A stretch of 64,000 nucleotides of DNA from Sphingobacterium bovisgrunnientis. Its GTDB lineage: Bacteria; Bacteroidota; Bacteroidia; Sphingobacteriales; Sphingobacteriaceae. Below the pieces are notes generated by a model, which saw only the letters and a list, made by a program, of their open reading frames with translations, searched no databases and was not told the DNA's origin. The translations under genes were made by a program, and so were the position numbers. The stretch covers positions 1 to 64,000 of the forward strand of contig NZ_WUQY01000014.1 of NCBI RefSeq assembly GCF_009829085.1. The letters are read 5' to 3'. Each line of letters opens with the position of its first letter. Within the stretch, counting starts at the first letter, position 1. Shown here in pieces: positions 1 through 64,000 of the stretch.

Positions 1-52
1 ACAATTTACTGATTATCAGCGCAATGAGCAACTTATTTCTCCTTTTTTATCC

Positions 53-244
53 CTAAATCATAATGCACAACGGGTTATTTAAATCTGTACTATCCAACTG
101 GTGAGTTTTAAGATTTTCTTGCACAAGTTTACCTTTTTGGTTTAGAGCAGTTTGGATGCGGTCTTCTTCCTGAGAATTGGATGTAGGTGTATGGCAATTT
201 GTAAGCATAAAACAGAAAATCGGTAAAAATATTAGAAGCTTCAT
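53..244 (-). CDS. small putative lipoprotein, function unknown
   Basis: The product is 63 residues with a typical lipoprotein signal: Lys after the start, a hydrophobic stretch and a lipobox ending LTNC near residue 18. The mature part is short, polar and Gln/Asn-rich, and I recognise no domain. I chose the ATG at 244-242. A TTG one codon upstream is also open, but the ATG overlaps the TGA of the pentapeptide-repeat gene by one base (TGATG), which suggests translational coupling. It is the last gene of a crp-pentapeptide-lipoprotein run. A plus-strand open frame (2-82) overlaps its 3' end and could be the tail of a convergent gene. Its function is unknown. Confidence 0.55.
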   Translation of the reverse strand: MKLLIFLPIFCFMLTNCHTPTSNSQEEDRIQTALNQKGKLVQENLKTHQLDSTDLNNPLCIMI

Positions 245-810
245 CAAGTGATACGTAATTTATATTTTGTCAACAGATTAGGAAGACTTTGTATGGAAAA
301 TTTTGCGCCAGCGACACGATTTGCTTCGGTATCAAGTTGGAAATTATATGCCGTTGAAAAATCAGCTTTCTCCAAATTACTTTGATAGAAAGTTGCACGC
401 TGCAAATCGCAATTGTCAAAAATTGCTTCTTTTAATAGCGTACTTTCAAAATCTACTTCCTGCATTCGACAAGATTTGAATTTTGTTTTATTAATTTTCA
501 ATCCTGCAAAAGAACAATGGTCGAGTATACTTTCTTCAAATGAAAAACCAATATTGAAAAGATTTGCTGTATGAAATTGTAAACCCAATATTTTGCAGTG
601 CGTAAACTTGCAATCTTGAAACATTGTGTTTTCAATTTTAGCTAAACTTAAGTTACAATTCTCAAAAGTGCAGTCAATGAATTTTATTCCGTTTAATACT
701 GTAGCTTCAAAATTGCAGTGTTCAAATCGGCAATATTCATATTCTGCAATTTCAATGCTTTCTTTTTGAAAGTCTATTTTCTGAAAGGTTTTATCTTCTA
801 TTAAGTTCAT
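244..810 (-). CDS. pentapeptide repeat protein
   Basis: The 188 residues are almost entirely pentapeptide repeats of the A(D/N)LXX / FxxCxF type, with Phe, Leu or Cys at the central position of each five (for example CNFEA, CTFEN, CKFTH, CSFAG). Such repeats fold into a right-handed quadrilateral beta-helix. Family members include the Qnr and MfpA gyrase-protecting proteins, but most Bacteroidota members have no known role, so quinolone protection is only a possibility. There is no signal peptide, so a cytoplasmic location is likely. It starts 8 nt after the Crp/Fnr regulator gene and overlaps the small lipoprotein gene by one base, so the three probably share a transcript. Confidence 0.85.
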   Translation of the reverse strand: MNLIEDKTFQKIDFQKESIEIAEYEYCRFEHCNFEATVLNGIKFIDCTFENCNLSLAKIENTMFQDCKFTHCKILGLQFHTANLFNIGFSFEESILDHCSFAGLKINKTKFKSCRMQEVDFESTLLKEAIFDNCDLQRATFYQSNLEKADFSTAYNFQLDTEANRVAGAKFSIQSLPNLLTKYKLRIT

Positions 811-818
811 TCAAAAAT

Positions 819-1391
819 TTATAAATAAGCCACTTCTTTGCGAATACGGCTCAATGAAGTGTCTGTAATCCCTAGATAAGTTGCAATATGTTTTAATGGT
901 GCTTGTTTGATGATCTGTGGTTTCTCTTGAATCAATTGCAAATACCGTTTGGAAGCAGGCTCGGTGATAATTTCTATTGCTCGTTTTTTGCTCAAATATA
1001 ATTCATAAGACATCCAAGCGCGCCCCCATTCGCGCATAGCGGGTATTTTGTGAAACAATTCTTGAAAATCGTCATAACTAATCTTGTATAAACTGCAATC
1101 CGTCAAACATTGAATGTATTCTTGGGAGGGCACTCTTGGGAAAATTGATGCTACATCAATTACAACTTCATTATTTCCTTTAAAGTCTGTTGTGATTTCA
1201 TTGCCTTCATAATCGTACAAATAAGCACGAACTAATCCCGACTCAATGATATAATATTCATCTTGGATTTTTCCTTTTGAGAGTAACAATTCTCCCTTAT
1301 GGGCTGTGATTTTTTGATGTGCTTGTGCAATTAACTCAAAATCTGATGCTACAAATAGCGGATGTTGGTAGACTTGTTTGAGGATTTCCAT
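819..1391 (-). CDS. Crp/Fnr-family transcriptional regulator
   Basis: The 190-residue protein has an N-terminal cyclic-nucleotide-binding-like beta-barrel (about residues 25-115, with the GELLLSKG...YYIIESGLVRAY pattern) and a C-terminal winged helix (about 145-190, TYLGITDTSLSRIRKE). This is the usual size of the short Bacteroidota Crp/Fnr regulators. I see no cysteine cluster that would bind an iron-sulfur centre, so it is not a classical Fnr. The start is an ATG. It is first in the run with the pentapeptide protein and small lipoprotein, which makes regulation of those genes plausible, though this is inference. Its ligand is unknown. Confidence 0.88.
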   Translation of the reverse strand: MEILKQVYQHPLFVASDFELIAQAHQKITAHKGELLLSKGKIQDEYYIIESGLVRAYLYDYEGNEITTDFKGNNEVVIDVASIFPRVPSQEYIQCLTDCSLYKISYDDFQELFHKIPAMREWGRAWMSYELYLSKKRAIEIITEPASKRYLQLIQEKPQIIKQAPLKHIATYLGITDTSLSRIRKEVAYL

Positions 1392-1437
1392 TTTAGTTTA
1401 AAATAATTCCTTTACAATTTAGGAAAAATCCTATAAA

Positions 1438-3123
1438 TTAAAACGGGTCTGCTACTTCAAATTCAATTATTTGCTTTGTCGTAGGATGTACAAATTGAAT
1501 GTACCCTGCGTGAAGATGTAATCTATCGGCTCTTTTTCCATACAAATCATCACCTACAATCGGCGTATTCAATCCTTTACTGTGCGCGGAGTGCACTCGC
1601 AATTGATGTGTTCTTCCGGTAAGTGGAAAATAGTGAATTCGTGTTTTACCATTTTCAATTGCTACGACGTTGAATTTTGTTTGGGCAGGTTTTCCGTACT
1701 CGTAGCAAACAACTTGCCGCGGCCTGTCTTCCAAATCAACACGCAAAGGCAAATCAATTAGTCCTTCTTCTTGTGTAATAATACCATCTAATAAAGCCGT
1801 ATAACGCTTTTGAATGGTATGCTGTATAAACTGATCTTGTATGAATTGATGTGCTTCCTTATTTTTTGCAATAACCAAAATTCCCGAAGTCGACATATCC
1901 AATCTGTGGATGATGACGGGACCTGTTATTTCTGGATTTCTTGTCAGAATACGTGTTTGTACACTATCTTGGACATTTATTCCTGGAACAGATAGAAACT
2001 CTGCGGGCTTGTTTACCACAATAATATCGTCATCTTCGTAAATAATTTCGATATCGACATTAGAGGCTTGATTTTCTAACATTGGATTCGGATCAACGTC
2101 CAATCCTTGTAGCATATGTCCCAAGATTGGTTCACATTTACCGCGGCAAGAAGGGTAGAAATATTTGTGCTTACGAACCTCTGAACCCGGAGGAGCGCCC
2201 CACCAAAATTCTGCTAAACAAATAGGTTTTAGATTATGGAGATAAGCATACTGCAATAATTTAGGCGCGGCACATTCGCCTGCGCCGGCAGGTGGCAACA
2301 TTTTTATAGCTTCTTCAAAAATATCTAACACCGCACGTGTTTCACCTTTAGCATTTAAGAAGTGGTATTGATCAAACAATCTATTTTGCAGATTTGATGA
2401 TTTAGATTTTCTACTTTCTTTCTTTTCTTCTATCTCTTGAATTAACAGATTTAGCTCATTTTCTATAGCAGCTAATCTATTTTTGCATGTGATTTTCAAT
2501 ACATCGTATTCGTGCTGGTCACGGTAACTTTGCTTGATTAAATCTTGCTCTAATTTTTGATATTCATCTGCCTCTAACACTTCTTTTTGTGCAGTACGAA
2601 TGGATTTACGTTCGGCTTTATTCCTTTTGTGTAAGGCGCGTGCTTCCGCAAGATCTTGCTCATTTTGCTTTTTGCAAAGTTCGGCTTGCCGTTTCAATTC
2701 TGCAATCTTTGGATTTCTCTCCAATTTTTCAATTTCCCGATTTAACGCATTGATAGTTGCTTCTTCGAGTAAGAAAAATCCTTCCGGATCGAGCATATCA
2801 AAAATCGGCGGAATAAAATAGCGGTGTTGATTTGTGCCGGCAAGTTTTCCGGAACAAGCCGCGAGGTAATTCAATTTTCCTTCTTTGTCCTCCACAACCA
2901 AAACGCCAAACATTTTACCAATTACTAACCCTTCTTGACCATCATTCAATCCAAAATTGTGGTCAAAGTCTTGCTGCGTCTCTAAATACTGCTGAACTTC
3001 CTCAGCGGCAATGACGCTAAGCGGATGCGGTTCGTAGCAAAAAGGGAATGTGAATTTTTCGGGTTTTGCAATGGAAGTAATATCTCGTCGGAATGTATGT
3101 AAAAATGAAGTGCTCGAAGCCAT
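1438..3123 (-). CDS. RluA-family pseudouridine synthase with long N-terminal extension
   Basis: The C-terminal ~200 residues are an RluA-type RNA pseudouridine synthase. The catalytic loop HRLDMSTSG carries the nucleophilic Asp at about residue 409, and the later GRTHQLRVH and VGDDLYG motifs are present. The preceding ~370 residues are not in E. coli RluA: a first globular part, a charged coiled coil (about residues 150-260) and a segment with four cysteines (about 284, 302, 326 and 330) that could bind a metal. I start it at the ATG at 3123 (MASSTSF), because a TAnnTTTG box at 3144-3151 lies inside the longer frame that begins at 3195. The RNA target is unknown. It is divergent from the aldo/keto reductase. 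Confidence 0.85.
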   Translation of the reverse strand: MASSTSFLHTFRRDITSIAKPEKFTFPFCYEPHPLSVIAAEEVQQYLETQQDFDHNFGLNDGQEGLVIGKMFGVLVVEDKEGKLNYLAACSGKLAGTNQHRYFIPPIFDMLDPEGFFLLEEATINALNREIEKLERNPKIAELKRQAELCKKQNEQDLAEARALHKRNKAERKSIRTAQKEVLEADEYQKLEQDLIKQSYRDQHEYDVLKITCKNRLAAIENELNLLIQEIEEKKESRKSKSSNLQNRLFDQYHFLNAKGETRAVLDIFEEAIKMLPPAGAGECAAPKLLQYAYLHNLKPICLAEFWWGAPPGSEVRKHKYFYPSCRGKCEPILGHMLQGLDVDPNPMLENQASNVDIEIIYEDDDIIVVNKPAEFLSVPGINVQDSVQTRILTRNPEITGPVIIHRLDMSTSGILVIAKNKEAHQFIQDQFIQHTIQKRYTALLDGIITQEEGLIDLPLRVDLEDRPRQVVCYEYGKPAQTKFNVVAIENGKTRIHYFPLTGRTHQLRVHSAHSKGLNTPIVGDDLYGKRADRLHLHAGYIQFVHPTTKQIIEFEVADPF

Positions 3124-3143
3124 TATTGTCATTTGTTGAACCA

Positions 3144-3151
3144 CAAAATTA
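3144..3151 (-). promoter_or_regulatory. Bacteroidota -7 box (TAATTTTG)
   Basis: The minus strand reads TAATTTTG, an exact match to the TAnnTTTG -7 element of Bacteroidota promoters. It predicts a transcript start near 3141 and supports an initiation codon at 3132 or 3123 for the pseudouridine synthase. No clear -33 TTG is seen. Confidence 0.45.
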
Positions 3152-3272
3152 CTAAGAAAAATCCATTGCTGAACTATTGAAAATGGGCTTTTCATTATGA
3201 CAATTTTATGTCTTGAAGTATTGCATTTTGGGTATGATAATGGCTAAATTAGAGCTATTAAAGCAACTACTT

Positions 3273-4235
3273 ATGGCATTTGAGAAAGTACAATTTGGAC
3301 AATCAGACTTACAAATAATCCCTTTAATTTTTGGTGGAAATGTATTTGGATGGACATTAGATGAGCAACAATCTTTTGAAATTCTGGATGATTTTATTGA
3401 CAATGGTTTTAATGCGATTGATACGTCCAATAATTATTCCCATTGGGTAAAAGGTAACACGGGAGGGGAGTCTGAAGCCATTATTGGAAATTGGCTCTCG
3501 AAAAAAGGAGGTCGTGACAAAGTCGTTCTGATGACAAAAGTTGGTGGAAGATTTGGTTATGAATCAAAATTCAACGTGCAAGGTGCTTATATCAAAGAGC
3601 AAGTGGAACATTCGCTTCGTCGTTTCCAAACTGACTATATCGATGTATACCAAACGCACTATGATGACGAGGTGACGCCTATTGAAGAGACTCTGCGTGC
3701 ATATGAGGATTTAATCAAGGAAGGCAAGGTGCGTTATATAGGTGCTTCGAATATTAATCCAGAAAGATTTGTCGAAAGTTTGGATATCGCTAAGTACAAA
3801 AATTTGCCAAGTTACATTTCTTTGCAACCTGAATACAATTTATTTGATAGATCGAAGTTTGAAAATCTTTACCAGAAATTAGCATTGGAAAAACAGATAG
3901 CTGTTATTCCATATTATTCATTGGCGAGCGGATTTTTGAGTGGGAAATATCAGTCCAAAGAAGACTTCAACCAATCTGTTCGCGGGAAGGGAATTCAAGA
4001 CAAATATTGGAATGAACGTGGAAGAAGAATTGTTGCGGCACAACAGGAACTTGCCGAACAATATAATGTTTCCCCTTCGGCTATTGCTTTGGCTTGGTTA
4101 TTGGCTCAACCATCTATCACAGCACCAATTGCTAGTGCGACGAAGTTTGAGCATACAGATGCCTTTGTTGATGCGCTCTATATAAAATTGGCTGATGAAG
4201 ATATTCAAAAATTAAATGAAGCAAGTACATATTAA
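3273..4235 (+). CDS. aldo/keto reductase
   Basis: The 320-residue (alpha/beta)8 NAD(P)H-dependent oxidoreductase has the AKR tetrad: Asp and Tyr in AIDTSNNYSHW, Lys in VVLMTKVGG and His in YQTHYDD. The C-terminal cofactor-binding region (IAPIASATK) is also present. I chose the ATG at 3273 (MAFEKVQFG), which matches the family's usual N-terminus. The frame stays open upstream to a TTG at 3213, but those 20 residues have no family counterpart. The dps gene starts 12 nt downstream, so the two are probably cotranscribed, which hints at a role in aldehyde or oxidative stress. The substrate cannot be named from sequence. Confidence 0.9.
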   Translation: MAFEKVQFGQSDLQIIPLIFGGNVFGWTLDEQQSFEILDDFIDNGFNAIDTSNNYSHWVKGNTGGESEAIIGNWLSKKGGRDKVVLMTKVGGRFGYESKFNVQGAYIKEQVEHSLRRFQTDYIDVYQTHYDDEVTPIEETLRAYEDLIKEGKVRYIGASNINPERFVESLDIAKYKNLPSYISLQPEYNLFDRSKFENLYQKLALEKQIAVIPYYSLASGFLSGKYQSKEDFNQSVRGKGIQDKYWNERGRRIVAAQQELAEQYNVSPSAIALAWLLAQPSITAPIASATKFEHTDAFVDALYIKLADEDIQKLNEASTY

Positions 4236-4247
4236 AAAATATACATT

Positions 4248-4718
4248 ATGAAAACAAATATTGGAATAAAAGAGAAGGATACTGCAGCTGTTGCAGAGAT
4301 TTTAAATAAATTGTTAGCGGATCATAACGTGTTATATACAAAAGCTAGAAATGCACATTGGAATGTGGTAGGTCCAGATTTTCATGCGCAGCATTTGTTT
4401 TTCGAAACTATTTATGATGCTTTGGCTGAAACTATCGATGAGATAGCAGAACGTGTGCGTGCCATCGGACATTATGCAGTAGGTTCTTTAAAAGAGTTTT
4501 TGGAGTTAACCCAACTTTCGGAAGAAAAACCAGCTAAAAATAATAGTCAAAGCTATATTAAAGCATTATTGAATGATTTCGAAAGCGTCATCATTTCTAT
4601 TCGCGGAAACATAGAAACAGTTGAAAAGCATGGTGATGCTGGAACGGAAGATTTCTTAGTCGGCATTATGGAAGCGCATGAAAAAACAGCTTGGATGCTA
4701 AGAGCGCATTTACAATAG
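4248..4718 (+). CDS. dps: Dps-family ferritin-like protein
   Basis: This 156-residue four-helix protein carries the Dps inter-subunit ferroxidase pattern: NAHWNVVG, then HAQHLFFETIYDALAETIDEIAERV, which supplies the His, Asp and Glu iron ligands. Family members form dodecamers that oxidise Fe(II) with peroxide, store the iron and often coat DNA. There is no Lys-rich N-terminal DNA-binding tail beyond MKTNIGIKEK, so DNA binding is uncertain. It follows the aldo/keto reductase closely and ends at a strong terminator, giving a two-gene stress-type unit. Confidence 0.93.
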   Translation: MKTNIGIKEKDTAAVAEILNKLLADHNVLYTKARNAHWNVVGPDFHAQHLFFETIYDALAETIDEIAERVRAIGHYAVGSLKEFLELTQLSEEKPAKNNSQSYIKALLNDFESVIISIRGNIETVEKHGDAGTEDFLVGIMEAHEKTAWMLRAHLQ

Positions 4719-4733
4719 AAGAGACAATCAATT

Positions 4734-4772
4734 AAAACGAGCTACAAAATCATTCTAGCTCGTTTTGGTTTT
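4734..4772 (+). terminator. rho-independent terminator after dps
   Basis: A perfect 10-bp stem (AAAACGAGCT at 4734-4743 with AGCTCGTTTT at 4757-4766) is followed by a T-rich run (GGTTTT). Confidence 0.85.
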
Positions 4773-4931
4773 ATGAGATTTTTGCTTCATCATTAATAAA
4801 CAGTAATAGAATTCCTATAATTAAAATTCTGGTTTTGCTTTTGGGTGTTTAATTTAAATAGCAATTTTCCCCCAAAAATTCCGTTAATTTGTAGCTTCAT
4901 TAATTTGTAAATAACCTTACAACAATATAAT

Positions 4932-6134
4932 ATGATTATTCAACCACGTGTAAGAGGTTTTATATGTTTGACGTCACATCCAGAAGGAACGGCGCAAAAT
5001 ATCAAAAACCAAATCGAGTATGTAAAATCAAAAGGAAAAATTGCTAATGGACCTAAGAAAGTGCTAGTAATTGGCGCCTCTACAGGCTTCGGTTTGGCAT
5101 CGCGTATTTCAGCGGCTTTCGGATCTGATGCAGCGACAATTGGTGTATTTTTCGAAAAACCAGCTGCTCCAGGCAAACCTGGTACTGCAGGATGGTACAA
5201 TTCTGCTGCTTTCGAAAATGAAGCACATGCTGCAGGTCTTTATGCAAAAAGTATCAATGGTGACGCATTCTCAGACGATGTGAAAGCGAAAACTATCGAA
5301 TTGATAAAACAAGATTTAGGACAGGTGGATTTAGTAGTGTATTCATTAGCATCTCCACGTCGTACGCATCCTAAAACTGGTGTAGCTCATGCTTCAGTTT
5401 TGAAGCCTATTGGTGTGCCATTTACGGATAAAACAGTAGATTTCCACTCGGGTGTTGTATCTGATATAACCATTAATCCAATTGAGAATGATGAAGATAT
5501 CGCAAATACAGTAGCGGTAATGGGTGGTGAAGATTGGAAATTCTGGATCGAAGAATTGAAAGCTGCTGGCGTATTAGCTGAAGGTGTTAAAACTGTCGCT
5601 TACTCGTATATTGGCCCTGAATTGACATACCCAATCTACCGTAATGGTACGATTGGTCGTGCAAAAGATGATTTGGAAGGTACTGTTCCTGCATTGAATG
5701 ATCTTTTAGCTGATCTTAATGGTGTATCTTATGTGTCTGTTAACAAGGCATTGGTTACGCAATCTTCATCCGCTATTCCAGTTGTTCCATTGTATATTTC
5801 ATTGTTGTATAAAGTGATGAAAGAAAAAGGTATTCACGAAGGTACAATCGAGCAAATGCAACGTTTGTTTGCGGAGCGTTTGTACACTGCGGATGGCGAA
5901 GTTGCTGTAGATGAAAAAGGTCGTATCCGTGTGGACGATTGGGAAATGCGCGAAGACGTACAAGAAGAAGTGGCTAAATTGTGGGCGCAGACGACTACCG
6001 AAAATCTGGAAGAAATTTCAGATATTAAAGGTTACCGTGATGAGTTTTTCCACTTGTTCGGTTTCAACTTCCCTGAAGTAAACTACGAAGCAGATTCAAA
6101 AGAAGTGGTTAACGTACCAAGTATCGAAGGATAA
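4932..6134 (+). CDS. fabV: FabV-type trans-2-enoyl-CoA/ACP reductase
   Basis: The 400-residue protein is NADH-dependent and catalyses the last reductive step of each fatty-acid elongation cycle. The N-terminus MIIQPRVRGFICLTSHPEG is the FabV hallmark. The Rossmann motif is VLVIGASTGFGLASR (about residues 44-58). The active site is the long-spaced Tyr-x8-Lys of FabV (Y236 and K245, in IYRNGTIGRAK), unlike the Tyr-x6-Lys of FabI. Length and both ends match the family. It is monocistronic: a terminator precedes it and another follows. The FabV class is known to be insensitive to triclosan. Two TTAATTTG sequences at 4884-4907 could supply the -7 box. Confidence 0.96.
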   Translation: MIIQPRVRGFICLTSHPEGTAQNIKNQIEYVKSKGKIANGPKKVLVIGASTGFGLASRISAAFGSDAATIGVFFEKPAAPGKPGTAGWYNSAAFENEAHAAGLYAKSINGDAFSDDVKAKTIELIKQDLGQVDLVVYSLASPRRTHPKTGVAHASVLKPIGVPFTDKTVDFHSGVVSDITINPIENDEDIANTVAVMGGEDWKFWIEELKAAGVLAEGVKTVAYSYIGPELTYPIYRNGTIGRAKDDLEGTVPALNDLLADLNGVSYVSVNKALVTQSSSAIPVVPLYISLLYKVMKEKGIHEGTIEQMQRLFAERLYTADGEVAVDEKGRIRVDDWEMREDVQEEVAKLWAQTTTENLEEISDIKGYRDEFFHLFGFNFPEVNYEADSKEVVNVPSIEG

Positions 6135-6154
6135 TTTCGATAATAAATTATTTG

Positions 6155-6194
6155 CAAAAGGTCAGTAACATATTGTTATTGACCTTTTGTGTTT
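6155..6194 (+). terminator. rho-independent terminator after fabV
   Basis: The 16-bp stem (6155-6170 with 6174-6189) has a single G-T wobble and a 3-nt loop and is followed by TGTGTTTT. Confidence 0.88.
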
Positions 6195-6284
6195 TAATAT
6201 GTTAACATGCTGTTAAATACCTAGTATGATTAGTGTTACGGGGAAATTTTTTCCTATATTTAATATACTAATCAATTTTATATT

Positions 6285-8819
6285 ATGAGAAAACTTCTGT
6301 TACTCGTATTTGTGTTCTTAAGTCATCAAATAAATGCGCAAATTCCAAAAGATTTACAAGGATACTGGCAATTCAAAGTGGATAAACCTGGTGATTGGAA
6401 TGGGTTCGAAATTTGGGAAGATTATATTGAAAGTTTCTATCAAATTTATAAAGTAAAATCAGTGGAAAAGATTGATGGTAAGATTTTATTGGTATTGGAT
6501 GCTCCAAATAATATCGTTTATGAGTTTCTAGAAAATGTTGGTCCACAACGAAACGTGAAAATTAGTACACGTAAAGATACCATTTTATGTACTCAGTTTG
6601 ATCGCAATCCAGATATAGACTATATGAAGATTGAAGAATCATCCCTTACAAAAAACAATTGGTTGAACAGCAAAGATCTTAAACAGAAACTGGTTTTTGA
6701 AAGTAACTCTTTGCAAATAGGAAGTGATATATGGAATATAAGATGGTTTGGTAAATATAAACTCAATAATGAATACCGCGCATTGGTGGAGCACAATGGT
6801 ATTAAGCGATTATTATACCTATCACCAAACAAGAATTCGTTAAAAATGGTGTACGATATGAAACCCCATTTTTATTCAAAAGAAGGACCATTTCCTGCAG
6901 TATATGATTTCATCGGCAATTATTATGACTCCAAGTCTAATGATTGGAAATACGGATTTTTTGAAGAATTTGCATTGATAGAAGGGCAAACAGCTTTTTA
7001 TAATACTGTTGAAAAAAGGGTAGATGGTTTTAAAGTAACTTTCTTTGATAAGAAGAAATATAAACCAATACATATAAAAGTTGAAGATAAGAAAATTATA
7101 ATCGACAAAGTAACTTATACTAAAGTCGACAAATTCCTGCCAAGTTATTCAGGAAAAGATACATCTTCTTTCTATGACTCAAAGTTTTCAAAATTAGATA
7201 CGGCTATCATTTCTGGATATATCCGTAATAATAATTCAACAGATCCATTTTCAGTTGGCGTGAATAATTGGTTAAATGGTGAGGCTGAAAATTTTTATGG
7301 CGATGTAGATGAGTACGGCTTTTTTACAGTAAAGGTTCCATTGTATAATACTTCACAAGTGTTTATCGATTGGAGAAGGTCAAATATTACAGATGTTTTA
7401 ACTCCTGGCGAAAAATACTTTTTATACAAAGATTTGTCTACAGGTGAGACTATTTTTCAAGGAAAGAATGCACGTTTTCATAATGAGTTAGTAAAATATG
7501 AGGATTACACATCTAGATATAATATTTATCCAAAGACGAGTGAAGCTTGGCAAGCTAGAAAAAATCATGAGCGGACTTTAAAAGATACTTTATTTTTAAA
7601 TCTTAAATTAGCTCAATTGGATAGTTTAAGAAAGATAAATCTAGATTTTTTGAATCAAGCCAATTTGTCTAATCGTACGAAGTACTTTATCAATAAGGAA
7701 ACCGATTATACTATAGCTAGTGACTTGATGCAGAAAAAGTTTCAATTGAATTATCAGACAAAAGAAAAGTTTTCTGAAAAATACATGAATATAATCAAAG
7801 AGAATTTCTTCGATCACAATGTTGTGCCAATAAGTCTTATACGCGATAATCAGATTTTTTTAAGAGATTATTTGAATTATCAGAGCAGATTTTTGGATAT
7901 GGGTAATGACGTTCTTTATCATGATGAAATTGTTGTAAAATTAATCAATAACGGCGATATAGAAGCTGATGCAGAATTGAAGAAATATGCAGCTCTCAAT
8001 CTGAGAAAAATTTTAAACACGATATCTGATCAAGATTCCATTGAGTTTAGTAATTTTACTAAGCAAGACTCATCTATTGTAAAGCGATATTCTAGTTTGG
8101 TTGCCGAATCTAGTGAATTAATTGACAATGCAATTTCACAAGAATTTCAAGTTGTGCGTCATATAGAAGCATATGAAAATATTGCGCCGGAAGTTGTTAA
8201 GAATCTGTTTTTGTCAGAGAATATACTAAGTTTATTCAAAAATAGACCAATTCCATTATCAGATAAAAATTTGGAAGACTTGACCAAATCTATTAGTAAT
8301 CAATTTTTAAAATCACAAATTGTTCTAGAGAACGAAAAATTGAAAAAAATAGCTTCTGGTGAACTTAAATATGCAGATAATCTCAAAAACACAGATCATC
8401 TGAAAGAAGCAAAAGATGCGGACAAGATAATTGCAGAGATCTTGGCTCCCCACAAAGGCAAAGTGGTGTATATGGATTTCTGGGGTACTTGGTGTGGTCC
8501 TTGTGTGGCAGAAATGGAAAATGCCCCAGCAGCGAAAATGGCTGTGGCGGATAAGGATGTCGTATTTATCTATATGGCAAATAGTACACCGAAAGCAGCA
8601 TGGGAAAATTTTATTAAAGCCAAAAATCTTGAAGGTGCAAATGTTATACATTATAATCTGCCATCGGAACAACAAGCTATGGTTGAAAGAAGATTAGAGA
8701 TTAATGGATTTCCAACTTATATGTTATTCGACAAAGGAGGAAGTTTGGTAAATAACCAAGCTCCGAGACCTAGTAATTTAGGCGCTTTAGTAAAGGAAAT
8801 AGAAAAATTGTTAGAATAA
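6285..8819 (+). CDS. large exported TlpA/thioredoxin-like protein
   Basis: The 844-residue protein begins with a signal peptide (MRKLLLLVFVFLSHQINAQ). The last ~140 residues form a TlpA/AhpC-type thioredoxin domain with the redox motif WGTWCGPC at residues 733-740. The ~700 residues before it are not clearly assignable: a beta-rich N-terminal part containing lipocalin-like stretches, then a helical region. Bacteroidota encode many such exported proteins with a long N-terminal part and a C-terminal thioredoxin. Thiol-disulfide exchange in the periplasm is the probable chemistry. The partner is unknown. It lies between the fabV terminator and a convergent VOC gene 4 nt away. Confidence 0.8.
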   Translation: MRKLLLLVFVFLSHQINAQIPKDLQGYWQFKVDKPGDWNGFEIWEDYIESFYQIYKVKSVEKIDGKILLVLDAPNNIVYEFLENVGPQRNVKISTRKDTILCTQFDRNPDIDYMKIEESSLTKNNWLNSKDLKQKLVFESNSLQIGSDIWNIRWFGKYKLNNEYRALVEHNGIKRLLYLSPNKNSLKMVYDMKPHFYSKEGPFPAVYDFIGNYYDSKSNDWKYGFFEEFALIEGQTAFYNTVEKRVDGFKVTFFDKKKYKPIHIKVEDKKIIIDKVTYTKVDKFLPSYSGKDTSSFYDSKFSKLDTAIISGYIRNNNSTDPFSVGVNNWLNGEAENFYGDVDEYGFFTVKVPLYNTSQVFIDWRRSNITDVLTPGEKYFLYKDLSTGETIFQGKNARFHNELVKYEDYTSRYNIYPKTSEAWQARKNHERTLKDTLFLNLKLAQLDSLRKINLDFLNQANLSNRTKYFINKETDYTIASDLMQKKFQLNYQTKEKFSEKYMNIIKENFFDHNVVPISLIRDNQIFLRDYLNYQSRFLDMGNDVLYHDEIVVKLINNGDIEADAELKKYAALNLRKILNTISDQDSIEFSNFTKQDSSIVKRYSSLVAESSELIDNAISQEFQVVRHIEAYENIAPEVVKNLFLSENILSLFKNRPIPLSDKNLEDLTKSISNQFLKSQIVLENEKLKKIASGELKYADNLKNTDHLKEAKDADKIIAEILAPHKGKVVYMDFWGTWCGPCVAEMENAPAAKMAVADKDVVFIYMANSTPKAAWENFIKAKNLEGANVIHYNLPSEQQAMVERRLEINGFPTYMLFDKGGSLVNNQAPRPSNLGALVKEIEKLLE

Positions 8820-8823
8820 GACT

Positions 8824-9174
8824 TTATAATCCTTGCCCAAAAGTGAGTAAGTTGTAGACCGGGTCAAGCAATGAAAATTCAATTTGTCCCCATGGTTTTG
8901 TTTCAAGAAGACCATTGGGATGAATTGGTATTTGAAGCCCTAACAATGCTTGATAAAGTTTTTGAATTTCGTTAGTACGAATATAGACTTGACCATAATT
9001 GTTCAATGGATCTAGATCTTTGAATAAAAAGAAATGTATTTCTATACTGTCTTTCTTCAATATTATATAATCTCCATAATCAGCAATTTCCGTAAACCCT
9101 AATTTCACAATATAGAATTCTTTTGTAGCCTCTTTGTTCCGCATGGGTAACTTTGGGTTAATAGCAGTCAACAT
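8824..9174 (-). CDS. VOC-family (glyoxalase/bleomycin-resistance-like) protein
   Basis: The 116-residue protein has the beta-alpha-beta-beta-beta modules of the vicinal oxygen chelate fold (AINPKLPMRN, then EFYIVKLGFTEIA, with a second module ending FSLLDPVYNLLTFGQ). It resembles bleomycin-binding/glyoxalase-superfamily proteins. These either bind a drug or catalyse metal-dependent chemistry, and the sequence does not say which. The ATG at 9174 gives the normal family length. A GTG at 9204 is open but adds ten residues without family support. Its stop is 4 nt from the stop of the convergent TlpA-like gene. Confidence 0.78.
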   Translation of the reverse strand: MLTAINPKLPMRNKEATKEFYIVKLGFTEIADYGDYIILKKDSIEIHFFLFKDLDPLNNYGQVYIRTNEIQKLYQALLGLQIPIHPNGLLETKPWGQIEFSLLDPVYNLLTFGQGL

Positions 9175-9327
9175 ACTATTTTTTTTAAACGTTACTATAA
9201 TCACTTCAGTACTTAAATATATAAAAATCTACCTTATAGTTTTTAAATAAAAATTCTGATGGAATTTGAGTTTTGTTTCTAACAAAACCTCATTTTGAAT
9301 GTTATAAAAAAATGAAAAATAGTAATT

Positions 9328-10797
9328 ATGGGGATTAGATTAATACGCAAGAATATTTACTTTAGGCCAGACTCTAGTCGTGTACTCGCAAGGTATTTTA
9401 ATATCAATGATGAACGTAAAGTTAAGGTAATAAAACGTGTGCTTTCGCTGACTAAATCAGAGACTGACATCGCATTAAATCAGCTTCTACGAAATTTCTC
9501 GAGTCGACATCGTAGCGTTGTTGATATTTGGGAACGCAATTTTAAGCGTTGTATGGAATCGCCATTGGGGGATGAAATACTAAATTATTCGTATAGCCAT
9601 CGTCAAAAATTGCTTATCGGCGCATATTTTACGATGGAATATTCCATAGAATCAGCTGCATTTTTCAATCCTTCTATCGTTGAATCTCCTGACCAAACGC
9701 AATTGGAGGCTGGTCAAAAGCGAATAATACTAAGTTTTAGAGCTACAGGAGAAGGACATGTATCTTCGTTGGTTTTCCGTTCAGGAATAATTGATGAAAA
9801 CTTAGATATTCATTTGGATGAGGTTGGACGTTTACTCGAGAAGCCAAAGCAATTCAAAAATCACGAATATTTTAAAAAGGATTTTTTCGAAAAGTTGTCC
9901 AATATAGATGCTGTAGATGAAGAATTTCACAATATTGTACTTCAAAAGTTCCCCGAAAAATTTGTCTATGAAGAATTAAGACGGTTTATTCGTGAACTGA
10001 TGGCAGAATATGGTGATAATGCGATTTATAATCAATTCTTAAATCACATTCTTTGGTTGGCTTCATCTCATTATCAAATCACTTATTCCTTGGACACATC
10101 CATTTCAGAAAGGGTAATTTTTCCAATTTCAGATACCGAGAAAAATGGGATAGAGGATGCGCGATTTTTGAAGTTTGATCACGAAAATGGTAATTCTACC
10201 TATTTTGCCACTTATACGGCTTACGATGGATTGAGTATTATGCCAAAATTGTTATCGACGAAAGATTTCATCACCTTCAAAGTGCAGCCCATTAATGGCA
10301 AAATCGCAAATAAGGGAGCCGCAGTCTTCCCAAGGAAGATTAATGGGAAGTATGCAATGCTATGCCGTGTAGATGGGGAGAACAATTACATTGCTTTTTC
10401 CGAAGACATGATTAACTGGCACAATGAAGTTTTTCTATTGCGGGAACCGCAATACCATTGGGAGTTTATTCAGATAGGCAATTGTGGTTCACCGATTGAA
10501 ACGAAATATGGTTGGCTTGTGTTGACACATAGTGTAGGTCCTATGAGACAATACAGTATTGGTGTGAGTTTGTTGGATTTAGAAGATCCCACGAAGATTA
10601 TTGGTAGGTTACATGAGCCATTATTGTATCCGAATCAAGAGGAAAGAGAGGGCTATGTGCCGAATGTAGTTTATTCATGTGGTCAAATAGTACATAACGG
10701 ACATTTAATTATCCCTTATGCGATGTCCGATCATTCTTCGACCTATGCTACAATTAATTTGGATGATCTTTTAGAGGAATTATTGCGAAATCCATAA
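9328..10797 (+). CDS. GH130-family glycoside phosphorylase/hydrolase
   Basis: The 489-residue protein has no signal peptide and is probably cytoplasmic. The C-terminal ~300 residues look like the five-bladed propeller of GH130: a GIEDARFLKF motif in the place of the family EDPR acid motif, YFATYTAYDG, AAVFPRKINGKYAMLCRVDGEN, and a final blade with IPYAMSDHSS. The N-terminal ~180 residues are the extension seen in long Bacteroidota members. Characterised GH130 enzymes act on beta-mannosides, mostly by phosphorolysis and some by hydrolysis. Which applies here cannot be told. It stands apart from the PUL and ends at a strong bidirectional hairpin. Confidence 0.8.
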   Translation: MGIRLIRKNIYFRPDSSRVLARYFNINDERKVKVIKRVLSLTKSETDIALNQLLRNFSSRHRSVVDIWERNFKRCMESPLGDEILNYSYSHRQKLLIGAYFTMEYSIESAAFFNPSIVESPDQTQLEAGQKRIILSFRATGEGHVSSLVFRSGIIDENLDIHLDEVGRLLEKPKQFKNHEYFKKDFFEKLSNIDAVDEEFHNIVLQKFPEKFVYEELRRFIRELMAEYGDNAIYNQFLNHILWLASSHYQITYSLDTSISERVIFPISDTEKNGIEDARFLKFDHENGNSTYFATYTAYDGLSIMPKLLSTKDFITFKVQPINGKIANKGAAVFPRKINGKYAMLCRVDGENNYIAFSEDMINWHNEVFLLREPQYHWEFIQIGNCGSPIETKYGWLVLTHSVGPMRQYSIGVSLLDLEDPTKIIGRLHEPLLYPNQEEREGYVPNVVYSCGQIVHNGHLIIPYAMSDHSSTYATINLDDLLEELLRNP

Positions 10798-10809
10798 TAT
10801 TTGGATAAA

Positions 10810-10843
10810 ACATATAGCGGAGGCATAATTCTCCGCTATATGT
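10810..10843. terminator. bidirectional terminator between GH130 and DUF1080 genes
   Basis: A perfect 13-bp stem (10810-10822 with 10831-10843, core ATAGCGGAG) sits between two convergent genes, and its right arm abuts the stop codon of the minus-strand gene. Confidence 0.85.
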
Positions 10844-11551
10844 TTATAATTCGCGAATCTTAATACTTCGAAAAGAAACACCACGTGACCAATCTTGAAG
10901 TGCAAGATGCCCTTTTGTGTATTTTCCGAAATGCGGGTAATCTTTAAAATTGGATTTTGAAACTAATGTTTTCCATTCTTGCGTGTTGAAATCCATTTTT
11001 GCTGTTTGTTGTCCATTCAAGTAAAATTCTATTTTGCCATCTTTTTGGGTAATTCGTGACTCGTTCCAATTTCCTTGGATTTTAGTACGTGCGGAGTTTA
11101 ATTGTGGCGTAAAATTATATAAACAGCCAGACTTCTTAAATGGAAGGTCAAAATCCATATGCGAATCTTCCAAAAGCTGATATTCTGGTCCAGAGAAATA
11201 AGTTTGTGCAATTGATGTTTCTTCTTTTACGTTAATAAATACACCACTATTACCTTCTTTTTCTAATTTCCATTCAAACTTTAATTCGTAGTTTTCATAT
11301 TCTTCATTCGTAACCAAATCAATTCTATCCGCTTCACTATTAGGGTCACAATAGATGTATCCATTTGCGACAACCCAAGGCGATGTTGGTAGACGATTAT
11401 TATACAAATGCCAACCTTCTAAATTTTTTCCATTAAACAAAAGTTTCCATCCTTCTTTTTGTTCTTCTTCAGAAAGGGTATTGGGTTCCGTCTGCGATGA
11501 GCAACTGTAAAAAATCGCTGAAAAGAGCAGCAGGTTGGTGATGTATTTCAT
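10844..11551 (-). CDS. DUF1080 (3-keto-disaccharide hydrolase-type) lipoprotein
   Basis: The 235-residue lipoprotein has a lipobox FYSCSS near residue 17. The remainder is a concanavalin-like beta-sandwich of the DUF1080 family: EEEQKEGWKLLFNGKNLEGWHLYN, then NYELKFEWKLEKEGNSGVFINV, and the C-terminal HLALQDWSRGVSFRSIKIREL. Some family members cleave 3-keto-glycosides, but most are uncharacterised. It lies 18 nt after the hydroxyacid dehydrogenase gene and may be cotranscribed with it and polX. I see no glucose-3-dehydrogenase partner here. Confidence 0.85.
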   Translation of the reverse strand: MKYITNLLLFSAIFYSCSSQTEPNTLSEEEQKEGWKLLFNGKNLEGWHLYNNRLPTSPWVVANGYIYCDPNSEADRIDLVTNEEYENYELKFEWKLEKEGNSGVFINVKEETSIAQTYFSGPEYQLLEDSHMDFDLPFKKSGCLYNFTPQLNSARTKIQGNWNESRITQKDGKIEFYLNGQQTAKMDFNTQEWKTLVSKSNFKDYPHFGKYTKGHLALQDWSRGVSFRSIKIREL

Positions 11552-11569
11552 AAAGTTTAAGATTGAGTC

Positions 11570-12544
11570 TTATGAATATACTTCTTTATTAACAATTTGC
11601 ATCATTTTATTTCCATTTTTAGCTGCGATAAGATTGTTGGCGGCCATAATAGCCATTTGCGTACGTGTCTCTATTGTTGCAGAGCCAATATGCGGTAGGA
11701 CACAGACATTCGGCAATTGCATTAGCGGATTGTTTGGGGACATCGGTTCGGGATCGGTGACATCTAGTCCTGCACCCCAAATTTCGCCTTGTTGTAAAGC
11801 TTGTAATAAGTCCTGTTCTTGATGTACTTTTCCGCGCGCTGTATTGATAAAGATTGCTGTTTTTTTCATGCGTTGAAAAGCATCTTTATTAAAGCGATAT
11901 TGCGTCTCCGTAGAAAGATTGGTATGCGCAGAAATCACATCAGACTGCGTCAGTAAATCATCAAAGTTCACATATTTGGCATCCACAGTTTGTTCTGCGT
12001 CTAAGTTTCGGCTGCGGTTGTAATAAATAATATTCATATTGTAGGCCGCTTTTGCTTTCTTAGCTAATTCTAACCCAATTCGTCCTAAACCATAAATTCC
12101 TAATGTTTTTCCATTTAGCTCGATTCCCAAATCTTGCATAAATTCAAAATCTTTCCATTTTCCTTCACGCACTTCATTCGCGCGATAAAATGCTTTTCTG
12201 GATACGGCTAACATCAATAAAAATGCAACATCAGCAGTTGCTCCACTCAACACATCTGGGGTATTGGAAACCGGAATTCTTAATGCCGTTGCCGTTTCTA
12301 AATCCACATGGTCGTAACCTACACTTGCCAATGCAATTCCTCTTAATTGTTTGCACGATTCTAAAAAATATTTATCTAAGTCCGCATGGCCAACGTTTAA
12401 GAGCAAATCAGCATTTTGGCAGGCATCAATTAGCTCTTGCTGCGTAAGCTTTTTATTTTCTGAGTTAATCGCAACTTCAAGACCATATTCTTTCAAAACT
12501 TCAATCGCATCCGATGGAATATTACGTGATATATATACTTTCAT
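11570..12544 (-). CDS. D-2-hydroxyacid dehydrogenase (glyoxylate/hydroxypyruvate reductase-like)
   Basis: The 324-residue NAD(P)-dependent enzyme has the Rossmann motif LGIYGLGRIGLELA and all three catalytic residues of the family: Arg in NTARGKVHQE, Glu in DVTDPEP and His in LPHIGSAT. Length and domain order (split substrate domain around a central nucleotide domain) are normal. The closest well-known types are glyoxylate/hydroxypyruvate reductases, but the exact 2-keto acid cannot be read from sequence. It lies 9 nt after the polX gene and 18 nt before the DUF1080 gene on the same strand. Confidence 0.88.
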   Translation of the reverse strand: MKVYISRNIPSDAIEVLKEYGLEVAINSENKKLTQQELIDACQNADLLLNVGHADLDKYFLESCKQLRGIALASVGYDHVDLETATALRIPVSNTPDVLSGATADVAFLLMLAVSRKAFYRANEVREGKWKDFEFMQDLGIELNGKTLGIYGLGRIGLELAKKAKAAYNMNIIYYNRSRNLDAEQTVDAKYVNFDDLLTQSDVISAHTNLSTETQYRFNKDAFQRMKKTAIFINTARGKVHQEQDLLQALQQGEIWGAGLDVTDPEPMSPNNPLMQLPNVCVLPHIGSATIETRTQMAIMAANNLIAAKNGNKMMQIVNKEVYS

Positions 12545-12553
12545 GATCTTATG

Positions 12554-14215
12554 TTATTTTTTACTATTGAAATATGCCGTTATTTGCTCTAACGAAAATG
12601 CATTCAAACATTTATCTTCGTATAGTCCACCTTTGCGTCCTACAAATACACCATAATGCATATCCAAAAGACCTTCTGTACGGTGCGCATCTGGATTAAT
12701 TGATAATAATACACCTTTTTCTAAAGCGTAACGATGCCATCTCCAATCCAAATCCAAACGTAAAGGATTTGCATTAATCTCAATTACGACATTATTTGCT
12801 GCACAAGCATCTATGATTTTTTTGAAATCCAATGGATAACCAGCTCTCGAAAGCAATAATCTTCCGGTTGGGTGTCCTAAAATAGTCGTATAGGGATTTT
12901 CAATAGCTTTTAGCAAACGTGCTGTAGCTTTTGCTTCGTCCATTTTTAAATTGCTATGTACAGACGCAACCACAAAGTCAAATTTTGCTAAAATATCGTC
13001 TGAATAATCCAAAGATCCATCAGAAAGAATATCAGACTCAATACCTTTAAATATTTTGAATGGAGCCATTTTTTGATTCAAAGCATCTATTTCAGCCCAC
13101 TGCTGTTCTAATCGTTCTATCGGCAAACCATTGGCATACACTGCTGTTTTGGAGTGATCACAAATTCCCAAATATTCCAAGCCCAACTCTTCTTTGCAAT
13201 AGCGGGCCATCTCAGCTAAAGTATGTACACCATCGGAATAGGTAGAGTGATTATGCAACGTACCTTTCAGATCTTCAAAAGTAATAAGTTGAGGTAAGGT
13301 ATTCGACTTTGCTAACGATACCTCATCTAATCCTTCACGAAGTTCAGGTTCGATATACGCCAATTCTAAGCTTTCATAAATAGATTTTTCATCAGCCCCA
13401 TTTGGTATTTCTGAAGCAATCTCTTTTAGAAGTGAGATATGCTCAGGGGAGCCTGTCGTTAAAAGTAATTCTTGCGCGAAGTTATCAGCTGCGGAAAATA
13501 CTAAAAATGGGCAAGCATTTTCATCCACAAAAGAAATGGTATTGTCTTTAATTTCAATCTGTGATTCAAATTTTAAGTCTATAATGGCTTTTTCAAGAGT
13601 AGACAAAGGTGCATTTGTGATTAATTCAACACGTTGCAAAACTTCACATTTTCGGCGGAACTCGCCTGTAAAGCTCAAATCAAATCCTGACAAATTTGCT
13701 TTTAGCGAAGCGAAAGTTTTCTCTGCAAAAGGTAAGATTTTAGCATACAAGAACCATCCTTGATTGTCCATCGCAAATTCTATGGATTTTTTAATGTCTT
13801 CTTGTGTTTTTAACCCAAATCCTTTGGCTTCGATTAATCTATTTTCATTGCACGCATAATACAATTCACCAACAGATTCAATTTCTAAATCATTCCAAAT
13901 AATTTGAATTTTCTTGGGACCAAGACCTTTAATTTTAAGCATTTCCAATATGCCTGCTGGCGTTTTGGAAATGAGCTCATCTAACTCTGGAAAAGATCCC
14001 GAAGTAATGACTTGCTTGATTTTTTCAGCTGTGCTTTTCCCAATTCCTTGTTGCGTACTCAGTTCTTCAAGCGAAGCTGTAGCCGCAGAGAAGGGGAGTT
14101 TATCTATTTTGAACGAAGCACTAGCCATTGCTTTTGTCCGAAATGGATTTTCGTTATAAAGTTCCATCAATTGTCCACAAAATTTGAATGCGCGTGCGAT
14201 CGTTTTATTATCCAT
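12554..14215 (-). CDS. PolX-like protein: degenerate pol-beta core plus PHP domain
   Basis: The 553-residue protein has helix-hairpin-helix elements (STQQGIGKSTAEKI, LKIKGLGPKKI), a pol-beta-like palm and a C-terminal PHP domain. The PHP metal ligands look complete: HNHST with H321/H323, GICDHS, GIESD, VASVHS, ILGHPTG and INPDAHR. The palm motif that should read G-S-x-R-R...G-D-x-D instead reads GEFRRKCEVLQRVELIT, with Arg195 and Glu197 where the two metal-binding Asp should be. Polymerase activity is therefore doubtful, whereas the PHP nuclease could work. I start at the ATG at 14215, because the longer frame to 14281 runs through the upstream gene's terminator. Confidence 0.85.
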   Translation of the reverse strand: MDNKTIARAFKFCGQLMELYNENPFRTKAMASASFKIDKLPFSAATASLEELSTQQGIGKSTAEKIKQVITSGSFPELDELISKTPAGILEMLKIKGLGPKKIQIIWNDLEIESVGELYYACNENRLIEAKGFGLKTQEDIKKSIEFAMDNQGWFLYAKILPFAEKTFASLKANLSGFDLSFTGEFRRKCEVLQRVELITNAPLSTLEKAIIDLKFESQIEIKDNTISFVDENACPFLVFSAADNFAQELLLTTGSPEHISLLKEIASEIPNGADEKSIYESLELAYIEPELREGLDEVSLAKSNTLPQLITFEDLKGTLHNHSTYSDGVHTLAEMARYCKEELGLEYLGICDHSKTAVYANGLPIERLEQQWAEIDALNQKMAPFKIFKGIESDILSDGSLDYSDDILAKFDFVVASVHSNLKMDEAKATARLLKAIENPYTTILGHPTGRLLLSRAGYPLDFKKIIDACAANNVVIEINANPLRLDLDWRWHRYALEKGVLLSINPDAHRTEGLLDMHYGVFVGRKGGLYEDKCLNAFSLEQITAYFNSKK

Positions 14216-14253
14216 AGTAAGTATTGTTTTATTATCAAAAGTACTAAATAAAA

Positions 14254-14283
14254 AAATGTCGGCAATTTTCATTACCGACATTT
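14254..14283 (-). terminator. terminator after ndh
   Basis: A 9-bp perfect stem (AAATGTCGG at 14254-14262 with CCGACATTT at 14275-14283) is followed on the minus strand by a T run. It lies 33 nt beyond the ndh stop codon. Confidence 0.8.
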
Positions 14284-14316
14284 GTACTTATTGTTTGATT
14301 TAATATAGGATCAAAA

Positions 14317-15627
14317 TTACGCTTGTATCTGTGCTTTTTCTTTATCTGCAGGTCTTTCGTATTTATCTACGATAAGACGTACACCAGAGTTTTTAGTCAT
14401 AAACTTAATTGTCCAGTTGACAAATGTAACTAGTTTATTTCGGAAGCCGAATATAGACATTAAGTGTACAAACATCCACGTCATCCAAGCAATAAAGCCA
14501 TTCATGTGGAGTTTTCCTAAATCAACAACAGCTCTGTTACGACCAATAGTCGCCATCGAACCTTTGTCAAAATATTTGAAATCTTCTGTATTTGGTTTAT
14601 TCGAAAGAATGTTGATGATATGTTTGGCTACATATGTACCTTGTTGCTGCGCTGCTGGAGCTACACCAGGAAGCCCTCGTGGCGTTTCATCAGTAATCAT
14701 AGCCGCTACGTCACCAATAGCATACACGCCATCCATGTTTTCTACCTGACATTGACCATTTGTACGGATGCGGTTACCTCTTTCGATGATCGAAGCATCA
14801 ATACCGCCTGGAAATTGACCTTTCACACCAGCACCCCAAATCACGGTTTTTGTAGTGATACTTTGTCCATTATTAAATGTAATCGTATCTCCATCGTAAC
14901 CCGTAACTTGCGTGTCAGTCAATACAGTCACACCCAATTCCTTTAAATATCTCTCAGAATCTCGAGATGATTTTTCCGAAAGGGCACCTAATATTTTACT
15001 TGTACCTTCAACCAAGTAAACTTTCATTTCGTTTACTGATAATTCAGGATAATCTTTTTTCAACACGTGAAGTTGAATTTCAGCGATAGCACCAGATAAT
15101 TCAACACCTGTTGGACCACCACCTACAATCACAAAATTCAAATATGGAGCACGATCTGAAGCGTTTTTCAACAAGACTGCTTTTTCTAGGTTTTGCAACA
15201 CATAGCTTCTGATATTCAAAGCTTCTTGAATACTTTTCATCGGAAGTGAGTTTTTCTCTACTTCTTGATTTCCAAAAAAGTTACTTGTTGCTCCTGAAGC
15301 GATTACTAAATAGTCGTAATCATATGTTCCTACAGAGGTATGAACTTCCTTCTTGTCTTTATCAATGTGCAATACATCCGCTAGGCGAAATTTAAAATTC
15401 TCTTGATTTTTAAACATCTTGCGAATAGGAAAGGAGATGGAATCCGCTGCAAGTGTACCTGTTGCGACTTGGTACATCAAAGGTTGGAATGTGTGGAAGT
15501 TGTTACGATCGATTAATAAAACTTCTACTTCTTTATCTTTTAATTTTCTTGCTACTTCGACACCACCAAATCCACCACCAATTATGATAATGCGCGGGAA
15601 AGAACGTTCAGAACGATTTAATAACAT
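14317..15627 (-). CDS. ndh: type II NADH dehydrogenase (NDH-2)
   Basis: The 436-residue FAD enzyme transfers electrons from NADH to quinone without pumping protons. The FAD-binding motif is IIIIGGGFGGVEVARKL at the N-terminus. A second dinucleotide motif, FVIVGGGPTGVELSGAIAE (about residues 168-186), binds NADH. The quinone-site region GLPGVAPAAQQQGTYVAKHI is also typical. The C-terminal hydrophobic segment FIAWMTWMFVHLMSIFGF suggests attachment to the inner face of the cytoplasmic membrane. It is monocistronic, ending at the 14254-14283 hairpin. Confidence 0.92.
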   Translation of the reverse strand: MLLNRSERSFPRIIIIGGGFGGVEVARKLKDKEVEVLLIDRNNFHTFQPLMYQVATGTLAADSISFPIRKMFKNQENFKFRLADVLHIDKDKKEVHTSVGTYDYDYLVIASGATSNFFGNQEVEKNSLPMKSIQEALNIRSYVLQNLEKAVLLKNASDRAPYLNFVIVGGGPTGVELSGAIAEIQLHVLKKDYPELSVNEMKVYLVEGTSKILGALSEKSSRDSERYLKELGVTVLTDTQVTGYDGDTITFNNGQSITTKTVIWGAGVKGQFPGGIDASIIERGNRIRTNGQCQVENMDGVYAIGDVAAMITDETPRGLPGVAPAAQQQGTYVAKHIINILSNKPNTEDFKYFDKGSMATIGRNRAVVDLGKLHMNGFIAWMTWMFVHLMSIFGFRNKLVTFVNWTIKFMTKNSGVRLIVDKYERPADKEKAQIQA

Positions 15628-15970
15628 ATCGCTAGTTTGTTTGTTTTTCTGTAAAATTTGAAATACAAATATCCTAAAAAAATAAGATATTTCAATATTA
15701 TTTTATTAATAGTTTGTGGTGTAAATTATGTAAAATGTACTAAAATAGTATTATAAAGCCATTTTTGGTTGTATATACAATGTTATCTTAGTGTAATTTA
15801 TACACATTCTATATTAGGACACAGTAAATCTTCAATAGTTTAACTGTTGAAATCTATATTTGTTGTAATTTATTTATTTTTTACGCTTGTGTTGAAGTGC
15901 TTTGGAAGTTGTAACAAAATAAAAAACGCTCTATAGCTAGAGCGTTTCAATATCCTTTAGAAATTCAATT
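15628..15970. other. intergenic region between ndh and the desaturase gene
   Basis: This 343-nt AT-rich stretch has no credible open frame. Its left part should carry the ndh promoter; a near-consensus GATATTTG lies at 15666-15673 on the minus strand. Its right end holds the desaturase terminator. I see nothing else. Confidence 0.6.
15924..15947 (-). terminator. terminator after acyl-ACP desaturase gene
   Basis: A 10-bp perfect stem (AAACGCTCTA with TAGAGCGTTT) and a TAGC loop are followed on the minus strand by a long T-rich tail. Confidence 0.88.
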
Positions 15971-16963
15971 TTAGTAAATCCATTTGAATTTGTATTCCAG
16001 TTCAGGAACTTTGATTCTGTCAGCTAAACGAAGCAAACGATCTGGCAGTTTCATGAGATAATCACGTGCCTTTTCGCCTTGTTCATTAAGTCCCGATACT
16101 TGATCAATTTTCCAATCAGCGATTAATTCTTTCAAAATATCGACATAATCTATAGCCGTATACACATTCAAACGTTGCGCAGCATCTGAGAAATGGGCAA
16201 AAGTACCACCTTTTGCTTCGCCAGATTGTCTCAAAAAGTGAGCTGGCATAACAATTTTCTTGCGCATCATATCTTCAAAAGCCAACATTACTTCGCTAGG
16301 ATCGACTTCAAATGCTTTTGAGATAAATGACATGTATGCTTTGGCGTGACGTGCCTCATCTGCAGCGATAACACCACACATTTTTGCTAATAATTTATCG
16401 CCACTTTTTTTGGAAATACCTGCAACACGTCTATGCGAAACGTTTGTAGCAATCTCTTGGAAAGAAGTGTAAATAAAATTACGATAGGGATCTGCACCCG
16501 TGCCAATATCAAAACCATCAGCGATCAAATGTTGCGTACTCATTTCGAATTCACGCATATTGATTCTACCCGATAAATAAAGATATTTGTTCAATAAATC
16601 TCCGTGTCTGTTTTCTTCTGCAGTCCATGCACGTACCCACTTCATCCATCCACCTTGTTCATTTTTATCAACGTCTTCTACCATAGTCAACCAAGACTCA
16701 TAGGTAGGTAATGCTTCTTCTGTAATCGTGTCACCAATTAAAACTGCGACTAAATCATAGGGAAGCTCTTTTGCACTTTCTTGTAAATCTCGAACTTCTT
16801 CGAAGAAAGTACTTCTAGATGAATCTGGAAGAAAATCAGCTGGTTGCCACATTTCTTCGACAGGCTTTAAGTATTCACTCATTTCGTTGAGCATGAATGG
16901 CTCGAGATAAGTCATTACTTCTTTCCTAGATCCCTCTGGAATATTTAATGGTTGTTCTTGCAT
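15971..16963 (-). CDS. acyl-ACP desaturase (soluble di-iron)
   Basis: The 330-residue soluble ferritin-like desaturase has the two Glu-x-x-His di-iron motifs: EENRHGDLLNKY (about residue 131) and DEARHAKAY (about residue 215). Members introduce a cis double bond, usually Delta-9, into acyl-ACP using O2 and ferredoxin. There are no membrane segments. The gene is monocistronic, with a near-leaderless promoter box (16972-16979) and a strong terminator. Together with FabV it suggests aerobic unsaturated fatty-acid synthesis, but whether FabA/FabB are also present cannot be seen here. Divergent from sufS. Confidence 0.92.
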   Translation of the reverse strand: MQEQPLNIPEGSRKEVMTYLEPFMLNEMSEYLKPVEEMWQPADFLPDSSRSTFFEEVRDLQESAKELPYDLVAVLIGDTITEEALPTYESWLTMVEDVDKNEQGGWMKWVRAWTAEENRHGDLLNKYLYLSGRINMREFEMSTQHLIADGFDIGTGADPYRNFIYTSFQEIATNVSHRRVAGISKKSGDKLLAKMCGVIAADEARHAKAYMSFISKAFEVDPSEVMLAFEDMMRKKIVMPAHFLRQSGEAKGGTFAHFSDAAQRLNVYTAIDYVDILKELIADWKIDQVSGLNEQGEKARDYLMKLPDRLLRLADRIKVPELEYKFKWIY

Positions 16964-16971
16964 AATTACTA

Positions 16972-16979
16972 CAAAGGTA
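16972..16979 (-). promoter_or_regulatory. Bacteroidota -7 box (TACCTTTG) of the desaturase gene
   Basis: The minus strand reads TACCTTTG, an exact TAnnTTTG match. The predicted transcript start is near 16969, only about 6 nt before the ATG at 16963, so the leader would be very short. Confidence 0.55.
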
Positions 16980-17109
16980 GGTATAAAATTAAAATAGTGT
17001 TTGGAAATTAATAAAAAATTCAGGCGTATTGCTGCACATTAACATCATTTCATGCGCATCTTTTACTAAAAGAATACATTTAAACCACGTGTTTTGCTTT
17101 GATATGTAT

Positions 17110-17117
17110 TACCTTTG
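17110..17117 (+). promoter_or_regulatory. Bacteroidota -7 box (TACCTTTG) of sufS
   Basis: TACCTTTG matches TAnnTTTG exactly and is followed by GTAAC. It lies just downstream of the first in-frame ATG (17104), which argues that translation starts later, at the TTG at 17140. Confidence 0.5.
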
Positions 17118-17139
17118 TAACGAAAATTTGGATTATAAA

Positions 17140-18363
17140 TTGGAAAATTTCGATATACAAAAAATACGTGCTGATTTTCCTCTTCTGAAAAGAGAGGTTA
17201 ATGGTAAACCATTGGTTTACTTGGATAACGGTGCGACCACACAAAAACCAAAAGTTGTCATTGATGCTATCACGAATTATTATTCGGATATGAATTCAAA
17301 TGTGCATCGTGGTGTACATTATTTGAGTCAGATTTCTACTGATGCGTTTGAGGTGACGCGTCGCAAGGTGCAAGAGTTTATCAATGCAAAAGAAGATTTT
17401 GAAATAATCATCACAAAAGGAACAACCGATAGTATCAATTTGGTAGCTTCCTGTTATGGTAAAGCTTTCATTCATGAAGGTGACGAAATCATCATTTCCG
17501 CGATGGAACATCACTCAAATATAGTACCTTGGCAAATGCTCTGCGAAGAAAAAGGTGCTGTGTTACGTGTCATTCCGATGAATGAAAAGGGTGAGTTGGA
17601 TATAGAAACTTATAAAAATTTGTTGTCTGACAAGACAAAGTTGGTTTCTGTTACGTATGTCTCGAATTCTCTTGGTACGATCAACCCTATCAAGGAAATC
17701 ATAGATTTAGCGCACGCTAAAAATGTGCCTGTTTTTGTAGATGCAGCACAAGCAATTCAGCATATCGCGATCGATGTTCAAGAGTTGGATGTAGACTTTT
17801 TGGCTTTTTCAGGACACAAAATGTATGCGCCAACAGGCGTAGGTGTGCTTTATGGTAAAAAGGACTTGTTGAATGCTATGCCTCCGTATCAAGGTGGTGG
17901 CGATATGATTAAGGATGTAACTTTTGAGAAGACGACTTATAACGAATTGCCTTTCAAATTTGAAGCAGGTACACCTAATATCGAAGCTGGAATTTGTTTA
18001 GCTGCCGCGATTGATTACATCAATGAATTAGGTATTGACAATATCAAAGCTTACGAAGACGATTTGTTGGCCTACGCCACTGCGAAAATCAAAGATATTT
18101 CAGGTGTAAGAATCATAGGTGAAGCCGCGAAGAAATCATCAGTGCTATCTTTTGTGGTGGATGGCGTGCATCCATACGACATTGGTGTGATTTTGGATAA
18201 ATTGGGTATAGCTGTGCGTACGGGACATCATTGTGCACAGCCTGTTATGGATCAATTTCAGATTCCAGGTACAGTACGTGCAAGTTTGGCGGTGTACAAT
18301 ACCAAAGAAGATGTGGATAATTTTATCGCGGGTTTGACACGCGCATTAAATATGCTTTTGTAA
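17140..18363 (+). CDS. sufS: SufS-type cysteine desulfurase
   Basis: The ~407-residue PLP enzyme (aminotransferase class V fold, group II cysteine desulfurase) releases sulfur from cysteine for Fe-S cluster assembly. It has the SufS N-terminus KIRADFPLL, the PLP lysine in FSGHKMYAP, and the catalytic Cys in RTGHHCAQP (C365), with the short lobe typical of group II enzymes. The start is uncertain. I chose the TTG at 17140 because it gives the normal family N-terminus (MENFDIQKIRADF) and lies after the promoter box. An in-frame ATG at 17104 would add 12 residues. sufE follows after one base. Confidence 0.93.
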   Translation: MENFDIQKIRADFPLLKREVNGKPLVYLDNGATTQKPKVVIDAITNYYSDMNSNVHRGVHYLSQISTDAFEVTRRKVQEFINAKEDFEIIITKGTTDSINLVASCYGKAFIHEGDEIIISAMEHHSNIVPWQMLCEEKGAVLRVIPMNEKGELDIETYKNLLSDKTKLVSVTYVSNSLGTINPIKEIIDLAHAKNVPVFVDAAQAIQHIAIDVQELDVDFLAFSGHKMYAPTGVGVLYGKKDLLNAMPPYQGGGDMIKDVTFEKTTYNELPFKFEAGTPNIEAGICLAAAIDYINELGIDNIKAYEDDLLAYATAKIKDISGVRIIGEAAKKSSVLSFVVDGVHPYDIGVILDKLGIAVRTGHHCAQPVMDQFQIPGTVRASLAVYNTKEDVDNFIAGLTRALNMLL

Positions 18364-18364
18364 A

Positions 18365-18781
18365 ATGACAATAAACGAAATACAAGACGAATTAATCGAA
18401 GATTTTGCTTTCTATGGCGATTGGATGGAGAAATACGAATACATCATCCAGTTGGGTAAGGAAGTGGATTTAATAGACGAGCAATATAAAACAGATCAAT
18501 TCATAATCAAAGGTTGTCAATCCAAAGTATGGTTGTATCCAGAATTGGTTGATGGTAAAGTTATTTTTAAAGCGGATTCTGATGCTATTATTACCAAAGG
18601 TTTAGTGAGTCTAATGGTAAAGGTTCTATCAGGTCACACACCTAAGGAAATAGCGGATGCAGATCTGTACTTCATTGATCAAATAGGATTGAAAGAGCAT
18701 CTATCACCGACACGTGCTAACGGCCTTTTGTCGATGGTTAAGCAAATGAAATTGTATGCAATAGCCTTGCAGAACAGATAA
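18365..18781 (+). CDS. sufE: SufE sulfur acceptor
   Basis: The 138-residue partner of SufS accepts persulfide sulfur on a conserved cysteine and stimulates desulfurase turnover. The acceptor motif is IKGCQSKVWL (about residue 50), and the C-terminal half (LSPTRANGLLSMVKQMK) is typical. Its ATG follows the sufS stop by one nucleotide, so the two are translated from one message. The rest of the Suf scaffold (SufBCD) is not in the window. A hairpin shared with murI follows. Confidence 0.94.
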   Translation: MTINEIQDELIEDFAFYGDWMEKYEYIIQLGKEVDLIDEQYKTDQFIIKGCQSKVWLYPELVDGKVIFKADSDAIITKGLVSLMVKVLSGHTPKEIADADLYFIDQIGLKEHLSPTRANGLLSMVKQMKLYAIALQNR

Positions 18782-18816
18782 AAAATAAAGCGATTCCAAT
18801 GGATCGCTTTATTTTT
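18781..18816. terminator. bidirectional terminator between sufE and murI
   Basis: The near-perfect long stem (left arm from 18781, right arm to about 18816, core AAAGCGAT/ATCGCTTT) has A and T tracts on both sides. It overlaps the stop codons of both convergent genes. Confidence 0.85.
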
Positions 18817-19633
18817 TATCTACTTTGATATGTTTAGCTTCAAGGTTTTTTCCGAAAAATATATATGCTTTATCTGAAAAATCTTTTGGATTATCTGTTG
18901 TGTAAAATTCTAAATTCCCTCCTTCACTGCATTTTTGTTTTACTTCAGGATGTCGATTTAGATAATCAACTAAACTATCAGCCACTAATTCACCTTGTGC
19001 CAATATTTGAATATGGTCTGGTGTGTATTTTCGAATGATTGGATACAGAATAGGGTAGTGCGTACAAGCCAATACTATTGTGTCAATATTTGATGACTGA
19101 CTTAATAATTCATTTATATCCTTTTGGATGAAATAATGTGCTCCTTCGCTATTAATTTCGTTATTTTCTACTAAGGGAACCCAAAATGGGCAAGGATGTT
19201 GATAAACTTGAATTTCCGGATGAAGCTTTTCGATTTCTATTAAATAGGATTGAGATAAGACAGTACCTTGCGTGGCTAAAATACCTATAGTATTAGTATT
19301 TGTGTATTCATGTATGGATTCTGTCGTCGGACGAATCACACCCAATACTTTTTTGCCTTCCGGCAAATCATTTTGTTGTATACTTCGTAATGCTTTTGCA
19401 GAAGCAGTATTACAGGCAAGGATAACAAGGTTGCATCCTAAATCAAAAAGCTTGAAAACACATTCTTTGGTAAATTCATAAACCGTTTCGAACGAACGTG
19501 TACCATAAGGCACGCGTGCGTTGTCGCCAAGATAGATATAGTCGTATTGTGGTAATTTATTGTGAATCTCTTTAAAAACGGTTAATCCGCCATAGCCAGA
19601 ATCAAAAATGCCAATCGGTCCTTGTGTTTGCAT
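18809..19633 (-). CDS. murI: glutamate racemase
   Basis: The 274-residue cofactor-independent racemase makes D-glutamate for peptidoglycan. It begins with IGIFDSGYGGLTVFKEI. Both catalytic cysteines are present, in VILACNTASAKA and VLACTHYPIL, and the GDNARVPYG motif is intact. Length matches the family. It is a single gene, with its stop inside the hairpin shared with sufE. Confidence 0.95.
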   Translation of the reverse strand: MQTQGPIGIFDSGYGGLTVFKEIHNKLPQYDYIYLGDNARVPYGTRSFETVYEFTKECVFKLFDLGCNLVILACNTASAKALRSIQQNDLPEGKKVLGVIRPTTESIHEYTNTNTIGILATQGTVLSQSYLIEIEKLHPEIQVYQHPCPFWVPLVENNEINSEGAHYFIQKDINELLSQSSNIDTIVLACTHYPILYPIIRKYTPDHIQILAQGELVADSLVDYLNRHPEVKQKCSEGGNLEFYTTDNPKDFSDKAYIFFGKNLEAKHIKVDKK

Positions 19634-20020
19634 ATAAAATGATTATACGGATCAGATTCATTCAAATCTTTTACAAAGATGGTTTTTCTTTATGTGATTT
19701 TGATAAATATTTGCCAAATCGATTAAATATACACCTAGTTAGCATGCCTTATTATTCTGTGATTGTTAATTCCTCAGCATCTAAGATAATTTTAATAGTT
19801 TATAAATAATAGTATTTAACTAATCGTTTTAGACGAAAATTATAAAAATTATTATTATTAAAATGAATGATTTACAATAACATGTGTATGTTGTTTATCA
19901 ATATCTGTAATTTACATTGCAAATTTGGCATGAATTTAGCTTTCAAGTATAAATATTTCTTTTAAAATACATTATTCAATTTATAATTATTGTATTTTAT
20001 TGTATTTTTTTATATTTGAT
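19634..20020. other. divergent intergenic region murI / outer-membrane protein
   Basis: This very AT-rich 387-nt stretch has no convincing gene. A 61-codon plus-strand frame starting inside the 5' end of murI looks like chance. It contains a good promoter for the rightward gene at 19990-20018. Confidence 0.55.
19990..20018 (+). promoter_or_regulatory. promoter TTG-N18-TATATTTG
   Basis: TTG at 19990-19992 and TATATTTG at 20011-20018 are 18 nt apart, fitting the Bacteroidota -33/-7 pattern. Transcription would begin at or just beside the ATG at 20021, implying a leaderless message. Confidence 0.5.
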
Positions 20021-21661
20021 ATGAGGTCTACTTTTTTTTATACCGTTTTAAAATATTTTTTTGGTTTAATTTTTATTTGTAACTCGCTGTTTTCTAATGC
20101 TCAAGTTGTTGATCAAACTTATTCGTTTGATCAATCTCAAAAATACAATAATATATTGTATAATACAAATTCTAGATATCATACTGCTTCTAAACCATTC
20201 TTGTTTAAAAACGAAATGTTGAATAGAAAGGATTCTTTAGAAAACGCGAATCAAACTTTATCATCAAATTGGATTATGCGTAAATTGTTTAATGAACATT
20301 TGGTAGATGTTGAAAAAGAGGATCACACATTTTATTTAGATTTCTTACCAGATTTTCAAATTGGTTCTGAAGTAGTAGATCCAGAAAAGCGTACCACATG
20401 GATGAACACAAGAGGTTTGCAGGCGGGATTAACAATCAAAGATAAATTTACTTTTCATACTGCGATTTTTGAAAATCAGGCTGTATTTGCAAAATATCTT
20501 GATGAGTATATTGCAGAGACAGGTGTAGTACCTGGGCAATCGTCATCAAAAGACAGGAATAAGAAAATAAAAGATTGGATGTATGCTACCGCTAGTTTAA
20601 CGTATGACTTTAGTCCTTATTTTCAAGTAACTGCTGCATTTGATAAAAACCATATTGGTGATGGTTATCGATCATTACTGTTATCGGATTTTTCATCTAA
20701 TTACACACATTTAAAGTTTACAGGTGATATAGGTAATGTGCAATACACTTCAATATGGGCTTATATGAATGACCCTATGAATCCACGAATCGATTCCTTA
20801 AATTCAGGTGGAAGATTTGGAGATGGTATTAAATATGGGGCATTTCAATTTATTGATTATAATGCAACTAATAGATTGTCGGTTGGATTTTTTCAATCAG
20901 TTGTTTGGTCAAATCGCAATCAAGCTGGGCATAGAGGATTTGATTTTAATTATTTAAATCCTGGGGTGATTTTTAGACCAGTAGAAAATAATAACCGTAC
21001 ATCTCCAGATAAAATGTTTTTAGGTTTAAATGCTAAGTATAAGGTGCTTAATAACGTAACTGCTTATGGACAATTTTTGTTAGGTGAATTTACAGCAAAA
21101 GAGTTTTTTGCAGGAAATGGCTATGCGCATAATAAATGGGGGGCACAGTTTGGCGTAAGAGGATTTGATATGTTTGGGGTTCGTAACTTACATTTCTTGA
21201 CAGAATACAATTTAGTTCGACCATATACATATCAACATTTTGCATCGATTTCAAATTACAGTAATAATGGAGAACCATTAGCACATCCACGTGGTGCAAA
21301 TTTTAAAGAGTTTGTAGGTACAGCTCATTATTCTTGGAATCGTTTTGAATTTTCTGGAAAAGGTATTGTTAGTACTTTTGGCACAGATCCAGATGCTGAA
21401 ACAAACATGGGGGGGGATATTTTCCAATCTTATAAAACAATACCTAATATGTATGGTAACTCAATTGGACAAGGTGTGAAGAACAATTTGTACTTTGCTG
21501 ATTTAAGAGCGTCTTATGTATTAAATCCAAAGTATAATTTACGATTAGAGTTGGGCTATACACAGCGGTATAGAAAGATTGAGGGCGATGCTACTCAAAA
21601 ATCTGGAATAATCAATTTTGGACTACGTTCGAGTTTCCGCAATTTTTATGGTGATATTTAA
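20021..21661 (+). CDS. Wzi/RemB-like outer-membrane beta-barrel protein
   Basis: The 546-residue exported protein has a signal peptide ending near LFSNAQ. The rest is a series of alternating aromatic/polar strands typical of an outer-membrane barrel (for example YGQFLLGEF, NLRLELGYTQRYRK) and ends in Bacteroidota barrel style (LRSSFRNFYGDI). The overall pattern resembles the capsule-assembly Wzi family, which in Bacteroidota includes the gliding-associated RemB. A role in surface polysaccharide or motility is therefore possible but unproven. I start at the ATG at 20021, as the upstream TTG at 20000 lies before the promoter box. aroQ follows 36 nt later. Confidence 0.7.
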   Translation: MRSTFFYTVLKYFFGLIFICNSLFSNAQVVDQTYSFDQSQKYNNILYNTNSRYHTASKPFLFKNEMLNRKDSLENANQTLSSNWIMRKLFNEHLVDVEKEDHTFYLDFLPDFQIGSEVVDPEKRTTWMNTRGLQAGLTIKDKFTFHTAIFENQAVFAKYLDEYIAETGVVPGQSSSKDRNKKIKDWMYATASLTYDFSPYFQVTAAFDKNHIGDGYRSLLLSDFSSNYTHLKFTGDIGNVQYTSIWAYMNDPMNPRIDSLNSGGRFGDGIKYGAFQFIDYNATNRLSVGFFQSVVWSNRNQAGHRGFDFNYLNPGVIFRPVENNNRTSPDKMFLGLNAKYKVLNNVTAYGQFLLGEFTAKEFFAGNGYAHNKWGAQFGVRGFDMFGVRNLHFLTEYNLVRPYTYQHFASISNYSNNGEPLAHPRGANFKEFVGTAHYSWNRFEFSGKGIVSTFGTDPDAETNMGGDIFQSYKTIPNMYGNSIGQGVKNNLYFADLRASYVLNPKYNLRLELGYTQRYRKIEGDATQKSGIINFGLRSSFRNFYGDI

Positions 21662-21697
21662 AAACTGAATATCTATATTTAATCATTAATCTATAAT

Positions 21698-22114
21698 ATG
21701 AAGAAAATATTGGTATTAAATGGTCCTAATTTAAATCTATTAGGTGTTCGTGAAAAAAGTATCTATGGTGATCAGTCCTTTGAAGAATATTTTAAGTCTT
21801 TGAAAGAACGCTTCGCTGATGTAGATTTGTCGTATTTTCAAAGTAATTCAGAAGGCACTATTATCGATAAATTACATGAAGTGGGATTTGACTTTGATGG
21901 CATAGTATTGAATGCTGGTGCTTATACACATACTTCTGTAGCGATTGGAGATGCTATTGCAGCGATTAAAACGCCTGTCGTGGAAGTACATATTTCAAAC
22001 GTTCATCAACGTGAAGTCTTTCGACATCATTCATATCTTTCGAAGAATTGTAAAGGCGTAATATTAGGCTTTGGCTTAGATAGTTATCGATTAGGAATCG
22101 AAAGTTTAAAATAA
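21698..22114 (+). CDS. aroQ: type II 3-dehydroquinate dehydratase
   Basis: This 138-residue dodecameric enzyme carries out the third step of the shikimate pathway. The type II signature is complete: LNGPNLNLLGVRE and IYG with the catalytic Arg and Tyr, NAGAYTHTSVAI with the active-site Asn, and VHISNVHQREVFRHHS with the catalytic His. The ATG start gives the usual length. It may be cotranscribed with the barrel gene upstream and ends in a hairpin shared with the convergent exporter gene. Confidence 0.95.
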   Translation: MKKILVLNGPNLNLLGVREKSIYGDQSFEEYFKSLKERFADVDLSYFQSNSEGTIIDKLHEVGFDFDGIVLNAGAYTHTSVAIGDAIAAIKTPVVEVHISNVHQREVFRHHSYLSKNCKGVILGFGLDSYRLGIESLK

Positions 22115-22144
22115 AAAAGAGGCTTATAATAAAGCCTCTTTTTT
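22113..22144. terminator. bidirectional terminator between aroQ and the Bcr/CflA gene
   Basis: A 13-bp perfect stem (22113-22125 with 22132-22144, core GAGGCTT/AAGCCTC) has A and T tracts on each side and overlaps the end of the minus-strand gene. Confidence 0.88.
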
Positions 22145-23326
22145 GTTATCTTTTAAATTTCTTTTTACAATATGAAGTACCAAAGATAATACCGCACATA
22201 TGCACATTGCTAGGAGCATCGGTTGTGGCGTATTATTATGAAATATACTTACCAACCCTGAACTCAGCGCACCCAAACCCATTTGCAAAAATCCCAATAA
22301 TGCGGAAGCACTTCCTGCACTTATTCTGAAAGGAGCCATCGCCATAGCAGAGGCATTGGGGAATATAAATCCTTGAAACATTAAGTATCCAAATGTTAAT
22401 CCTAAGATTACAGGGAATGTAATCATATTGTTCCATAAACTTACCAGCATCAATAATCCAACAAGAACTTGCCCGATATTTGCCACAACACAGATTTGCT
22501 GCATAGACCATTTTTTCAAAAATACTCGATTCAACTGCGTAGATATGATTAGTGCTGAAGCCACAAAGGCAAAAGCCAATCCATATTCCTTTTTGCTAAG
22601 ACCATACAAGTCTTGCAATACGTAGGAAGATCCTGCTAAATACGCATAAAGTCCAGCTGAGGCTGTGGAAGCGATTAGACAATAAAATATAAATGTTTGA
22701 TTCGTAAATACCTGAAAATATTGGGAAACGATTGCTTTTGGTGCTAAAGAAAAGTTTTTATTTCCAGCATAACTTTCTGGGAGCATGAATATGGTTGATA
22801 TTAATATCACAAATCCAATGGCGAACAAAGCGATAAATATATAATGCCAATCGAAGTAGTCCAACAAAAAAGCACCAGCAGAAGGCGCGAGAATTGGCGA
22901 AATTGCGATAACCAACATCAACAGACTGAATACGCGCGCAGCTTCTTTTCCTTGGTAATAATCTTGCACCATAGCGCGTGAAGCAACCATACCCGCACAA
23001 GATCCTAATGCTTGCGCGAAACGTAATAAAATTAGGCTATCGACATCTGGAGTGAACACACAGAGAATAGATGTGACAACGTAGATGCCTAATCCAACCA
23101 TTAGCGGTTTCTTACGCCCGTATTTGTCCAACAAGGGACCATAGATTAATTGACCTATTGCGATACCTATGAAGAAAGATGTAAGTGATAATTGAACTTT
23201 CTCAATGTTTGTATTAAAATCTCCAGCGATCGTGTCAAAAGCCGGAAGATACATATCAATGGAAAATGGGCCGATAGCAGATAATAGCCCAAGGATGAGC
23301 AGAATAATTTTTCTATTTGTCTTCAT
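22124..23326 (-). CDS. Bcr/CflA-family drug resistance MFS exporter
   Basis: The 400-residue protein has 12 predicted membrane segments. The N-terminal half carries the Bcr/CflA pattern FSIDMYLPAFDTIAGDF and MFS motif A (GPLLDKYGRKKPL). Motif C-like SPILAPSAGAFLL follows in helix 5. Members are proton-coupled exporters of compounds such as bicyclomycin, sulfonamide or chloramphenicol. The substrate cannot be predicted. It is downstream of lgt on the same strand, with a hairpin between them, so it is probably transcribed separately or partly attenuated. Confidence 0.9.
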   Translation of the reverse strand: MKTNRKIILLILGLLSAIGPFSIDMYLPAFDTIAGDFNTNIEKVQLSLTSFFIGIAIGQLIYGPLLDKYGRKKPLMVGLGIYVVTSILCVFTPDVDSLILLRFAQALGSCAGMVASRAMVQDYYQGKEAARVFSLLMLVIAISPILAPSAGAFLLDYFDWHYIFIALFAIGFVILISTIFMLPESYAGNKNFSLAPKAIVSQYFQVFTNQTFIFYCLIASTASAGLYAYLAGSSYVLQDLYGLSKKEYGLAFAFVASALIISTQLNRVFLKKWSMQQICVVANIGQVLVGLLMLVSLWNNMITFPVILGLTFGYLMFQGFIFPNASAMAMAPFRISAGSASALLGFLQMGLGALSSGLVSIFHNNTPQPMLLAMCICAVLSLVLHIVKRNLKDNKKEALL

Positions 23327-23337
23327 AAAAATTTAAA

Positions 23338-23363
23338 AAGCCTCTTATTTATTTAAGAGGCTT
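23338..23363 (-). terminator. terminator after lgt
   Basis: A 9-bp perfect stem (AAGCCTCTT at 23338-23346 with AAGAGGCTT at 23355-23363) lies 11 nt past the lgt stop, with a moderately T-rich minus-strand tail. The stem core repeats that of the terminator on the other side of the exporter gene. Confidence 0.7.
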
Positions 23364-23374
23364 CGTATGCTGTG

Positions 23375-24211
23375 TTATTTCTTGCTTTTTACAGTGGTGG
23401 CTGGTCTAAATATTAAATAAAGTCCAGCGAGTATAAATGGTATGCTCAGCAATTGCCCCATATTAATGAACATACTGTCCTCGAATGCTTCTTGATTCTC
23501 TTTGAAAAACTCAACAAAGAATCGGATACTAAACAAACATACAAGGAATATGCCAAATAACAATCCTTGCTTTGGGTTCTGGTTTTTCTTGTATATCGCC
23601 CAAAGAATGAAAAATAAGATTATATAGCCTACAGCTTCATAAAGTTGACCTGGGTGACGTGGTACAGTGTCTATCTGTGTAAATACAACTGCCCAAGGAA
23701 GACTTGCGTCAGCTGCTTTACCAATGATTTCTGAATTGAAGAAATTTCCGATACGAATAAAAGCTCCCGCAATAGGGACTACCAATACCAATCTGTCGGC
23801 TATCCATACAAAATTGGTTTTCGTTTTCTTAGCGTATAAATATAGTGCAGTCAAAATACCGATTGCTCCTCCGTGCGAAGCTAATCCTGCAAATCCTGTA
23901 AACTCCCAGCTTCCTGAACGTTTACTAAATGGTAAAAGTATTTCCAGAGGATTTTGGCTATAATAATCAAATTCATAGAATAGACAATGACCAATTCTAG
24001 CGCCTAAAATTGTGCCCAAAAATATATAAATTGTTAATTTATCTAAGTCATCCTGTGTCTTGCCTTCTTTCTTAAAAACTTGCAACATCAAGATGTAGGA
24101 AACAACAAATGCCAGCAACCAGCACATCGAATAATAACGGATTCCAAAAGATCCAATAGTGAAAATATTTTCAGCACCAGACCAGTGAATAACATTATAA
24201 ATAAAATCCAT
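23375..24211 (-). CDS. lgt: prolipoprotein diacylglyceryl transferase
   Basis: The 278-residue inner-membrane enzyme attaches diacylglycerol to the lipobox cysteine of prolipoproteins, the first step of lipoprotein maturation. The signature region is AFIRIGNFFNSEIIG (about residues 149-163), which includes the essential Arg-Gly-Asn. HPGQLYEA and several hydrophobic helices are also present. It serves the many lipoproteins in this window (SusD, DUF4973, GlpQ-like and others). Confidence 0.94.
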   Translation of the reverse strand: MDFIYNVIHWSGAENIFTIGSFGIRYYSMCWLLAFVVSYILMLQVFKKEGKTQDDLDKLTIYIFLGTILGARIGHCLFYEFDYYSQNPLEILLPFSKRSGSWEFTGFAGLASHGGAIGILTALYLYAKKTKTNFVWIADRLVLVVPIAGAFIRIGNFFNSEIIGKAADASLPWAVVFTQIDTVPRHPGQLYEAVGYIILFFILWAIYKKNQNPKQGLLFGIFLVCLFSIRFFVEFFKENQEAFEDSMFINMGQLLSIPFILAGLYLIFRPATTVKSKK

Positions 24212-24337
24212 AAATGATTGTTTAAAGCTGTAAATATAAAACTAAAAATCATTTAAATGTTATTGTCAAATAAGAATCTGTTTATTTTTTGGAATAGAAT
24301 AATTATTTTTTATTTTGTACGAAAACAAATAGTAGAC

Positions 24338-25453
24338 ATGGCAAAGAAGAGTAGTAAAGAAGTAAAACATCAACCTGTCGTAACCAAAGAGTCGGTAAAA
24401 TTCTTTGAAAAATATATAAACAATCCCTCGCCAACGGGATTTGAATGGGAAGGTCAACGCCTTTGGTTGGATTATTTGAAACCTTTTGTGGATGAAACAT
24501 ATATTGATAACTATGGTACTGCAGTAGGGATAATCAATCCAAAAGCAAAATATAAAGTCGTAATCGAAGCGCACGCCGATGAGATTTCGTGGTTTGTAAA
24601 CTACATTACCAAAGATGGTTTAATCTATGTGATTCGTAATGGTGGTTCTGACCATCAAATCGCACCTTCTAAGCGTGTAAATATCCATACGGAAAATGGT
24701 ATGGTAAAAGCTGTTTTCGGATGGCCAGCAATACATACACGTTCAGGTGAGAAAGAAGAATCACCGAATCTAAAGAATATCTTTTTGGACTGTGGTTGTA
24801 CATCGAAAGAAGAGGTAGAAGCTCTAGGAATTCACGTAGGTTCTGTAGTCACATATGAAGACGAATTCATGATCTTGAATGATCGTTATTATGTAGGTCG
24901 TGCTTTGGACAATCGCGCAGGTGGATTTATGATTGCTGAGGTCGCACGTTTATTAAAAGAGAATAAGCAGAAGTTACCTTTCGGCTTGTACATTGTGAAT
25001 TCTGTACAAGAAGAAATTGGGCTTCGAGGTGCTGAAATGATTGCGGATTGGATAAAGCCTAATGTAGCTATCGTAACGGATGTAACGCACGATACGCAAA
25101 CACCGATGATCAACAAGATTACGCAAGGAGATTTAGCTTGTGGTAAAGGTCCTGTAGTATCTTATGCACCAGCTGTACAAATCAACTTGAATCGTCAATT
25201 GATAGACGTAGCACAAAAGAACGATATCCCATTCCAACGTCAAGCTTCCTCAAGATTTACTGGGACAGATACTGATGCATTTGCTTATTCAAATGGGGGA
25301 GTACCTTCTGCATTGATTTCATTACCTTTGCGTTATATGCATACCACGGTAGAAATGGTGCATAAAGAAGATGTAGATAATGTGATTCGTTTGATCTACG
25401 AGACATTGTTGACAATCGAAGATGGACAAGATTTTAGAAGTTTTACGAAATAA
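24338..25453 (+). CDS. M42-family metallo-aminopeptidase
   Basis: The 371-residue zinc/cobalt peptidase has the family's metal and catalytic residues: His in IEAHADEI, Asp in GRALDNRAGG, two Glu in VQEEIGLRGAEM, and Asp in DVTHDT. M42 enzymes are large cytoplasmic complexes that remove N-terminal residues; some were first labelled endoglucanases. I chose the ATG at 24338 (MAKKSSKEV), as the open upstream stretch (from 24257) contains a TTATTTTG promoter-like box at 24310-24317 and no family sequence. The DUF3467 gene follows 24 nt later. Confidence 0.9.
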   Translation: MAKKSSKEVKHQPVVTKESVKFFEKYINNPSPTGFEWEGQRLWLDYLKPFVDETYIDNYGTAVGIINPKAKYKVVIEAHADEISWFVNYITKDGLIYVIRNGGSDHQIAPSKRVNIHTENGMVKAVFGWPAIHTRSGEKEESPNLKNIFLDCGCTSKEEVEALGIHVGSVVTYEDEFMILNDRYYVGRALDNRAGGFMIAEVARLLKENKQKLPFGLYIVNSVQEEIGLRGAEMIADWIKPNVAIVTDVTHDTQTPMINKITQGDLACGKGPVVSYAPAVQINLNRQLIDVAQKNDIPFQRQASSRFTGTDTDAFAYSNGGVPSALISLPLRYMHTTVEMVHKEDVDNVIRLIYETLLTIEDGQDFRSFTK

Positions 25454-25477
25454 ATAAGATTTAAAAATAGAATAGAG

Positions 25478-25819
25478 ATGAGTGATAAAAATCAAAACAA
25501 TCCAGAAAACAACGAATTAAGTATAGAATTATCAGAAGAAACAGCTGAAGGAATTTATTCTAACTTAGCGATTATTACACATTCTAATACAGAATTTGTA
25601 TTAGATTTTATTCGTGTGATGCCAGGTGTTCCTAAGGCAAAAGTGAAGTCTAGAATTATCTTAACACCAGAACACGCTGCACGTTTGTTAGGTGCTTTGC
25701 AAGATAATTTGGTGCGTTTCGAAGCGCAGTTGAAAGCTGCAGCTCAAAATCAACAAGCAGAGCCCGTGTCTAAAGATTTTCCTTATCCATTGGATTTGCA
25801 TCCTAAAGGCGAAGCATAA
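25478..25819 (+). CDS. DUF3467 protein
   Basis: This 113-residue protein matches the DUF3467 family of Bacteroidota: IELSEETAEGIYSNLAIITHS, then FVLDFIRVMPGVPKAKVKSRI, then LTPEHAARLLGALQDNL. It is acidic at the N-terminus, lacks a signal peptide and has no known function. The gene is short, compact and followed directly by a terminator. It is probably cotranscribed with the M42 peptidase. Confidence 0.9.
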   Translation: MSDKNQNNPENNELSIELSEETAEGIYSNLAIITHSNTEFVLDFIRVMPGVPKAKVKSRIILTPEHAARLLGALQDNLVRFEAQLKAAAQNQQAEPVSKDFPYPLDLHPKGEA

Positions 25820-25826
25820 AAAATTT

Positions 25827-25856
25827 AAGCCCTATCAAAAATTCCGATAGGGCTTT
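25827..25856. terminator. bidirectional terminator (DUF3467 / PUL operon end)
   Basis: A perfect 10-bp stem, AAGCCCTATC at 25827-25836 with GATAGGGCTT at 25846-25855, is AT-rich on both flanks and sits between convergent genes. Confidence 0.85.
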
Positions 25857-25889
25857 ATAATTAAATCAACATACTAAACTATTAAAGCT

Positions 25890-26873
25890 TTACCATTGGA
25901 TGGCTTGATCCTCATCTGGAATCTGTGTATTCAAAACACGTTGAAGACTTAATGTACCTTTTACAACATATTGAATGTTAATATTAGGTATCATCGTATA
26001 ATCCGTGAAATTGTAATCAATATTATTAATTGTAATAGTTTTTCTTAATAAATAAGGATAGTTTGGCTCAATCATTTGACTAACCGTATAACTCAAATCC
26101 TTATTAACTCTAAAGTTTAACAGTGGATTATCCGCATATAATTGTACACCGCCACTATCATTGAAGCGTGCATATATTTTATAATTTTGTCTGTCTTGTC
26201 TTTCTTCATCAATAGCTCCCGCATAAAAGAAAATTGTATTTTCATCAACAACGTAACTCTTAATTTCACTCTTCACAATCGAAGTTTCATTTTCCGCTCC
26301 ATCCATAAAAGTTCTCAATGCAGTACCTCCATATGTACCAGAGAAATTGTTAAATGGATTTATCCTTAACAATGCTTTTTTGTAATGCTTGCGCGGATGT
26401 GGGATATACGAAGAAGAACCTTCGACAATAGTGAGTGGTAGGACCCACTTTTCAACTAAATTTATATTTTTCAACGTAAAATCAATATTTAAAAGCCCAA
26501 CATCTTCACCTGATTTAATATCAAGTGTCTGATTGAAACTGAAATATTCATTTGGCAACATTCTGTAGTAGAAATCAGTTCTATTCTGAAATCTCTCATA
26601 ATTAAGAATGTCCAAACTATCACGATCAACATCAATTTTAACAGAAATATTCTGTGAGTTTGTGTTAGATCCACTTACTATTACGGGCAGTTTAAAACTT
26701 GTTTTTTCGTTATCACGATAGCGCACATAAATGTCTGACACACCACTTTGCGTGCTTAGAGGTGCTTTGAATGAAATGAAATTTTCGTATTGTTCATCCT
26801 TCCATTCATCATTGCATGAAATATTAGCAAACAATAATGCCATTACTAAATATTTTATATAATTCTTTTTCAT
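25890..26873 (-). CDS. DUF1735/DUF4973-like PUL lipoprotein
   Basis: The 327-residue lipoprotein has a lipobox FANISC (Cys about residue 20). A beta-sandwich N-terminal half resembles DUF1735, and the C-terminal ~150 residues resemble DUF4973 (NFSGTYGGTALRTF...NNIDYNFTDYT), a pair often found next to SusC/SusD. By position (last gene of the susCD operon, 11 nt after susD) it is probably a surface glycan-binding protein. No catalytic motif is visible. The family assignment is from pattern memory and less certain than for its neighbours. Confidence 0.7.
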   Translation of the reverse strand: MKKNYIKYLVMALLFANISCNDEWKDEQYENFISFKAPLSTQSGVSDIYVRYRDNEKTSFKLPVIVSGSNTNSQNISVKIDVDRDSLDILNYERFQNRTDFYYRMLPNEYFSFNQTLDIKSGEDVGLLNIDFTLKNINLVEKWVLPLTIVEGSSSYIPHPRKHYKKALLRINPFNNFSGTYGGTALRTFMDGAENETSIVKSEIKSYVVDENTIFFYAGAIDEERQDRQNYKIYARFNDSGGVQLYADNPLLNFRVNKDLSYTVSQMIEPNYPYLLRKTITINNIDYNFTDYTMIPNINIQYVVKGTLSLQRVLNTQIPDEDQAIQW

Positions 26874-26884
26874 GAGATATACTT

Positions 26885-28936
26885 CTAATCGTTATACGTC
26901 CAGCCTGGATTTTGAGTAAGTTTTTTGTTTCTCTTCAACTCCGAATGCTTAATTGGCCAAAACCACATCTTATCCGCAAAAGTATTTTTTAAGACCCATG
27001 TAGCTACAGGCGTATGAAATAAATCTCTATTTCCTGCATTCATCAATATATTGCAACCATATACTGGTAATGATTCTTCTTCTGCTGCATCTAACCAACG
27101 ACGCAAATCATAATAACGTTGACCTTCTGCTACTAATTCAATAAATCTTTCTCTTTTCAATTTTTTTCTTAATTCATCTTTGTTTGAATAAATTGCAGAC
27201 GCGTAATCTGGTACTCCCGCCCGAATGCGTACTGGATGAATACCTTTCTGCATTTCAGAGATATCCCGAGATAAGGAATAAGTCGTACCTTTCCATGATG
27301 GAATTGTATGCGACCCGTCTAATTCGTTCAATGCTTCGGCATACATCAATAGAATATCTGCATAACGGATAGCTGGTTCTGTTTTATTAATTATGCGATC
27401 TGCGTTTCCGCCCTCGTAAGTATCACTGTGATGCACATATTTTTTAATCCCAAAACCAGTCCGTAACCAATAAGCGTTTGAAGAGTTGAATCCATTTCCT
27501 CTGTTATCTTCACGATAATAAAACACTTGTTGGTTGCGATTACGCTCTTGTGACTCATTTAATAGCGTCCAGAAACTGCCATTAAATGCTACCGAAGCAT
27601 AGAATCGAGGTTCTCTATTTGCATATTGTAAGGAAACTCCCGCGAGTAAAGGACGATAACGTCGTGCTGAAACATCATCCGCACTGACGTAACCTGTTAA
27701 GCGGTTAGAGCCATTACCACGTCCGATTTCTTTATCCTTCCCAGGAATATCGGAACCGTCATTCATAGAATAGGCATCTACTAATTTTTGCGTAAGACCA
27801 TGCGTATTCCAACCGGTAGCAGACCTCGGTAGGGAATGCGCTACCATTGCTCTTATATCTTCAGAACCTTGATTATTTCCTCTTGTAAATATTATTTCGG
27901 GATTACCAGATGCGACGAGTGTACCATCGAATACCTGCGCATAGGATTTCGCAGGGTCTATATTTGCCCAGCCCAAAGGCCAATTTTTAGTTGCGAAATT
28001 GCCATCATTTGGTGGAACTATAGTTGCATCATTGCCAGTCAATTGCACAGGTACAGTATACAAGTTATAAACACCAAGTTCCATTACGTCGCGCGCGGCC
28101 GCAGCAGCTTTAGCCCACTTTGCTTCTTGATAATCAGCTGACAATAATCTCTTTCCGGTGTGATCTATTAGTTTTGCTGCAAAAGCAGTGTTATTACCAT
28201 TAGCCATCGGACTTGCTGCATATAATAATGCTTTGGCACGTGTTGCTAATGCCGCACCAACTGTAGGACGTGCAGAAGCATCTTGTCCTCGTCCAACACC
28301 TAATTTTTCCATTTCTTTTGCTGCTTGTAGCATTTCAGTGCTGATGTATTCCGCACATTCTTCGTAAGTACTTCTAGGTGTTGCTAAATCATCATAACTG
28401 TCTGTATAATCTAGCCCATCATCCGGAAGTAAAGGAATAGGTCCATATTTGCGAAGCAGCAACCAATATAAATATGCTCGCGCAAATCTCGCTTGTCCCC
28501 GATAGTCTTCGATTTCATCTGCAGACATTTCTTTATTTACATGAATATTATGAATAAACGTGGTGGCATTTCTTATTCCGCGATACGATTGTGTCCAAGT
28601 TCCTTGCTTGTCATTTTCTGAATATTGTCCCATTTTGAACATATTGTACGATAGTTCATTTTTAGATGGATCATAATCTCTGTCCCTATCACCATAGTAC
28701 ATATCATCCGAAAAATTGTGCGGCGTCAAACCTTTACTTGCAACATCTGCATTGATACCTTTGAATTCTTCGAATATGTGGGCTAGCCATTCTTCAGAAT
28801 AATTTTTACTTTCAAAGACTTTTTCCATCGTCATTCTATCTTTGAATAGAGCGTCAGATTCTAAATAGCCTTTTCGACAAGAACTAATACCGACTAATAC
28901 GACCAGTATTGGCAAATAATATATATATTTTCGCAT
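26885..28936 (-). CDS. SusD/RagB-family glycan-binding lipoprotein
   Basis: The 683-residue lipoprotein has a lipobox GISSC near residue 20. It shows the SusD layout: a helical N-terminal SusD-like part with FARAYLYWLLLRKYGPIPLLPD, and a C-terminal RagB/SusD part with YADILLMYAEALNELDG and KRERFIELVAEGQRYYDLRRW. It is the outer-leaflet lid of the SusC channel encoded 11 nt upstream, and captures oligosaccharide for import. At 683 residues it is longer than the ~500-550 usual for the family, as in the large SusD types. Confidence 0.93.
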   Translation of the reverse strand: MRKYIYYLPILVVLVGISSCRKGYLESDALFKDRMTMEKVFESKNYSEEWLAHIFEEFKGINADVASKGLTPHNFSDDMYYGDRDRDYDPSKNELSYNMFKMGQYSENDKQGTWTQSYRGIRNATTFIHNIHVNKEMSADEIEDYRGQARFARAYLYWLLLRKYGPIPLLPDDGLDYTDSYDDLATPRSTYEECAEYISTEMLQAAKEMEKLGVGRGQDASARPTVGAALATRAKALLYAASPMANGNNTAFAAKLIDHTGKRLLSADYQEAKWAKAAAAARDVMELGVYNLYTVPVQLTGNDATIVPPNDGNFATKNWPLGWANIDPAKSYAQVFDGTLVASGNPEIIFTRGNNQGSEDIRAMVAHSLPRSATGWNTHGLTQKLVDAYSMNDGSDIPGKDKEIGRGNGSNRLTGYVSADDVSARRYRPLLAGVSLQYANREPRFYASVAFNGSFWTLLNESQERNRNQQVFYYREDNRGNGFNSSNAYWLRTGFGIKKYVHHSDTYEGGNADRIINKTEPAIRYADILLMYAEALNELDGSHTIPSWKGTTYSLSRDISEMQKGIHPVRIRAGVPDYASAIYSNKDELRKKLKRERFIELVAEGQRYYDLRRWLDAAEEESLPVYGCNILMNAGNRDLFHTPVATWVLKNTFADKMWFWPIKHSELKRNKKLTQNPGWTYND

Positions 28937-28947
28937 TGCTTTTACTT

Positions 28948-31900
28948 TTACAGATTAATATTAATACCGAAAGTCACAGATTTAGGTAGGGGATAATCCT
29001 CACCTCGAGGCGTCGCTAATTCTGGATCCCAAAGTTTGAAATTAGACCAAGTCATCAAATTGTGGCCAGCTAAGAACAATCTAATATTATTGGTCTTGAT
29101 TCTATTTGTAACACTCTGAGGTAAAGAAAAGCCAATATCAATATTTTTAAGCCTCAAGTATTGACCATTTCGTAACCAAAATGTAGATTCTCTAAAATTG
29201 TTTGGGAATGCTCCAAAGCTCAATCTTGGGTAGGAAGCATTAGGATCCTCTGTGGATGGATCTCCAGAAATATCTGCCGAAATCCAACGATTATCCCCCA
29301 TGACACCTTTCATCACTTGACCCCATTCTCCTTCGCTAAATGCATAAACTGTTTTGCCATACGTAGAAAACGTAGATTTTCCAGCTCCTTGGATATGCAT
29401 ATTAATGTCTATTCCTTTCCATTGGAAGGAAGAACCTAATCCGTAGATTAGATTTGGTCTTCTGGTTGCGCCAATTGCTACGATATCACCATTGTCAATA
29501 ATACCATCTCCATTTACATCTTTATATTTTATATCTCCAGGTTGATATGCCCCAAAAGTCTGGGTAGGACTATTTCTGATATCGTCGTAATCCTTAAATA
29601 ATCCCAATGCAATTAAACCTTTGGCTTGATCAACGCGAAAACCTTCTGAATTTTGGTAGGGATAGACATTGTTCTCTTCGTCTCTTTCTAATATTTTGTT
29701 TTTGCTGTAGGTAATATTTCCTCTAGCGGTAACATTTACTTCACCTATTTTTTGTTTATAACTAAATCTTCCTTCAAATCCTTTTGAACTCACCGCTCCA
29801 ACGTTTGCCCTAGGTATACTTTCTAATCCTACAATCTCTGGAAGAAAGTTTCTAGGCATATAAATGCCAGTTCGTTCTTCATCAAATAGTTCTATGGAGC
29901 TTTCGAATTTATTGTTAAATAAGTTGATGTCAAATCCAAGGTTTTGCTTCAATGAGACTTCCCATGATACATAAGGTGAAGCCACTTGAGAATACCGCAA
30001 TCCTCCAAAACTTCTGGTTGAACCAAAATCTGCCCATTGATAGCCTCCAGCTCCTCCGATATCGTATAAATATGGAAAACGTTCTCTATTCATTAATTGG
30101 TCATTTCCTGTTCTACCATATGAAAATCTTACTTTAAGCAAATTCATCCATTCAGTGTTTTCTTTGAATATTTTTTCTTCCGAAATATTCCATGCAAAAG
30201 AAACGGCAGGAAAGAAACCATATTGATTGCCTCTAGCAAAGTTTTCAGAACCCGTGTATCCAAAATTGAAATCTGTGAAATAGCGGTTTCGATAATTGTA
30301 TGTCACTCGACCAGCTAACGCTTCATTTTTGCGTGCTAAACCATTCTTAATATCATTACTATAATTCCTGTTTACGACCACCCCATTTTCTAACACACTT
30401 TCATAATTTACTGTCTCTACAAGTGCATCGCGTGTAAATCTTGCAACAGCACCGATATTGTGTCCATCGAAACCACGATCATAGTTAAACATAAAGTCTA
30501 AAAATTCTCTTCTATTGCCATATCCTGAGCCTAATTGTGTCATTTCCCTTGGATCAGATACTTTATAATAAATGATTTCTCCATTGTTGACATTACGTGC
30601 TCTATCTGCACGCCATTGCTCGGGCCATTTGATTCTTCTTATATTATTATTGTTATGTGTATCGTATCCAAAAATTCCACGACCGCGTAGTCCTTGTGTG
30701 ATAAAATCTAAATTTTGTTCAGCAGTTACATTAATCTGGATATTATTCGTCCAGTTTTCATTATAGCCCGTTTGTGTAGCCATTACCCATGGATTTGTTC
30801 TATTACCTTCACCAACTGCTGGTATACGTCCATTGGAATACGTAATAGGCATACTAATAGGAGAGTATCCGAATAGCGACCCCCAAAAATCAATGTCACC
30901 AATACCAGGACTATTGCGCAAGCCTAATGATCCTGCAACTCCGACTTTTAGAATTGTCGAGCTCGTGACATTCATATCCGTATTTAGTCGGTAGTTCCAT
31001 CGTTTGTAATTGGCATTGGTATTGTAATCTTTTTTCAAACTTTCATCGATTTTATACATACCACCCTCGTCGACGTAGCTTCCTGACACAAAGTAGCGTG
31101 CTGTTGAGCCACCACCACTCATATTTAAATTTGCACGGTGTGTCATAGCACCATCATTCAAAAGCTTAGCTTGCCAATCAACATTGGGATAGAGGTCAGG
31201 ATCAAGACCTAATCGTAATATTTCTAATTCTTCTGGCTGATAGACAGGTTCGAAATTTCGTGTGATTCTTGCCTCATTCAAAAGGTTAGCATAGGTAAAC
31301 CCATCCTCAAATTCTGGGGTAATTGTCCTCGTATTATAAATTGTTTCGTTTTTGAAATTGATGTTTATTTTACCTTCTTTCCCACGCTTTGTAGTAATTA
31401 AGATAACACCATTTGCGCCTCTTGAACCGTATATAGCAGTTACAGCAGCATCTTTCAAAACAGAGAACGATTCAATATCTTCTATATTGATGTCATTGAT
31501 ATTACGTTCGATATTGTCTACTAGTACTAATGCGGATGAACCACCTCCAAACGTAGAAATACCACGAATCCAGAATTCAGAAATATTTCTACCCGGTTGA
31601 CCAGACTGCATCATAGCCATGACACCAGCGACATTACCTGCTAAAGCATTAGAAAGACTGGATGTAGGATTTGATTTTAAATCATCTACGTTCACTGTAG
31701 TCACCGCACCGGTGAGCGTAAGTTTCGTTTGATTGCCTGTACCCGTAACTACAACTTCCTCTAATACGCTGGACTCTTTTTCTACTAATGTTATATTCAG
31801 TGTTAAATCTTCTTTGATAACTACTTCTTGAGTCTGAAATCCTACAGATCTAAAAACTAATTTTTTATAACGTTCGGCTTTAATTTTATAGACACCTTTA

Positions 31901-32070
31901 TTATCTGTGATCGTACCAAGACCAGGAGCGTCTAATACATGGACACTTATACCGGGTAATGGATTTTTCTGTGCATCGAGTACAATACCCGTTACTTCAA
32001 CTATTTCCTGCGCTAGCGACAAATTGATGACGCTAAGAAGTAAAATACAGGTTAGTAAGAATTTATTCAT
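28948..32070 (-). CDS. SusC/RagA-family TonB-dependent outer-membrane transporter
   Basis: The 1040-residue receptor has a signal peptide ending near SLAQ, a carboxypeptidase-regulatory-like domain (VTGIVLDAQKNPLPGISVHV), a TonB-box region (EEVVVTGTG), a plug with SVLKDAAVTAIYGSRGANGVILITTK, and a 22-strand-type barrel ending SVTFGININL. It imports oligosaccharides with SusD using TonB energy. The substrate cannot be read from sequence. It is second in the operon after the IPT/NHL lipoprotein gene (60-nt gap). Confidence 0.95.
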   Translation of the reverse strand: MNKFLLTCILLLSVINLSLAQEIVEVTGIVLDAQKNPLPGISVHVLDAPGLGTITDNKGVYKIKAERYKKLVFRSVGFQTQEVVIKEDLTLNITLVEKESSVLEEVVVTGTGNQTKLTLTGAVTTVNVDDLKSNPTSSLSNALAGNVAGVMAMMQSGQPGRNISEFWIRGISTFGGGSSALVLVDNIERNINDINIEDIESFSVLKDAAVTAIYGSRGANGVILITTKRGKEGKININFKNETIYNTRTITPEFEDGFTYANLLNEARITRNFEPVYQPEELEILRLGLDPDLYPNVDWQAKLLNDGAMTHRANLNMSGGGSTARYFVSGSYVDEGGMYKIDESLKKDYNTNANYKRWNYRLNTDMNVTSSTILKVGVAGSLGLRNSPGIGDIDFWGSLFGYSPISMPITYSNGRIPAVGEGNRTNPWVMATQTGYNENWTNNIQINVTAEQNLDFITQGLRGRGIFGYDTHNNNNIRRIKWPEQWRADRARNVNNGEIIYYKVSDPREMTQLGSGYGNRREFLDFMFNYDRGFDGHNIGAVARFTRDALVETVNYESVLENGVVVNRNYSNDIKNGLARKNEALAGRVTYNYRNRYFTDFNFGYTGSENFARGNQYGFFPAVSFAWNISEEKIFKENTEWMNLLKVRFSYGRTGNDQLMNRERFPYLYDIGGAGGYQWADFGSTRSFGGLRYSQVASPYVSWEVSLKQNLGFDINLFNNKFESSIELFDEERTGIYMPRNFLPEIVGLESIPRANVGAVSSKGFEGRFSYKQKIGEVNVTARGNITYSKNKILERDEENNVYPYQNSEGFRVDQAKGLIALGLFKDYDDIRNSPTQTFGAYQPGDIKYKDVNGDGIIDNGDIVAIGATRRPNLIYGLGSSFQWKGIDINMHIQGAGKSTFSTYGKTVYAFSEGEWGQVMKGVMGDNRWISADISGDPSTEDPNASYPRLSFGAFPNNFRESTFWLRNGQYLRLKNIDIGFSLPQSVTNRIKTNNIRLFLAGHNLMTWSNFKLWDPELATPRGEDYPLPKSVTFGININL

Positions 32071-32130
32071 AATTCCATTCTATTACTAAGGTTGTGATTT
32101 TGTTGATTATTACAATACTATTTGGTTAGA

Positions 32131-33576
32131 CTAATTATCACCTTCCAAAGCAATCTTTCTGAAGCGTCTGTTCGCACGATCACCAATATAAAATGCTTTT
32201 TCAGTTTCATTGTATGCGATTCCGGTAGGTCTGTCAAAACGCGCCTCTAATCTCAAGTCTCCATCGACATAGCCCCAGGGGTTAGCATTCAGGCTTGAAC
32301 TTCCTCGTCCAGCAAAAGTAGACACTATACCTTCTGGTGTTAGCTTACGAATAGCGTGATTCATCTGATCTGTAAAATAGAAATCGTATTCATCCGGCTT
32401 GCCCGCTGCAGCGTAGTCTTCATTTTTAACGAAAACACCTTGATATGGTTCATTAAGTCTTACAGTCGCACCAATACCGTCATTATAGCCTGCAGCTCTT
32501 AATTGTCCACAGACTAAATAAGGCTGATTAAATTGTTTCTTTTCCCAATTGTAATCTATACGTAGGATGTAATGTTGATTAATAACAACGATATAAGCAT
32601 AGTTACCTGTAGGATGTATAAATGTTTTAAATTCCCACTGGGGATCATGCACAAAAAATAATGTTTCATAGTCTTTTTGTCCCAATCCTTGAGAAAAATA
32701 TTTATTCATGTCAAATCTGAAAAATTGACCTTTTTCATAACTGTTAAAATACATTTCTCCATTAATGGGGTGTACAGTAGCACCGTTGCATTGACGATAA
32801 CGCGTTAATATTTCAGTATCCAAGAAATTTCTAGCACGAGATAATAGTGTGGTAGCCCCATCATTTTCTCCTCCTCGGTCTTCTGAAATGATCATGTGAT
32901 CCCCTTCAGCCGTGAAATCTACACTACGTGGTCTGTTGAAATTGGACCTTATTTTAGTAACTACGCTATCCTGAAAATTGAGTAGGTATAATCCATTATT
33001 ATTATCAAAAGTAACATACAAATGTTTTGGATTTTTAGGATCAAATTTCATGTGTGAGGGTTCCCAGAATCCACTCGCCATTTTATTTTGGTCTGGATCT
33101 TTGAATTTTCCATCCCTCCACGGCTCGTCTCCACGTTCATTTCTATACCCTATAACGGTAGACACAATCATTTTTCGCTGATAAAGAAACTTTTCATTTG
33201 CCTTTCCGATTATTGGCAATTGTTCTTCACCAACACGAACTTCTATATCTCCTTCGTAGGCTTTTGTAGGCACTAAACAATAGATGGATTCTCCTTGAGC
33301 ACTGATAACAATAGCAGATTGACCGCCAATTATTACAGAAATGATAGATGGGTCATTCCCAAAGTTTTTTCCATAAATAACCAGACGTTGACCAGCTCCT
33401 CCAGTCTTAGGTTGAAAATCCGAAACAACTACGGGTTGTTTTGGATCAAAAGGCAAAGTGGAATCTATTGTTTTTTCATCCGATTTACACGACCATATTC
33501 CTAAAAATATTGTTGGAATCATCCATAACAAATACTGTAGGCGTAGGTTTGAGCTTAATGTAAGTTTATTTCTCAT
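32131..33576 (-). CDS. IPT/TIG plus NHL-repeat lipoprotein of the PUL
   Basis: The 481-residue lipoprotein has a lipobox FLGIWSC near residue 30. An IPT/TIG immunoglobulin-like domain (PVVVSDFQPKTGGAGQRLVIYGKNFG) occupies about residues 45-130. A six-bladed NHL-type propeller follows, with repeats such as HMKFDPKNPKHLYV and the C-terminal GIAYNETEKAFYIGDRANRRFRKI. It is the first gene of the susCD operon, and such proteins are common in Bacteroidota PULs, so glycan binding at the surface is likely. There are no catalytic residues that I can point to. Confidence 0.85.
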   Translation of the reverse strand: MRNKLTLSSNLRLQYLLWMIPTIFLGIWSCKSDEKTIDSTLPFDPKQPVVVSDFQPKTGGAGQRLVIYGKNFGNDPSIISVIIGGQSAIVISAQGESIYCLVPTKAYEGDIEVRVGEEQLPIIGKANEKFLYQRKMIVSTVIGYRNERGDEPWRDGKFKDPDQNKMASGFWEPSHMKFDPKNPKHLYVTFDNNNGLYLLNFQDSVVTKIRSNFNRPRSVDFTAEGDHMIISEDRGGENDGATTLLSRARNFLDTEILTRYRQCNGATVHPINGEMYFNSYEKGQFFRFDMNKYFSQGLGQKDYETLFFVHDPQWEFKTFIHPTGNYAYIVVINQHYILRIDYNWEKKQFNQPYLVCGQLRAAGYNDGIGATVRLNEPYQGVFVKNEDYAAAGKPDEYDFYFTDQMNHAIRKLTPEGIVSTFAGRGSSSLNANPWGYVDGDLRLEARFDRPTGIAYNETEKAFYIGDRANRRFRKIALEGDN

Positions 33577-33775
33577 AAGCGATTAGTTGGCTGTTAATAT
33601 TATTTTAGGCAGATGTTATCTTTTGCTTATAGCAACATTTAATGCATATATGATCAAAATAATGTATATGCTTCTAGCATTAATTTCACCTTATTATAGT
33701 TTTATTTAATATTGATGAATATTGCTAAAACGATTTTCTAAATATTGCGAATGATTTATTTTATAATTGATTACT

Positions 33776-33783
33776 CAAAGTTA
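33776..33783 (-). promoter_or_regulatory. -7 box TAACTTTG of the susCD operon
   Basis: The minus strand reads TAACTTTG, an exact TAnnTTTG match, beginning exactly 24 nt downstream of the operator. No good -33 TTG is present, as expected for an activator-dependent promoter. The predicted transcript start is about 33773. Confidence 0.6.
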
Positions 33784-33807
33784 GTTGATAAAAAAATCCA
33801 TCGGATG

Positions 33808-33842
33808 TCAATTTATCTCATTAAATATTCAATTTGTCTCAT
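33808..33842 (-). promoter_or_regulatory. predicted operator of the PUL regulator (21-bp-spaced direct repeat)
   Basis: On the minus strand, ATGAGACAAATTGA and ATGAGATAAATTGA (13 of 14 identical) recur at a 21-bp interval, two turns of the helix, on the same face of the DNA. AraC-type regulators bind such direct repeats. A second pair with the same orientation relative to its promoter lies upstream of the GH127 gene (39455-39489). Confidence 0.65.
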
Positions 33843-33950
33843 ATATTTTACAATAGCGGTTTTAATTTATAACTTTCAAAAAGCTTGGATAATAGCCACT
33901 TATTATTTAAGTAAAGACCTCTGAAATTAAAAAACTAATTATAGACAAGA

Positions 33951-35387
33951 ATGAAAATTTTCCAATTCCGTTATTTATCGTACGCGTGTTCTTTTGTTGT
34001 TATAGTATGTAACACAATATATATGCATGTAAATGCATCTGCTATTTCGAGAAATATTCATAAAGTAGCGAGAGAGGATGTGCAAAGGAGCATGAATTTA
34101 ATTGATAATGCGATGAAATATTACTTTACCCCAGATTCTTCTACTATGTATAGATTCTATAATCCATATACAATGAATCGAACTGATGAAAAGGCTAGTG
34201 TTTGGATGTATACTACTGCTATAGAGTCTGTTAATACAGTTTTAAAATCGCTTAAGCACGTTAAACAACAGGATATCCAAGCTATAAAGAAGTATGAAAA
34301 GTTATTAGAAAAATTGTACGACAATGCCGATTATTATTTAGGAACTTTTGAACTTACATCATTCACTCAAACCAATACATGGAGTGTATATGCTGTCGAT
34401 AGAGTAAATAAAAAAGGTGAGGCAAGAGTAACAGGAATTTATAATGTCTATGACGATCAGATGTGGTTAGTTCGCGAGTTATTAGACTCTTATCATTTGA
34501 CAAAAAATGATAAATACCTGGAGAAAGCTGAATACTTGACAGCCTATGTATTAGACGGATGGGATGCTACACTCGATGCAAATGGAAATGAACATGGCGG
34601 TATACCTTGGGGACCAGGATATGTTACAAAGCATGCGTGTAGCAATGGACCTATGGTGAGTCCATTAGTGTGGCTTCATGAAATTTATAAAGGCAAAAAA
34701 GATAAAATCACGCATAATTATATAGATACAAAAGATCAAAAAACGCGCAAGTCAAAATTAGTAGCCAAGGAGAATTATTATCTGGATTTTGCGAAGAAAG
34801 TTTATGATTGGCAAAAACGTAATCTATTAAATACAAGGGGAGTATATGACGACATGATGGGAGATTGTACGCCAGATTGTTCTATTGTGTATGAAGAAAT
34901 AAATGGTGTAAAATACAGAGCACATACTAAATTATTAAAACCTATAGGTAGATCCTATACTTATAATGCGGGTACAATGCTCTCTGGTGCAGCGGATTTA
35001 TATCGTGTCACCAAACGTAAAGATTATATAGAAGATGCAAAAAAACTGGCTCTAGCTAGTTTTACTTCGTTCGCTAAACTAGATGAACAAGTACAAAATT
35101 ATTATACATTTCCATATGATGGCTTTAGTAATTGGTTTAATACAGTTCTTTTAAGAGGTTATATGGATTACGCACGCGTTGATAAATCAGCACATCAATA
35201 TATTAAGTCATTTAAAAATAATCTGGAATATGCACATTCAAAATTCCTTTATAATGGATTGCTACCAACAGATTTATTAGGTGGATGGAACAAGGACAAA
35301 TCGAAAAATGATATTGAAGGAATGTTTGTTTTTTCATTTGCTACACAGTGGGCATTATTTGATCACATGATTCAGCTAAAAAATTAA
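33951..35387 (+). CDS. GH76-family glycoside hydrolase (alpha-1,6-mannanase type)
   Basis: The 478-residue exported enzyme has a signal peptide ending near HVNASA. It has the (alpha/alpha)6 pattern of GH76: the paired catalytic Asp in IYNVYDDQMWL, then HGGIPWGPG, SNGPMVSPLVWLHEIY, YLDFAKKVYDWQKRNLL and YTYNAGTMLSGAADLYRVTKR. Known GH76 enzymes are endo-alpha-1,6-mannanases acting with retention. It is divergent from the susCD operon and convergent with the response-regulator gene. A weak imperfect hairpin at about 35397-35422 may end it. The substrate in this PUL could be a mannose-containing glycan, but the other enzymes do not settle that. Confidence 0.82.
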   Translation: MKIFQFRYLSYACSFVVIVCNTIYMHVNASAISRNIHKVAREDVQRSMNLIDNAMKYYFTPDSSTMYRFYNPYTMNRTDEKASVWMYTTAIESVNTVLKSLKHVKQQDIQAIKKYEKLLEKLYDNADYYLGTFELTSFTQTNTWSVYAVDRVNKKGEARVTGIYNVYDDQMWLVRELLDSYHLTKNDKYLEKAEYLTAYVLDGWDATLDANGNEHGGIPWGPGYVTKHACSNGPMVSPLVWLHEIYKGKKDKITHNYIDTKDQKTRKSKLVAKENYYLDFAKKVYDWQKRNLLNTRGVYDDMMGDCTPDCSIVYEEINGVKYRAHTKLLKPIGRSYTYNAGTMLSGAADLYRVTKRKDYIEDAKKLALASFTSFAKLDEQVQNYYTFPYDGFSNWFNTVLLRGYMDYARVDKSAHQYIKSFKNNLEYAHSKFLYNGLLPTDLLGGWNKDKSKNDIEGMFVFSFATQWALFDHMIQLKN

Positions 35388-35403
35388 ATTCAATAGGGAT
35401 ATC

Positions 35404-36189
35404 CTAGATTTCTGGGATGTCCTTGTTATTTTGTTTATTTTGAAATTCACTTGGACTTATCCCAAATTGTTTTTGAAAATTTCGTGAAAAATGTTGTGCA
35501 GAGCTATAGCCTAGGAGATTAGAAATCTCATATATTTTAAGTTTTCCTTGAGCTAATAGTTCAGCTGATCTACGCAGCCTGGTTAAATTAATCAGTTCAT
35601 TGGGCGATAGACTTGAGACCATATTTATTTTTCTATACAGTGTTGGTCTACTCATACACAGGATGTCTGCCATTTTATCTACATTAAACTGTGGATTGTC
35701 AATATTTTGAATAATTATTTCTTCTATTTTTATCAAAAACTCCTTATCGCTTTGGTTCTGCCCAATTTGTTGTATTTGTGAGGTTGGATTTTTAAAAAAG
35801 AATTCCCGTACTCGTGTTCTATTGTTTAGCAAACTTGTTATTTGTGCCCGTAAAAAAGCTAACGAAAATGGTTTTTCAACATAAGCATCGGCACCATATT
35901 CAAGGCCTTTTATTTTGGATTCAATTGTATTTTTAGCTGTCAAAAGAATAATAGGAATGTGTGCTAAATTTATATTTCCTTTAACCTTCGCGCAAAACTC
36001 GAATCCATCCATGTCAGGCATCATAATATCGCTAATAATGAGATCAAAATTTTCTTGCTCAAATAATGCATACGCTTCCAAACCATTAGTGGCTTTGGTG
36101 ATATGGTAGACCTCCATCAAATCATCTGCTATGAATTCAAGCAATTCAGCATGATCGTCAATGAGTAATAGGTTAGCTTTAGCATTCAT
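35404..36189 (-). CDS. response regulator with AraC-type DNA-binding domain
   Basis: The 261-residue protein has a receiver domain (about 1-120) with acidic residues in LLLIDDHAEL, the phosphoacceptor D54 in LIISDIMMPD, Thr in ILLTAK and Lys in VEKPF. A linker and a C-terminal AraC helix-turn-helix pair follow (about 155-255; ADILCMSRPTLYRKI, ISNLLGYSSAQHFSRNFQKQFG). It corresponds to the C-terminal part of a hybrid two-component regulator. Its ATG is in the same reading frame as the upstream kinase, two codons after the kinase's TAG. It most likely activates the PUL promoters that carry the 21-bp-spaced repeats. Confidence 0.93.
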   Translation of the reverse strand: MNAKANLLLIDDHAELLEFIADDLMEVYHITKATNGLEAYALFEQENFDLIISDIMMPDMDGFEFCAKVKGNINLAHIPIILLTAKNTIESKIKGLEYGADAYVEKPFSLAFLRAQITSLLNNRTRVREFFFKNPTSQIQQIGQNQSDKEFLIKIEEIIIQNIDNPQFNVDKMADILCMSRPTLYRKINMVSSLSPNELINLTRLRRSAELLAQGKLKIYEISNLLGYSSAQHFSRNFQKQFGISPSEFQNKQNNKDIPEI

Positions 36190-36192
36190 AAA

Positions 36193-39100
36193 CTAAGTTT
36201 GGTTTAAAGGTAGTCGCAAAGTAAAGGTATTAAGATTTTCGTTATCTATAGTATAACTGATGATGCCATTTAGTTTGATGGCGAGCGATTGCGCCAATGA
36301 TAGCCCAAGCCCGCTACCTGGAATGCTCTTGCTGTGTTTCAGTCGGTTAAAAGGTTCAAATATATATTCTCTATCTACTTCCTTGATCAGAATCCCATCA
36401 TTTTTAATAGAAAGTATTAATGCACTATTAACAGAATCTCTTTGTAAATTCACTTTAATTGTTTTGTAAGAATACTTTAATGCGTTGTTCAGTAGGTTGT
36501 TGCATATAATCTCATAGGCTTCGAGATCAATATCACACGTAATATTAGGCTCTATATGACTACTTAATTTCTTATGTTGTGAGTCTAAAGTCACCTTGTA
36601 ATTATCTACAAATTCCTGTGTAGATGCACTGATGTCCTTCAATTCAAAATGAAATTTGAATCCTTTAGTTTCTACTTTTCTGAAATCTAAAAGTTGATTG
36701 CTCAACGAAATAAGACGTTCAGTATTGTTTTGAATATTCTTTAGCAGTTTATCTGTAATTGGGTTTGATGGAATTTTATCAATCAATTTTTCCAAAGGAG
36801 CTTTAATAAGAGTCAATGGGGTACGAATCTCATGAACCACATCTGTATAAAAATCTATTTTAGATTGATAAAGTTCTTGTTCGCGGAGATTTTGTATGGT
36901 CAATAGATGTTCTTTATTCTTTTGTTTTATGCGCTCATTGAAATGATAGGCTATGAACAATATGAGGCAAATAATAATAACGAAATATAAGACAAATGCG
37001 GGGATACTCGCCCATATTGGCGGTAAGATTTTAATTCTTAGTTTGCGTTCACTTGAGAAAGGTATTCCATTTGGATCTTCTGCTTTGACGATGAAATCAT
37101 AATTACCAGGTAAGAGTTTGGTAAAATGTGCGCTCGTGGTGCCATTAGTTGTTACCCAGTCTTTATTAACACCGTCCAATTTATAGCTATATTTAATTGC
37201 ATGTGGGGAATCATATAGTAGCGCTGTGAAGTCCAAAATGAAAGAGGACTCATTGTATTTGAGAATTATTTCATCTGTAAATAAGATGGATTTTTTCAAA
37301 ACGGAATCTGCGTCGTTTTGATTTATTTCTTTATTATTAACAGTTAATCTGGTGATATAAATAGGCGTATTAGAATTGTATTTTATCTGATTTAGCTTTT
37401 CGGGTTCAAATCGAATCATTCCATTGATAGTTCCAAAATAGAACTTTCCTGTTCCATCATCATAGGATGAATTGTAATTGAATTGAATTGATGGTAATCC
37501 AGACTCTATGTTGAATAACCGTGTGTTATTCGTAACTTGATTATATCGAATCAAACCTTTAGAAGTTGTAATCCAAATATTTTTATTCTTATCTTGTAAA
37601 ACAGCAAATACAATCTTACTAGGAAGTTTAATATCAGGATTCTGAAAATCAAATTGAATGTTTTTATTCGGAATAATTTTTCCCAACCCGCCTTCTGTTG
37701 CTATCCATATTTTTCCATTTGAATCTTCAAATATGGAGTTTACTTTGTTATTCGGGAGTGAATTCGGATTATTAGGTTCGTGGGCAAAATGCTTTATAAT
37801 ATTTCTGCGGGGATGATACATGTACAACCCGTTTCTCCAAGTGCCTAACCAGATGTAACCTTTACTATCTTCTAATAGGGTAGTGTAGGACATTTCTGTG
37901 GGGACCTTAGTGATAGGACTGAATGATTTGTTTGTAATATCAAACGTATAATGCCCTCGTGTAGTAGCAATTAAAATTTCACCAGATTTACTTTTTTTGA
38001 TGTCGTATAGAAAGTTGCTTTTTAGCGAGGAAGTTGAATTAGCGTCGTATTCTGTGTGATAGATAACTTTTTTGGATTGGGTATTAAAAATATCCATCCC
38101 ATATACAAAAGCTCCAAGGAGTATATTGTCTTCATACGGAAGAAGTCCGTGGATATTGTTGTCGGAGAGACCTACATTTTCAATATTATAATTTTCGATA
38201 TGACCAGTGACTGGATTTAGTTTACTAAGACCTCCATTCTCGGTTCCTAACCAAATATTTCCGTTCTTATCTTTATTGATACCACGGACGACAGTGCCTA
38301 ATAAATTGCCGCCTTGAGTTTTCGACATAAACTTTTCGATAAGATTATTATTCTTATGATAATAGTTTATCCCCCCAAAATAGGTGCCTAACCAAATCCC
38401 TCCATCTTTATCCTTCAATATATTATAAATAGCATTATCCGAAATTCCCCAAGGATTATTTTCTGCTTTCTTGATATTGATGAACTTCTTGGTTTCTATA
38501 TTGTATATAAATAAACCTGATTCAGTCGCGAACCAATATTCTTGCTCATTCATTTGAAGAATATCCCGTACATACAGATATTGTTTTAGCTGTTTAATGC
38601 CTAATAACCAAGTGACGGTATTATCTTTTGCGACGGAACCAACTCCAGCTTTCGAAGTTCCAAATATTAAATTACCCTTTTCATTTTTAATAATTTTTTG
38701 AATAGCAAACCAATCTTTAGGCCCATGTTTTTGTTCTAAATCGATAAGTATCGTTGAACGGAATTTTTCAACTAGACAGATTTTTCCATTGAATGTGCCA
38801 TAATATAATTTATCCTCCTTCGAACAGAATAATGCGGAGATATTATTTTCATCTACATTTATTTTTGTCGTATTTTTTTTTGAATAATTATAAAAATATA
38901 GACTTTGGTTAGCTATAAACCAGATATTATTTTTTGAATCTTTTTTGATCACGGGTACATCAGCATTGGCAAACTCTTCACTTAAAAGAGCGAATGTTTC
39001 TTGTATTGGATTATATATATAGATTCCCTGATCAGTACCTATCCATATTTTTTTTTCATTATCTTCTATTAGTGATATGATATTATTTGCAACAGTATTG

Positions 39101-39333
39101 AGGACGTGATTTCGAATATCAAAATGTTTGAAATTATTTCCATCAAACCTATCCAATCCATCTTTAGTTCCAAGCCACAAAAACCCAAAACTATCTTGCA
39201 TGCTGCAAATGACAGTATTGTTAGAAAGTCCATCGTTTATTTGATAATGATTAAAATAATAAGGCTGCGCATATTGCTGCGTGGGCAATACGAAAAGTAA
39301 CATAAGGATTAGCCAAGAACTTATTTTATTCAT
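36193..39333 (-). CDS. PUL sensor histidine kinase with periplasmic propellers
   Basis: The 1046-residue protein has a signal peptide and about a dozen two-component-regulator propeller repeats (motifs such as NIWLGTENGGLSKL, KIWIATEGGLGKI) forming a periplasmic glycan sensor. A Y_Y_Y domain follows (YSYKLDGVNKDWV), then one membrane helix (about residues 770-795), HisKA with H834 in VVHEIRTP, and an HATPase domain with NNLLNNALKYS and GSGLGLSLA. In the N-G1 region an Asn stands where Asp is usual (KNDGIL), a variant seen in other kinases. In most PULs this module is fused to the receiver and AraC parts. Here a TAG separates them. Confidence 0.93.
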   Translation of the reverse strand: MNKISSWLILMLLFVLPTQQYAQPYYFNHYQINDGLSNNTVICSMQDSFGFLWLGTKDGLDRFDGNNFKHFDIRNHVLNTVANNIISLIEDNEKKIWIGTDQGIYIYNPIQETFALLSEEFANADVPVIKKDSKNNIWFIANQSLYFYNYSKKNTTKINVDENNISALFCSKEDKLYYGTFNGKICLVEKFRSTILIDLEQKHGPKDWFAIQKIIKNEKGNLIFGTSKAGVGSVAKDNTVTWLLGIKQLKQYLYVRDILQMNEQEYWFATESGLFIYNIETKKFINIKKAENNPWGISDNAIYNILKDKDGGIWLGTYFGGINYYHKNNNLIEKFMSKTQGGNLLGTVVRGINKDKNGNIWLGTENGGLSKLNPVTGHIENYNIENVGLSDNNIHGLLPYEDNILLGAFVYGMDIFNTQSKKVIYHTEYDANSTSSLKSNFLYDIKKSKSGEILIATTRGHYTFDITNKSFSPITKVPTEMSYTTLLEDSKGYIWLGTWRNGLYMYHPRRNIIKHFAHEPNNPNSLPNNKVNSIFEDSNGKIWIATEGGLGKIIPNKNIQFDFQNPDIKLPSKIVFAVLQDKNKNIWITTSKGLIRYNQVTNNTRLFNIESGLPSIQFNYNSSYDDGTGKFYFGTINGMIRFEPEKLNQIKYNSNTPIYITRLTVNNKEINQNDADSVLKKSILFTDEIILKYNESSFILDFTALLYDSPHAIKYSYKLDGVNKDWVTTNGTTSAHFTKLLPGNYDFIVKAEDPNGIPFSSERKLRIKILPPIWASIPAFVLYFVIIICLILFIAYHFNERIKQKNKEHLLTIQNLREQELYQSKIDFYTDVVHEIRTPLTLIKAPLEKLIDKIPSNPITDKLLKNIQNNTERLISLSNQLLDFRKVETKGFKFHFELKDISASTQEFVDNYKVTLDSQHKKLSSHIEPNITCDIDLEAYEIICNNLLNNALKYSYKTIKVNLQRDSVNSALILSIKNDGILIKEVDREYIFEPFNRLKHSKSIPGSGLGLSLAQSLAIKLNGIISYTIDNENLNTFTLRLPLNQT

Positions 39334-39380
39334 GAACTTACGAGCCTTGTTGGTTTATATTTGATAGAATGTTATACTTT

Positions 39381-39388
39381 CAAATATA
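39381..39388 (-). promoter_or_regulatory. -7 box TATATTTG of the sensor kinase gene
   Basis: The minus strand reads TATATTTG, an exact TAnnTTTG match, 48 nt before the kinase ATG. It is overlapped by an inverted repeat (GTTATA at 39371-39376, TATAAC at 39385-39390) that could be a binding site. No clear -33 element is present. Confidence 0.45.
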
Positions 39389-39454
39389 ACCTATTGCCCT
39401 AAAAATAGATAAACATTTTATATTTCACTATCTTACCATCAGATAATCAAAGGA

Positions 39455-39489
39455 ATGATACAAAAAGATATGATTTTGAGATAATTTGA
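39455..39489 (+). promoter_or_regulatory. predicted operator of the PUL regulator upstream of GH127
   Basis: ATGATACAAAAAGA and TTGAGATAATTTGA recur 21 bp apart and align with the repeats at 33808-33842 to a shared pattern close to ATGAGAYAAATTGA. The first copy is the weaker. The pair ends 3 bp before the -33 TTTG of the GH127 promoter, a typical position for an activator that contacts RNA polymerase. Confidence 0.6.
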
Positions 39490-39492
39490 AGT

Positions 39493-39521
39493 TTTGTTTA
39501 AAAGTAAGCGTTCTATATTTG
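39493..39521 (+). promoter_or_regulatory. promoter TTTG-N17-TATATTTG of the GH127 operon
   Basis: TTTG at 39493-39496 and TATATTTG at 39514-39521 are separated by 17 nt and match the Bacteroidota -33/-7 consensus. The predicted transcript start is near 39524, 37 nt before the ATG. Confidence 0.65.
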
Positions 39522-39560
39522 GGTTAATCAATTATTAATAAGTTAAAATCTATCTACACC

Positions 39561-41606
39561 ATGACAAAGCATTTATTTCTTGCACTCATATTAGGTTTTG
39601 GATTGAGCAAAGTATCTGCACAGCAAGAGACGATTACGAGTGTTAAAGAATTGCCTGTAGGCTCCAAGAATGCTTATTATATAAACAATAGATTGCCATT
39701 AAAACAGAATTTTTTACTCAAACTTCCAGTAGGTAACATACGTCCCGAAGGTTGGTTGGGACGATATTTGGAACTACAAAAGGATGGTTTGACGGGTAAT
39801 TTGGGAGAAATAAGTGCCTGGTTATCCAAAAAGAATAACGCTTGGTTGAGTAAAGATGGAACTGGAGATCATGGATGGGAAGAGGTGCCCTATTGGCTTA
39901 AGGGATATGCCCATTTGGGATATATATTAAAAGATCAAAAAATCACTGACGAGTCTAAAATCTGGTTGGAAGCAGCAATTCAAAGTCAACGACCAGATGG
40001 ATACTTCGGTCCATTGATTTTAAGAAATAATAAGCCTGACCTTTGGGGAAATATGATTATGCTGTGGTGTCTTCAATCTTACTACGAACACAGCGGTGAC
40101 GAAAGAGTATTGACATTAATGACCAATTATTTTAGATGGCAACACAAGCTTCCAGATAGTTTTTTACTAAAAGATTATTGGGAACATCCGCGCGGAGGTG
40201 ACAATTTACTATCAATCTTTTGGTTGTATAATCGTACAGAAGGTAATGAATGGCTGATGGAATTGGCTGATAAAATTCACCGCAATACGGCTGATTGGAC
40301 AAAGCATAGAGATTTACCAAATTGGCATAATGTGAATGTGGCGCAGAGTTTTAGAGAGCCAGCGACATATTATCTGAAAAGTCATGATATCAAGCATTTA
40401 AAAGCGACATATGATAATTTTCATTTTGTGCGTGAGGTATTCGGTCAAGTACCGGGAGGTATGTTTGGTGCTGATGAAAACGCACGCCCTGGATATACCG
40501 ATCCACGACAAGGCGTAGAAACCTGCGGAATGGTGGAGCAGATGGCTTCAAATGAAATTTTATTAGGTATCACTGGCGATCCTTTTTGGGCTGATCATGC
40601 TGAAGAAGTGGCTTTCAATACATATCCTGCTGCTGTAACAGCTGATTTCAGAGCTTTGCGTTATATTACTAGTCCTAACATGACTGTTAGCGATAGCAAA
40701 AATCATGCGCCAGGTATTGATAATAGTGGTCCATTCTTGATGATGAATCCATTCAGTTCTCGGTGTTGTCAGCATAACCATAGCCAAGGTTGGCCTTATT
40801 ATGCAGAGCATTTGTATATGGCTACCAATGACAATGGTGTAGCTGCGATATTGTATTCAGCTTCAGTCGCTGATGTGAAAGTCGGAAACAAAGACGAGGT
40901 AAACATTAAACAAACCTCCAACTACCCTTTTGAGGAAGCTATTGCTTTTGAAATTAATACCAAACATAAGAATATAAAATTTCCATTTTACTTACGTATA
41001 CCTGAATGGGCTAATCAAGCGGAAGTAAAAGTGAATGGCAAAAAATACAATGTTGCACGTGGAGCTAAATATTTCAAGATAGATCGTCAGTGGAATAGTG
41101 GAGACAAAGTTGAGTTAATATTACCGATGGCCGTACGCGTGAAAGTATGGGAAGAGAATAAAAATGCGGTTAGTATCATGCGTGGACCGCTCACGTATTC
41201 TTTAAAAATTAAGGAAGAATATGTAGAGAAAGATAGTAAGGCTTCAGCTATTGGTGATTCAAAGTGGCAAGAGGATGCTGATCCCTCAAAATGGCCTTCG
41301 TATGAAATAGTGCCTGGTAGCGATTGGAATTATGGTGTCGTAAAAAGTGAATTAGAACGTCCAGAAAATTTAAAAGTAATTAAGAAAGACTGGCCGAAAG
41401 ATTCTTTTCCATTCGAGGCGAATGCAGTGCCTATATCTATTACGATAAAAGCCAAACAGCTAAAAGAATGGTTGATTGATCGGCATGGGCTTACTGGAGT
41501 TCTTCCTTTAAGTCCGCTTGTTGTAGATACCAAGGAACAAGTTGTTGAGCTTATACCAATGGGGGCGGCACGTTTGCGTATTTCCGCATTTCCTGTAGTA
41601 AATTAA
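39561..41606 (+). CDS. GH127-like (DUF1680) glycoside hydrolase
   Basis: The 681-residue exported protein has a signal peptide ending near KVSAQ. The DUF1680/GH127-type (alpha/alpha)6 barrel carries the zinc-site motif ETCGMVEQ and the paired cysteines in SRCCQHNHSQGWPYY. In characterised beta-L-arabinofuranosidases these Glu/Cys residues hold zinc and one Cys is the nucleophile. C-terminal beta-sandwich regions follow (FYLRIPEWANQAEVKVNGK, VSIMRGPLTYSLK). Related families with the same fold have other specificities, so arabinofuranosidase activity is probable rather than certain. It is the first gene of a three-enzyme operon with its own operator and promoter. Confidence 0.82.
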   Translation: MTKHLFLALILGFGLSKVSAQQETITSVKELPVGSKNAYYINNRLPLKQNFLLKLPVGNIRPEGWLGRYLELQKDGLTGNLGEISAWLSKKNNAWLSKDGTGDHGWEEVPYWLKGYAHLGYILKDQKITDESKIWLEAAIQSQRPDGYFGPLILRNNKPDLWGNMIMLWCLQSYYEHSGDERVLTLMTNYFRWQHKLPDSFLLKDYWEHPRGGDNLLSIFWLYNRTEGNEWLMELADKIHRNTADWTKHRDLPNWHNVNVAQSFREPATYYLKSHDIKHLKATYDNFHFVREVFGQVPGGMFGADENARPGYTDPRQGVETCGMVEQMASNEILLGITGDPFWADHAEEVAFNTYPAAVTADFRALRYITSPNMTVSDSKNHAPGIDNSGPFLMMNPFSSRCCQHNHSQGWPYYAEHLYMATNDNGVAAILYSASVADVKVGNKDEVNIKQTSNYPFEEAIAFEINTKHKNIKFPFYLRIPEWANQAEVKVNGKKYNVARGAKYFKIDRQWNSGDKVELILPMAVRVKVWEENKNAVSIMRGPLTYSLKIKEEYVEKDSKASAIGDSKWQEDADPSKWPSYEIVPGSDWNYGVVKSELERPENLKVIKKDWPKDSFPFEANAVPISITIKAKQLKEWLIDRHGLTGVLPLSPLVVDTKEQVVELIPMGAARLRISAFPVVN

Positions 41607-41635
41607 AATATAATAAACCTAATAATATTTATTTG

Positions 41636-43468
41636 ATGAAAAGAAAGATTTTTATAGCATGTCTCATGCTGGCTAGCCAGCTTAATTTTGCCCAAGATTG
41701 GAAACCTGCTGGTTCTAAAATTTTATCTCCTTGGGGAGAAAAAGTTACGGCACAACAGCCACACCCAGAATATCCACGTCCTATGTTGGTTCGTGAAAAT
41801 AATTGGCAAAATCTTAATGGTTTGTGGAATTATGCCATTACAGCAGCAGATAGAAAAGATTTCCCTGAAACTTGGGAAGGTCATATTCTAGTGCCATTTG
41901 CTGTGGAATCCGCATTATCTGGTGTTGGAAAAGAGGTAGGTAAAGATAAAGCATTGTGGTATCAAAGAACAATCTCAATTGATAAAAATGTAAATAAGGA
42001 TAATATTCTATTGCATTTTGGTGCGGTGGATTGGCAATGTGACGTGTATGTCAATAATAGTTTGGTTGGAAGACACGAAGGTGGATTTAACTCCTTCTCT
42101 ATGGACATCACCAAATTTGTGAAAAAAGGCGCTAAGCAAGATGTTGTTATTCGTGTATGGGATCCAACGGATGATGGGCCGCAGCCTCGTGGAAAGCAAA
42201 TAAAAAATCCACACGGTATTTGGTATACACCTGTTACAGGTATTTGGCAGACAGTTTGGTTAGAAAGTGTTCCTAGCACATATATCGCTAATACTAAACA
42301 GACACCACAATTTGATGTAGGCAAACTGACTTTCGAAGCTAATGTAGAGGGTAGTCAAGCAGGTGATCAAATAAAGGTTGCTGTATTGGATGGTAAAAAA
42401 CAAATCAAGGCACAAGTATTGGATGCAAATACTACGGTGGATATTCATGTTCCAAACCTCGAAGCTTGGTCTCCTTCTAATCCAAAATTGTATGACTTGG
42501 ATATACAATTGATTCGCAATGGTAAAGTAATAGACAAAACGAAGAGCTATTTTGCGATGCGCAAAATTTCAATGGAAAAAGACAAAAATGGAATTCAACG
42601 TATGATGTTGAATAACAAGTTCGTGTTTCAATATGGGCCATTGGATCAAGGTTGGTGGCCGGATGGATTACACACAGCGCCATCAGATGAAGCGCTGAAA
42701 TTTGATGTAATTAAGACAAAAGAAATGGGCTTTAACATGATTCGTAAACATATTAAAGTAGAGCCAGCACGTTGGTACCGCCACTGTGATAGTATCGGAA
42801 TGCTTGTATGGCAAGATATGCCTAGTGGTGATTTAGGTGGGAATAGTTGGGACATGCAACCTGGTAAAATTTCTGGTGATCTAAGAGACAAAAATCGTTC
42901 AGCTGAGTCGGAAGGGTATTTCCGCAAAGAATGGAAAACGATTATGGAAACATTACACAATTATCCAAGTATCGTCGTATGGGTGCCTTTCAATGAAGCG
43001 TGGGGGCAATTTAAAACAAAAGAAATAACCGAATGGACAATGGCTTTTGATGATTCTAGACTAACAAATAGTGCAAGTGGAGGTAACTTCATGTATACTG
43101 GACATATCTTGGATATACACAACTATCCTGACGCAGCGAGTCCAGACCCAGCAGTTTTTGGTTCAGAATTTATATTGGCTCTAGGTGAATTTGGAGGATT
43201 GGGATTACCCGTTGATGGCCATACTTGGCAGCAAAAAGACAATTGGGGTTATCAAAGCTTTAAAAGTAAGGAGGAGTTACTTAAAAGATATCAAGAACTG
43301 ATCTACAAATTAGATAAACTTATTCCTATGGGGTTGTCGGCAGCTGTATACACACAAACTACGGATGTAGAGGTTGAAACTAATGGATTGATGACATATG
43401 ATCGTAAAGTAATTAAGATTTCTGAAGCTGAATTAGATAAGGTGCATCGTAAATTGTATTCACACTAA
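41636..43468 (+). CDS. GH2-family glycoside hydrolase
   Basis: The 610-residue exported enzyme (signal peptide ending near LNFAQ) has an N-terminal sugar-binding jelly-roll (NLNGLWNYAI...HEGGFNSFSMDITKF), an immunoglobulin-like middle domain and a TIM barrel. The acid/base Glu is E454 in WVPFNEAWGQF, and the likely nucleophile is E518 in ALGEFGGLG. GH2 includes beta-galactosidases, beta-mannosidases and beta-glucuronidases, and the specificity is not clear. It starts 29 nt after the GH127-like gene. The ATG at 41636 is chosen over an adjacent in-frame TTG. The length is short for GH2, with no C-terminal beta-galactosidase extension. Confidence 0.9.
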   Translation: MKRKIFIACLMLASQLNFAQDWKPAGSKILSPWGEKVTAQQPHPEYPRPMLVRENNWQNLNGLWNYAITAADRKDFPETWEGHILVPFAVESALSGVGKEVGKDKALWYQRTISIDKNVNKDNILLHFGAVDWQCDVYVNNSLVGRHEGGFNSFSMDITKFVKKGAKQDVVIRVWDPTDDGPQPRGKQIKNPHGIWYTPVTGIWQTVWLESVPSTYIANTKQTPQFDVGKLTFEANVEGSQAGDQIKVAVLDGKKQIKAQVLDANTTVDIHVPNLEAWSPSNPKLYDLDIQLIRNGKVIDKTKSYFAMRKISMEKDKNGIQRMMLNNKFVFQYGPLDQGWWPDGLHTAPSDEALKFDVIKTKEMGFNMIRKHIKVEPARWYRHCDSIGMLVWQDMPSGDLGGNSWDMQPGKISGDLRDKNRSAESEGYFRKEWKTIMETLHNYPSIVVWVPFNEAWGQFKTKEITEWTMAFDDSRLTNSASGGNFMYTGHILDIHNYPDAASPDPAVFGSEFILALGEFGGLGLPVDGHTWQQKDNWGYQSFKSKEELLKRYQELIYKLDKLIPMGLSAAVYTQTTDVEVETNGLMTYDRKVIKISEAELDKVHRKLYSH

Positions 43469-43504
43469 TTCTATAAATAAAGTGTTTTAATATCTACACA
43501 CACT

Positions 43505-45985
43505 ATGAAATTAAAAAGTAAAATTACTTTTTTCGCCTTGTTGATTTGTTGTGCTACCAATCTGATAGCACAACAATCACAGGTTAAAAATGATTTGCGC
43601 GCACCAGCATTTCCATTGATCACAATAGATCCTAATACAAGTGCTTGGTCATATACTGATAATTTGTATGATGATGCGGTTCGCCATTGGACGGACAAAG
43701 TTTTTCCACTTTTAGGAGTAATTAAAGTGGATGGGGTAGCTTACCGTTTTCTCGGAAAAGAAGAAATAGAACTAGAGCCAATAGCAAAAATGGCTGAACA
43801 TGAATCATGGTCTGCAAAATATACCTTTACAGAACCTTCTAAAGATTGGACACAAATCAATTTTTCGGACACGAATTGGAAATTAGGTGCTGCACCATAT
43901 GGTACTTTAGATACTGAACCTAATTCAAAAACTGATTGGCAAGAGCCTAAGATTTGGGTACGACGTGAAGTAATTTTGAAGGAAGACTTGAATGGGAAGC
44001 CCGTCTTTATCGAATTTACGCATGACGATGATGCCATCATGTATGTGAATGGGATTGAAGTGGCCAATACTGGACAAGCAACGGGTAAAAATCGTAGAGT
44101 TAAGTTGTCTGAAGAAGTCGTTAAAACTTTAAAAAAAGGTAAGAATATAATTGCTGGATATTGTTACAATAGGGTAGCTAATGGTTATTTTGATTTCGGA
44201 ATGTTTACAGAACGTAAAAATGCTATCTCTTTTACAAATGCAGCGAGGCAAAAGTCTGTTGATTTACAAGCTACACAAACACATTATCGGTTTGAATGTG
44301 GTCCAATAGATTTGAAGCTCTCTTTCATTGCACCTTTATTGTTGACGGACTTAGAACTGGTTTCAAGACCGGTAAACTATATCAGCTATGAAATTATGTC
44401 GCGAGATGGTAAAAAACATGATGTACAATTATATTTTGAAGCATCTTCTAATTGGGCGCTTGACTCGCCATTGCAAGAATCATTAAGCTCGCAATACAAA
44501 TCTGGCAATTTGCAGTATGTAAAAACTGGTAGCAAAAGCCAAGACGTATTAGGCAAAAAAGGAGATCATATCCGAATTGATTGGGGGTATTTCTATATTG
44601 CAGCAGATGCTAACAAGACTAAATCCGCTATAGGAAACGGAGCCAATCTGCGCGAACAATTTCTGAAAGGTACTTCAATTCAATCTGCACAAAATGGAAA
44701 CCAACTAGTACTCACCCAAAACTTTTCGGTGTCAGACAAGTATGCAGATAAAATTATGCTAGGTTATGATGATATTTATTCTATCCAATATTTTGGTAAA
44801 AACCTGCGTCCATACTGGAATCGTAATGAAAACAGTACTATAGAAAAACAATTTGAATTAGCAGACAAACAGTTTTCAAAACTAAAATCAGCTTGTGATA
44901 AGTTTGATGCTGAATTGTGGGATACTGCATTACGCACTGGAGGTAGTGAATATGCTGCTTTGTCTGCATTAGCTTATCGTCAATCAATTGCAGCACACAA
45001 GTTGGTACAAGCTCCTAATGGCGATTTGTTATTGCTTTCGAAAGAAAATGACAGTAACGGGTCAATAGGAACTGTGGATGTAACTTATCCTTCAGCTCCT
45101 TTATATTTGTATTATAATCCCGAATTAGCTAAAGGATTGTTGAATCATATCTTTTACTACAGCGAAAGTAAACGTTGGACCAAGCCATTTGCCGCGCACG
45201 ATATAGGCACCTATCCGATTGGTAATGGTCAAACATATGGAGGCGATATGCCTGTAGAAGAATCTGGAAATATGTTGATTTTGACCTATGCTATTGCTCG
45301 CATGGAGAAGAATGCTAATTACGCAGCAAAGCATTGGGATGTGCTCACGACTTGGAAGGATTATCTAGTGGAGCACGGATTAGATCCAGACAATCAATTG
45401 TGTACAGATGACTTCGCTGGGCATTTTGCACATAATGCGAACTTATCTGTTAAAGCAATTGTAGCTATCGCGTCATACGGCTATTTGGCAGAAATGCTTG
45501 GAAAGGCTGATGTTGCTAAAAAGTATATTGGAATAGCAAGAGACATGGCTTCCAAATGGAAAAACATGGCTGCTGATGGCGACCATTACAAGTTGACTTT
45601 TGATAAATCAGGTACATGGAGTCAAAAATACAATTTGGTATGGGATAAGTTATTAGACATGAATATTTTTGACAAATCCATATTCAAAACAGAAGTAAAC
45701 TATTATTTGACCAAACAAAATCAATATGGTTTGCCACTCGACAATAGAAGAACCTATACAAAGACAGATTGGATAGTGTGGTCTGCTACTTTAGCTGACG
45801 ACAAAGCAACATTTCAAGAATTTATTTCTCCAGTATACAAATTTATGCATGAAACCACGGATCGTGTTCCTATGTCAGATTGGGTATATACTGACAAACC
45901 CACACGCTCTGGATTCAAAGCTAGATCAGTAGTTGGTGGATACTTTATCAAAATGCTAGAAGAAAAAATCAATAAGTTGAAATAA
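43505..45985 (+). CDS. DUF4965/DUF5127/DUF1793 'glutaminase-like' exported protein
   Basis: The 826-residue exported protein has a signal peptide ending near LIAQQ. Regions in order: DUF4964-like (APAFPLITIDPNTSAWSY), an inserted jelly-roll with VRREVILKEDLNGKPVFIEF (about residues 95-240) resembling GH2 sugar-binding domains, DUF5127, and a C-terminal DUF4965/DUF1793 (alpha/alpha)6 domain (YGGDMPVEESGNMLIL, LCTDDFAGHFAHNANLSVKAIVAI). The family is often labelled glutaminase A after a fungal enzyme, but in PULs the members look like glycosidases. It is third in the enzyme operon, 36 nt after GH2, and ends before a terminator. Confidence 0.83.
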   Translation: MKLKSKITFFALLICCATNLIAQQSQVKNDLRAPAFPLITIDPNTSAWSYTDNLYDDAVRHWTDKVFPLLGVIKVDGVAYRFLGKEEIELEPIAKMAEHESWSAKYTFTEPSKDWTQINFSDTNWKLGAAPYGTLDTEPNSKTDWQEPKIWVRREVILKEDLNGKPVFIEFTHDDDAIMYVNGIEVANTGQATGKNRRVKLSEEVVKTLKKGKNIIAGYCYNRVANGYFDFGMFTERKNAISFTNAARQKSVDLQATQTHYRFECGPIDLKLSFIAPLLLTDLELVSRPVNYISYEIMSRDGKKHDVQLYFEASSNWALDSPLQESLSSQYKSGNLQYVKTGSKSQDVLGKKGDHIRIDWGYFYIAADANKTKSAIGNGANLREQFLKGTSIQSAQNGNQLVLTQNFSVSDKYADKIMLGYDDIYSIQYFGKNLRPYWNRNENSTIEKQFELADKQFSKLKSACDKFDAELWDTALRTGGSEYAALSALAYRQSIAAHKLVQAPNGDLLLLSKENDSNGSIGTVDVTYPSAPLYLYYNPELAKGLLNHIFYYSESKRWTKPFAAHDIGTYPIGNGQTYGGDMPVEESGNMLILTYAIARMEKNANYAAKHWDVLTTWKDYLVEHGLDPDNQLCTDDFAGHFAHNANLSVKAIVAIASYGYLAEMLGKADVAKKYIGIARDMASKWKNMAADGDHYKLTFDKSGTWSQKYNLVWDKLLDMNIFDKSIFKTEVNYYLTKQNQYGLPLDNRRTYTKTDWIVWSATLADDKATFQEFISPVYKFMHETTDRVPMSDWVYTDKPTRSGFKARSVVGGYFIKMLEEKINKLK

Positions 45986-46010
45986 TTACAAAATAACAAT
46001 TAAAATAGAC

Positions 46011-46041
46011 AGCCTTATCAAAAGTTTGATAGGGCTTTTTT
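46011..46041 (+). terminator. terminator of the GH127-GH2-DUF4965 operon
   Basis: A 12-bp stem with one G-T wobble (46011-46022 with 46025-46036) is followed by six T. Confidence 0.85.
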
Positions 46042-46107
46042 GATGACTGTACTGATTATTATGGTATCAGATTTGTATATAAATAGCAGACTTAAAGCTG
46101 AAATTTT

Positions 46108-47616
46108 ATGGATATTAAAGTTAGGTTGCTTTCGAAGAAAGATTATTCGGATTTGAAAAAATCTATGACTGAGGCGTATCAAGGCCAAGGAGACATATGG
46201 ACACGTGAAAATATTGTGGATCTGATTGATGTATTTCCAGAAGGACAATTGTGTGTAGAAGTAAATGGACATGTGGTGGCATGTGCTTTATCAATCATTC
46301 TTCATTCAAAAAAAAATAACATATACGATTCTTATTATGAAATCATCGATGACGGAAAGTTTTCGAAGCACGATTATGAAGGTGATACCTTATATGGTAT
46401 AGAAGTTTTCGTACATCCTGAATACCGTTCATTGCGTCTTGGGCGACGCTTGTACGATTCGCGTAAGGAATTGTGCGAACAAATGAATCTTAAGAGTATT
46501 GTGGCTGGCGGAAGAATTCCGAATTATTATAACTATGCGCAGGACATGAGTCCGCGTGTGTATATTGAAAAGGTAAAGCGTAAAGAGATATTTGATCCCA
46601 CCTTGACTTTTCAACTTTCAAATGATTTCCACGTCAAGAAAATTCTTAAAAATTACTTGCCAGAAGATGCAGAATCTATGGAATTTGCCACGCTGTTGGA
46701 ATGGAATAATATTTATTATGAACCTGATGCGCGTTCCAATTCTGCTTCCAAACAAACCATCCGTTTGGGATTAGTGCAATGGCAAATGCGATCATTCAAA
46801 AATTTGCAAGAATTCTATGATCAGGTAGAATTTTTTGTGGATTCAGTTTCAGATTATGGAGCTGATTTTGTGATGTTTCCGGAGTTTTTTAATTCTCCGT
46901 TGATGAGTCCTTATAATGATATGCCAGAACGGATGGCAATGGAAAAGTTGGCAGAACACACCAAGGAAATTAAGCAGAAGCTAACACAATTTGCGGTTTC
47001 GTACAATGTCAATATTATTGCAGGTTCGATGCCATTGTACGAACGTGGCAAATTGTATAATGTAAGTTATCTGTGTCACCGCAATGGACATACAGATCAA
47101 TACCGGAAGGTACACATCACACCTAACGAATTCAAATATTACGGTATGGTAGGAGGGAGTGAGGTCAAAGTTTTTGATACGGATTGTGGTAAGATTGGGA
47201 TGTTAATTTGTTATGATGTAGAATTCCCCGAATTGAGCCGAATATTAGCGGATCAAGGCATGCAGATTTTGTTCGTTCCATTCATGACTGATACACAAAA
47301 TGGATATATTCGGGTACGTCATTGTGCGCAAGCTCGAGCCATTGAGAATGAATGTTACGTCGCTATTGCTGGTTCGGTGGGCAATTTGCCACGGGTAAAT
47401 AATATGGATATTCAATATTCGCAATCTGCGGTGTTTACACCTTCGGATTTTGCTTTTCCTAATAATGCTATCAAAGCGGAAGCCACGCCAAATACCGAAA
47501 TGGTATTAATAGCTGACGTAGATTTATATGCTTTACGTGATCTGCACGAATATGGTACCGTGAAGATTTTGAAAGATAGAAGGAAAGATTTGTATGAAGT
47601 GAATTTATTGAAATAA
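46108..47616 (+). CDS. GNAT acetyltransferase-carbon-nitrogen hydrolase fusion
   Basis: The 502-residue protein has two enzymes in one chain. Residues ~1-160 are a GNAT N-acetyltransferase (YGIEVFVHPEYRSLRLGRRLYDSRKELCE, acetyl-CoA loop). Residues ~210-500 are a nitrilase-superfamily amidohydrolase with the Glu-Lys-Cys triad in FPEFFNSP, YRKVHITPNEF and MLICYDVEFPE. This fusion recurs in Bacteroidota and some other bacteria, and its substrate is unknown; a linked acyl transfer and amide hydrolysis on an amine compound is plausible. There is no signal peptide, so it is probably cytoplasmic. The gene stands alone between two terminators. Confidence 0.9.
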   Translation: MDIKVRLLSKKDYSDLKKSMTEAYQGQGDIWTRENIVDLIDVFPEGQLCVEVNGHVVACALSIILHSKKNNIYDSYYEIIDDGKFSKHDYEGDTLYGIEVFVHPEYRSLRLGRRLYDSRKELCEQMNLKSIVAGGRIPNYYNYAQDMSPRVYIEKVKRKEIFDPTLTFQLSNDFHVKKILKNYLPEDAESMEFATLLEWNNIYYEPDARSNSASKQTIRLGLVQWQMRSFKNLQEFYDQVEFFVDSVSDYGADFVMFPEFFNSPLMSPYNDMPERMAMEKLAEHTKEIKQKLTQFAVSYNVNIIAGSMPLYERGKLYNVSYLCHRNGHTDQYRKVHITPNEFKYYGMVGGSEVKVFDTDCGKIGMLICYDVEFPELSRILADQGMQILFVPFMTDTQNGYIRVRHCAQARAIENECYVAIAGSVGNLPRVNNMDIQYSQSAVFTPSDFAFPNNAIKAEATPNTEMVLIADVDLYALRDLHEYGTVKILKDRRKDLYEVNLLK

Positions 47617-47644
47617 GAAAGAGCTGGATTTCCAGCTCTTTCTT
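47615..47644. terminator. bidirectional terminator between GNAT-nitrilase and asnA
   Basis: A 14-bp perfect stem (47615-47628 with 47631-47644, core AGAGCTGGA/TCCAGCTCT) sits between convergent genes. Confidence 0.88.
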
Positions 47645-47645
47645 G

Positions 47646-48650
47646 TTATAATAAATTAATATTTTCTTCTGCTAAAATTTGCTTTTTGTGGTCATCCCAA
47701 ATACTAACTTGGACTTCGCCAATGTGGGATAACTTAAGCATGAACATACATACACGAGATTGACCAATTCCACCACCAATAGATTCTGTTAGTTCATTGT
47801 TCAACAACATTTGGTGAAAGGATAATTGTGCTCTATCTGTACAATGTCTTATTTCTAATTGTCTTTGTAAGGCATCTTTATTCACACGAATACCCATAGA
47901 AGACAATTCAAAAGCGCTATTTAATATTGGATTCCAAATCAAAATATCGCCATTCAAGCCTTGGTAACCATCTTCGTTGTCGGTACTCCAATCATCATAA
48001 TCCGCCGCTCTGCCATCGTGTGTGAAACCATTTGACAATACACCACCAATTCCATACAAGAATACCGCACCACATTCTTTAGCGATTGCATTTTCTCTTT
48101 CTTTTGGCGTAAAATCTGGGTATTTTTTTAATAATTCTTCGGATGAAATAAAAGTGATTTCTTGCGGAAGAATAGCTTTAAGATGTGGGTATTTTGCCTC
48201 GACTTGTTTTTCTGTTTGAACCATCGAATCATAAATCGCATTTACGGTCTGCTTTAGAAAGGCTAAATTTCTATTTTCAGGAAGGATAACTTTTTCCCAA
48301 TCCCATTGATCTACATAAATAGAATGAATCGGTGAATAATCTTCGTCTGGTCGTAAAGCACGCATATCCGTAATAATACCTTCGCCAGCTTCTAACTCAA
48401 GTTCTTTTAAACGAACACGCTTCCATTTTGCTAAGGAATGTACCACCACGGCGCGTTGCTCATTCAGAGATTTGATCGGAAAAGAAACAGGTCTTTCAAT
48501 ACCGTTTAAGTCGTCATTGATTCCAGTACCGTCAAGTACGATCAAAGGTGAAGAAATGGGTGTTAGGTTTAATGCTTGTTTTAGATATGTTGAAAAGGTA
48601 TCCTTTACAAACGTAATAGCTTGTTCGCGTTGTAATAATTCTCTGCCCAT
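47646..48650 (-). CDS. asnA: aspartate-ammonia ligase (asparagine synthetase A)
   Basis: The 334-residue ATP-dependent enzyme makes asparagine from aspartate and ammonia and has a class II aminoacyl-tRNA-synthetase fold. Family motifs include VLDGTGINDDLNGIERPVSFP, VVHSLAKWKRVRL, IYVDQWDWEKVI and SIGGGIGQSRVCMFML. I chose the ATG at 48650 (MGRELLQREQ), which gives the normal AsnA length. The frame remains open upstream to 48836 through a TTG, but that stretch crosses a terminator and has no homology. It is monocistronic. Confidence 0.95.
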   Translation of the reverse strand: MGRELLQREQAITFVKDTFSTYLKQALNLTPISSPLIVLDGTGINDDLNGIERPVSFPIKSLNEQRAVVVHSLAKWKRVRLKELELEAGEGIITDMRALRPDEDYSPIHSIYVDQWDWEKVILPENRNLAFLKQTVNAIYDSMVQTEKQVEAKYPHLKAILPQEITFISSEELLKKYPDFTPKERENAIAKECGAVFLYGIGGVLSNGFTHDGRAADYDDWSTDNEDGYQGLNGDILIWNPILNSAFELSSMGIRVNKDALQRQLEIRHCTDRAQLSFHQMLLNNELTESIGGGIGQSRVCMFMLKLSHIGEVQVSIWDDHKKQILAEENINLL

Positions 48651-48757
48651 TAATTGTATATATAACTGGTTATTATTCTGTGATAAATGTAATGAAATGT
48701 ACGCATTTTCATTAAAATAATAACATATAAAAGTTTTTTTTAATAATATTATAAAAG

Positions 48758-48783
48758 AAAAGAGCTGCATGTGCAGCTCTTTT
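48758..48783 (-). terminator. terminator after the IscA-like gene
   Basis: An 11-bp stem with a 4-nt loop (AAAAGAGCTGC at 48758-48768 with GCAGCTCTTTT at 48773-48783) lies 22 nt past the IscA-like stop, with a T-rich minus-strand tail. Confidence 0.8.
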
Positions 48784-48805
48784 GTATTTTCAAGTAGATC
48801 ACTGC

Positions 48806-49132
48806 TTAAACGGAGAAACTTTCGCCACATGCACAAGTTCTGGATGCATTGGGATTGTGGAATTCAAATCCTTTTCCGTCTAAACCATCTGAATAGTCTA
48901 ATTCTGTTCCTGCTAGATATAAGTATGATTTGATATCTAAACAGATTTTAACACCATTGTCTTCAAAAAATTGGTCGCCTTTTTTTTCCTCGTTATCAAA
49001 CTTCAAATCGTAAGAAAGACCCGAACAGCCACCGCTAACTACAGCCACACGTACGAAATAGTTTTCGTCGTAGTTTTCGTCTGTCATTATTTTTTGAATT
49101 CGCTCTTTCGCTTTCTCTGTAACCGTTACCAT
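48806..49132 (-). CDS. A-type Fe-S carrier protein (IscA/SufA/ErpA family)
   Basis: The 108-residue protein has the three conserved cysteines of A-type carriers, one in SGGCSGLSYDL and two in the C-terminal RTCACGESF. It delivers iron-sulfur clusters to target proteins. The ATG at 49132 (MVTVTEKAKERI) matches the family. The open upstream frame to 49183 adds residues without support. It follows the cysteine desulfurase gene by 84 nt on the same strand, which suggests a small Isc-like unit separate from SufSE. Confidence 0.92.
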   Translation of the reverse strand: MVTVTEKAKERIQKIMTDENYDENYFVRVAVVSGGCSGLSYDLKFDNEEKKGDQFFEDNGVKICLDIKSYLYLAGTELDYSDGLDGKGFEFHNPNASRTCACGESFSV

Positions 49133-49216
49133 AATTGTTAATCTTTTAAGATTAGGACAAAGTTCGTAAATAAATTGCAACACACAACTACAAAAAGTAT
49201 GAATTTTGTCACAATA

Positions 49217-50377
49217 TTAGAGCAAATTTGATTTATACAGCTGCCAAATAGGAGATTCGTTGCGAATCTTTGCTACAGCGTATTTTAATTCAACTATTGT
49301 GCTGTCTAAATCCTCTTTTGTTGTATATTTTGAAAGTGAAAAACGTATGCTACAAAGTGCGTCTTCTTCTGAAATACCCATAGCGGTCAATACATGTGAC
49401 GGATCGCGATCCCCCGAGACACAGGCAGAACCTGATGACACAGCTATATTGGTTAATTTTGGCATTAGTTCAGCACTTTTCACGTGTTTGAAAACAATAT
49501 TACTGGTATTACTTAGACGAGTTGATTGCTGTGCATGGATTGTTATATCTTCGATTTCATTATATATTCTATCTTCGAAATAATCTCGAAGAGTGGCTAA
49601 ATCTTGAGGATTTGCGATTTCAAAAGCTTTTCCCATACCAGCTATTGCTGCTGTATTGTAAGTTCCACCTCTAAAACTATTTTCTTGTTTACCACCTGTG
49701 ATAAGTGGCTCGATTTGTATTGGACGAGATTTTCGACGAACATAAAGTGCGCCTATTCCTTTTGGTCCATGCAATTTATGCGCGCTAAAACAGCAAATAT
49801 CTACACCAGATTTTTCATAATTGGAATGTATCTTTCCGATGGCCTGCGTAGTATCACTAAACAACAACACATTTTTTTTAATTGCTATTTCAGCGATGTC
49901 TTCAATTGGATGTACGACTCCAGTCTCATTATTAGCGTGCATGAGACATATTAAAATCGTATCTGTTCGGATTGCTTCTTCTAAATCATCTAAATTAATA
50001 TTTCCGTTATGATCTACGGGCAAATAAGTAATCTCAGCACCGTTCTTCTCTAATATTTCTAGTGTAGTTAGCACAGCTTTATGTTCTGTCTTGGCAGAAA
50101 TTATGTGTTTTCCAATACGCTGGTAACGTGTGAATATACCTCGTAGTACTGTGTTTATTGCTTCTGTAGCCCCTGATGTGAAGTAAATTTCTTTTGGATT
50201 AGCACCGATTGATTTTGCAATACTTTGTCGTGATTTTTCAATGGCTTGATGTGCAGTTCTACCCATTTTGTGCTGAAGACTAGAGGCATTTCCATATTCT
50301 TCTCTAAGAAAAGGTAGCATCGTATTAAGAACTTCATCATCAATTCTTGTGGTAGCGTTATTATCCAAATAAATCAT
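49217..50377 (-). CDS. IscS/NifS-type cysteine desulfurase
   Basis: The 386-residue PLP enzyme of group I cysteine desulfurases starts with MIYLDNNATTRIDDEV. It has the PLP Lys in CFSAHKLHGPKG and the flexible catalytic-Cys loop SSGSACVSGDRDPSHVL. Sulfur from cysteine is passed to Fe-S assembly or tRNA thiolation. It is the second cysteine desulfurase in this window (SufS is at 17.1 kb). It is followed by an A-type carrier gene and is divergent from mscS. The partner scaffold IscU is not seen here. Confidence 0.92.
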   Translation of the reverse strand: MIYLDNNATTRIDDEVLNTMLPFLREEYGNASSLQHKMGRTAHQAIEKSRQSIAKSIGANPKEIYFTSGATEAINTVLRGIFTRYQRIGKHIISAKTEHKAVLTTLEILEKNGAEITYLPVDHNGNINLDDLEEAIRTDTILICLMHANNETGVVHPIEDIAEIAIKKNVLLFSDTTQAIGKIHSNYEKSGVDICCFSAHKLHGPKGIGALYVRRKSRPIQIEPLITGGKQENSFRGGTYNTAAIAGMGKAFEIANPQDLATLRDYFEDRIYNEIEDITIHAQQSTRLSNTSNIVFKHVKSAELMPKLTNIAVSSGSACVSGDRDPSHVLTAMGISEEDALCSIRFSLSKYTTKEDLDSTIVELKYAVAKIRNESPIWQLYKSNLL

Positions 50378-50462
50378 AGGATAAAGTTATCTAAAAACTA
50401 AAGATATATCATTTGAAAAGTTGGATATTTTGTAGATATTGTGACATAAAAATTGATATTAT

Positions 50463-51281
50463 ATGGAAAACTTTGAGGGAAGAATTGAAAAATTAATAGA
50501 TGTTTTGGTATTAAAAGTACCAGATGTAATAGCAGCTATTTTAATCTTAATCGTTGGCCGCTATGCAATAAAGTTAATTTTACGCATAATCAACTCCAGA
50601 TTTGAAAAACGTAATATTGATATTTCAATAAGAGGATTTGTCGCAAGTTTATTAAAATTTGTTCTTTATGCTTTACTCATATTAACCGTTGCCAGTACAG
50701 TAGGAATTCAAACAACTTCTTTCATTGCTGCATTATCGGCCTTTGGTTTGGCAGTAGGTATGGCTTTACAAGGCAGTTTATCGAATTTTGCTGGAGGCGT
50801 ACTAATCCTTTTGTTCAGACCTTTTGAAGTGGGGGATGCTATTAATAGTGCCAATGGTTCGAGTGGCACAGTAGAAAAAATTGACCTTCTGTATACTACA
50901 TTAATTGATGATGATGGTATACGTATATTCAGTCCAAATGGTACTTTGGCGAATTCAGTAATCAAGAATTTTACTAAAATTACAAATAGAAGAGTTGCGT
51001 TCACACTTTTGGTATCGTACGACGCGAATGTCAAAATAGCAAGAGAGACAATTTTGAAAGTAATTTCATCCGATGAACGTATAGCAAATAATCCCGCTCC
51101 TGTAGTACAAATTGGTGATTTGAAAGATGGCGGTATTGAATTGTTGATACGTGTTTGGACACCAAAAGGAAGTTTTTGGGCTGTAAAAACTGATTTAGCA
51201 GAAAGACTTCAGGAGGTGTTCGATGGTGAGAATGTGGTATTTCCAACAAATAGCTTGAAAATAATTAATAGCGAGAACTAA
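50463..51281 (+). CDS. MscS-family mechanosensitive channel
   Basis: The 272-residue membrane protein has about three transmembrane helices. The pore-lining third helix, GLAVGMALQGSLSNFAGGVLILL (about residues 95-117), has the Ala/Gly pattern of MscS. After it come the conserved FRPFEVGD beta-domain, IFSPNGTLANSVIKNF, and a C-terminal alpha/beta domain. It releases solutes under hypoosmotic shock and is close to E. coli MscS in size. Its stop codon overlaps that of a small convergent gene. Confidence 0.93.
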   Translation: MENFEGRIEKLIDVLVLKVPDVIAAILILIVGRYAIKLILRIINSRFEKRNIDISIRGFVASLLKFVLYALLILTVASTVGIQTTSFIAALSAFGLAVGMALQGSLSNFAGGVLILLFRPFEVGDAINSANGSSGTVEKIDLLYTTLIDDDGIRIFSPNGTLANSVIKNFTKITNRRVAFTLLVSYDANVKIARETILKVISSDERIANNPAPVVQIGDLKDGGIELLIRVWTPKGSFWAVKTDLAERLQEVFDGENVVFPTNSLKIINSEN

Positions 51282-51424
51282 TCCAGCGAATTCGTAAGCA
51301 CATAGTAGCGATAGGCTACAATTGCTTGTTGGAATTTAGTCAATTTGGAAGGATCAAGTTTACTGTACTTTGGCAGAATGGACTTGTTGATGTTGTTTAA
51401 TATTTTAAAAAACTGTTTTTTCAT
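51278..51424 (-). CDS. 48-residue small basic protein, unknown function
   Basis: A short ATG frame starts MKKQFFKILNNINKSILPKY and continues with DPSKLTKFQQAIVAYRYYVL to a TAG. It is basic, probably helical, and resembles a family of tiny conserved proteins I recall from Sphingobacteriaceae, sometimes mis-annotated. Its stop codon overlaps the mscS stop by two bases in convergent orientation. It has no signal peptide and no known function. The compact fit between two real genes and the orderly sequence favour a real gene. Confidence 0.65.
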   Translation of the reverse strand: MKKQFFKILNNINKSILPKYSKLDPSKLTKFQQAIVAYRYYVLTNSLD

Positions 51425-51457
51425 CCTTTTTTAAATTATTGCCTACACTAAAATAAC

Positions 51458-51490
51458 AAAAAGTCTTGTGAATCGTTCACAAGACTTTTT
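51458..51490 (-). terminator. strong terminator after glpT-like gene
   Basis: A 15-bp perfect stem (51458-51472 with 51476-51490) with a 3-nt loop lies 22 nt beyond the transporter stop on the minus strand. Confidence 0.88.
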
Positions 51491-51512
51491 GGTTTAAGGT
51501 TTAATTCAATTA

Positions 51513-52853
51513 TTATCTTCCGCTAAGGAAGGTTTTTTCTTGTTTCCAGGTGAATGCTGTAAATATAATAGCCAACACGCATGCCGCTAGAATAAGTTCA
51601 AAAGCGCCGTTCCAACCACCGAAATCAACAACAGCTCCTAGAGCAGCATTTGCTAATAAATCGCCGATAAAATAACCAAATAAACCAGTTAATCCTGCAG
51701 CAGTACCCGCAGCTTTTTTAGGAACTAAATCCAATGCTTGCACTCCGATAAGCATTACTGGTCCATAGATTAAAAATCCAATTGCCCATAATGCAATATT
51801 AACTACCCATTGGCTGTCGCCAGGCGCTAACCAGTACACCAATACGGCGATAAATGTAAAGAACATATAAATGATAGTCACTGGAGCACGACGACCACCA
51901 AACAGTTTGTCACTCATTACTCCACACAAAATCGTACCTGGAATAGCTGCTAATTCATAGAAAGACGCTGACCAAGTCGCCTCAGAAGCTGTAAAATTCT
52001 TCGCTTCTTGTAAAAATGTAGGTGCCCAGTTTACAATACCATTTCGTACCAAATAAACAAAAGCATTAGCGATAGCAATAAACCACAACAATTTATTGTT
52101 GAACACATATTTGAAAAAGATTTCTTTGGCAGTGAATTCTTTCTCTTGACTTGCTTCGTAAGTTTTTGGGTAGTCATTCTTGTATTCTTCGATAGGAGGA
52201 AGACCACAGGATTGCGGTGTATCTCTAACCAATAAGATTGACAGTAAAGCAACAGCAAGAGCTGCAAGACCTGGGAAATATAATCTTGCTTCCCAATCTA
52301 GGAATAATTCGACACCTAAAATAGTCAAGGGGCCAACTAAAAATCCTCCAACATTGTGTGCTAAATTCCAAATTGACATTGTGGTACCTCTTTCTTTTAT
52401 AGAGAACCAATGCACCACTACGCGTCCACATGCTGGCCAGCCCATTCCTTGTACCCATCCATTGATAAAGAGTAAGGCAAACATAATTCCCACAGAAGAT
52501 GTCGCCACAGGAGAGAATCCCATAAAAATCATCGTCAATGAGGATAGGATAAGTCCTGCTGCTAAAAAGTAACGGGCATTAGATCTATCTGAAACATTTC
52601 CCATCAAAAACTTGCTTAGTCCATATGCAATGGAAATAGCAGACATCGCTATACCTAATTCAGCCTTCGAATACCCAAGCACATCTTGTAAATCTTTGAC
52701 CGCGAAGGAGAAGTTCTTACGTACAAAATAATAGGCTGCGTATCCAAAGAATATACCTGTGAAAACTTGAATTCTTAATTTTTTGTATTCAGGATCGATG
52801 CGGCTTTCTGGTAATGGGTTTTTATGGGCAGCGGGTTTGAAAATATTAAACAT
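51513..52853 (-). CDS. glpT: GlpT/UhpT-family organophosphate:phosphate antiporter (probable glycerol-3-phosphate transporter)
   Basis: The 446-residue MFS protein of the OPA family has 12 membrane helices. Family features include YAAYYFVRKNFSFAVKDLQD in helix 1, LSKFLMGNVSDRSNARY, GWVQGMGWPACGRVVVHWF, and the second-half RNGIVNWAPTFLQE. OPA members exchange an organophosphate for inorganic phosphate. Glycerol-3-phosphate is the probable substrate because a GlpQ-like phosphodiesterase gene lies 2 nt upstream on the same strand and GlpF is nearby. Hexose phosphate cannot be excluded from sequence alone. Confidence 0.87.
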   Translation of the reverse strand: MFNIFKPAAHKNPLPESRIDPEYKKLRIQVFTGIFFGYAAYYFVRKNFSFAVKDLQDVLGYSKAELGIAMSAISIAYGLSKFLMGNVSDRSNARYFLAAGLILSSLTMIFMGFSPVATSSVGIMFALLFINGWVQGMGWPACGRVVVHWFSIKERGTTMSIWNLAHNVGGFLVGPLTILGVELFLDWEARLYFPGLAALAVALLSILLVRDTPQSCGLPPIEEYKNDYPKTYEASQEKEFTAKEIFFKYVFNNKLLWFIAIANAFVYLVRNGIVNWAPTFLQEAKNFTASEATWSASFYELAAIPGTILCGVMSDKLFGGRRAPVTIIYMFFTFIAVLVYWLAPGDSQWVVNIALWAIGFLIYGPVMLIGVQALDLVPKKAAGTAAGLTGLFGYFIGDLLANAALGAVVDFGGWNGAFELILAACVLAIIFTAFTWKQEKTFLSGR

Positions 52854-52855
52854 AA

Positions 52856-53761
52856 CTAGAATAAATTAGGATAATCAGAAATAATTCCATCAACTTTCAA
52901 AGCTTTTAGCGCTTCGATCTCTTCTTTTGTATTCACTGTCCAAGGAATAATTTTGATTCCTAACTGGTGTGCCTGAGTCACAAAATCTGTAGTCACAATT
53001 TTATAATTAGGACTGATGATAAAAGGTTTAAAACCCAAATCTTCAACCAATTCTTCTGGCGTTTTGGTATTTTTTGCATCTACCAAATACGACGTACGAA
53101 TAGTTGGGTATTGCTTATTAATATATTGAATCGTACGCTTATCAAAAGATTGGATTACTGTGCGAGGCGCAATTCCTTTGTCTAAAACTATCTTTACCAA
53201 TAAGTCCGAAAATTCTTTTGGCTCTGGGTGAGCTTTATTATCTTTTTTTTCGTTACTCTTCGTTTCGATGTTATAAAACATCTTTCTGCCTTTAGAGTTA
53301 GCATATTTTTCAGACTCATCGATTAAATCTGATAATAAGTCAATTTTTGTTGCTGTTTTTTTCTGTTGTGGGAAATCTACATTACCTTTTAAACCTATGT
53401 CAAATTGTTGTAATTGGTCGTAGGTATAATCGTAAATCAGTCCTTTATTATCTTTTCCAGTCAGCTCTTTACCATCGGCATACGTGACGAATTTTGGATT
53501 TAAGAAATCATCATGATAAACCACAACTTTTTTATCTTTCGTGATATGACAATCCATTTCTAAAGTAGTCACTATTGGCAAATCAATAGCAATTTTCATT
53601 GCTCCTGTAGAGTTTTCAGGATATAATCCGCGTGCACCTCTGTGCCCTTCGTAGGCGAAAGTAGGGAAGGAGGGTTCTATATTTTTGGAAGAATACATTT
53701 GCTTACAAGATAATAGTGTTACACTCGAAATTAGAATGGATAAAATTATATTTTTCTTCAT
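52856..53761 (-). CDS. glpQ: GlpQ-like glycerophosphodiester phosphodiesterase, lipoprotein
   Basis: The 301-residue lipoprotein has a lipobox TLLSC (Cys about residue 19), so it is membrane-anchored outside the cytoplasm. The TIM-barrel GDPD domain has EGHRGARGLYPENST with the first catalytic His, LEMDCHITKDKKVVVYHDD with the metal Glu/Asp and second His, and a C-terminal IIPWTVNTKEEIEAL. It hydrolyses glycerophosphodiesters to glycerol-3-phosphate plus an alcohol. The stop is 2 nt from the GlpT-like ATG, so product release and import are encoded together. The long pre-terminal part FPQQKKTATKIDLLSD resembles periplasmic GlpQ. Confidence 0.92.
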   Translation of the reverse strand: MKKNIILSILISSVTLLSCKQMYSSKNIEPSFPTFAYEGHRGARGLYPENSTGAMKIAIDLPIVTTLEMDCHITKDKKVVVYHDDFLNPKFVTYADGKELTGKDNKGLIYDYTYDQLQQFDIGLKGNVDFPQQKKTATKIDLLSDLIDESEKYANSKGRKMFYNIETKSNEKKDNKAHPEPKEFSDLLVKIVLDKGIAPRTVIQSFDKRTIQYINKQYPTIRTSYLVDAKNTKTPEELVEDLGFKPFIISPNYKIVTTDFVTQAHQLGIKIIPWTVNTKEEIEALKALKVDGIISDYPNLF

Positions 53762-53839
53762 ACAGGTAGTTATAGAAATTAGAATGGCGTAAAAATAATT
53801 AATAAACTTAGCGTCGAAAATCTATTTCTCTTTAAAAAT

Positions 53840-53888
53840 GTAACATCAGTAAGACATATTGTTTCTACATATTTCTTACTGATGTTAC
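53840..53888 (-). terminator. terminator after the BACON/LTD lipoprotein gene
   Basis: A 15-bp perfect stem (GTAACATCAGTAAGA at 53840-53854 with TCTTACTGATGTTAC at 53874-53888) has a 19-nt loop and a T-rich minus-strand tail. It separates the susCD-type operon from glpQ-glpT. Confidence 0.8.
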
Positions 53889-53909
53889 TTTATAGTTTAC
53901 TATAGATAG

Positions 53910-55454
53910 CTACGGAGCAGGAATCATTTTCGTTGAATTTGCTGTTTCAATTTGATTCAATGTCGAGTTGTCTGTTAACGTAATCAAATTGTGTGAGCGT
54001 GGCGTAGTCCATGTTGCCGAAGTAACATTATAAGCACCACGCAATTCATAGAATTGATTTTGAGCTGCATAAGCTACTGACCATGTGTTTGTTCCTTGGC
54101 GATAGAAGCGTGTATTAGTTCCAGCCACCGTATAATGATCTGTAGTGGTAACACGATAACCTCTTTCTTGGCCAGTAAATGGTGCATAGCTTCTAAGTCC
54201 GTATAATGCTCCAGTGCCTGGACCGATGAAAATGACATCCATTGGCTCGGTTTCATGGTCTATAGTTGTTCCTTTGAAAACTGCAAGCCCAGAAGTAACA
54301 CCTGAGTTAGCGAATAAGCCAGTACTGATAGCACCCACACCATCATCGCCTGGATTATTAACATAATCATGTTGTTTTACCCAGTTTGCTTCAGGAATGC
54401 TTGTAGAATTTGGACCATTGATTCTACCACCTGTTCCACCGACATAAAAGTATTGTCCTTTCTGTACAGTTCCCGATGTAATGTTTATTTTATATGTACG
54501 ATTAACCGCCGCATTATTAATAGTATAAGTTCCCGACACCCATCCATTTGGAGGAAAGTCTTGTCTGCGGTCTAATTGACCTGCGCCAGGTGCACCCGTT
54601 GTACCCGCATTATTACATATAATTAAACTGTAAGCATTGTCACCATTATCAAAAGTGATATCGCGTAATGCTAAGAATTGAACATATTCTTGATTTCCAT
54701 CAGCACCATTAGGGTCAGCCATAAATCCAGAAATCACAAATGGTAAAGCGTCTGGATGTGGTTTATTAGGATCGAATACTTCTTTCGTAATAGGTGCAGG
54801 CATTTCAAGTCCACGACTAACATCTGACGTACTTACCGTAAAAGTAACATTACCTGTTACCGTAGGTTTTCCACTTAGAGGAATAAGTATTTCTCCAGAA
54901 GTGGAGGTCAATACGATTGGATGATCGGTAATAGGATTAAATCCAGGAGCACCGTCTCCTGTCATAGTAACAGTAAAGAGAATTTGATCATCTACAATTC
55001 CTTTTTGATATGGAATAGAAATGTATACATCTTTAATGTCTTCACCGATGTTAAATAATTCTGCATTGATCGTAGCCTCACCTAAATTCAATCTACCGTC
55101 CTCTTGTTGAACAAGGATTTCTGTAACTTCTTGTCCAACTTTTAATTGAATTTTTCCTTCTCTTTGTTCACCTTTATTTGGAGCTACCGTTACTAAGACT
55201 GGCTGTCTTTTACCGGTACCAGTACCAGAATTCAGGTCAAAAGATATCCATTCGTCATCTGGCGCATCTAAAGTCCACGATTCGCCATTCGTCGTAAATG
55301 CAAATCCTTTTTCTCCGCCTTCCCAAGGGAAAGCTAGTTGATCAGTTGTTTTGTCTAAAAAGAAACCCATAACTTCTTCTTTATCACATGAAGTGAAAAA
55401 TCCGATGAATATAGTTAATAGCAAAACGTAACTTTTAAATCCTTCTTTTTTCAT
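53910..55454 (-). CDS. BACON plus lamin-tail-like surface lipoprotein
   Basis: The 514-residue lipoprotein has a lipobox FFTSC near residue 23. A BACON-like domain follows (about 35-120; LAFPWEGGEKGFAFTTNGESW, then GKIQLKVGQEVTEILVQQ), then another beta-sandwich (about 120-230). A region beginning FVISGFMADPNGADGNQEY (about 240-360) resembles lamin-tail domains, and the C-terminal part is beta-rich. BACON domains bind glycans or mucin-like ligands. Lamin-tail domains often accompany secreted nucleases and phosphoesterases. It is the last gene of the second susCD-type operon. I see no catalytic site, so a binding role is likely. Confidence 0.72.
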   Translation of the reverse strand: MKKEGFKSYVLLLTIFIGFFTSCDKEEVMGFFLDKTTDQLAFPWEGGEKGFAFTTNGESWTLDAPDDEWISFDLNSGTGTGKRQPVLVTVAPNKGEQREGKIQLKVGQEVTEILVQQEDGRLNLGEATINAELFNIGEDIKDVYISIPYQKGIVDDQILFTVTMTGDGAPGFNPITDHPIVLTSTSGEILIPLSGKPTVTGNVTFTVSTSDVSRGLEMPAPITKEVFDPNKPHPDALPFVISGFMADPNGADGNQEYVQFLALRDITFDNGDNAYSLIICNNAGTTGAPGAGQLDRRQDFPPNGWVSGTYTINNAAVNRTYKINITSGTVQKGQYFYVGGTGGRINGPNSTSIPEANWVKQHDYVNNPGDDGVGAISTGLFANSGVTSGLAVFKGTTIDHETEPMDVIFIGPGTGALYGLRSYAPFTGQERGYRVTTTDHYTVAGTNTRFYRQGTNTWSVAYAAQNQFYELRGAYNVTSATWTTPRSHNLITLTDNSTLNQIETANSTKMIPAP

Positions 55455-55513
55455 CCTTTTATATTTTAATAATCAAGGTTTGATATAATTCAGTTGACAA
55501 TTACACTTTCTGC

Positions 55514-57475
55514 TTAACGCATTGCGTAATTGAAAGCTTTAGGTCTTACCATTGTTTCTGTATATTTCGTTCCAAACTCATCTTCCACTGTAACTTCTAG
55601 TGTTGAAGTAGGACTACTTGCTTCAACTAAGAATAGGTGAGCTGTATTACTTGCACCAAAAGTTGGATCAGCATTAGCATTTATGCGTTGCATGTCGTAC
55701 GAAATAAGGTGTAATGGATCTTTTTTACGAACTCTATTTACAGCTAGATTATTGCCGTTTTCTTTAACGGTAACTTTCCAATTATTTTGGTATCCCCATA
55801 CATTAATCAGCACTTGATTTTTTTTATTGGCAGTACCGTATTCCCCAACAATCCCAGGTACTTTAGCTTTAAACTCATCATTTGCGTTTGGAGTATAATT
55901 TGCAGCTGTAATATGAACATTGTTTAGATCATACGTTCTGAATTGATAATCTTTGTCATATCCAATACTTTTGTAGTACCACTTTTGGTTTCTTCCATTC
56001 ATTTCCCAAATAGAATAACCACCCGGACTTCCGTCTTTAGAGATATGATTATTAGCACTAGTAGCTCCGGTCCACCACCAAGTTGCACTAACAGCCGCAA
56101 TTGTATGTTCTGAAATGTTCGAACCCGCAGGCGAATTCCTGTAATTTACGTGAGTATGACCCGATAGAACCTTTACATTAGTAAATTCAGAAACAGCTGC
56201 TAATAGTTGTGGCGTGTTTTCCATGGCATTATTAAAATTGCCGTTCTGGTCTGGATTAGTAAACAGAGGCACGTGAGTTGCAATTACAATTGGCGTGTTT
56301 TTATCTGTAACATAAGATAAATCTTTCATTAACCAGTTCAATTGTTCTTGATCTAGAATATCTTTATAGTTTCTTTCACCAATAATTCCTAGGCTACCAC
56401 CGTCATTCAGCCATTCCATATTATCCAATATCACGTAGTGAACATTTCCAATATTCATTGAATAATAAGTTGGGCCCAATGTTCTTTTGTATGGCAATGC
56501 ACCAAGCCAATCATTTGAACTTACATAAGGGTCATAATCATGATTTCCTATTACATTGAAGATTGGAAATTCCAGACTTTTGACTTGTTCAATGTATTGT
56601 TCTAACTTGAAATTGTTTGAATACCAATACAATTCCCAAGTAAGGTCTCCTAATGTGATTCCGTAGAAACGCTTGTTTTGACTTTTGTATTGTGCATACA
56701 CCGCTTTGATATCTTCCATGAAACCATCTTGAAACTGCACAAGATCGTTGTTTCTATTTGCAAGATGTAAATCCGCCATAAATGCAACTACATGGTTTTC
56801 ATTATTTACAGGAGTCAATTCGAAATCTTTGATTTCTGTTGAAGAAGTTACACCAGCTAAACGTTTGAATAACTGAGGAACAGTATTAATAGATGCTACT
56901 TCGTAATTCGAAGGAATAGAAATAAAAACGTAACCGTGTTTTTTTGCAGATGGCAGGTAATATATACCGTTTTGATCCGTTACTGCAAACTCAATACCAT
57001 CAGATACCACAACATTGGCTACACCTTGACCATTTGCATGTACAGTACCTTTTACTGTCATTCCTTCGCGGTCAGGAATATTATCATTAATGATATGATT
57101 AATGAAGGTTCTGCCAAGTAATTGATCTAAATTTCCTCTTTGAATTCTGATTTCATATTCACCATCCAATAGACTTTCGGAGTTTGCTAATACTATTTGA
57201 GCCTCTTCTAAGTTTTTAGTCACCATCTCAAGAGATCCACCACCTTGGCCTCCACGAGGAATGAATGTGATAATATCGCCTTCTTGAAATCCTATTCCGG
57301 AGATGATAATATCCGATTCCTTCGTCACATTATAAACATATGGAATGTCGATGTGCGTTACTTTTATAGAGGTTTGAATCTTTTCCTCTGTCAATTCTGT
57401 TATTTTATCTGAGCAACTCGAAAATATAGTTGCGCAGATAAAAATTAGCATTAAAAATATATTTAGTTTTTTCAT
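55514..57475 (-). CDS. calcineurin-like metallophosphoesterase lipoprotein
   Basis: The 653-residue lipoprotein has a lipobox IFSSC near residue 20. An IPT-like domain (about 35-130) and a carboxypeptidase-regulatory/calcineurin-N-type domain (MTVKGTVHANGQGVANVVVS) precede the phosphoesterase core. Metal ligands are D235/H237 in MADLHLA, Asp in TLGDLTW, N311/H312 in VIGNHDYD, His in VIATHVPLF, and H440/H442 in LSGHTHVNY. A C-terminal calcineurin-C-like beta domain ends it. It should hydrolyse phosphomono- or diesters at the cell surface or in the periplasm. Its operon mates (SusC/SusD, DUF5689) and the nearby glpQ-glpT point to organophosphate scavenging. Confidence 0.9.
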   Translation of the reverse strand: MKKLNIFLMLIFICATIFSSCSDKITELTEEKIQTSIKVTHIDIPYVYNVTKESDIIISGIGFQEGDIITFIPRGGQGGGSLEMVTKNLEEAQIVLANSESLLDGEYEIRIQRGNLDQLLGRTFINHIINDNIPDREGMTVKGTVHANGQGVANVVVSDGIEFAVTDQNGIYYLPSAKKHGYVFISIPSNYEVASINTVPQLFKRLAGVTSSTEIKDFELTPVNNENHVVAFMADLHLANRNNDLVQFQDGFMEDIKAVYAQYKSQNKRFYGITLGDLTWELYWYSNNFKLEQYIEQVKSLEFPIFNVIGNHDYDPYVSSNDWLGALPYKRTLGPTYYSMNIGNVHYVILDNMEWLNDGGSLGIIGERNYKDILDQEQLNWLMKDLSYVTDKNTPIVIATHVPLFTNPDQNGNFNNAMENTPQLLAAVSEFTNVKVLSGHTHVNYRNSPAGSNISEHTIAAVSATWWWTGATSANNHISKDGSPGGYSIWEMNGRNQKWYYKSIGYDKDYQFRTYDLNNVHITAANYTPNANDEFKAKVPGIVGEYGTANKKNQVLINVWGYQNNWKVTVKENGNNLAVNRVRKKDPLHLISYDMQRINANADPTFGASNTAHLFLVEASSPTSTLEVTVEDEFGTKYTETMVRPKAFNYAMR

Positions 57476-57493
57476 GATAGTCGTTTAAATACC

Positions 57494-58735
57494 TTAGTAA
57501 CTTCTGAAAATAGCAAAATCGTCTACACCTAATCTACCTCCAACATTATTTGCTTGAGGACGGTTGAGTCTAAAACGTACAGGTCCAGGAATATTCATTA
57601 AGAATATCGCTTGCTTGCTGTCCATACTTACCGTTGTTGTATGTGCATCTGTGATGTTTCCATTGACTTGATGCCATGTGGTACCTTTATCAGTAGAGTA
57701 CTCCAATTTAAACCAGCTAGTAGGATCATTCCAATATGAACCATAGAAAAAAGTAACTTTGGAAGCTCCATCAGGTACATCGAAATCCATTTGCAATAGG
57801 GCATCGGAAGTTGCATGATTTTGTTGGAAACGAACAGCGTTCACACCAGAAACAATACGATCTCTACCTGGGGTAATACCTAATAATGTTTGTTGAAACC
57901 ACCAAGGTCCTGTCGATAAAACCACCGTTCTATTCGCATAACCATCTTTAGGTGCATCTGGATTTTCGAAAGTCTCAGGCCATCCCGCATAGATTTTACC
58001 ACTTGGATAAGCCATATCTGCATAGGTAAGTAATCTTAAAGCGATATTTTCATTTTGCTTGGTAACAATTCCTCTAAATGTTGCACTTGGCGCTACAGGT
58101 TCATTCGCAAAAGTAGCTTCGTTACCTACTGTTACGAATACTTTCTTTCCATCAGCGTCAGCCAATGGACGTGAACCACTAATCTTGTCACGAGGATTGG
58201 GTTCAACTTCAAGATCTGATGTAATTTCAACGTACGTAGACTCGTAGTTATCAAATTGATTATTCAGTGTACCAATAGAAACAGCTTTAGCTGTCACTGT
58301 ATTATTACGGTTTATAATGTAGGTATTGTTGTGATTTGCCCCCAGTAAAGCCAACATACCTTCTCTGCGACCTAAGGTCAATTCATCTACCCAAATATCT
58401 ACGGAGTCCCCAAGTCTATAACGTTGTGGATCATCAATTTCAACTAAAATACCGCGCAACTGACCTCTCCACTCATTTTGAACAGCAATATAGTTTTTAG
58501 GAAAGTTGTTTCCTTCATGGCTAGATACCACCAAAGCTTTAATATGATTTGCTTTGGTAAGTTCATTCTCTCCGAGTTTCACATCTTCTTGCTTGTGTAT
58601 GTTTCGCAATGCATAAATAGAAATCTCCGGATTATTAGTGCCTAGAGCTTCATTTACATCTTCTTTGAAACAGCTGGAAAGTAATACAGATGTAATACCA
58701 GCATATATAAATGTTTTTATTCCTCTCATTTTCAT
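57494..58735 (-). CDS. DUF5689 lipoprotein
   Basis: The 413-residue lipoprotein has a lipobox VLLSSC near residue 22. The N-terminal ~200 residues match DUF5689 (PEISIYALRN, KALVVSSHEGNNFPKNYIAVQ, RGILVEIDD, YRLGDSVDIWV), an OB-like domain also seen next to secreted nucleases and phosphatases. The C-terminal ~170 residues form a jelly-roll (VTFFYGSYWNDPTSWFKLEYS, GRLGVDDFAIF). No catalytic residues are evident. It lies 11 nt after susD and 18 nt before the phosphoesterase gene, so it is part of the same operon and probably helps capture the substrate. Confidence 0.83.
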   Translation of the reverse strand: MKMRGIKTFIYAGITSVLLSSCFKEDVNEALGTNNPEISIYALRNIHKQEDVKLGENELTKANHIKALVVSSHEGNNFPKNYIAVQNEWRGQLRGILVEIDDPQRYRLGDSVDIWVDELTLGRREGMLALLGANHNNTYIINRNNTVTAKAVSIGTLNNQFDNYESTYVEITSDLEVEPNPRDKISGSRPLADADGKKVFVTVGNEATFANEPVAPSATFRGIVTKQNENIALRLLTYADMAYPSGKIYAGWPETFENPDAPKDGYANRTVVLSTGPWWFQQTLLGITPGRDRIVSGVNAVRFQQNHATSDALLQMDFDVPDGASKVTFFYGSYWNDPTSWFKLEYSTDKGTTWHQVNGNITDAHTTTVSMDSKQAIFLMNIPGPVRFRLNRPQANNVGGRLGVDDFAIFRSY

Positions 58736-58746
58736 AGTATCAATTA

Positions 58747-60210
58747 TTAGTTAGCAGGCTGCCACCACATTAAAGAATTAGGCGTATTTCCTCCCATACG
58801 AGCGGAAGCCTCATCGTAATTATCTTTATTCAATGCCTGCGTGATTAATGGATAAGTCATTCTTACTGGCATTTTTCTTCCTTCAAGGCCAGGACCTTGG
58901 ATTAGATCCAAAGCTCTTGTTCTACGGTATTCATACCACTGTTGGAAGTCCGTGAAAAATAAAGAATAGTACTTTTGCAAATGAATTTTCTTCAATTTGC
59001 TCTCATTTGTATCTGTTGGGAAAAAGCCAACTCGTTCATTGCTTAGATAAGTTGCTGGAAGTTCTACACCCCATATTTGCATTGCTGAGTTTACACCATT
59101 TTGATAGTGTTGCCATGCATCGCCGCTGTATGTTATTCCTTTAAGCGCACATTCTGCTAGAATAAATTGCAATTCAGCATAATTTAAGATGTTTCCTAAT
59201 CGAGAGCTCGTCATCAATGAAGGATGAAAAGTAGACAGACGCTCAGGTACTTGTCCGCGAGGATAACCTGATTGCATACCCAAATAAGATCCCAATGTAG
59301 GTTGCGTAGCCCACAAACTAAGACGTGGATCTGCCATCGCAATTAGATTCTCGATAAAGAAGTGCGAATATCCTTTATTTCCATTAAAATCGATTTCGCG
59401 AGAATTCATATATGGATTTATATAAGGCTCTTGCGTGGTGAAATATAGAATAGCTGAATCATCATGGCTGCTCATAATTGGATATTGAGAAGATTTAGTT
59501 TCTACAATTTCTCTAATTTTAAGCACAGCATTCAATTCAGGTTTGTGTGATACGCGAAGTAACAATCGCAAGTATAATGAGTTGCCGAATTTGCGCCATT
59601 TCGCTGTATTACCAGCAAATAGGGGATCCATATTTTGATGAGATTCTGGTAATTCATCTTCACTCAACAATTGGTTCGCTTGCTCTAATTTCAAAAATAG
59701 ATCACGATAAATATCGATTTGTTTGTCGTAGACAGGTGTTCTATTTAGTTCTTTGTATCCAAGATTACTTTCGAAGTAAGGAACATCACCGTACATATCT
59801 GTAAGCATTGAACTAACCCATACATCTAATATTCTGGATACACCTTGATATGCTTTGTAACCCGACTGTTGTCCAACGCCAGCGCTAGTATATATATCAC
59901 GTATGTTTGTCAATTCCACATACCAGTTTCTCCACATATGCTCGGTCTCTGTAGCACGAACCTCATAGCGGTGAAACTCTAAGTTGTTATTTGTTGTGAC
60001 CGTCACTTGCATAAGCTCATTATTGATGCGCATATTACGATCAAGATTCGCAGCTAAAGTCTTGTAAAGTGTAGGGCCTATTAATGCTTGCGGAGAAACT
60101 TTAGCACTTTCGTTAGGATTGGTATTTATATCCACAAAATCTCCAGTACAACTCCATGTGGTTACACATAAAGTTGCTAATGCTATAATTAAGTTAAATT
60201 TAAATTTCAT
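58747..60210 (-). CDS. SusD/RagB-family nutrient-binding lipoprotein (second pair)
   Basis: The 487-residue lipoprotein begins MKFKFNLIIALATL and has a lipobox TTWSC. It is of the shorter SusD-like type: DFVDINTNPNESAKV, WVSSMLTDMYGDVPYFES, LNYAELQFILAECALKG, and a final YEYRRTRALD. I chose the ATG at 60210; the frame is open back to 60285, but that part overlaps the end of susC. It is the outer-membrane lid of the adjacent SusC-like channel. The ligand is unknown. From operon context an organophosphate or phospho-glycan is suspected. Confidence 0.92.
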   Translation of the reverse strand: MKFKFNLIIALATLCVTTWSCTGDFVDINTNPNESAKVSPQALIGPTLYKTLAANLDRNMRINNELMQVTVTTNNNLEFHRYEVRATETEHMWRNWYVELTNIRDIYTSAGVGQQSGYKAYQGVSRILDVWVSSMLTDMYGDVPYFESNLGYKELNRTPVYDKQIDIYRDLFLKLEQANQLLSEDELPESHQNMDPLFAGNTAKWRKFGNSLYLRLLLRVSHKPELNAVLKIREIVETKSSQYPIMSSHDDSAILYFTTQEPYINPYMNSREIDFNGNKGYSHFFIENLIAMADPRLSLWATQPTLGSYLGMQSGYPRGQVPERLSTFHPSLMTSSRLGNILNYAELQFILAECALKGITYSGDAWQHYQNGVNSAMQIWGVELPATYLSNERVGFFPTDTNESKLKKIHLQKYYSLFFTDFQQWYEYRRTRALDLIQGPGLEGRKMPVRMTYPLITQALNKDNYDEASARMGGNTPNSLMWWQPAN

Positions 60211-60220
60211 AACAGTACTA

Positions 60221-63200
60221 TTAGAAAGAAAGTGATAAGTTAAGACCAAAATTACGTGTTGATGGGAATTGGGCGATCTCTCCACCTTTTTCCACTCCGC
60301 TCGAATTTAGAGAGCCAAATTCTGGATCAAATGCTGGCCAATTACTAAATACTAAAAGATCTCTTCCGTAAATACCAACTGTTACTTTGTTGGCTTTTAA
60401 TTTACTTAGCATATCTTTTGGTAATGTATAATCCAAGCGTGCTTCCCTTAACTTTACAAAATCCGTAGAAAATGTGTTTGATTCGATATTATCTCTGTTA
60501 AAATGTCTGCGGTAATAATCTCCAGCTGCCACTACAGTCGTGTTTGGAGTATACACACCATTTCCATTATCTACCACACCATTACCGATAATTCCATTGT
60601 ATCTGCCGGGGATACTTTTCTTCAATTTACCTTCTTCCATTAATACAGCGTGTGTAAGAGAGTAGCCTACACCACCAAATTGACCATCAAATAGGATATT
60701 GAATCGTAAATTTTTGTAACCTAAACTTGTTCCTATACCGAACTTTTGACGAGGATTTGGATTACCAATAAATATGACATCATCTGTGTAATCTGGAAGT
60801 CCAGAACTATAGATAATTTGTCCAGCTTCATTGCGTTTGTATCCTAGTCCATACATATCACCAAATCGACCGCCAAGTCTAGCTTCTACTGTTCCTCTAC
60901 TGCCATAAATTGTAGACAATACCAAAGGTTTTTCTTCATCCATCACAGGAAGCTCTTCAATCTTAGTGTCGAAAGCAGTATAGTTACCAAACATTGACCA
61001 ACTGAAGCCATCAGGTTTCTTAATAATATCACCGTTCAATTCAATCTCAATACCTTGATTGCTCACTTTACCACCGTTGATGATTTGGTTTCTATAACCT
61101 GATGAAGGATCAATAGGTGTTTCTATGATTTGATTGATGTTAAAGCCTTTATATACCGTTACATCTATTTTTGCTCGGTTTCTAAACATTCTGAATTCTG
61201 ACCCCAATTCATAAGAGATTTTATTTTCAAAAGTCAAATTCTCATCAGGAATGGATGTAGGATTGAATGCACCGCCAGGGAAGTTTGTTGCACGAGGGTA
61301 TGTGTAGCTGTTCAAATAAGGACGCTTACCGCCACCACCTACACCTGCAGCACTTGCTCTAAATTTCCAGAAGCTGATTTCTTCAGGCAATTCGAAGATA
61401 TCGGATAACACCAAACTGGCATTGACAGAAGGGTAGAAGAAAGGCTTTACATTTCCTTTTTTAGGAGAAGCCAACGTACTTGCCCAGTCTACACGTAATG
61501 TAGCGTCCAAAAATAAGACATCTTTATAACTACCATTCGCCATACCATACAAACTGTTCACAGCATATTTTGATAAGTATGGATCATAAGTGACAAGTGT
61601 TGCTGAGTTCGAAAAGTTATACTCATTGGGTACACTTAACAATCTCGTCCAACCATCTTCTCGATCGTACACATTCACCAACATCGCTCCACCCAAATTA
61701 CCACCAAATTTGAAATCATCGTGACGCTGATTATTATAGGTCAAAAGGAAATCTGTGTTTACCTCTTGGTTGTACACTCCTTGTTCACGATAATAGCCAA
61801 AAGCGTATTTGTAAGTGTCGAATGGTCTTGATTGGGTACGTTGATCATAAGAAAAATCAAGTCCTCCACGCAACATGATACTTAGTTCAGGTGTAAATTT
61901 GTAATCTGCTTGAAGATTACCTATCACTTGATGTTTATTTTGTGAGTTTATCATGTCGTACGACATGGTTCTCGGGTTATCCAATAGATTGGAGAAGGGC
62001 GTTGTTTGTGTGATACCGTATTCATTAGGTCTCCAGTTATCCTCAAACCACCTAGAGTCCCAGTTCGGGACTACTCCACGGATAAAGTACATGTAACTTT
62101 GGTTATTATAACCAGAATTTGGTAAGTTATCTGAACCACGATGATTGTAATTAATCTTCGTCGAGAAAGATAATTTTTCCGTTAATTGATTTGTCAAATT
62201 ACCCGCGATAGAATTTCTATTGTATCCCATATTAGGAATAATCCACGAGTTGTAAACGTTTGTATAAGCAAATCTCGCTGAAGTTTTATCTGTGGAACCA
62301 GAAATACTTACACTGTTTGTTGCCGTTAAATCTGTAGTGAAGAAATCCTTTCTGTTGTTAGGGTATGCTTTCCATAAGGTACGGTTTGGAGCTACTTCCC
62401 TGTAATACGCGGGGTCGTATTGATAGAACATTTGTCCATCAAATTTTGGTCCCCACGCAGATGATGTACTCAAGGTTGACGATCCATCTTCAGATTGGCC
62501 ATAGGAGTAATACAAATCTTGACCGATGTCTCCTTGACCATACTCATATTGATAGTCAGGCCATTTATTTATTGTACCAAATGTAGTGTTTGAATTCACT
62601 GAAACACCAAAGCCACCACCTTTTTTTCCTTGTTTGGTAGTAATGATAAGTGCACCATTCGCACCGCGGTAACCATATAACGCTGATGCTGCTGGACCTT
62701 TTAGGACAGTGATCGACTCAATATCATCAGGATTAATATCCGACAAGGAAGAACCAAAATCTACAGGAGAATCATCCGATAAATAATTAGACTGGCCTGT
62801 TGTGGTCATTCTTTTGCCGGCTTCCATCACAACACCATCTATTACGATTAATGCACTATTGTCACCCGAAAATGATGTTTCACCTCTTAAAACAATTTCA
62901 TTTGAACCAAGCGGACCTCCGTTTGATTTGGTCACATTTAAACCTGCAACTTTACCTACAAGTGCATCCGACCAATTGTTTGAAATTGCATCTGTAAGTT
63001 GTTCACCTGAAACGGTACTTACGGCGTAGCCTAAGGCTTTTTGCTCACGTTTAATCCCCAATGCAGTTACTACGACTTCATCAATATCTTGAGAAGATTC
63101 GTTTAATCTTATCGTAACAGTGCTGCTGGCTTGTGTATACTTTTGTACAAACGGTTCATATCCAATTAAATGGAATCGTACTTCCGCACCTGCTGGAATA

Positions 63201-63463
63201 TCCAATGCAAACGAACCGTCCACTTTTGTAGATGTTGCTGCCTTGCCATTCACTTGGATTGATACATTGGATAAAGGTTGATTGTCATTTGCATCTATTA
63301 CCTTTCCTGTCACTTTAATGGTTTGTTGTACCATAAAGGCATTTTCTGCATTGAATGCTGAAGCATGAATGGTTCCAACAAATGGACTAGAAAGAAGTGC
63401 AAGCCAAATAAGTTTGGTCTGAAATGGTTTGTCCCCATTTCTCCATTTAATTTTATTTAACAT
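60221..63463 (-). CDS. SusC/RagA-family TonB-dependent transporter (second pair)
   Basis: The 1080-residue outer-membrane receptor has a long signal region (~45 residues), a carboxypeptidase-regulatory-like domain (IKVTGKVIDANDNQPLSNVS), a TonB box (DEVVVTALG), a plug with VLKGPAASALYGYRGANGALI, and a C-terminal barrel (NFGLNLSLSF). It is the first gene of an operon with SusD, DUF5689, phosphoesterase and BACON/LTD genes. Three in-phase TTAAYA boxes lie 37-65 nt upstream of its ATG, so phosphate-dependent control is plausible. No anti-sigma-interaction (STN) domain is visible, so it is not a FecR-type system. Confidence 0.95.
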   Translation of the reverse strand: MLNKIKWRNGDKPFQTKLIWLALLSSPFVGTIHASAFNAENAFMVQQTIKVTGKVIDANDNQPLSNVSIQVNGKAATSTKVDGSFALDIPAGAEVRFHLIGYEPFVQKYTQASSTVTIRLNESSQDIDEVVVTALGIKREQKALGYAVSTVSGEQLTDAISNNWSDALVGKVAGLNVTKSNGGPLGSNEIVLRGETSFSGDNSALIVIDGVVMEAGKRMTTTGQSNYLSDDSPVDFGSSLSDINPDDIESITVLKGPAASALYGYRGANGALIITTKQGKKGGGFGVSVNSNTTFGTINKWPDYQYEYGQGDIGQDLYYSYGQSEDGSSTLSTSSAWGPKFDGQMFYQYDPAYYREVAPNRTLWKAYPNNRKDFFTTDLTATNSVSISGSTDKTSARFAYTNVYNSWIIPNMGYNRNSIAGNLTNQLTEKLSFSTKINYNHRGSDNLPNSGYNNQSYMYFIRGVVPNWDSRWFEDNWRPNEYGITQTTPFSNLLDNPRTMSYDMINSQNKHQVIGNLQADYKFTPELSIMLRGGLDFSYDQRTQSRPFDTYKYAFGYYREQGVYNQEVNTDFLLTYNNQRHDDFKFGGNLGGAMLVNVYDREDGWTRLLSVPNEYNFSNSATLVTYDPYLSKYAVNSLYGMANGSYKDVLFLDATLRVDWASTLASPKKGNVKPFFYPSVNASLVLSDIFELPEEISFWKFRASAAGVGGGGKRPYLNSYTYPRATNFPGGAFNPTSIPDENLTFENKISYELGSEFRMFRNRAKIDVTVYKGFNINQIIETPIDPSSGYRNQIINGGKVSNQGIEIELNGDIIKKPDGFSWSMFGNYTAFDTKIEELPVMDEEKPLVLSTIYGSRGTVEARLGGRFGDMYGLGYKRNEAGQIIYSSGLPDYTDDVIFIGNPNPRQKFGIGTSLGYKNLRFNILFDGQFGGVGYSLTHAVLMEEGKLKKSIPGRYNGIIGNGVVDNGNGVYTPNTTVVAAGDYYRRHFNRDNIESNTFSTDFVKLREARLDYTLPKDMLSKLKANKVTVGIYGRDLLVFSNWPAFDPEFGSLNSSGVEKGGEIAQFPSTRNFGLNLSLSF

Positions 63464-63500
63464 AGGTGTGTGATTTTTCGTTGCTAAATTGCAGAGCTAA

Positions 63501-63539
63501 TATTAAGTCAATGTTAACTCAATATTAAACTCATAATAA
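63501..63539 (-). promoter_or_regulatory. Pho-box-like tandem TTAAYA repeats upstream of second susC
   Basis: On the minus strand TTAATA, TTAACA and TTAATA occur at 63523-63528, 63512-63517 and 63501-63506, at an exact 11-bp period. A degenerate fourth (TTATTA) lies in phase at 63534-63539. Each of the three fits the TT(A/C/T)A(C/T)A element bound by B. subtilis PhoP, and 11-bp spacing is the rule for PhoB/PhoP sites. A weak -7 box, TAGCTCTG (63492-63499), follows. Confidence 0.5.
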
Positions 63540-63586
63540 TCATATGTTTTTAGTAGGTTTTTGTGGTTTTATTTCACTTTTTATTT

Positions 63587-64000
63587 TTAATAAATTAAAA
63601 TATACAATACTGACGCTATAGCAGATCCGATGAATGGACCTAGAACTGGAACCCAAGCATATTCTAAATTAAAAGTTGCTTTATTCTTAATAGGTAGAAG
63701 AGCATGAATAATACGGGGACCTAGATCTCTTGCAGGATTGATCGCATAGCCAGTAGTTCCGCCTAACGAAAGTCCAATTGCCCATACTAAAAATGCAACA
63801 GGAAGTGCCCCAATTGATCCTAAACCAATAGGAGTAGTGGTATCTAGTGTAGCATCCTGAAAATGTAGAATGGTAAAAATAAGTACAAAAGAACCTACGA
63901 TTTCACTCAATAAATTTCTCGGAAGATTTTTGATCGCAGGTGCTGTGCAGAAAACAGCTTGTTTTGCGCCGGCATCTTCAGTGACATCAAAATGATCTTT
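63587..64000 (-). CDS. glpF: aquaglyceroporin GlpF, C-terminal part (cut by window edge)
   Basis: The frame is open to the end of the window, giving the last 137 residues; the N-terminal half lies beyond 64000. The second NPA signature is GYAINPARDLGPR. The Asp after NPAR is the mark of glycerol-conducting rather than water-only channels. Upstream, VTEDAGAKQAVFCTAPA and FLVWAIGLSLGG are also GlpF-like. It carries glycerol across the inner membrane. Its position beside the phosphodiester locus suggests that glycerol or glycerol-3-phosphate is the shared product. glpK and glpD may lie beyond the edge. Confidence 0.93.
   Translation of the reverse strand, partial: KDHFDVTEDAGAKQAVFCTAPAIKNLPRNLLSEIVGSFVLIFTILHFQDATLDTTTPIGLGSIGALPVAFLVWAIGLSLGGTTGYAINPARDLGPRIIHALLPIKNKATFNLEYAWVPVLGPFIGSAIASVLYILIY

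Follow-up and report, generated by a model that had tools for sequence, protein, structure and literature searches.

A glycerol-3-phosphate gene cluster of Sphingobacterium with a built-in SusC/SusD pair predicted to take up glycerophosphodiesters

Bacteroidota genomes carry SusCD pairs by the dozen, and these are usually taken for glycan importers. The proteobacterial glp regulon (glpD, glpK, glpF, glpQ, glpT and glpR) has the same enzymes, transporters and DeoR-family regulator as the locus described here, and we know of no such regulon with SusCD, DUF5689 or a MetallophosN/C phosphoesterase. The closest known kind of system is the phosphate utilisation system (PUS, with PusCD) of Flavobacterium, proposed to serve lipid headgroups and nucleic acids; its description, in the passages available, also mentions inner-membrane organophosphate transporters and reports that PusD is polyphyletic (PMC8115612).

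We analysed a stretch of 64,000 nucleotides from Sphingobacterium bovisgrunnientis (the window), in which one gene set, all on the minus strand, places SusCD among glycerol-3-phosphate genes (Table 1). The gene order is glpR <-> glpD-glpK-glpF-susC-susD-DUF5689-phosphoesterase-BACON-glpQ-glpT, and the set extends past the window: beyond its edge lie glpK, glpD and then a divergent DeoR-family regulator. Following the contig across this edge gave a full GlpF of 241 aa. For susD, the ATG at 60210 is preferable to the listed GTG start, which overlaps susC. The genes and their place, the 2-nt glpQ-glpT gap and, in a domain scan of eight cluster proteins, the lack of a glycoside hydrolase agree with a preliminary description of this DNA. 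Glycoside hydrolases or lyases alongside SusCD, the hallmark of a polysaccharide utilisation locus, were absent from these eight proteins. The lamin-tail domain that the same description had placed in the BACON lipoprotein was not listed at E 0.01. The gene content of a glp regulon (glpD, glpK, glpF, glpT, glpQ and a DeoR-family regulator) is present in full. Two of these proteins score short of NCBIfam cut-offs: GlpD reaches 298 of 360 bits for its best equivalog, and the regulator 247 of 260 bits for AgaR.

Table 1. Features of the cluster within the window
Feature	Position	Strand	Evidence or remark
glpT, glycerol-3-phosphate transporter	51513-52853	-	TIGR00712 equivalog, 667 bits vs cut-off 633
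glpQ, GDPD-family phosphodiesterase lipoprotein, predicted periplasmic	52856-53761	-	PF03009
Intrinsic-terminator-like hairpin with T-run, between BACON gene and glpQ	53835..53888	-	
BACON lipoprotein, predicted surface-exposed binding protein	53910-55454	-	PF13004; CDKEE at lipobox
Calcineurin-like phosphoesterase lipoprotein, GpdQ-like catalytic domain	55514-57475	-	MetallophosN PF16371, Metallophos PF00149, MetallophosC PF16370
DUF5689 lipoprotein, predicted surface-exposed binding protein	57494-58735	-	PF18942; CFKED after lipobox
susD, SusD-like_2 lipoprotein lid	58747-60210	-	PF12771, 317 bits
susC, TonB-dependent outer-membrane channel	60221-63463	-	TIGR04056, TIGR04057
Candidate -7 element CAATTTAG of susC promoter, directly downstream of PHO box	63484..63491	-	picked by eye
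Predicted PHO box of susC promoter, three TTAAYATT repeats, 11-nt period	63499..63528	-	
glpF 3' part, aquaglyceroporin, gene runs out of window	63587-64000	-	PF00230
Block swapped relative to sister genome G046	53683..63200	none	

The locus is a glycerol-3-phosphate cluster with a SusC/SusD pair built in, which probably captures and imports glycerophosphodiesters, the deacylated headgroups of phospholipids. The sequences themselves show which genes are present, in what order and that the set recurs, that the catalytic residues are intact, that lipoprotein signals are present and that there are two repeat elements. The SusD, DUF5689 and BACON lipoproteins would bind substrate at the cell surface, the phosphoesterase would trim it there or in the periplasm, and SusC would import it with energy from TonB. 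Periplasmic GlpQ would then release glycerol-3-phosphate and an alcohol; glycerol-3-phosphate would enter the cell through GlpT and any glycerol through GlpF, and GlpK and GlpD would pass this on to central metabolism. Under phosphate starvation the PHO box would turn on the SusCD block, and glpD would be under a DeoR-type (GlpR-like) regulator; phosphorus and carbon control would therefore meet in one locus. The imported fragments are likely a source of phosphorus and carbon.

SusD contains PF12771 and PF12741 only, and for the DUF5689 protein acidic residues follow the lipobox in relatives; lipoprotein signals were counted at hand-picked loci by a simple pattern, which overlooks some of them or anchors them wrongly. 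The DUF5689 fold (model m06b66b49be8b, mean pLDDT 78) had no clear structural match. In relatives, DUF5689-type proteins align with part of the BACON protein at 34-42% identity, across 54-70% of its length. Relatives of the SusCD pair adjoin other phosphodiesterases, including phosphocholine-specific phospholipase C, and also carry GDSL hydrolases. The substrate could instead be a polymer, poly-glycerophosphate teichoic acid of Gram-positive neighbours, with SusCD importing oligomers that GlpQ would cut from the end. This reading could use the same enzymes, SusCD pairs have large cavities (for Bt1762-63, about 10,000 cubic Angstrom according to the passages available of PMC7782687), and up to two surface-type lipoproteins beyond SusD suggest a target larger than a headgroup. 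We consider a teichoic-acid substrate unlikely, as the eight proteins scanned include no peptidoglycan hydrolase and the phospholipase C and GDSL hydrolases of relatives point to lipids.

An 11-nt direct repeat precedes susC, and we predict that it is a PHO box because the majority of its further copies examined lie upstream of Pst-like, Pit-DUF47, histidine kinase or ppk genes. Its strict form was present at susC in 9 of 18 linked genomes among the matches listed. Outside Sphingobacterium, ten glp-linked loci were examined for a looser PHO-box-like repeat (11-nt form), and none had one; among unlinked susC genes, that of a Dyadobacter locus (L079) gave one weak match and that of a Sphingobacterium locus (L201) gave two. 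The element CAATTTAG was called a candidate susC promoter element from what we take to be the -7 consensus. Assignment of the TTAAYA repeat to the DeoR-type operator was rejected: it has no core in common with TTTCGWTTNNTTWCGWTTT, and its other examined copies are mostly located at phosphate genes.

Conservation points to a DeoR-type operator upstream of glpD and, in other genomes, upstream of susC or phospholipase C. Unlinked susC genes have an operator of the same kind as that of glpD. In this unlinked layout the site at glpD carries a single mismatch and extends over the start codon, and many of the loci have a second DeoR gene 7-9 kb away; the susC operator is therefore only suggestive of GlpR control there, and we did not take it as proof.

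A strong hairpin (z -5.95) separates the BACON gene from glpQ. Because it carries a T-run and precedes glpQ, glpQ-glpT is probably a transcription unit of its own in this strain. Simple scans returned promoter-like sites at chance level (43 vs 46.6) and terminator-like sites near it (9 vs 7.3, with the hairpin before glpQ missing from the list), and for this reason they were not used.

The SusCD block is swapped between otherwise near-identical glp clusters; compared with the sister genome, the breakpoints fall near codon 26 of glpQ and codons 75-95 of susC. The SusCD-phosphoesterase block behaves as an exchangeable cassette. Exchange may adjust headgroup specificity or serve to escape phages, and it shows that the outer-membrane front end can evolve separately from the pathway that it feeds.

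Comparison of gene neighbourhoods, which the preliminary description had named as a check on its reading, showed that the arrangement recurs. In 23 of 93 Sphingobacterium genomes (counted by eye from gene positions, with two checks of the count), glpD has a susC of this clade no more than about 12 kb away: 22 of the 34 with glpT and 1 of the 59 without. About 0.6 such neighbours were expected by chance, given 113 clade SusC matches, 12 kb on both sides of glpD and a genome size taken as 4.8 Mb. Linkage spans several families of Bacteroidota; outside Sphingobacterium it was found in Chitinophagaceae, Daejeonella, Flagellimonas and a Proteiniphilum MAG. Culturable relatives with the entire cluster include Sphingobacterium tabacisoli h337 (L060) and Daejeonella oryzae DSM 19973 (L064). 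Of the 80 named loci, two are left out of the counts, one cut (L102) and one with broken frames that is itself glp-linked (L107). Because 12 of the 34 glpT genomes had no SusC beside glpD, some of them on broken contigs, SusCD is accessory.

Recurrence also bears on whether the SusCD ligand is unrelated (a sugar phosphate, peptide or glycan), the pair merely sharing a convenient place with the glp genes. Exchange of the block independently of the glp genes would fit this, as would a relative with 49% SusC identity (L046) that adjoins BNR-repeat (sialidase-like) genes and the nearest solved SusC by sequence, BT_2264 (352 bits), which has a peptide ligand. The last two points also run counter to the headgroup reading, as does the product of phospholipase C, which is phosphocholine and not a glycerophosphodiester. 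Several unlinked loci (L040-L043, L048, L050, L056) have DUF5689 and no phosphodiesterase nearby. However, in a tree built from 121 SusC proteins linkage to glp genes changes 13 times (mean of 200 label shufflings, 30.5), 16 of the 23 linked loci have a MetallophosN/C phosphoesterase together with SusCD (BLAST did not find it in the other 7), and the operators of unlinked susC resemble that of glpD. An unrelated ligand is therefore quite improbable.

Both enzymes keep their catalytic residues. Phosphoesterase residues D235, H237, D277, N311, H312, H401, H440 and H442 were invariant in 44 aligned sequences; the protein matches the dinuclear metallophosphoesterase fold of GpdQ-type enzymes, and its metal ligands are intact. 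Structure prediction, which had been suggested for this protein, gave a model whose best match in fold comparison was the glycerophosphodiesterase GpdQ; by VIA-align, GpdQ was tied within 1 with Lmo2642 and stood 1.0 above Rv0805. GlpQ residues H40, R41, E68, D70 and H83 were conserved in at least 97% of 42 sequences and fit HR-(x)n-ExD-(x)n-H, which we take to be the GDPD/GlpQ catalytic motif. The nearest solved relative of GlpQ is 3ch0, and relatives scored had no acidic export signal at this protein. Nucleic-acid scavenging, the alternative raised in the preliminary description, in which the phosphoesterase would be a surface nuclease or nucleotidase and SusCD would import oligonucleotides or nucleotides, is very unlikely: the DUF5689 model weakly resembles HIN-200 domains, which bind DNA (E about 1e-4, TM to target 0.35-0.46), and Mre11 and 5'-nucleotidase folds are among the lower-ranked matches of the phosphoesterase, but the eight scanned proteins contain no nuclease domain, GpdQ ranks above the nucleases and the downstream pathway is that of glycerol-3-phosphate.

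Overall, the organophosphate or glycerophosphodiester acquisition first suggested for this locus gains support from the linkage, the completion of the pathway by glpR, glpD and glpK, the predicted PHO box and the GpdQ-like phosphoesterase model. More tentatively, Bacteroidota might possess a dedicated SusCD pathway for lipid headgroups that runs from the surface to glycolysis, in which a swappable PHO-box SusCD-phosphoesterase cassette sits in a glp cluster repressed by a GlpR-like regulator, a single locus answers phosphorus hunger as well as feeding on carbon, and cassette exchange changes headgroup specificity. A SusCD clade tied to glycerophosphodiester breakdown by gene order, shared operators and a predicted PHO box would offer a class of non-glycan substrates that can be tested, help to recognise loci of this kind and point to how these bacteria might recycle membrane lipids. 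With TTAAYATT-N3-TTAAYATT as the predicted PHO box of Sphingobacterium, the phosphate regulon of the genus can be searched for.

Compared with the proteobacterial glp regulon, the locus has an outer-membrane import front end between glpF and glpQ. Its phosphoesterase and GpdQ have in common what are presumably the DxH, GD, GNH, H and GHxH motifs. The catalytic-domain fold is that of GpdQ from Enterobacter aerogenes (PDB 2zo9, 2dxl, 3d03), at 16-19% identity in structural alignments; the protein here differs in its extra N-terminal region with MetallophosN, its C-terminal MetallophosC and its lipoprotein signal. The closest solved SusC belongs to the Bacteroides thetaiotaomicron pair BT2263-2264 (PDB 5fq6-8), whose peptide-bound structure is described in the available part of PMC7782687.

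The preliminary description had held that the gene set may be undescribed. We found no account of the glp fusion, the dual control or the cassette exchange in the titles, abstract openings and passages of the open-access literature covered, whereas SusCD with phosphodiesterases is already known from PUS. The terms GlpT and DUF5689 are absent from the main text of PMC8115612, and its available passages contain no glp cluster or DeoR-type control. As in PUS, a SusC/SusD-like pair (TIGR04056, PF12771) adjoins phosphodiesterases (MetallophosN/C, GDPD) instead of CAZymes, and phosphate control is predicted; Pi induction was measured for PUS, whereas here it is predicted from the PHO box (same passages of PMC8115612). 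PusD1 and PusD2 of PUSI/PUSII belong to PF07980/PF14322, whereas SusD here is SusD-like_2 (PF12771); because PusD is polyphyletic, we did not treat its family as defining. We class the locus as a variant of PUS and not a member.

All eight genes claimed in the preliminary description were found on the minus strand as described. When the contig was read past the window edge, the rest of glpF was followed by glpK, glpD and, transcribed divergently, a DeoR-family gene, so that the full cluster is glpR <-> glpD-glpK-glpF-susC-susD-DUF5689-MPE-BACON-glpQ-glpT (MPE, calcineurin-like metallophosphoesterase). Intergenic spacing is tight from susC to glpT, and a hairpin with a T-run lies between the BACON gene and glpQ (z = −5.95 vs shuffles). 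GlpK scored above the cut-off of its NCBIfam model and glpD below (298 of 360 bits); the best NCBIfam match of the regulator (glpR) was AgaR, also below cut-off (247 of 260 bits). The window holds two more long ORFs of SusC-like size.

Features of the window and gaps between cluster genes
Feature	Coordinates	Strand	Size	Remark
susC	60221..63463	minus
SusC-size ORF	28948-32070	minus	1040 aa
SusC-size ORF	36193-39333	minus	1046 aa
SusCD-lipoprotein-phosphoesterase block	53683-63200			compared with L205
susC-susD gap			10 nt	with corrected susD start
susD-DUF5689 gap			11 nt
DUF5689-phosphoesterase gap			18 nt
phosphoesterase-BACON gap			59 nt
BACON-glpQ gap			148 nt
glpQ-glpT gap			2 nt

Across 93 Sphingobacterium genomes, relatives of the window SusC (clade SusC, E ≤ 1e-200) were present in 85, GlpD in 92 and GlpT in 34. 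In 23 genomes (positions judged by eye), a clade susC was no more than about 12 kb away from glpD, against a chance expectation of about 0.6. This linkage was observed in 22 of 34 genomes with GlpT and 1 of 59 without (P = 9e-12, Fisher test ignoring kinship of genomes). We inspected all 23 linked loci (22 fetched, as 17 plus five, and the window). susC directly followed glpF in the window and in 20 of the 22 fetched loci; three genes separate the two in genome G085, and susCD is placed after glpT in G089. A MetallophosN/C phosphoesterase was present in 16/23 linked loci, and that of G073 had no adjacent phosphoesterase, glpQ or glpT. Two other fetched glpT genomes carry a glp cluster without SusCD (L223, L224). 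So does locus L222 (G105:C146), with DUF5689, MPE, glpQ and glpT, where the absence reflects either a deletion or an assembly fault. Since glp clusters can occur without it, SusCD is an accessory module. A second conserved site holds the SusCD clade without glp genes (L040-L043, L048-L050, L053, L056); there, either of two divergent SusCD types sits between similar flanking genes, one at about 62-64% and the other at 45-48% identity to the window.

Compared with the sister genome G046, GlpR, GlpD, GlpK, GlpF and GlpT were 97.5-99.8% identical and GlpQ 94%, whereas SusC and SusD shared only 55% and 46%. The breakpoints of this exchange fall inside both boundary genes, around codons 75-95 of susC and codon 26 of glpQ. 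The SusCD-lipoprotein-phosphoesterase block is swapped as a unit between the sister genomes. GlpK identity correlated with GlpD identity (0.94) but barely with SusC identity (0.24; 253 pairs, 23 genomes). Among nine pairs with GlpK at ≥93%, SusC identity was 52-56% in six and 83-95% in three.

The glpF-susC gap contains TTAATATTGAGTTAACATTGACTTAATATT, a predicted PHO box. Of the 18 such gaps that could be measured in linked relatives, 17 carried a looser form, picked after some of the gaps had been seen (G019 lacked it; four gaps were unmeasurable). A strict pattern derived from susC promoters alone, TTAAYATT-N3-TTAAYATT, gave 36 matches in 10 linked genomes vs 1 in the reversed control. Ten lay at susC, covering 8 of the 10 genomes (not G002 and G040), 21 at phosphate genes, and 5 elsewhere or unseen. 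The phosphate genes were DUF47-Pit (10), an adjacent histidine kinase (5), PstS-like (3), another Pit (2) and polyphosphate kinase (1), with 17 read in loci and 4 deduced from synteny or an identical sequence; one representative per kind was confirmed by Pfam and the remainder judged by eye. Example loci include L252, L227, L228, L239 and similar. Over all 93 genomes, the strict box matched 214 times in 87 genomes vs 16 times reversed (summed by eye), and among the matches listed it stood at susC in 9 of 18 linked genomes. The box was absent from ten glp-linked loci examined outside Sphingobacterium. Its position, in front of susC and at phosphate genes, predicts that susC, rather than glpD, would respond to phosphate.

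The glpR-glpD intergenic region carries a predicted DeoR-type operator, the 10-nt direct repeat TTTCGWTTNNTTWCGWTTT. An operator pattern built by eye from six glpD and two susC sites occurred 60 times in 54 of 93 genomes (reversed pattern, 14; summed by eye). Matches adjoined glpD (33), clade susC (20), phospholipase C (2, both independent of pattern building), a 214-aa gene (4; L140, L148, L171, L183, 459-470 nt upstream) and another gene (1). All 20 susC sites were in genomes where SusCD is not adjacent to glpD, and a search allowing one mismatch in seven such genomes found a glpD site in every one. In G014, three of five sites (≤1 mismatch) lay at glpD, phospholipase C and susC, the last among the pattern-building sites. 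GlpR may act on unlinked susC, a predicted response to be read with the caveat that a second DeoR gene lies near many unlinked loci.

The SusC neighbourhood comparison across Bacteroidota proposed in the preliminary description showed glp/phosphodiesterase linkage recurring inside and outside the genus. Eighty named loci yielded 78 with usable SusC, six from Sphingobacterium. At least two of glpD, glpK, glpF, glpT and glpQ lay within 10 kb in 11/49 loci with SusC at ≥36% identity vs 1/29 below (P = 0.026), and any phosphodiesterase in 37/49 vs 3/29; with Sphingobacterium left out, these were 8/44 vs 1/28 and 34/44 vs 3/28. The contrast is partly built in, as the cut was chosen after the data were seen and loci above it supplied some of the BLAST queries. 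On a FastTree SusC tree (121 proteins, enriched for linked loci, some genomes entered twice), glp and phosphodiesterase linkage each required 13 changes (shuffled means 30.5 and 39.5). Glp-linked SusCD also occurs in Pseudoflavitalea, other Chitinophagaceae, Daejeonella, Flavisolibacter, Segetibacter, Flagellimonas and a Proteiniphilum MAG; susCD immediately follows glpD in L061, L062 and L071, and several loci additionally contain a GDSL hydrolase. Dyadobacter, Zobellia and others pair SusCD with a type I phosphodiesterase (L080 by Pfam, the rest by BLAST), and two Sphingobacterium genomes pair it with a phosphocholine-specific phospholipase C (L038, TIGR03396, 770 bits; L196, by BLAST). The clade is not purely phosphodiester-linked, since SusC in L046 (49% identity) neighbours two DUF5689-type proteins and BNR-repeat (sialidase-like) genes.

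Overall, the earlier reading of an organophosphate/glycerophosphodiester acquisition locus built around SusCD is upheld and extended: gene content and order are established, and the substrate, its import and the responses to phosphate and to the DeoR-type regulator are predicted. Titles and abstract openings found in searches of an open-access library described no SusCD inside a glp cluster. The nearest work among them is that on the Flavobacterium PUS (PMC8115612). The B. thetaiotaomicron glycerophosphodiester phosphodiesterase gene BT4727 lies near the SusCD pair BT4724-25 (PMC10434189), and Sphingobacterium glycerophosphodiester phosphodiesterases are secreted on wheat straw (PMC4666044).
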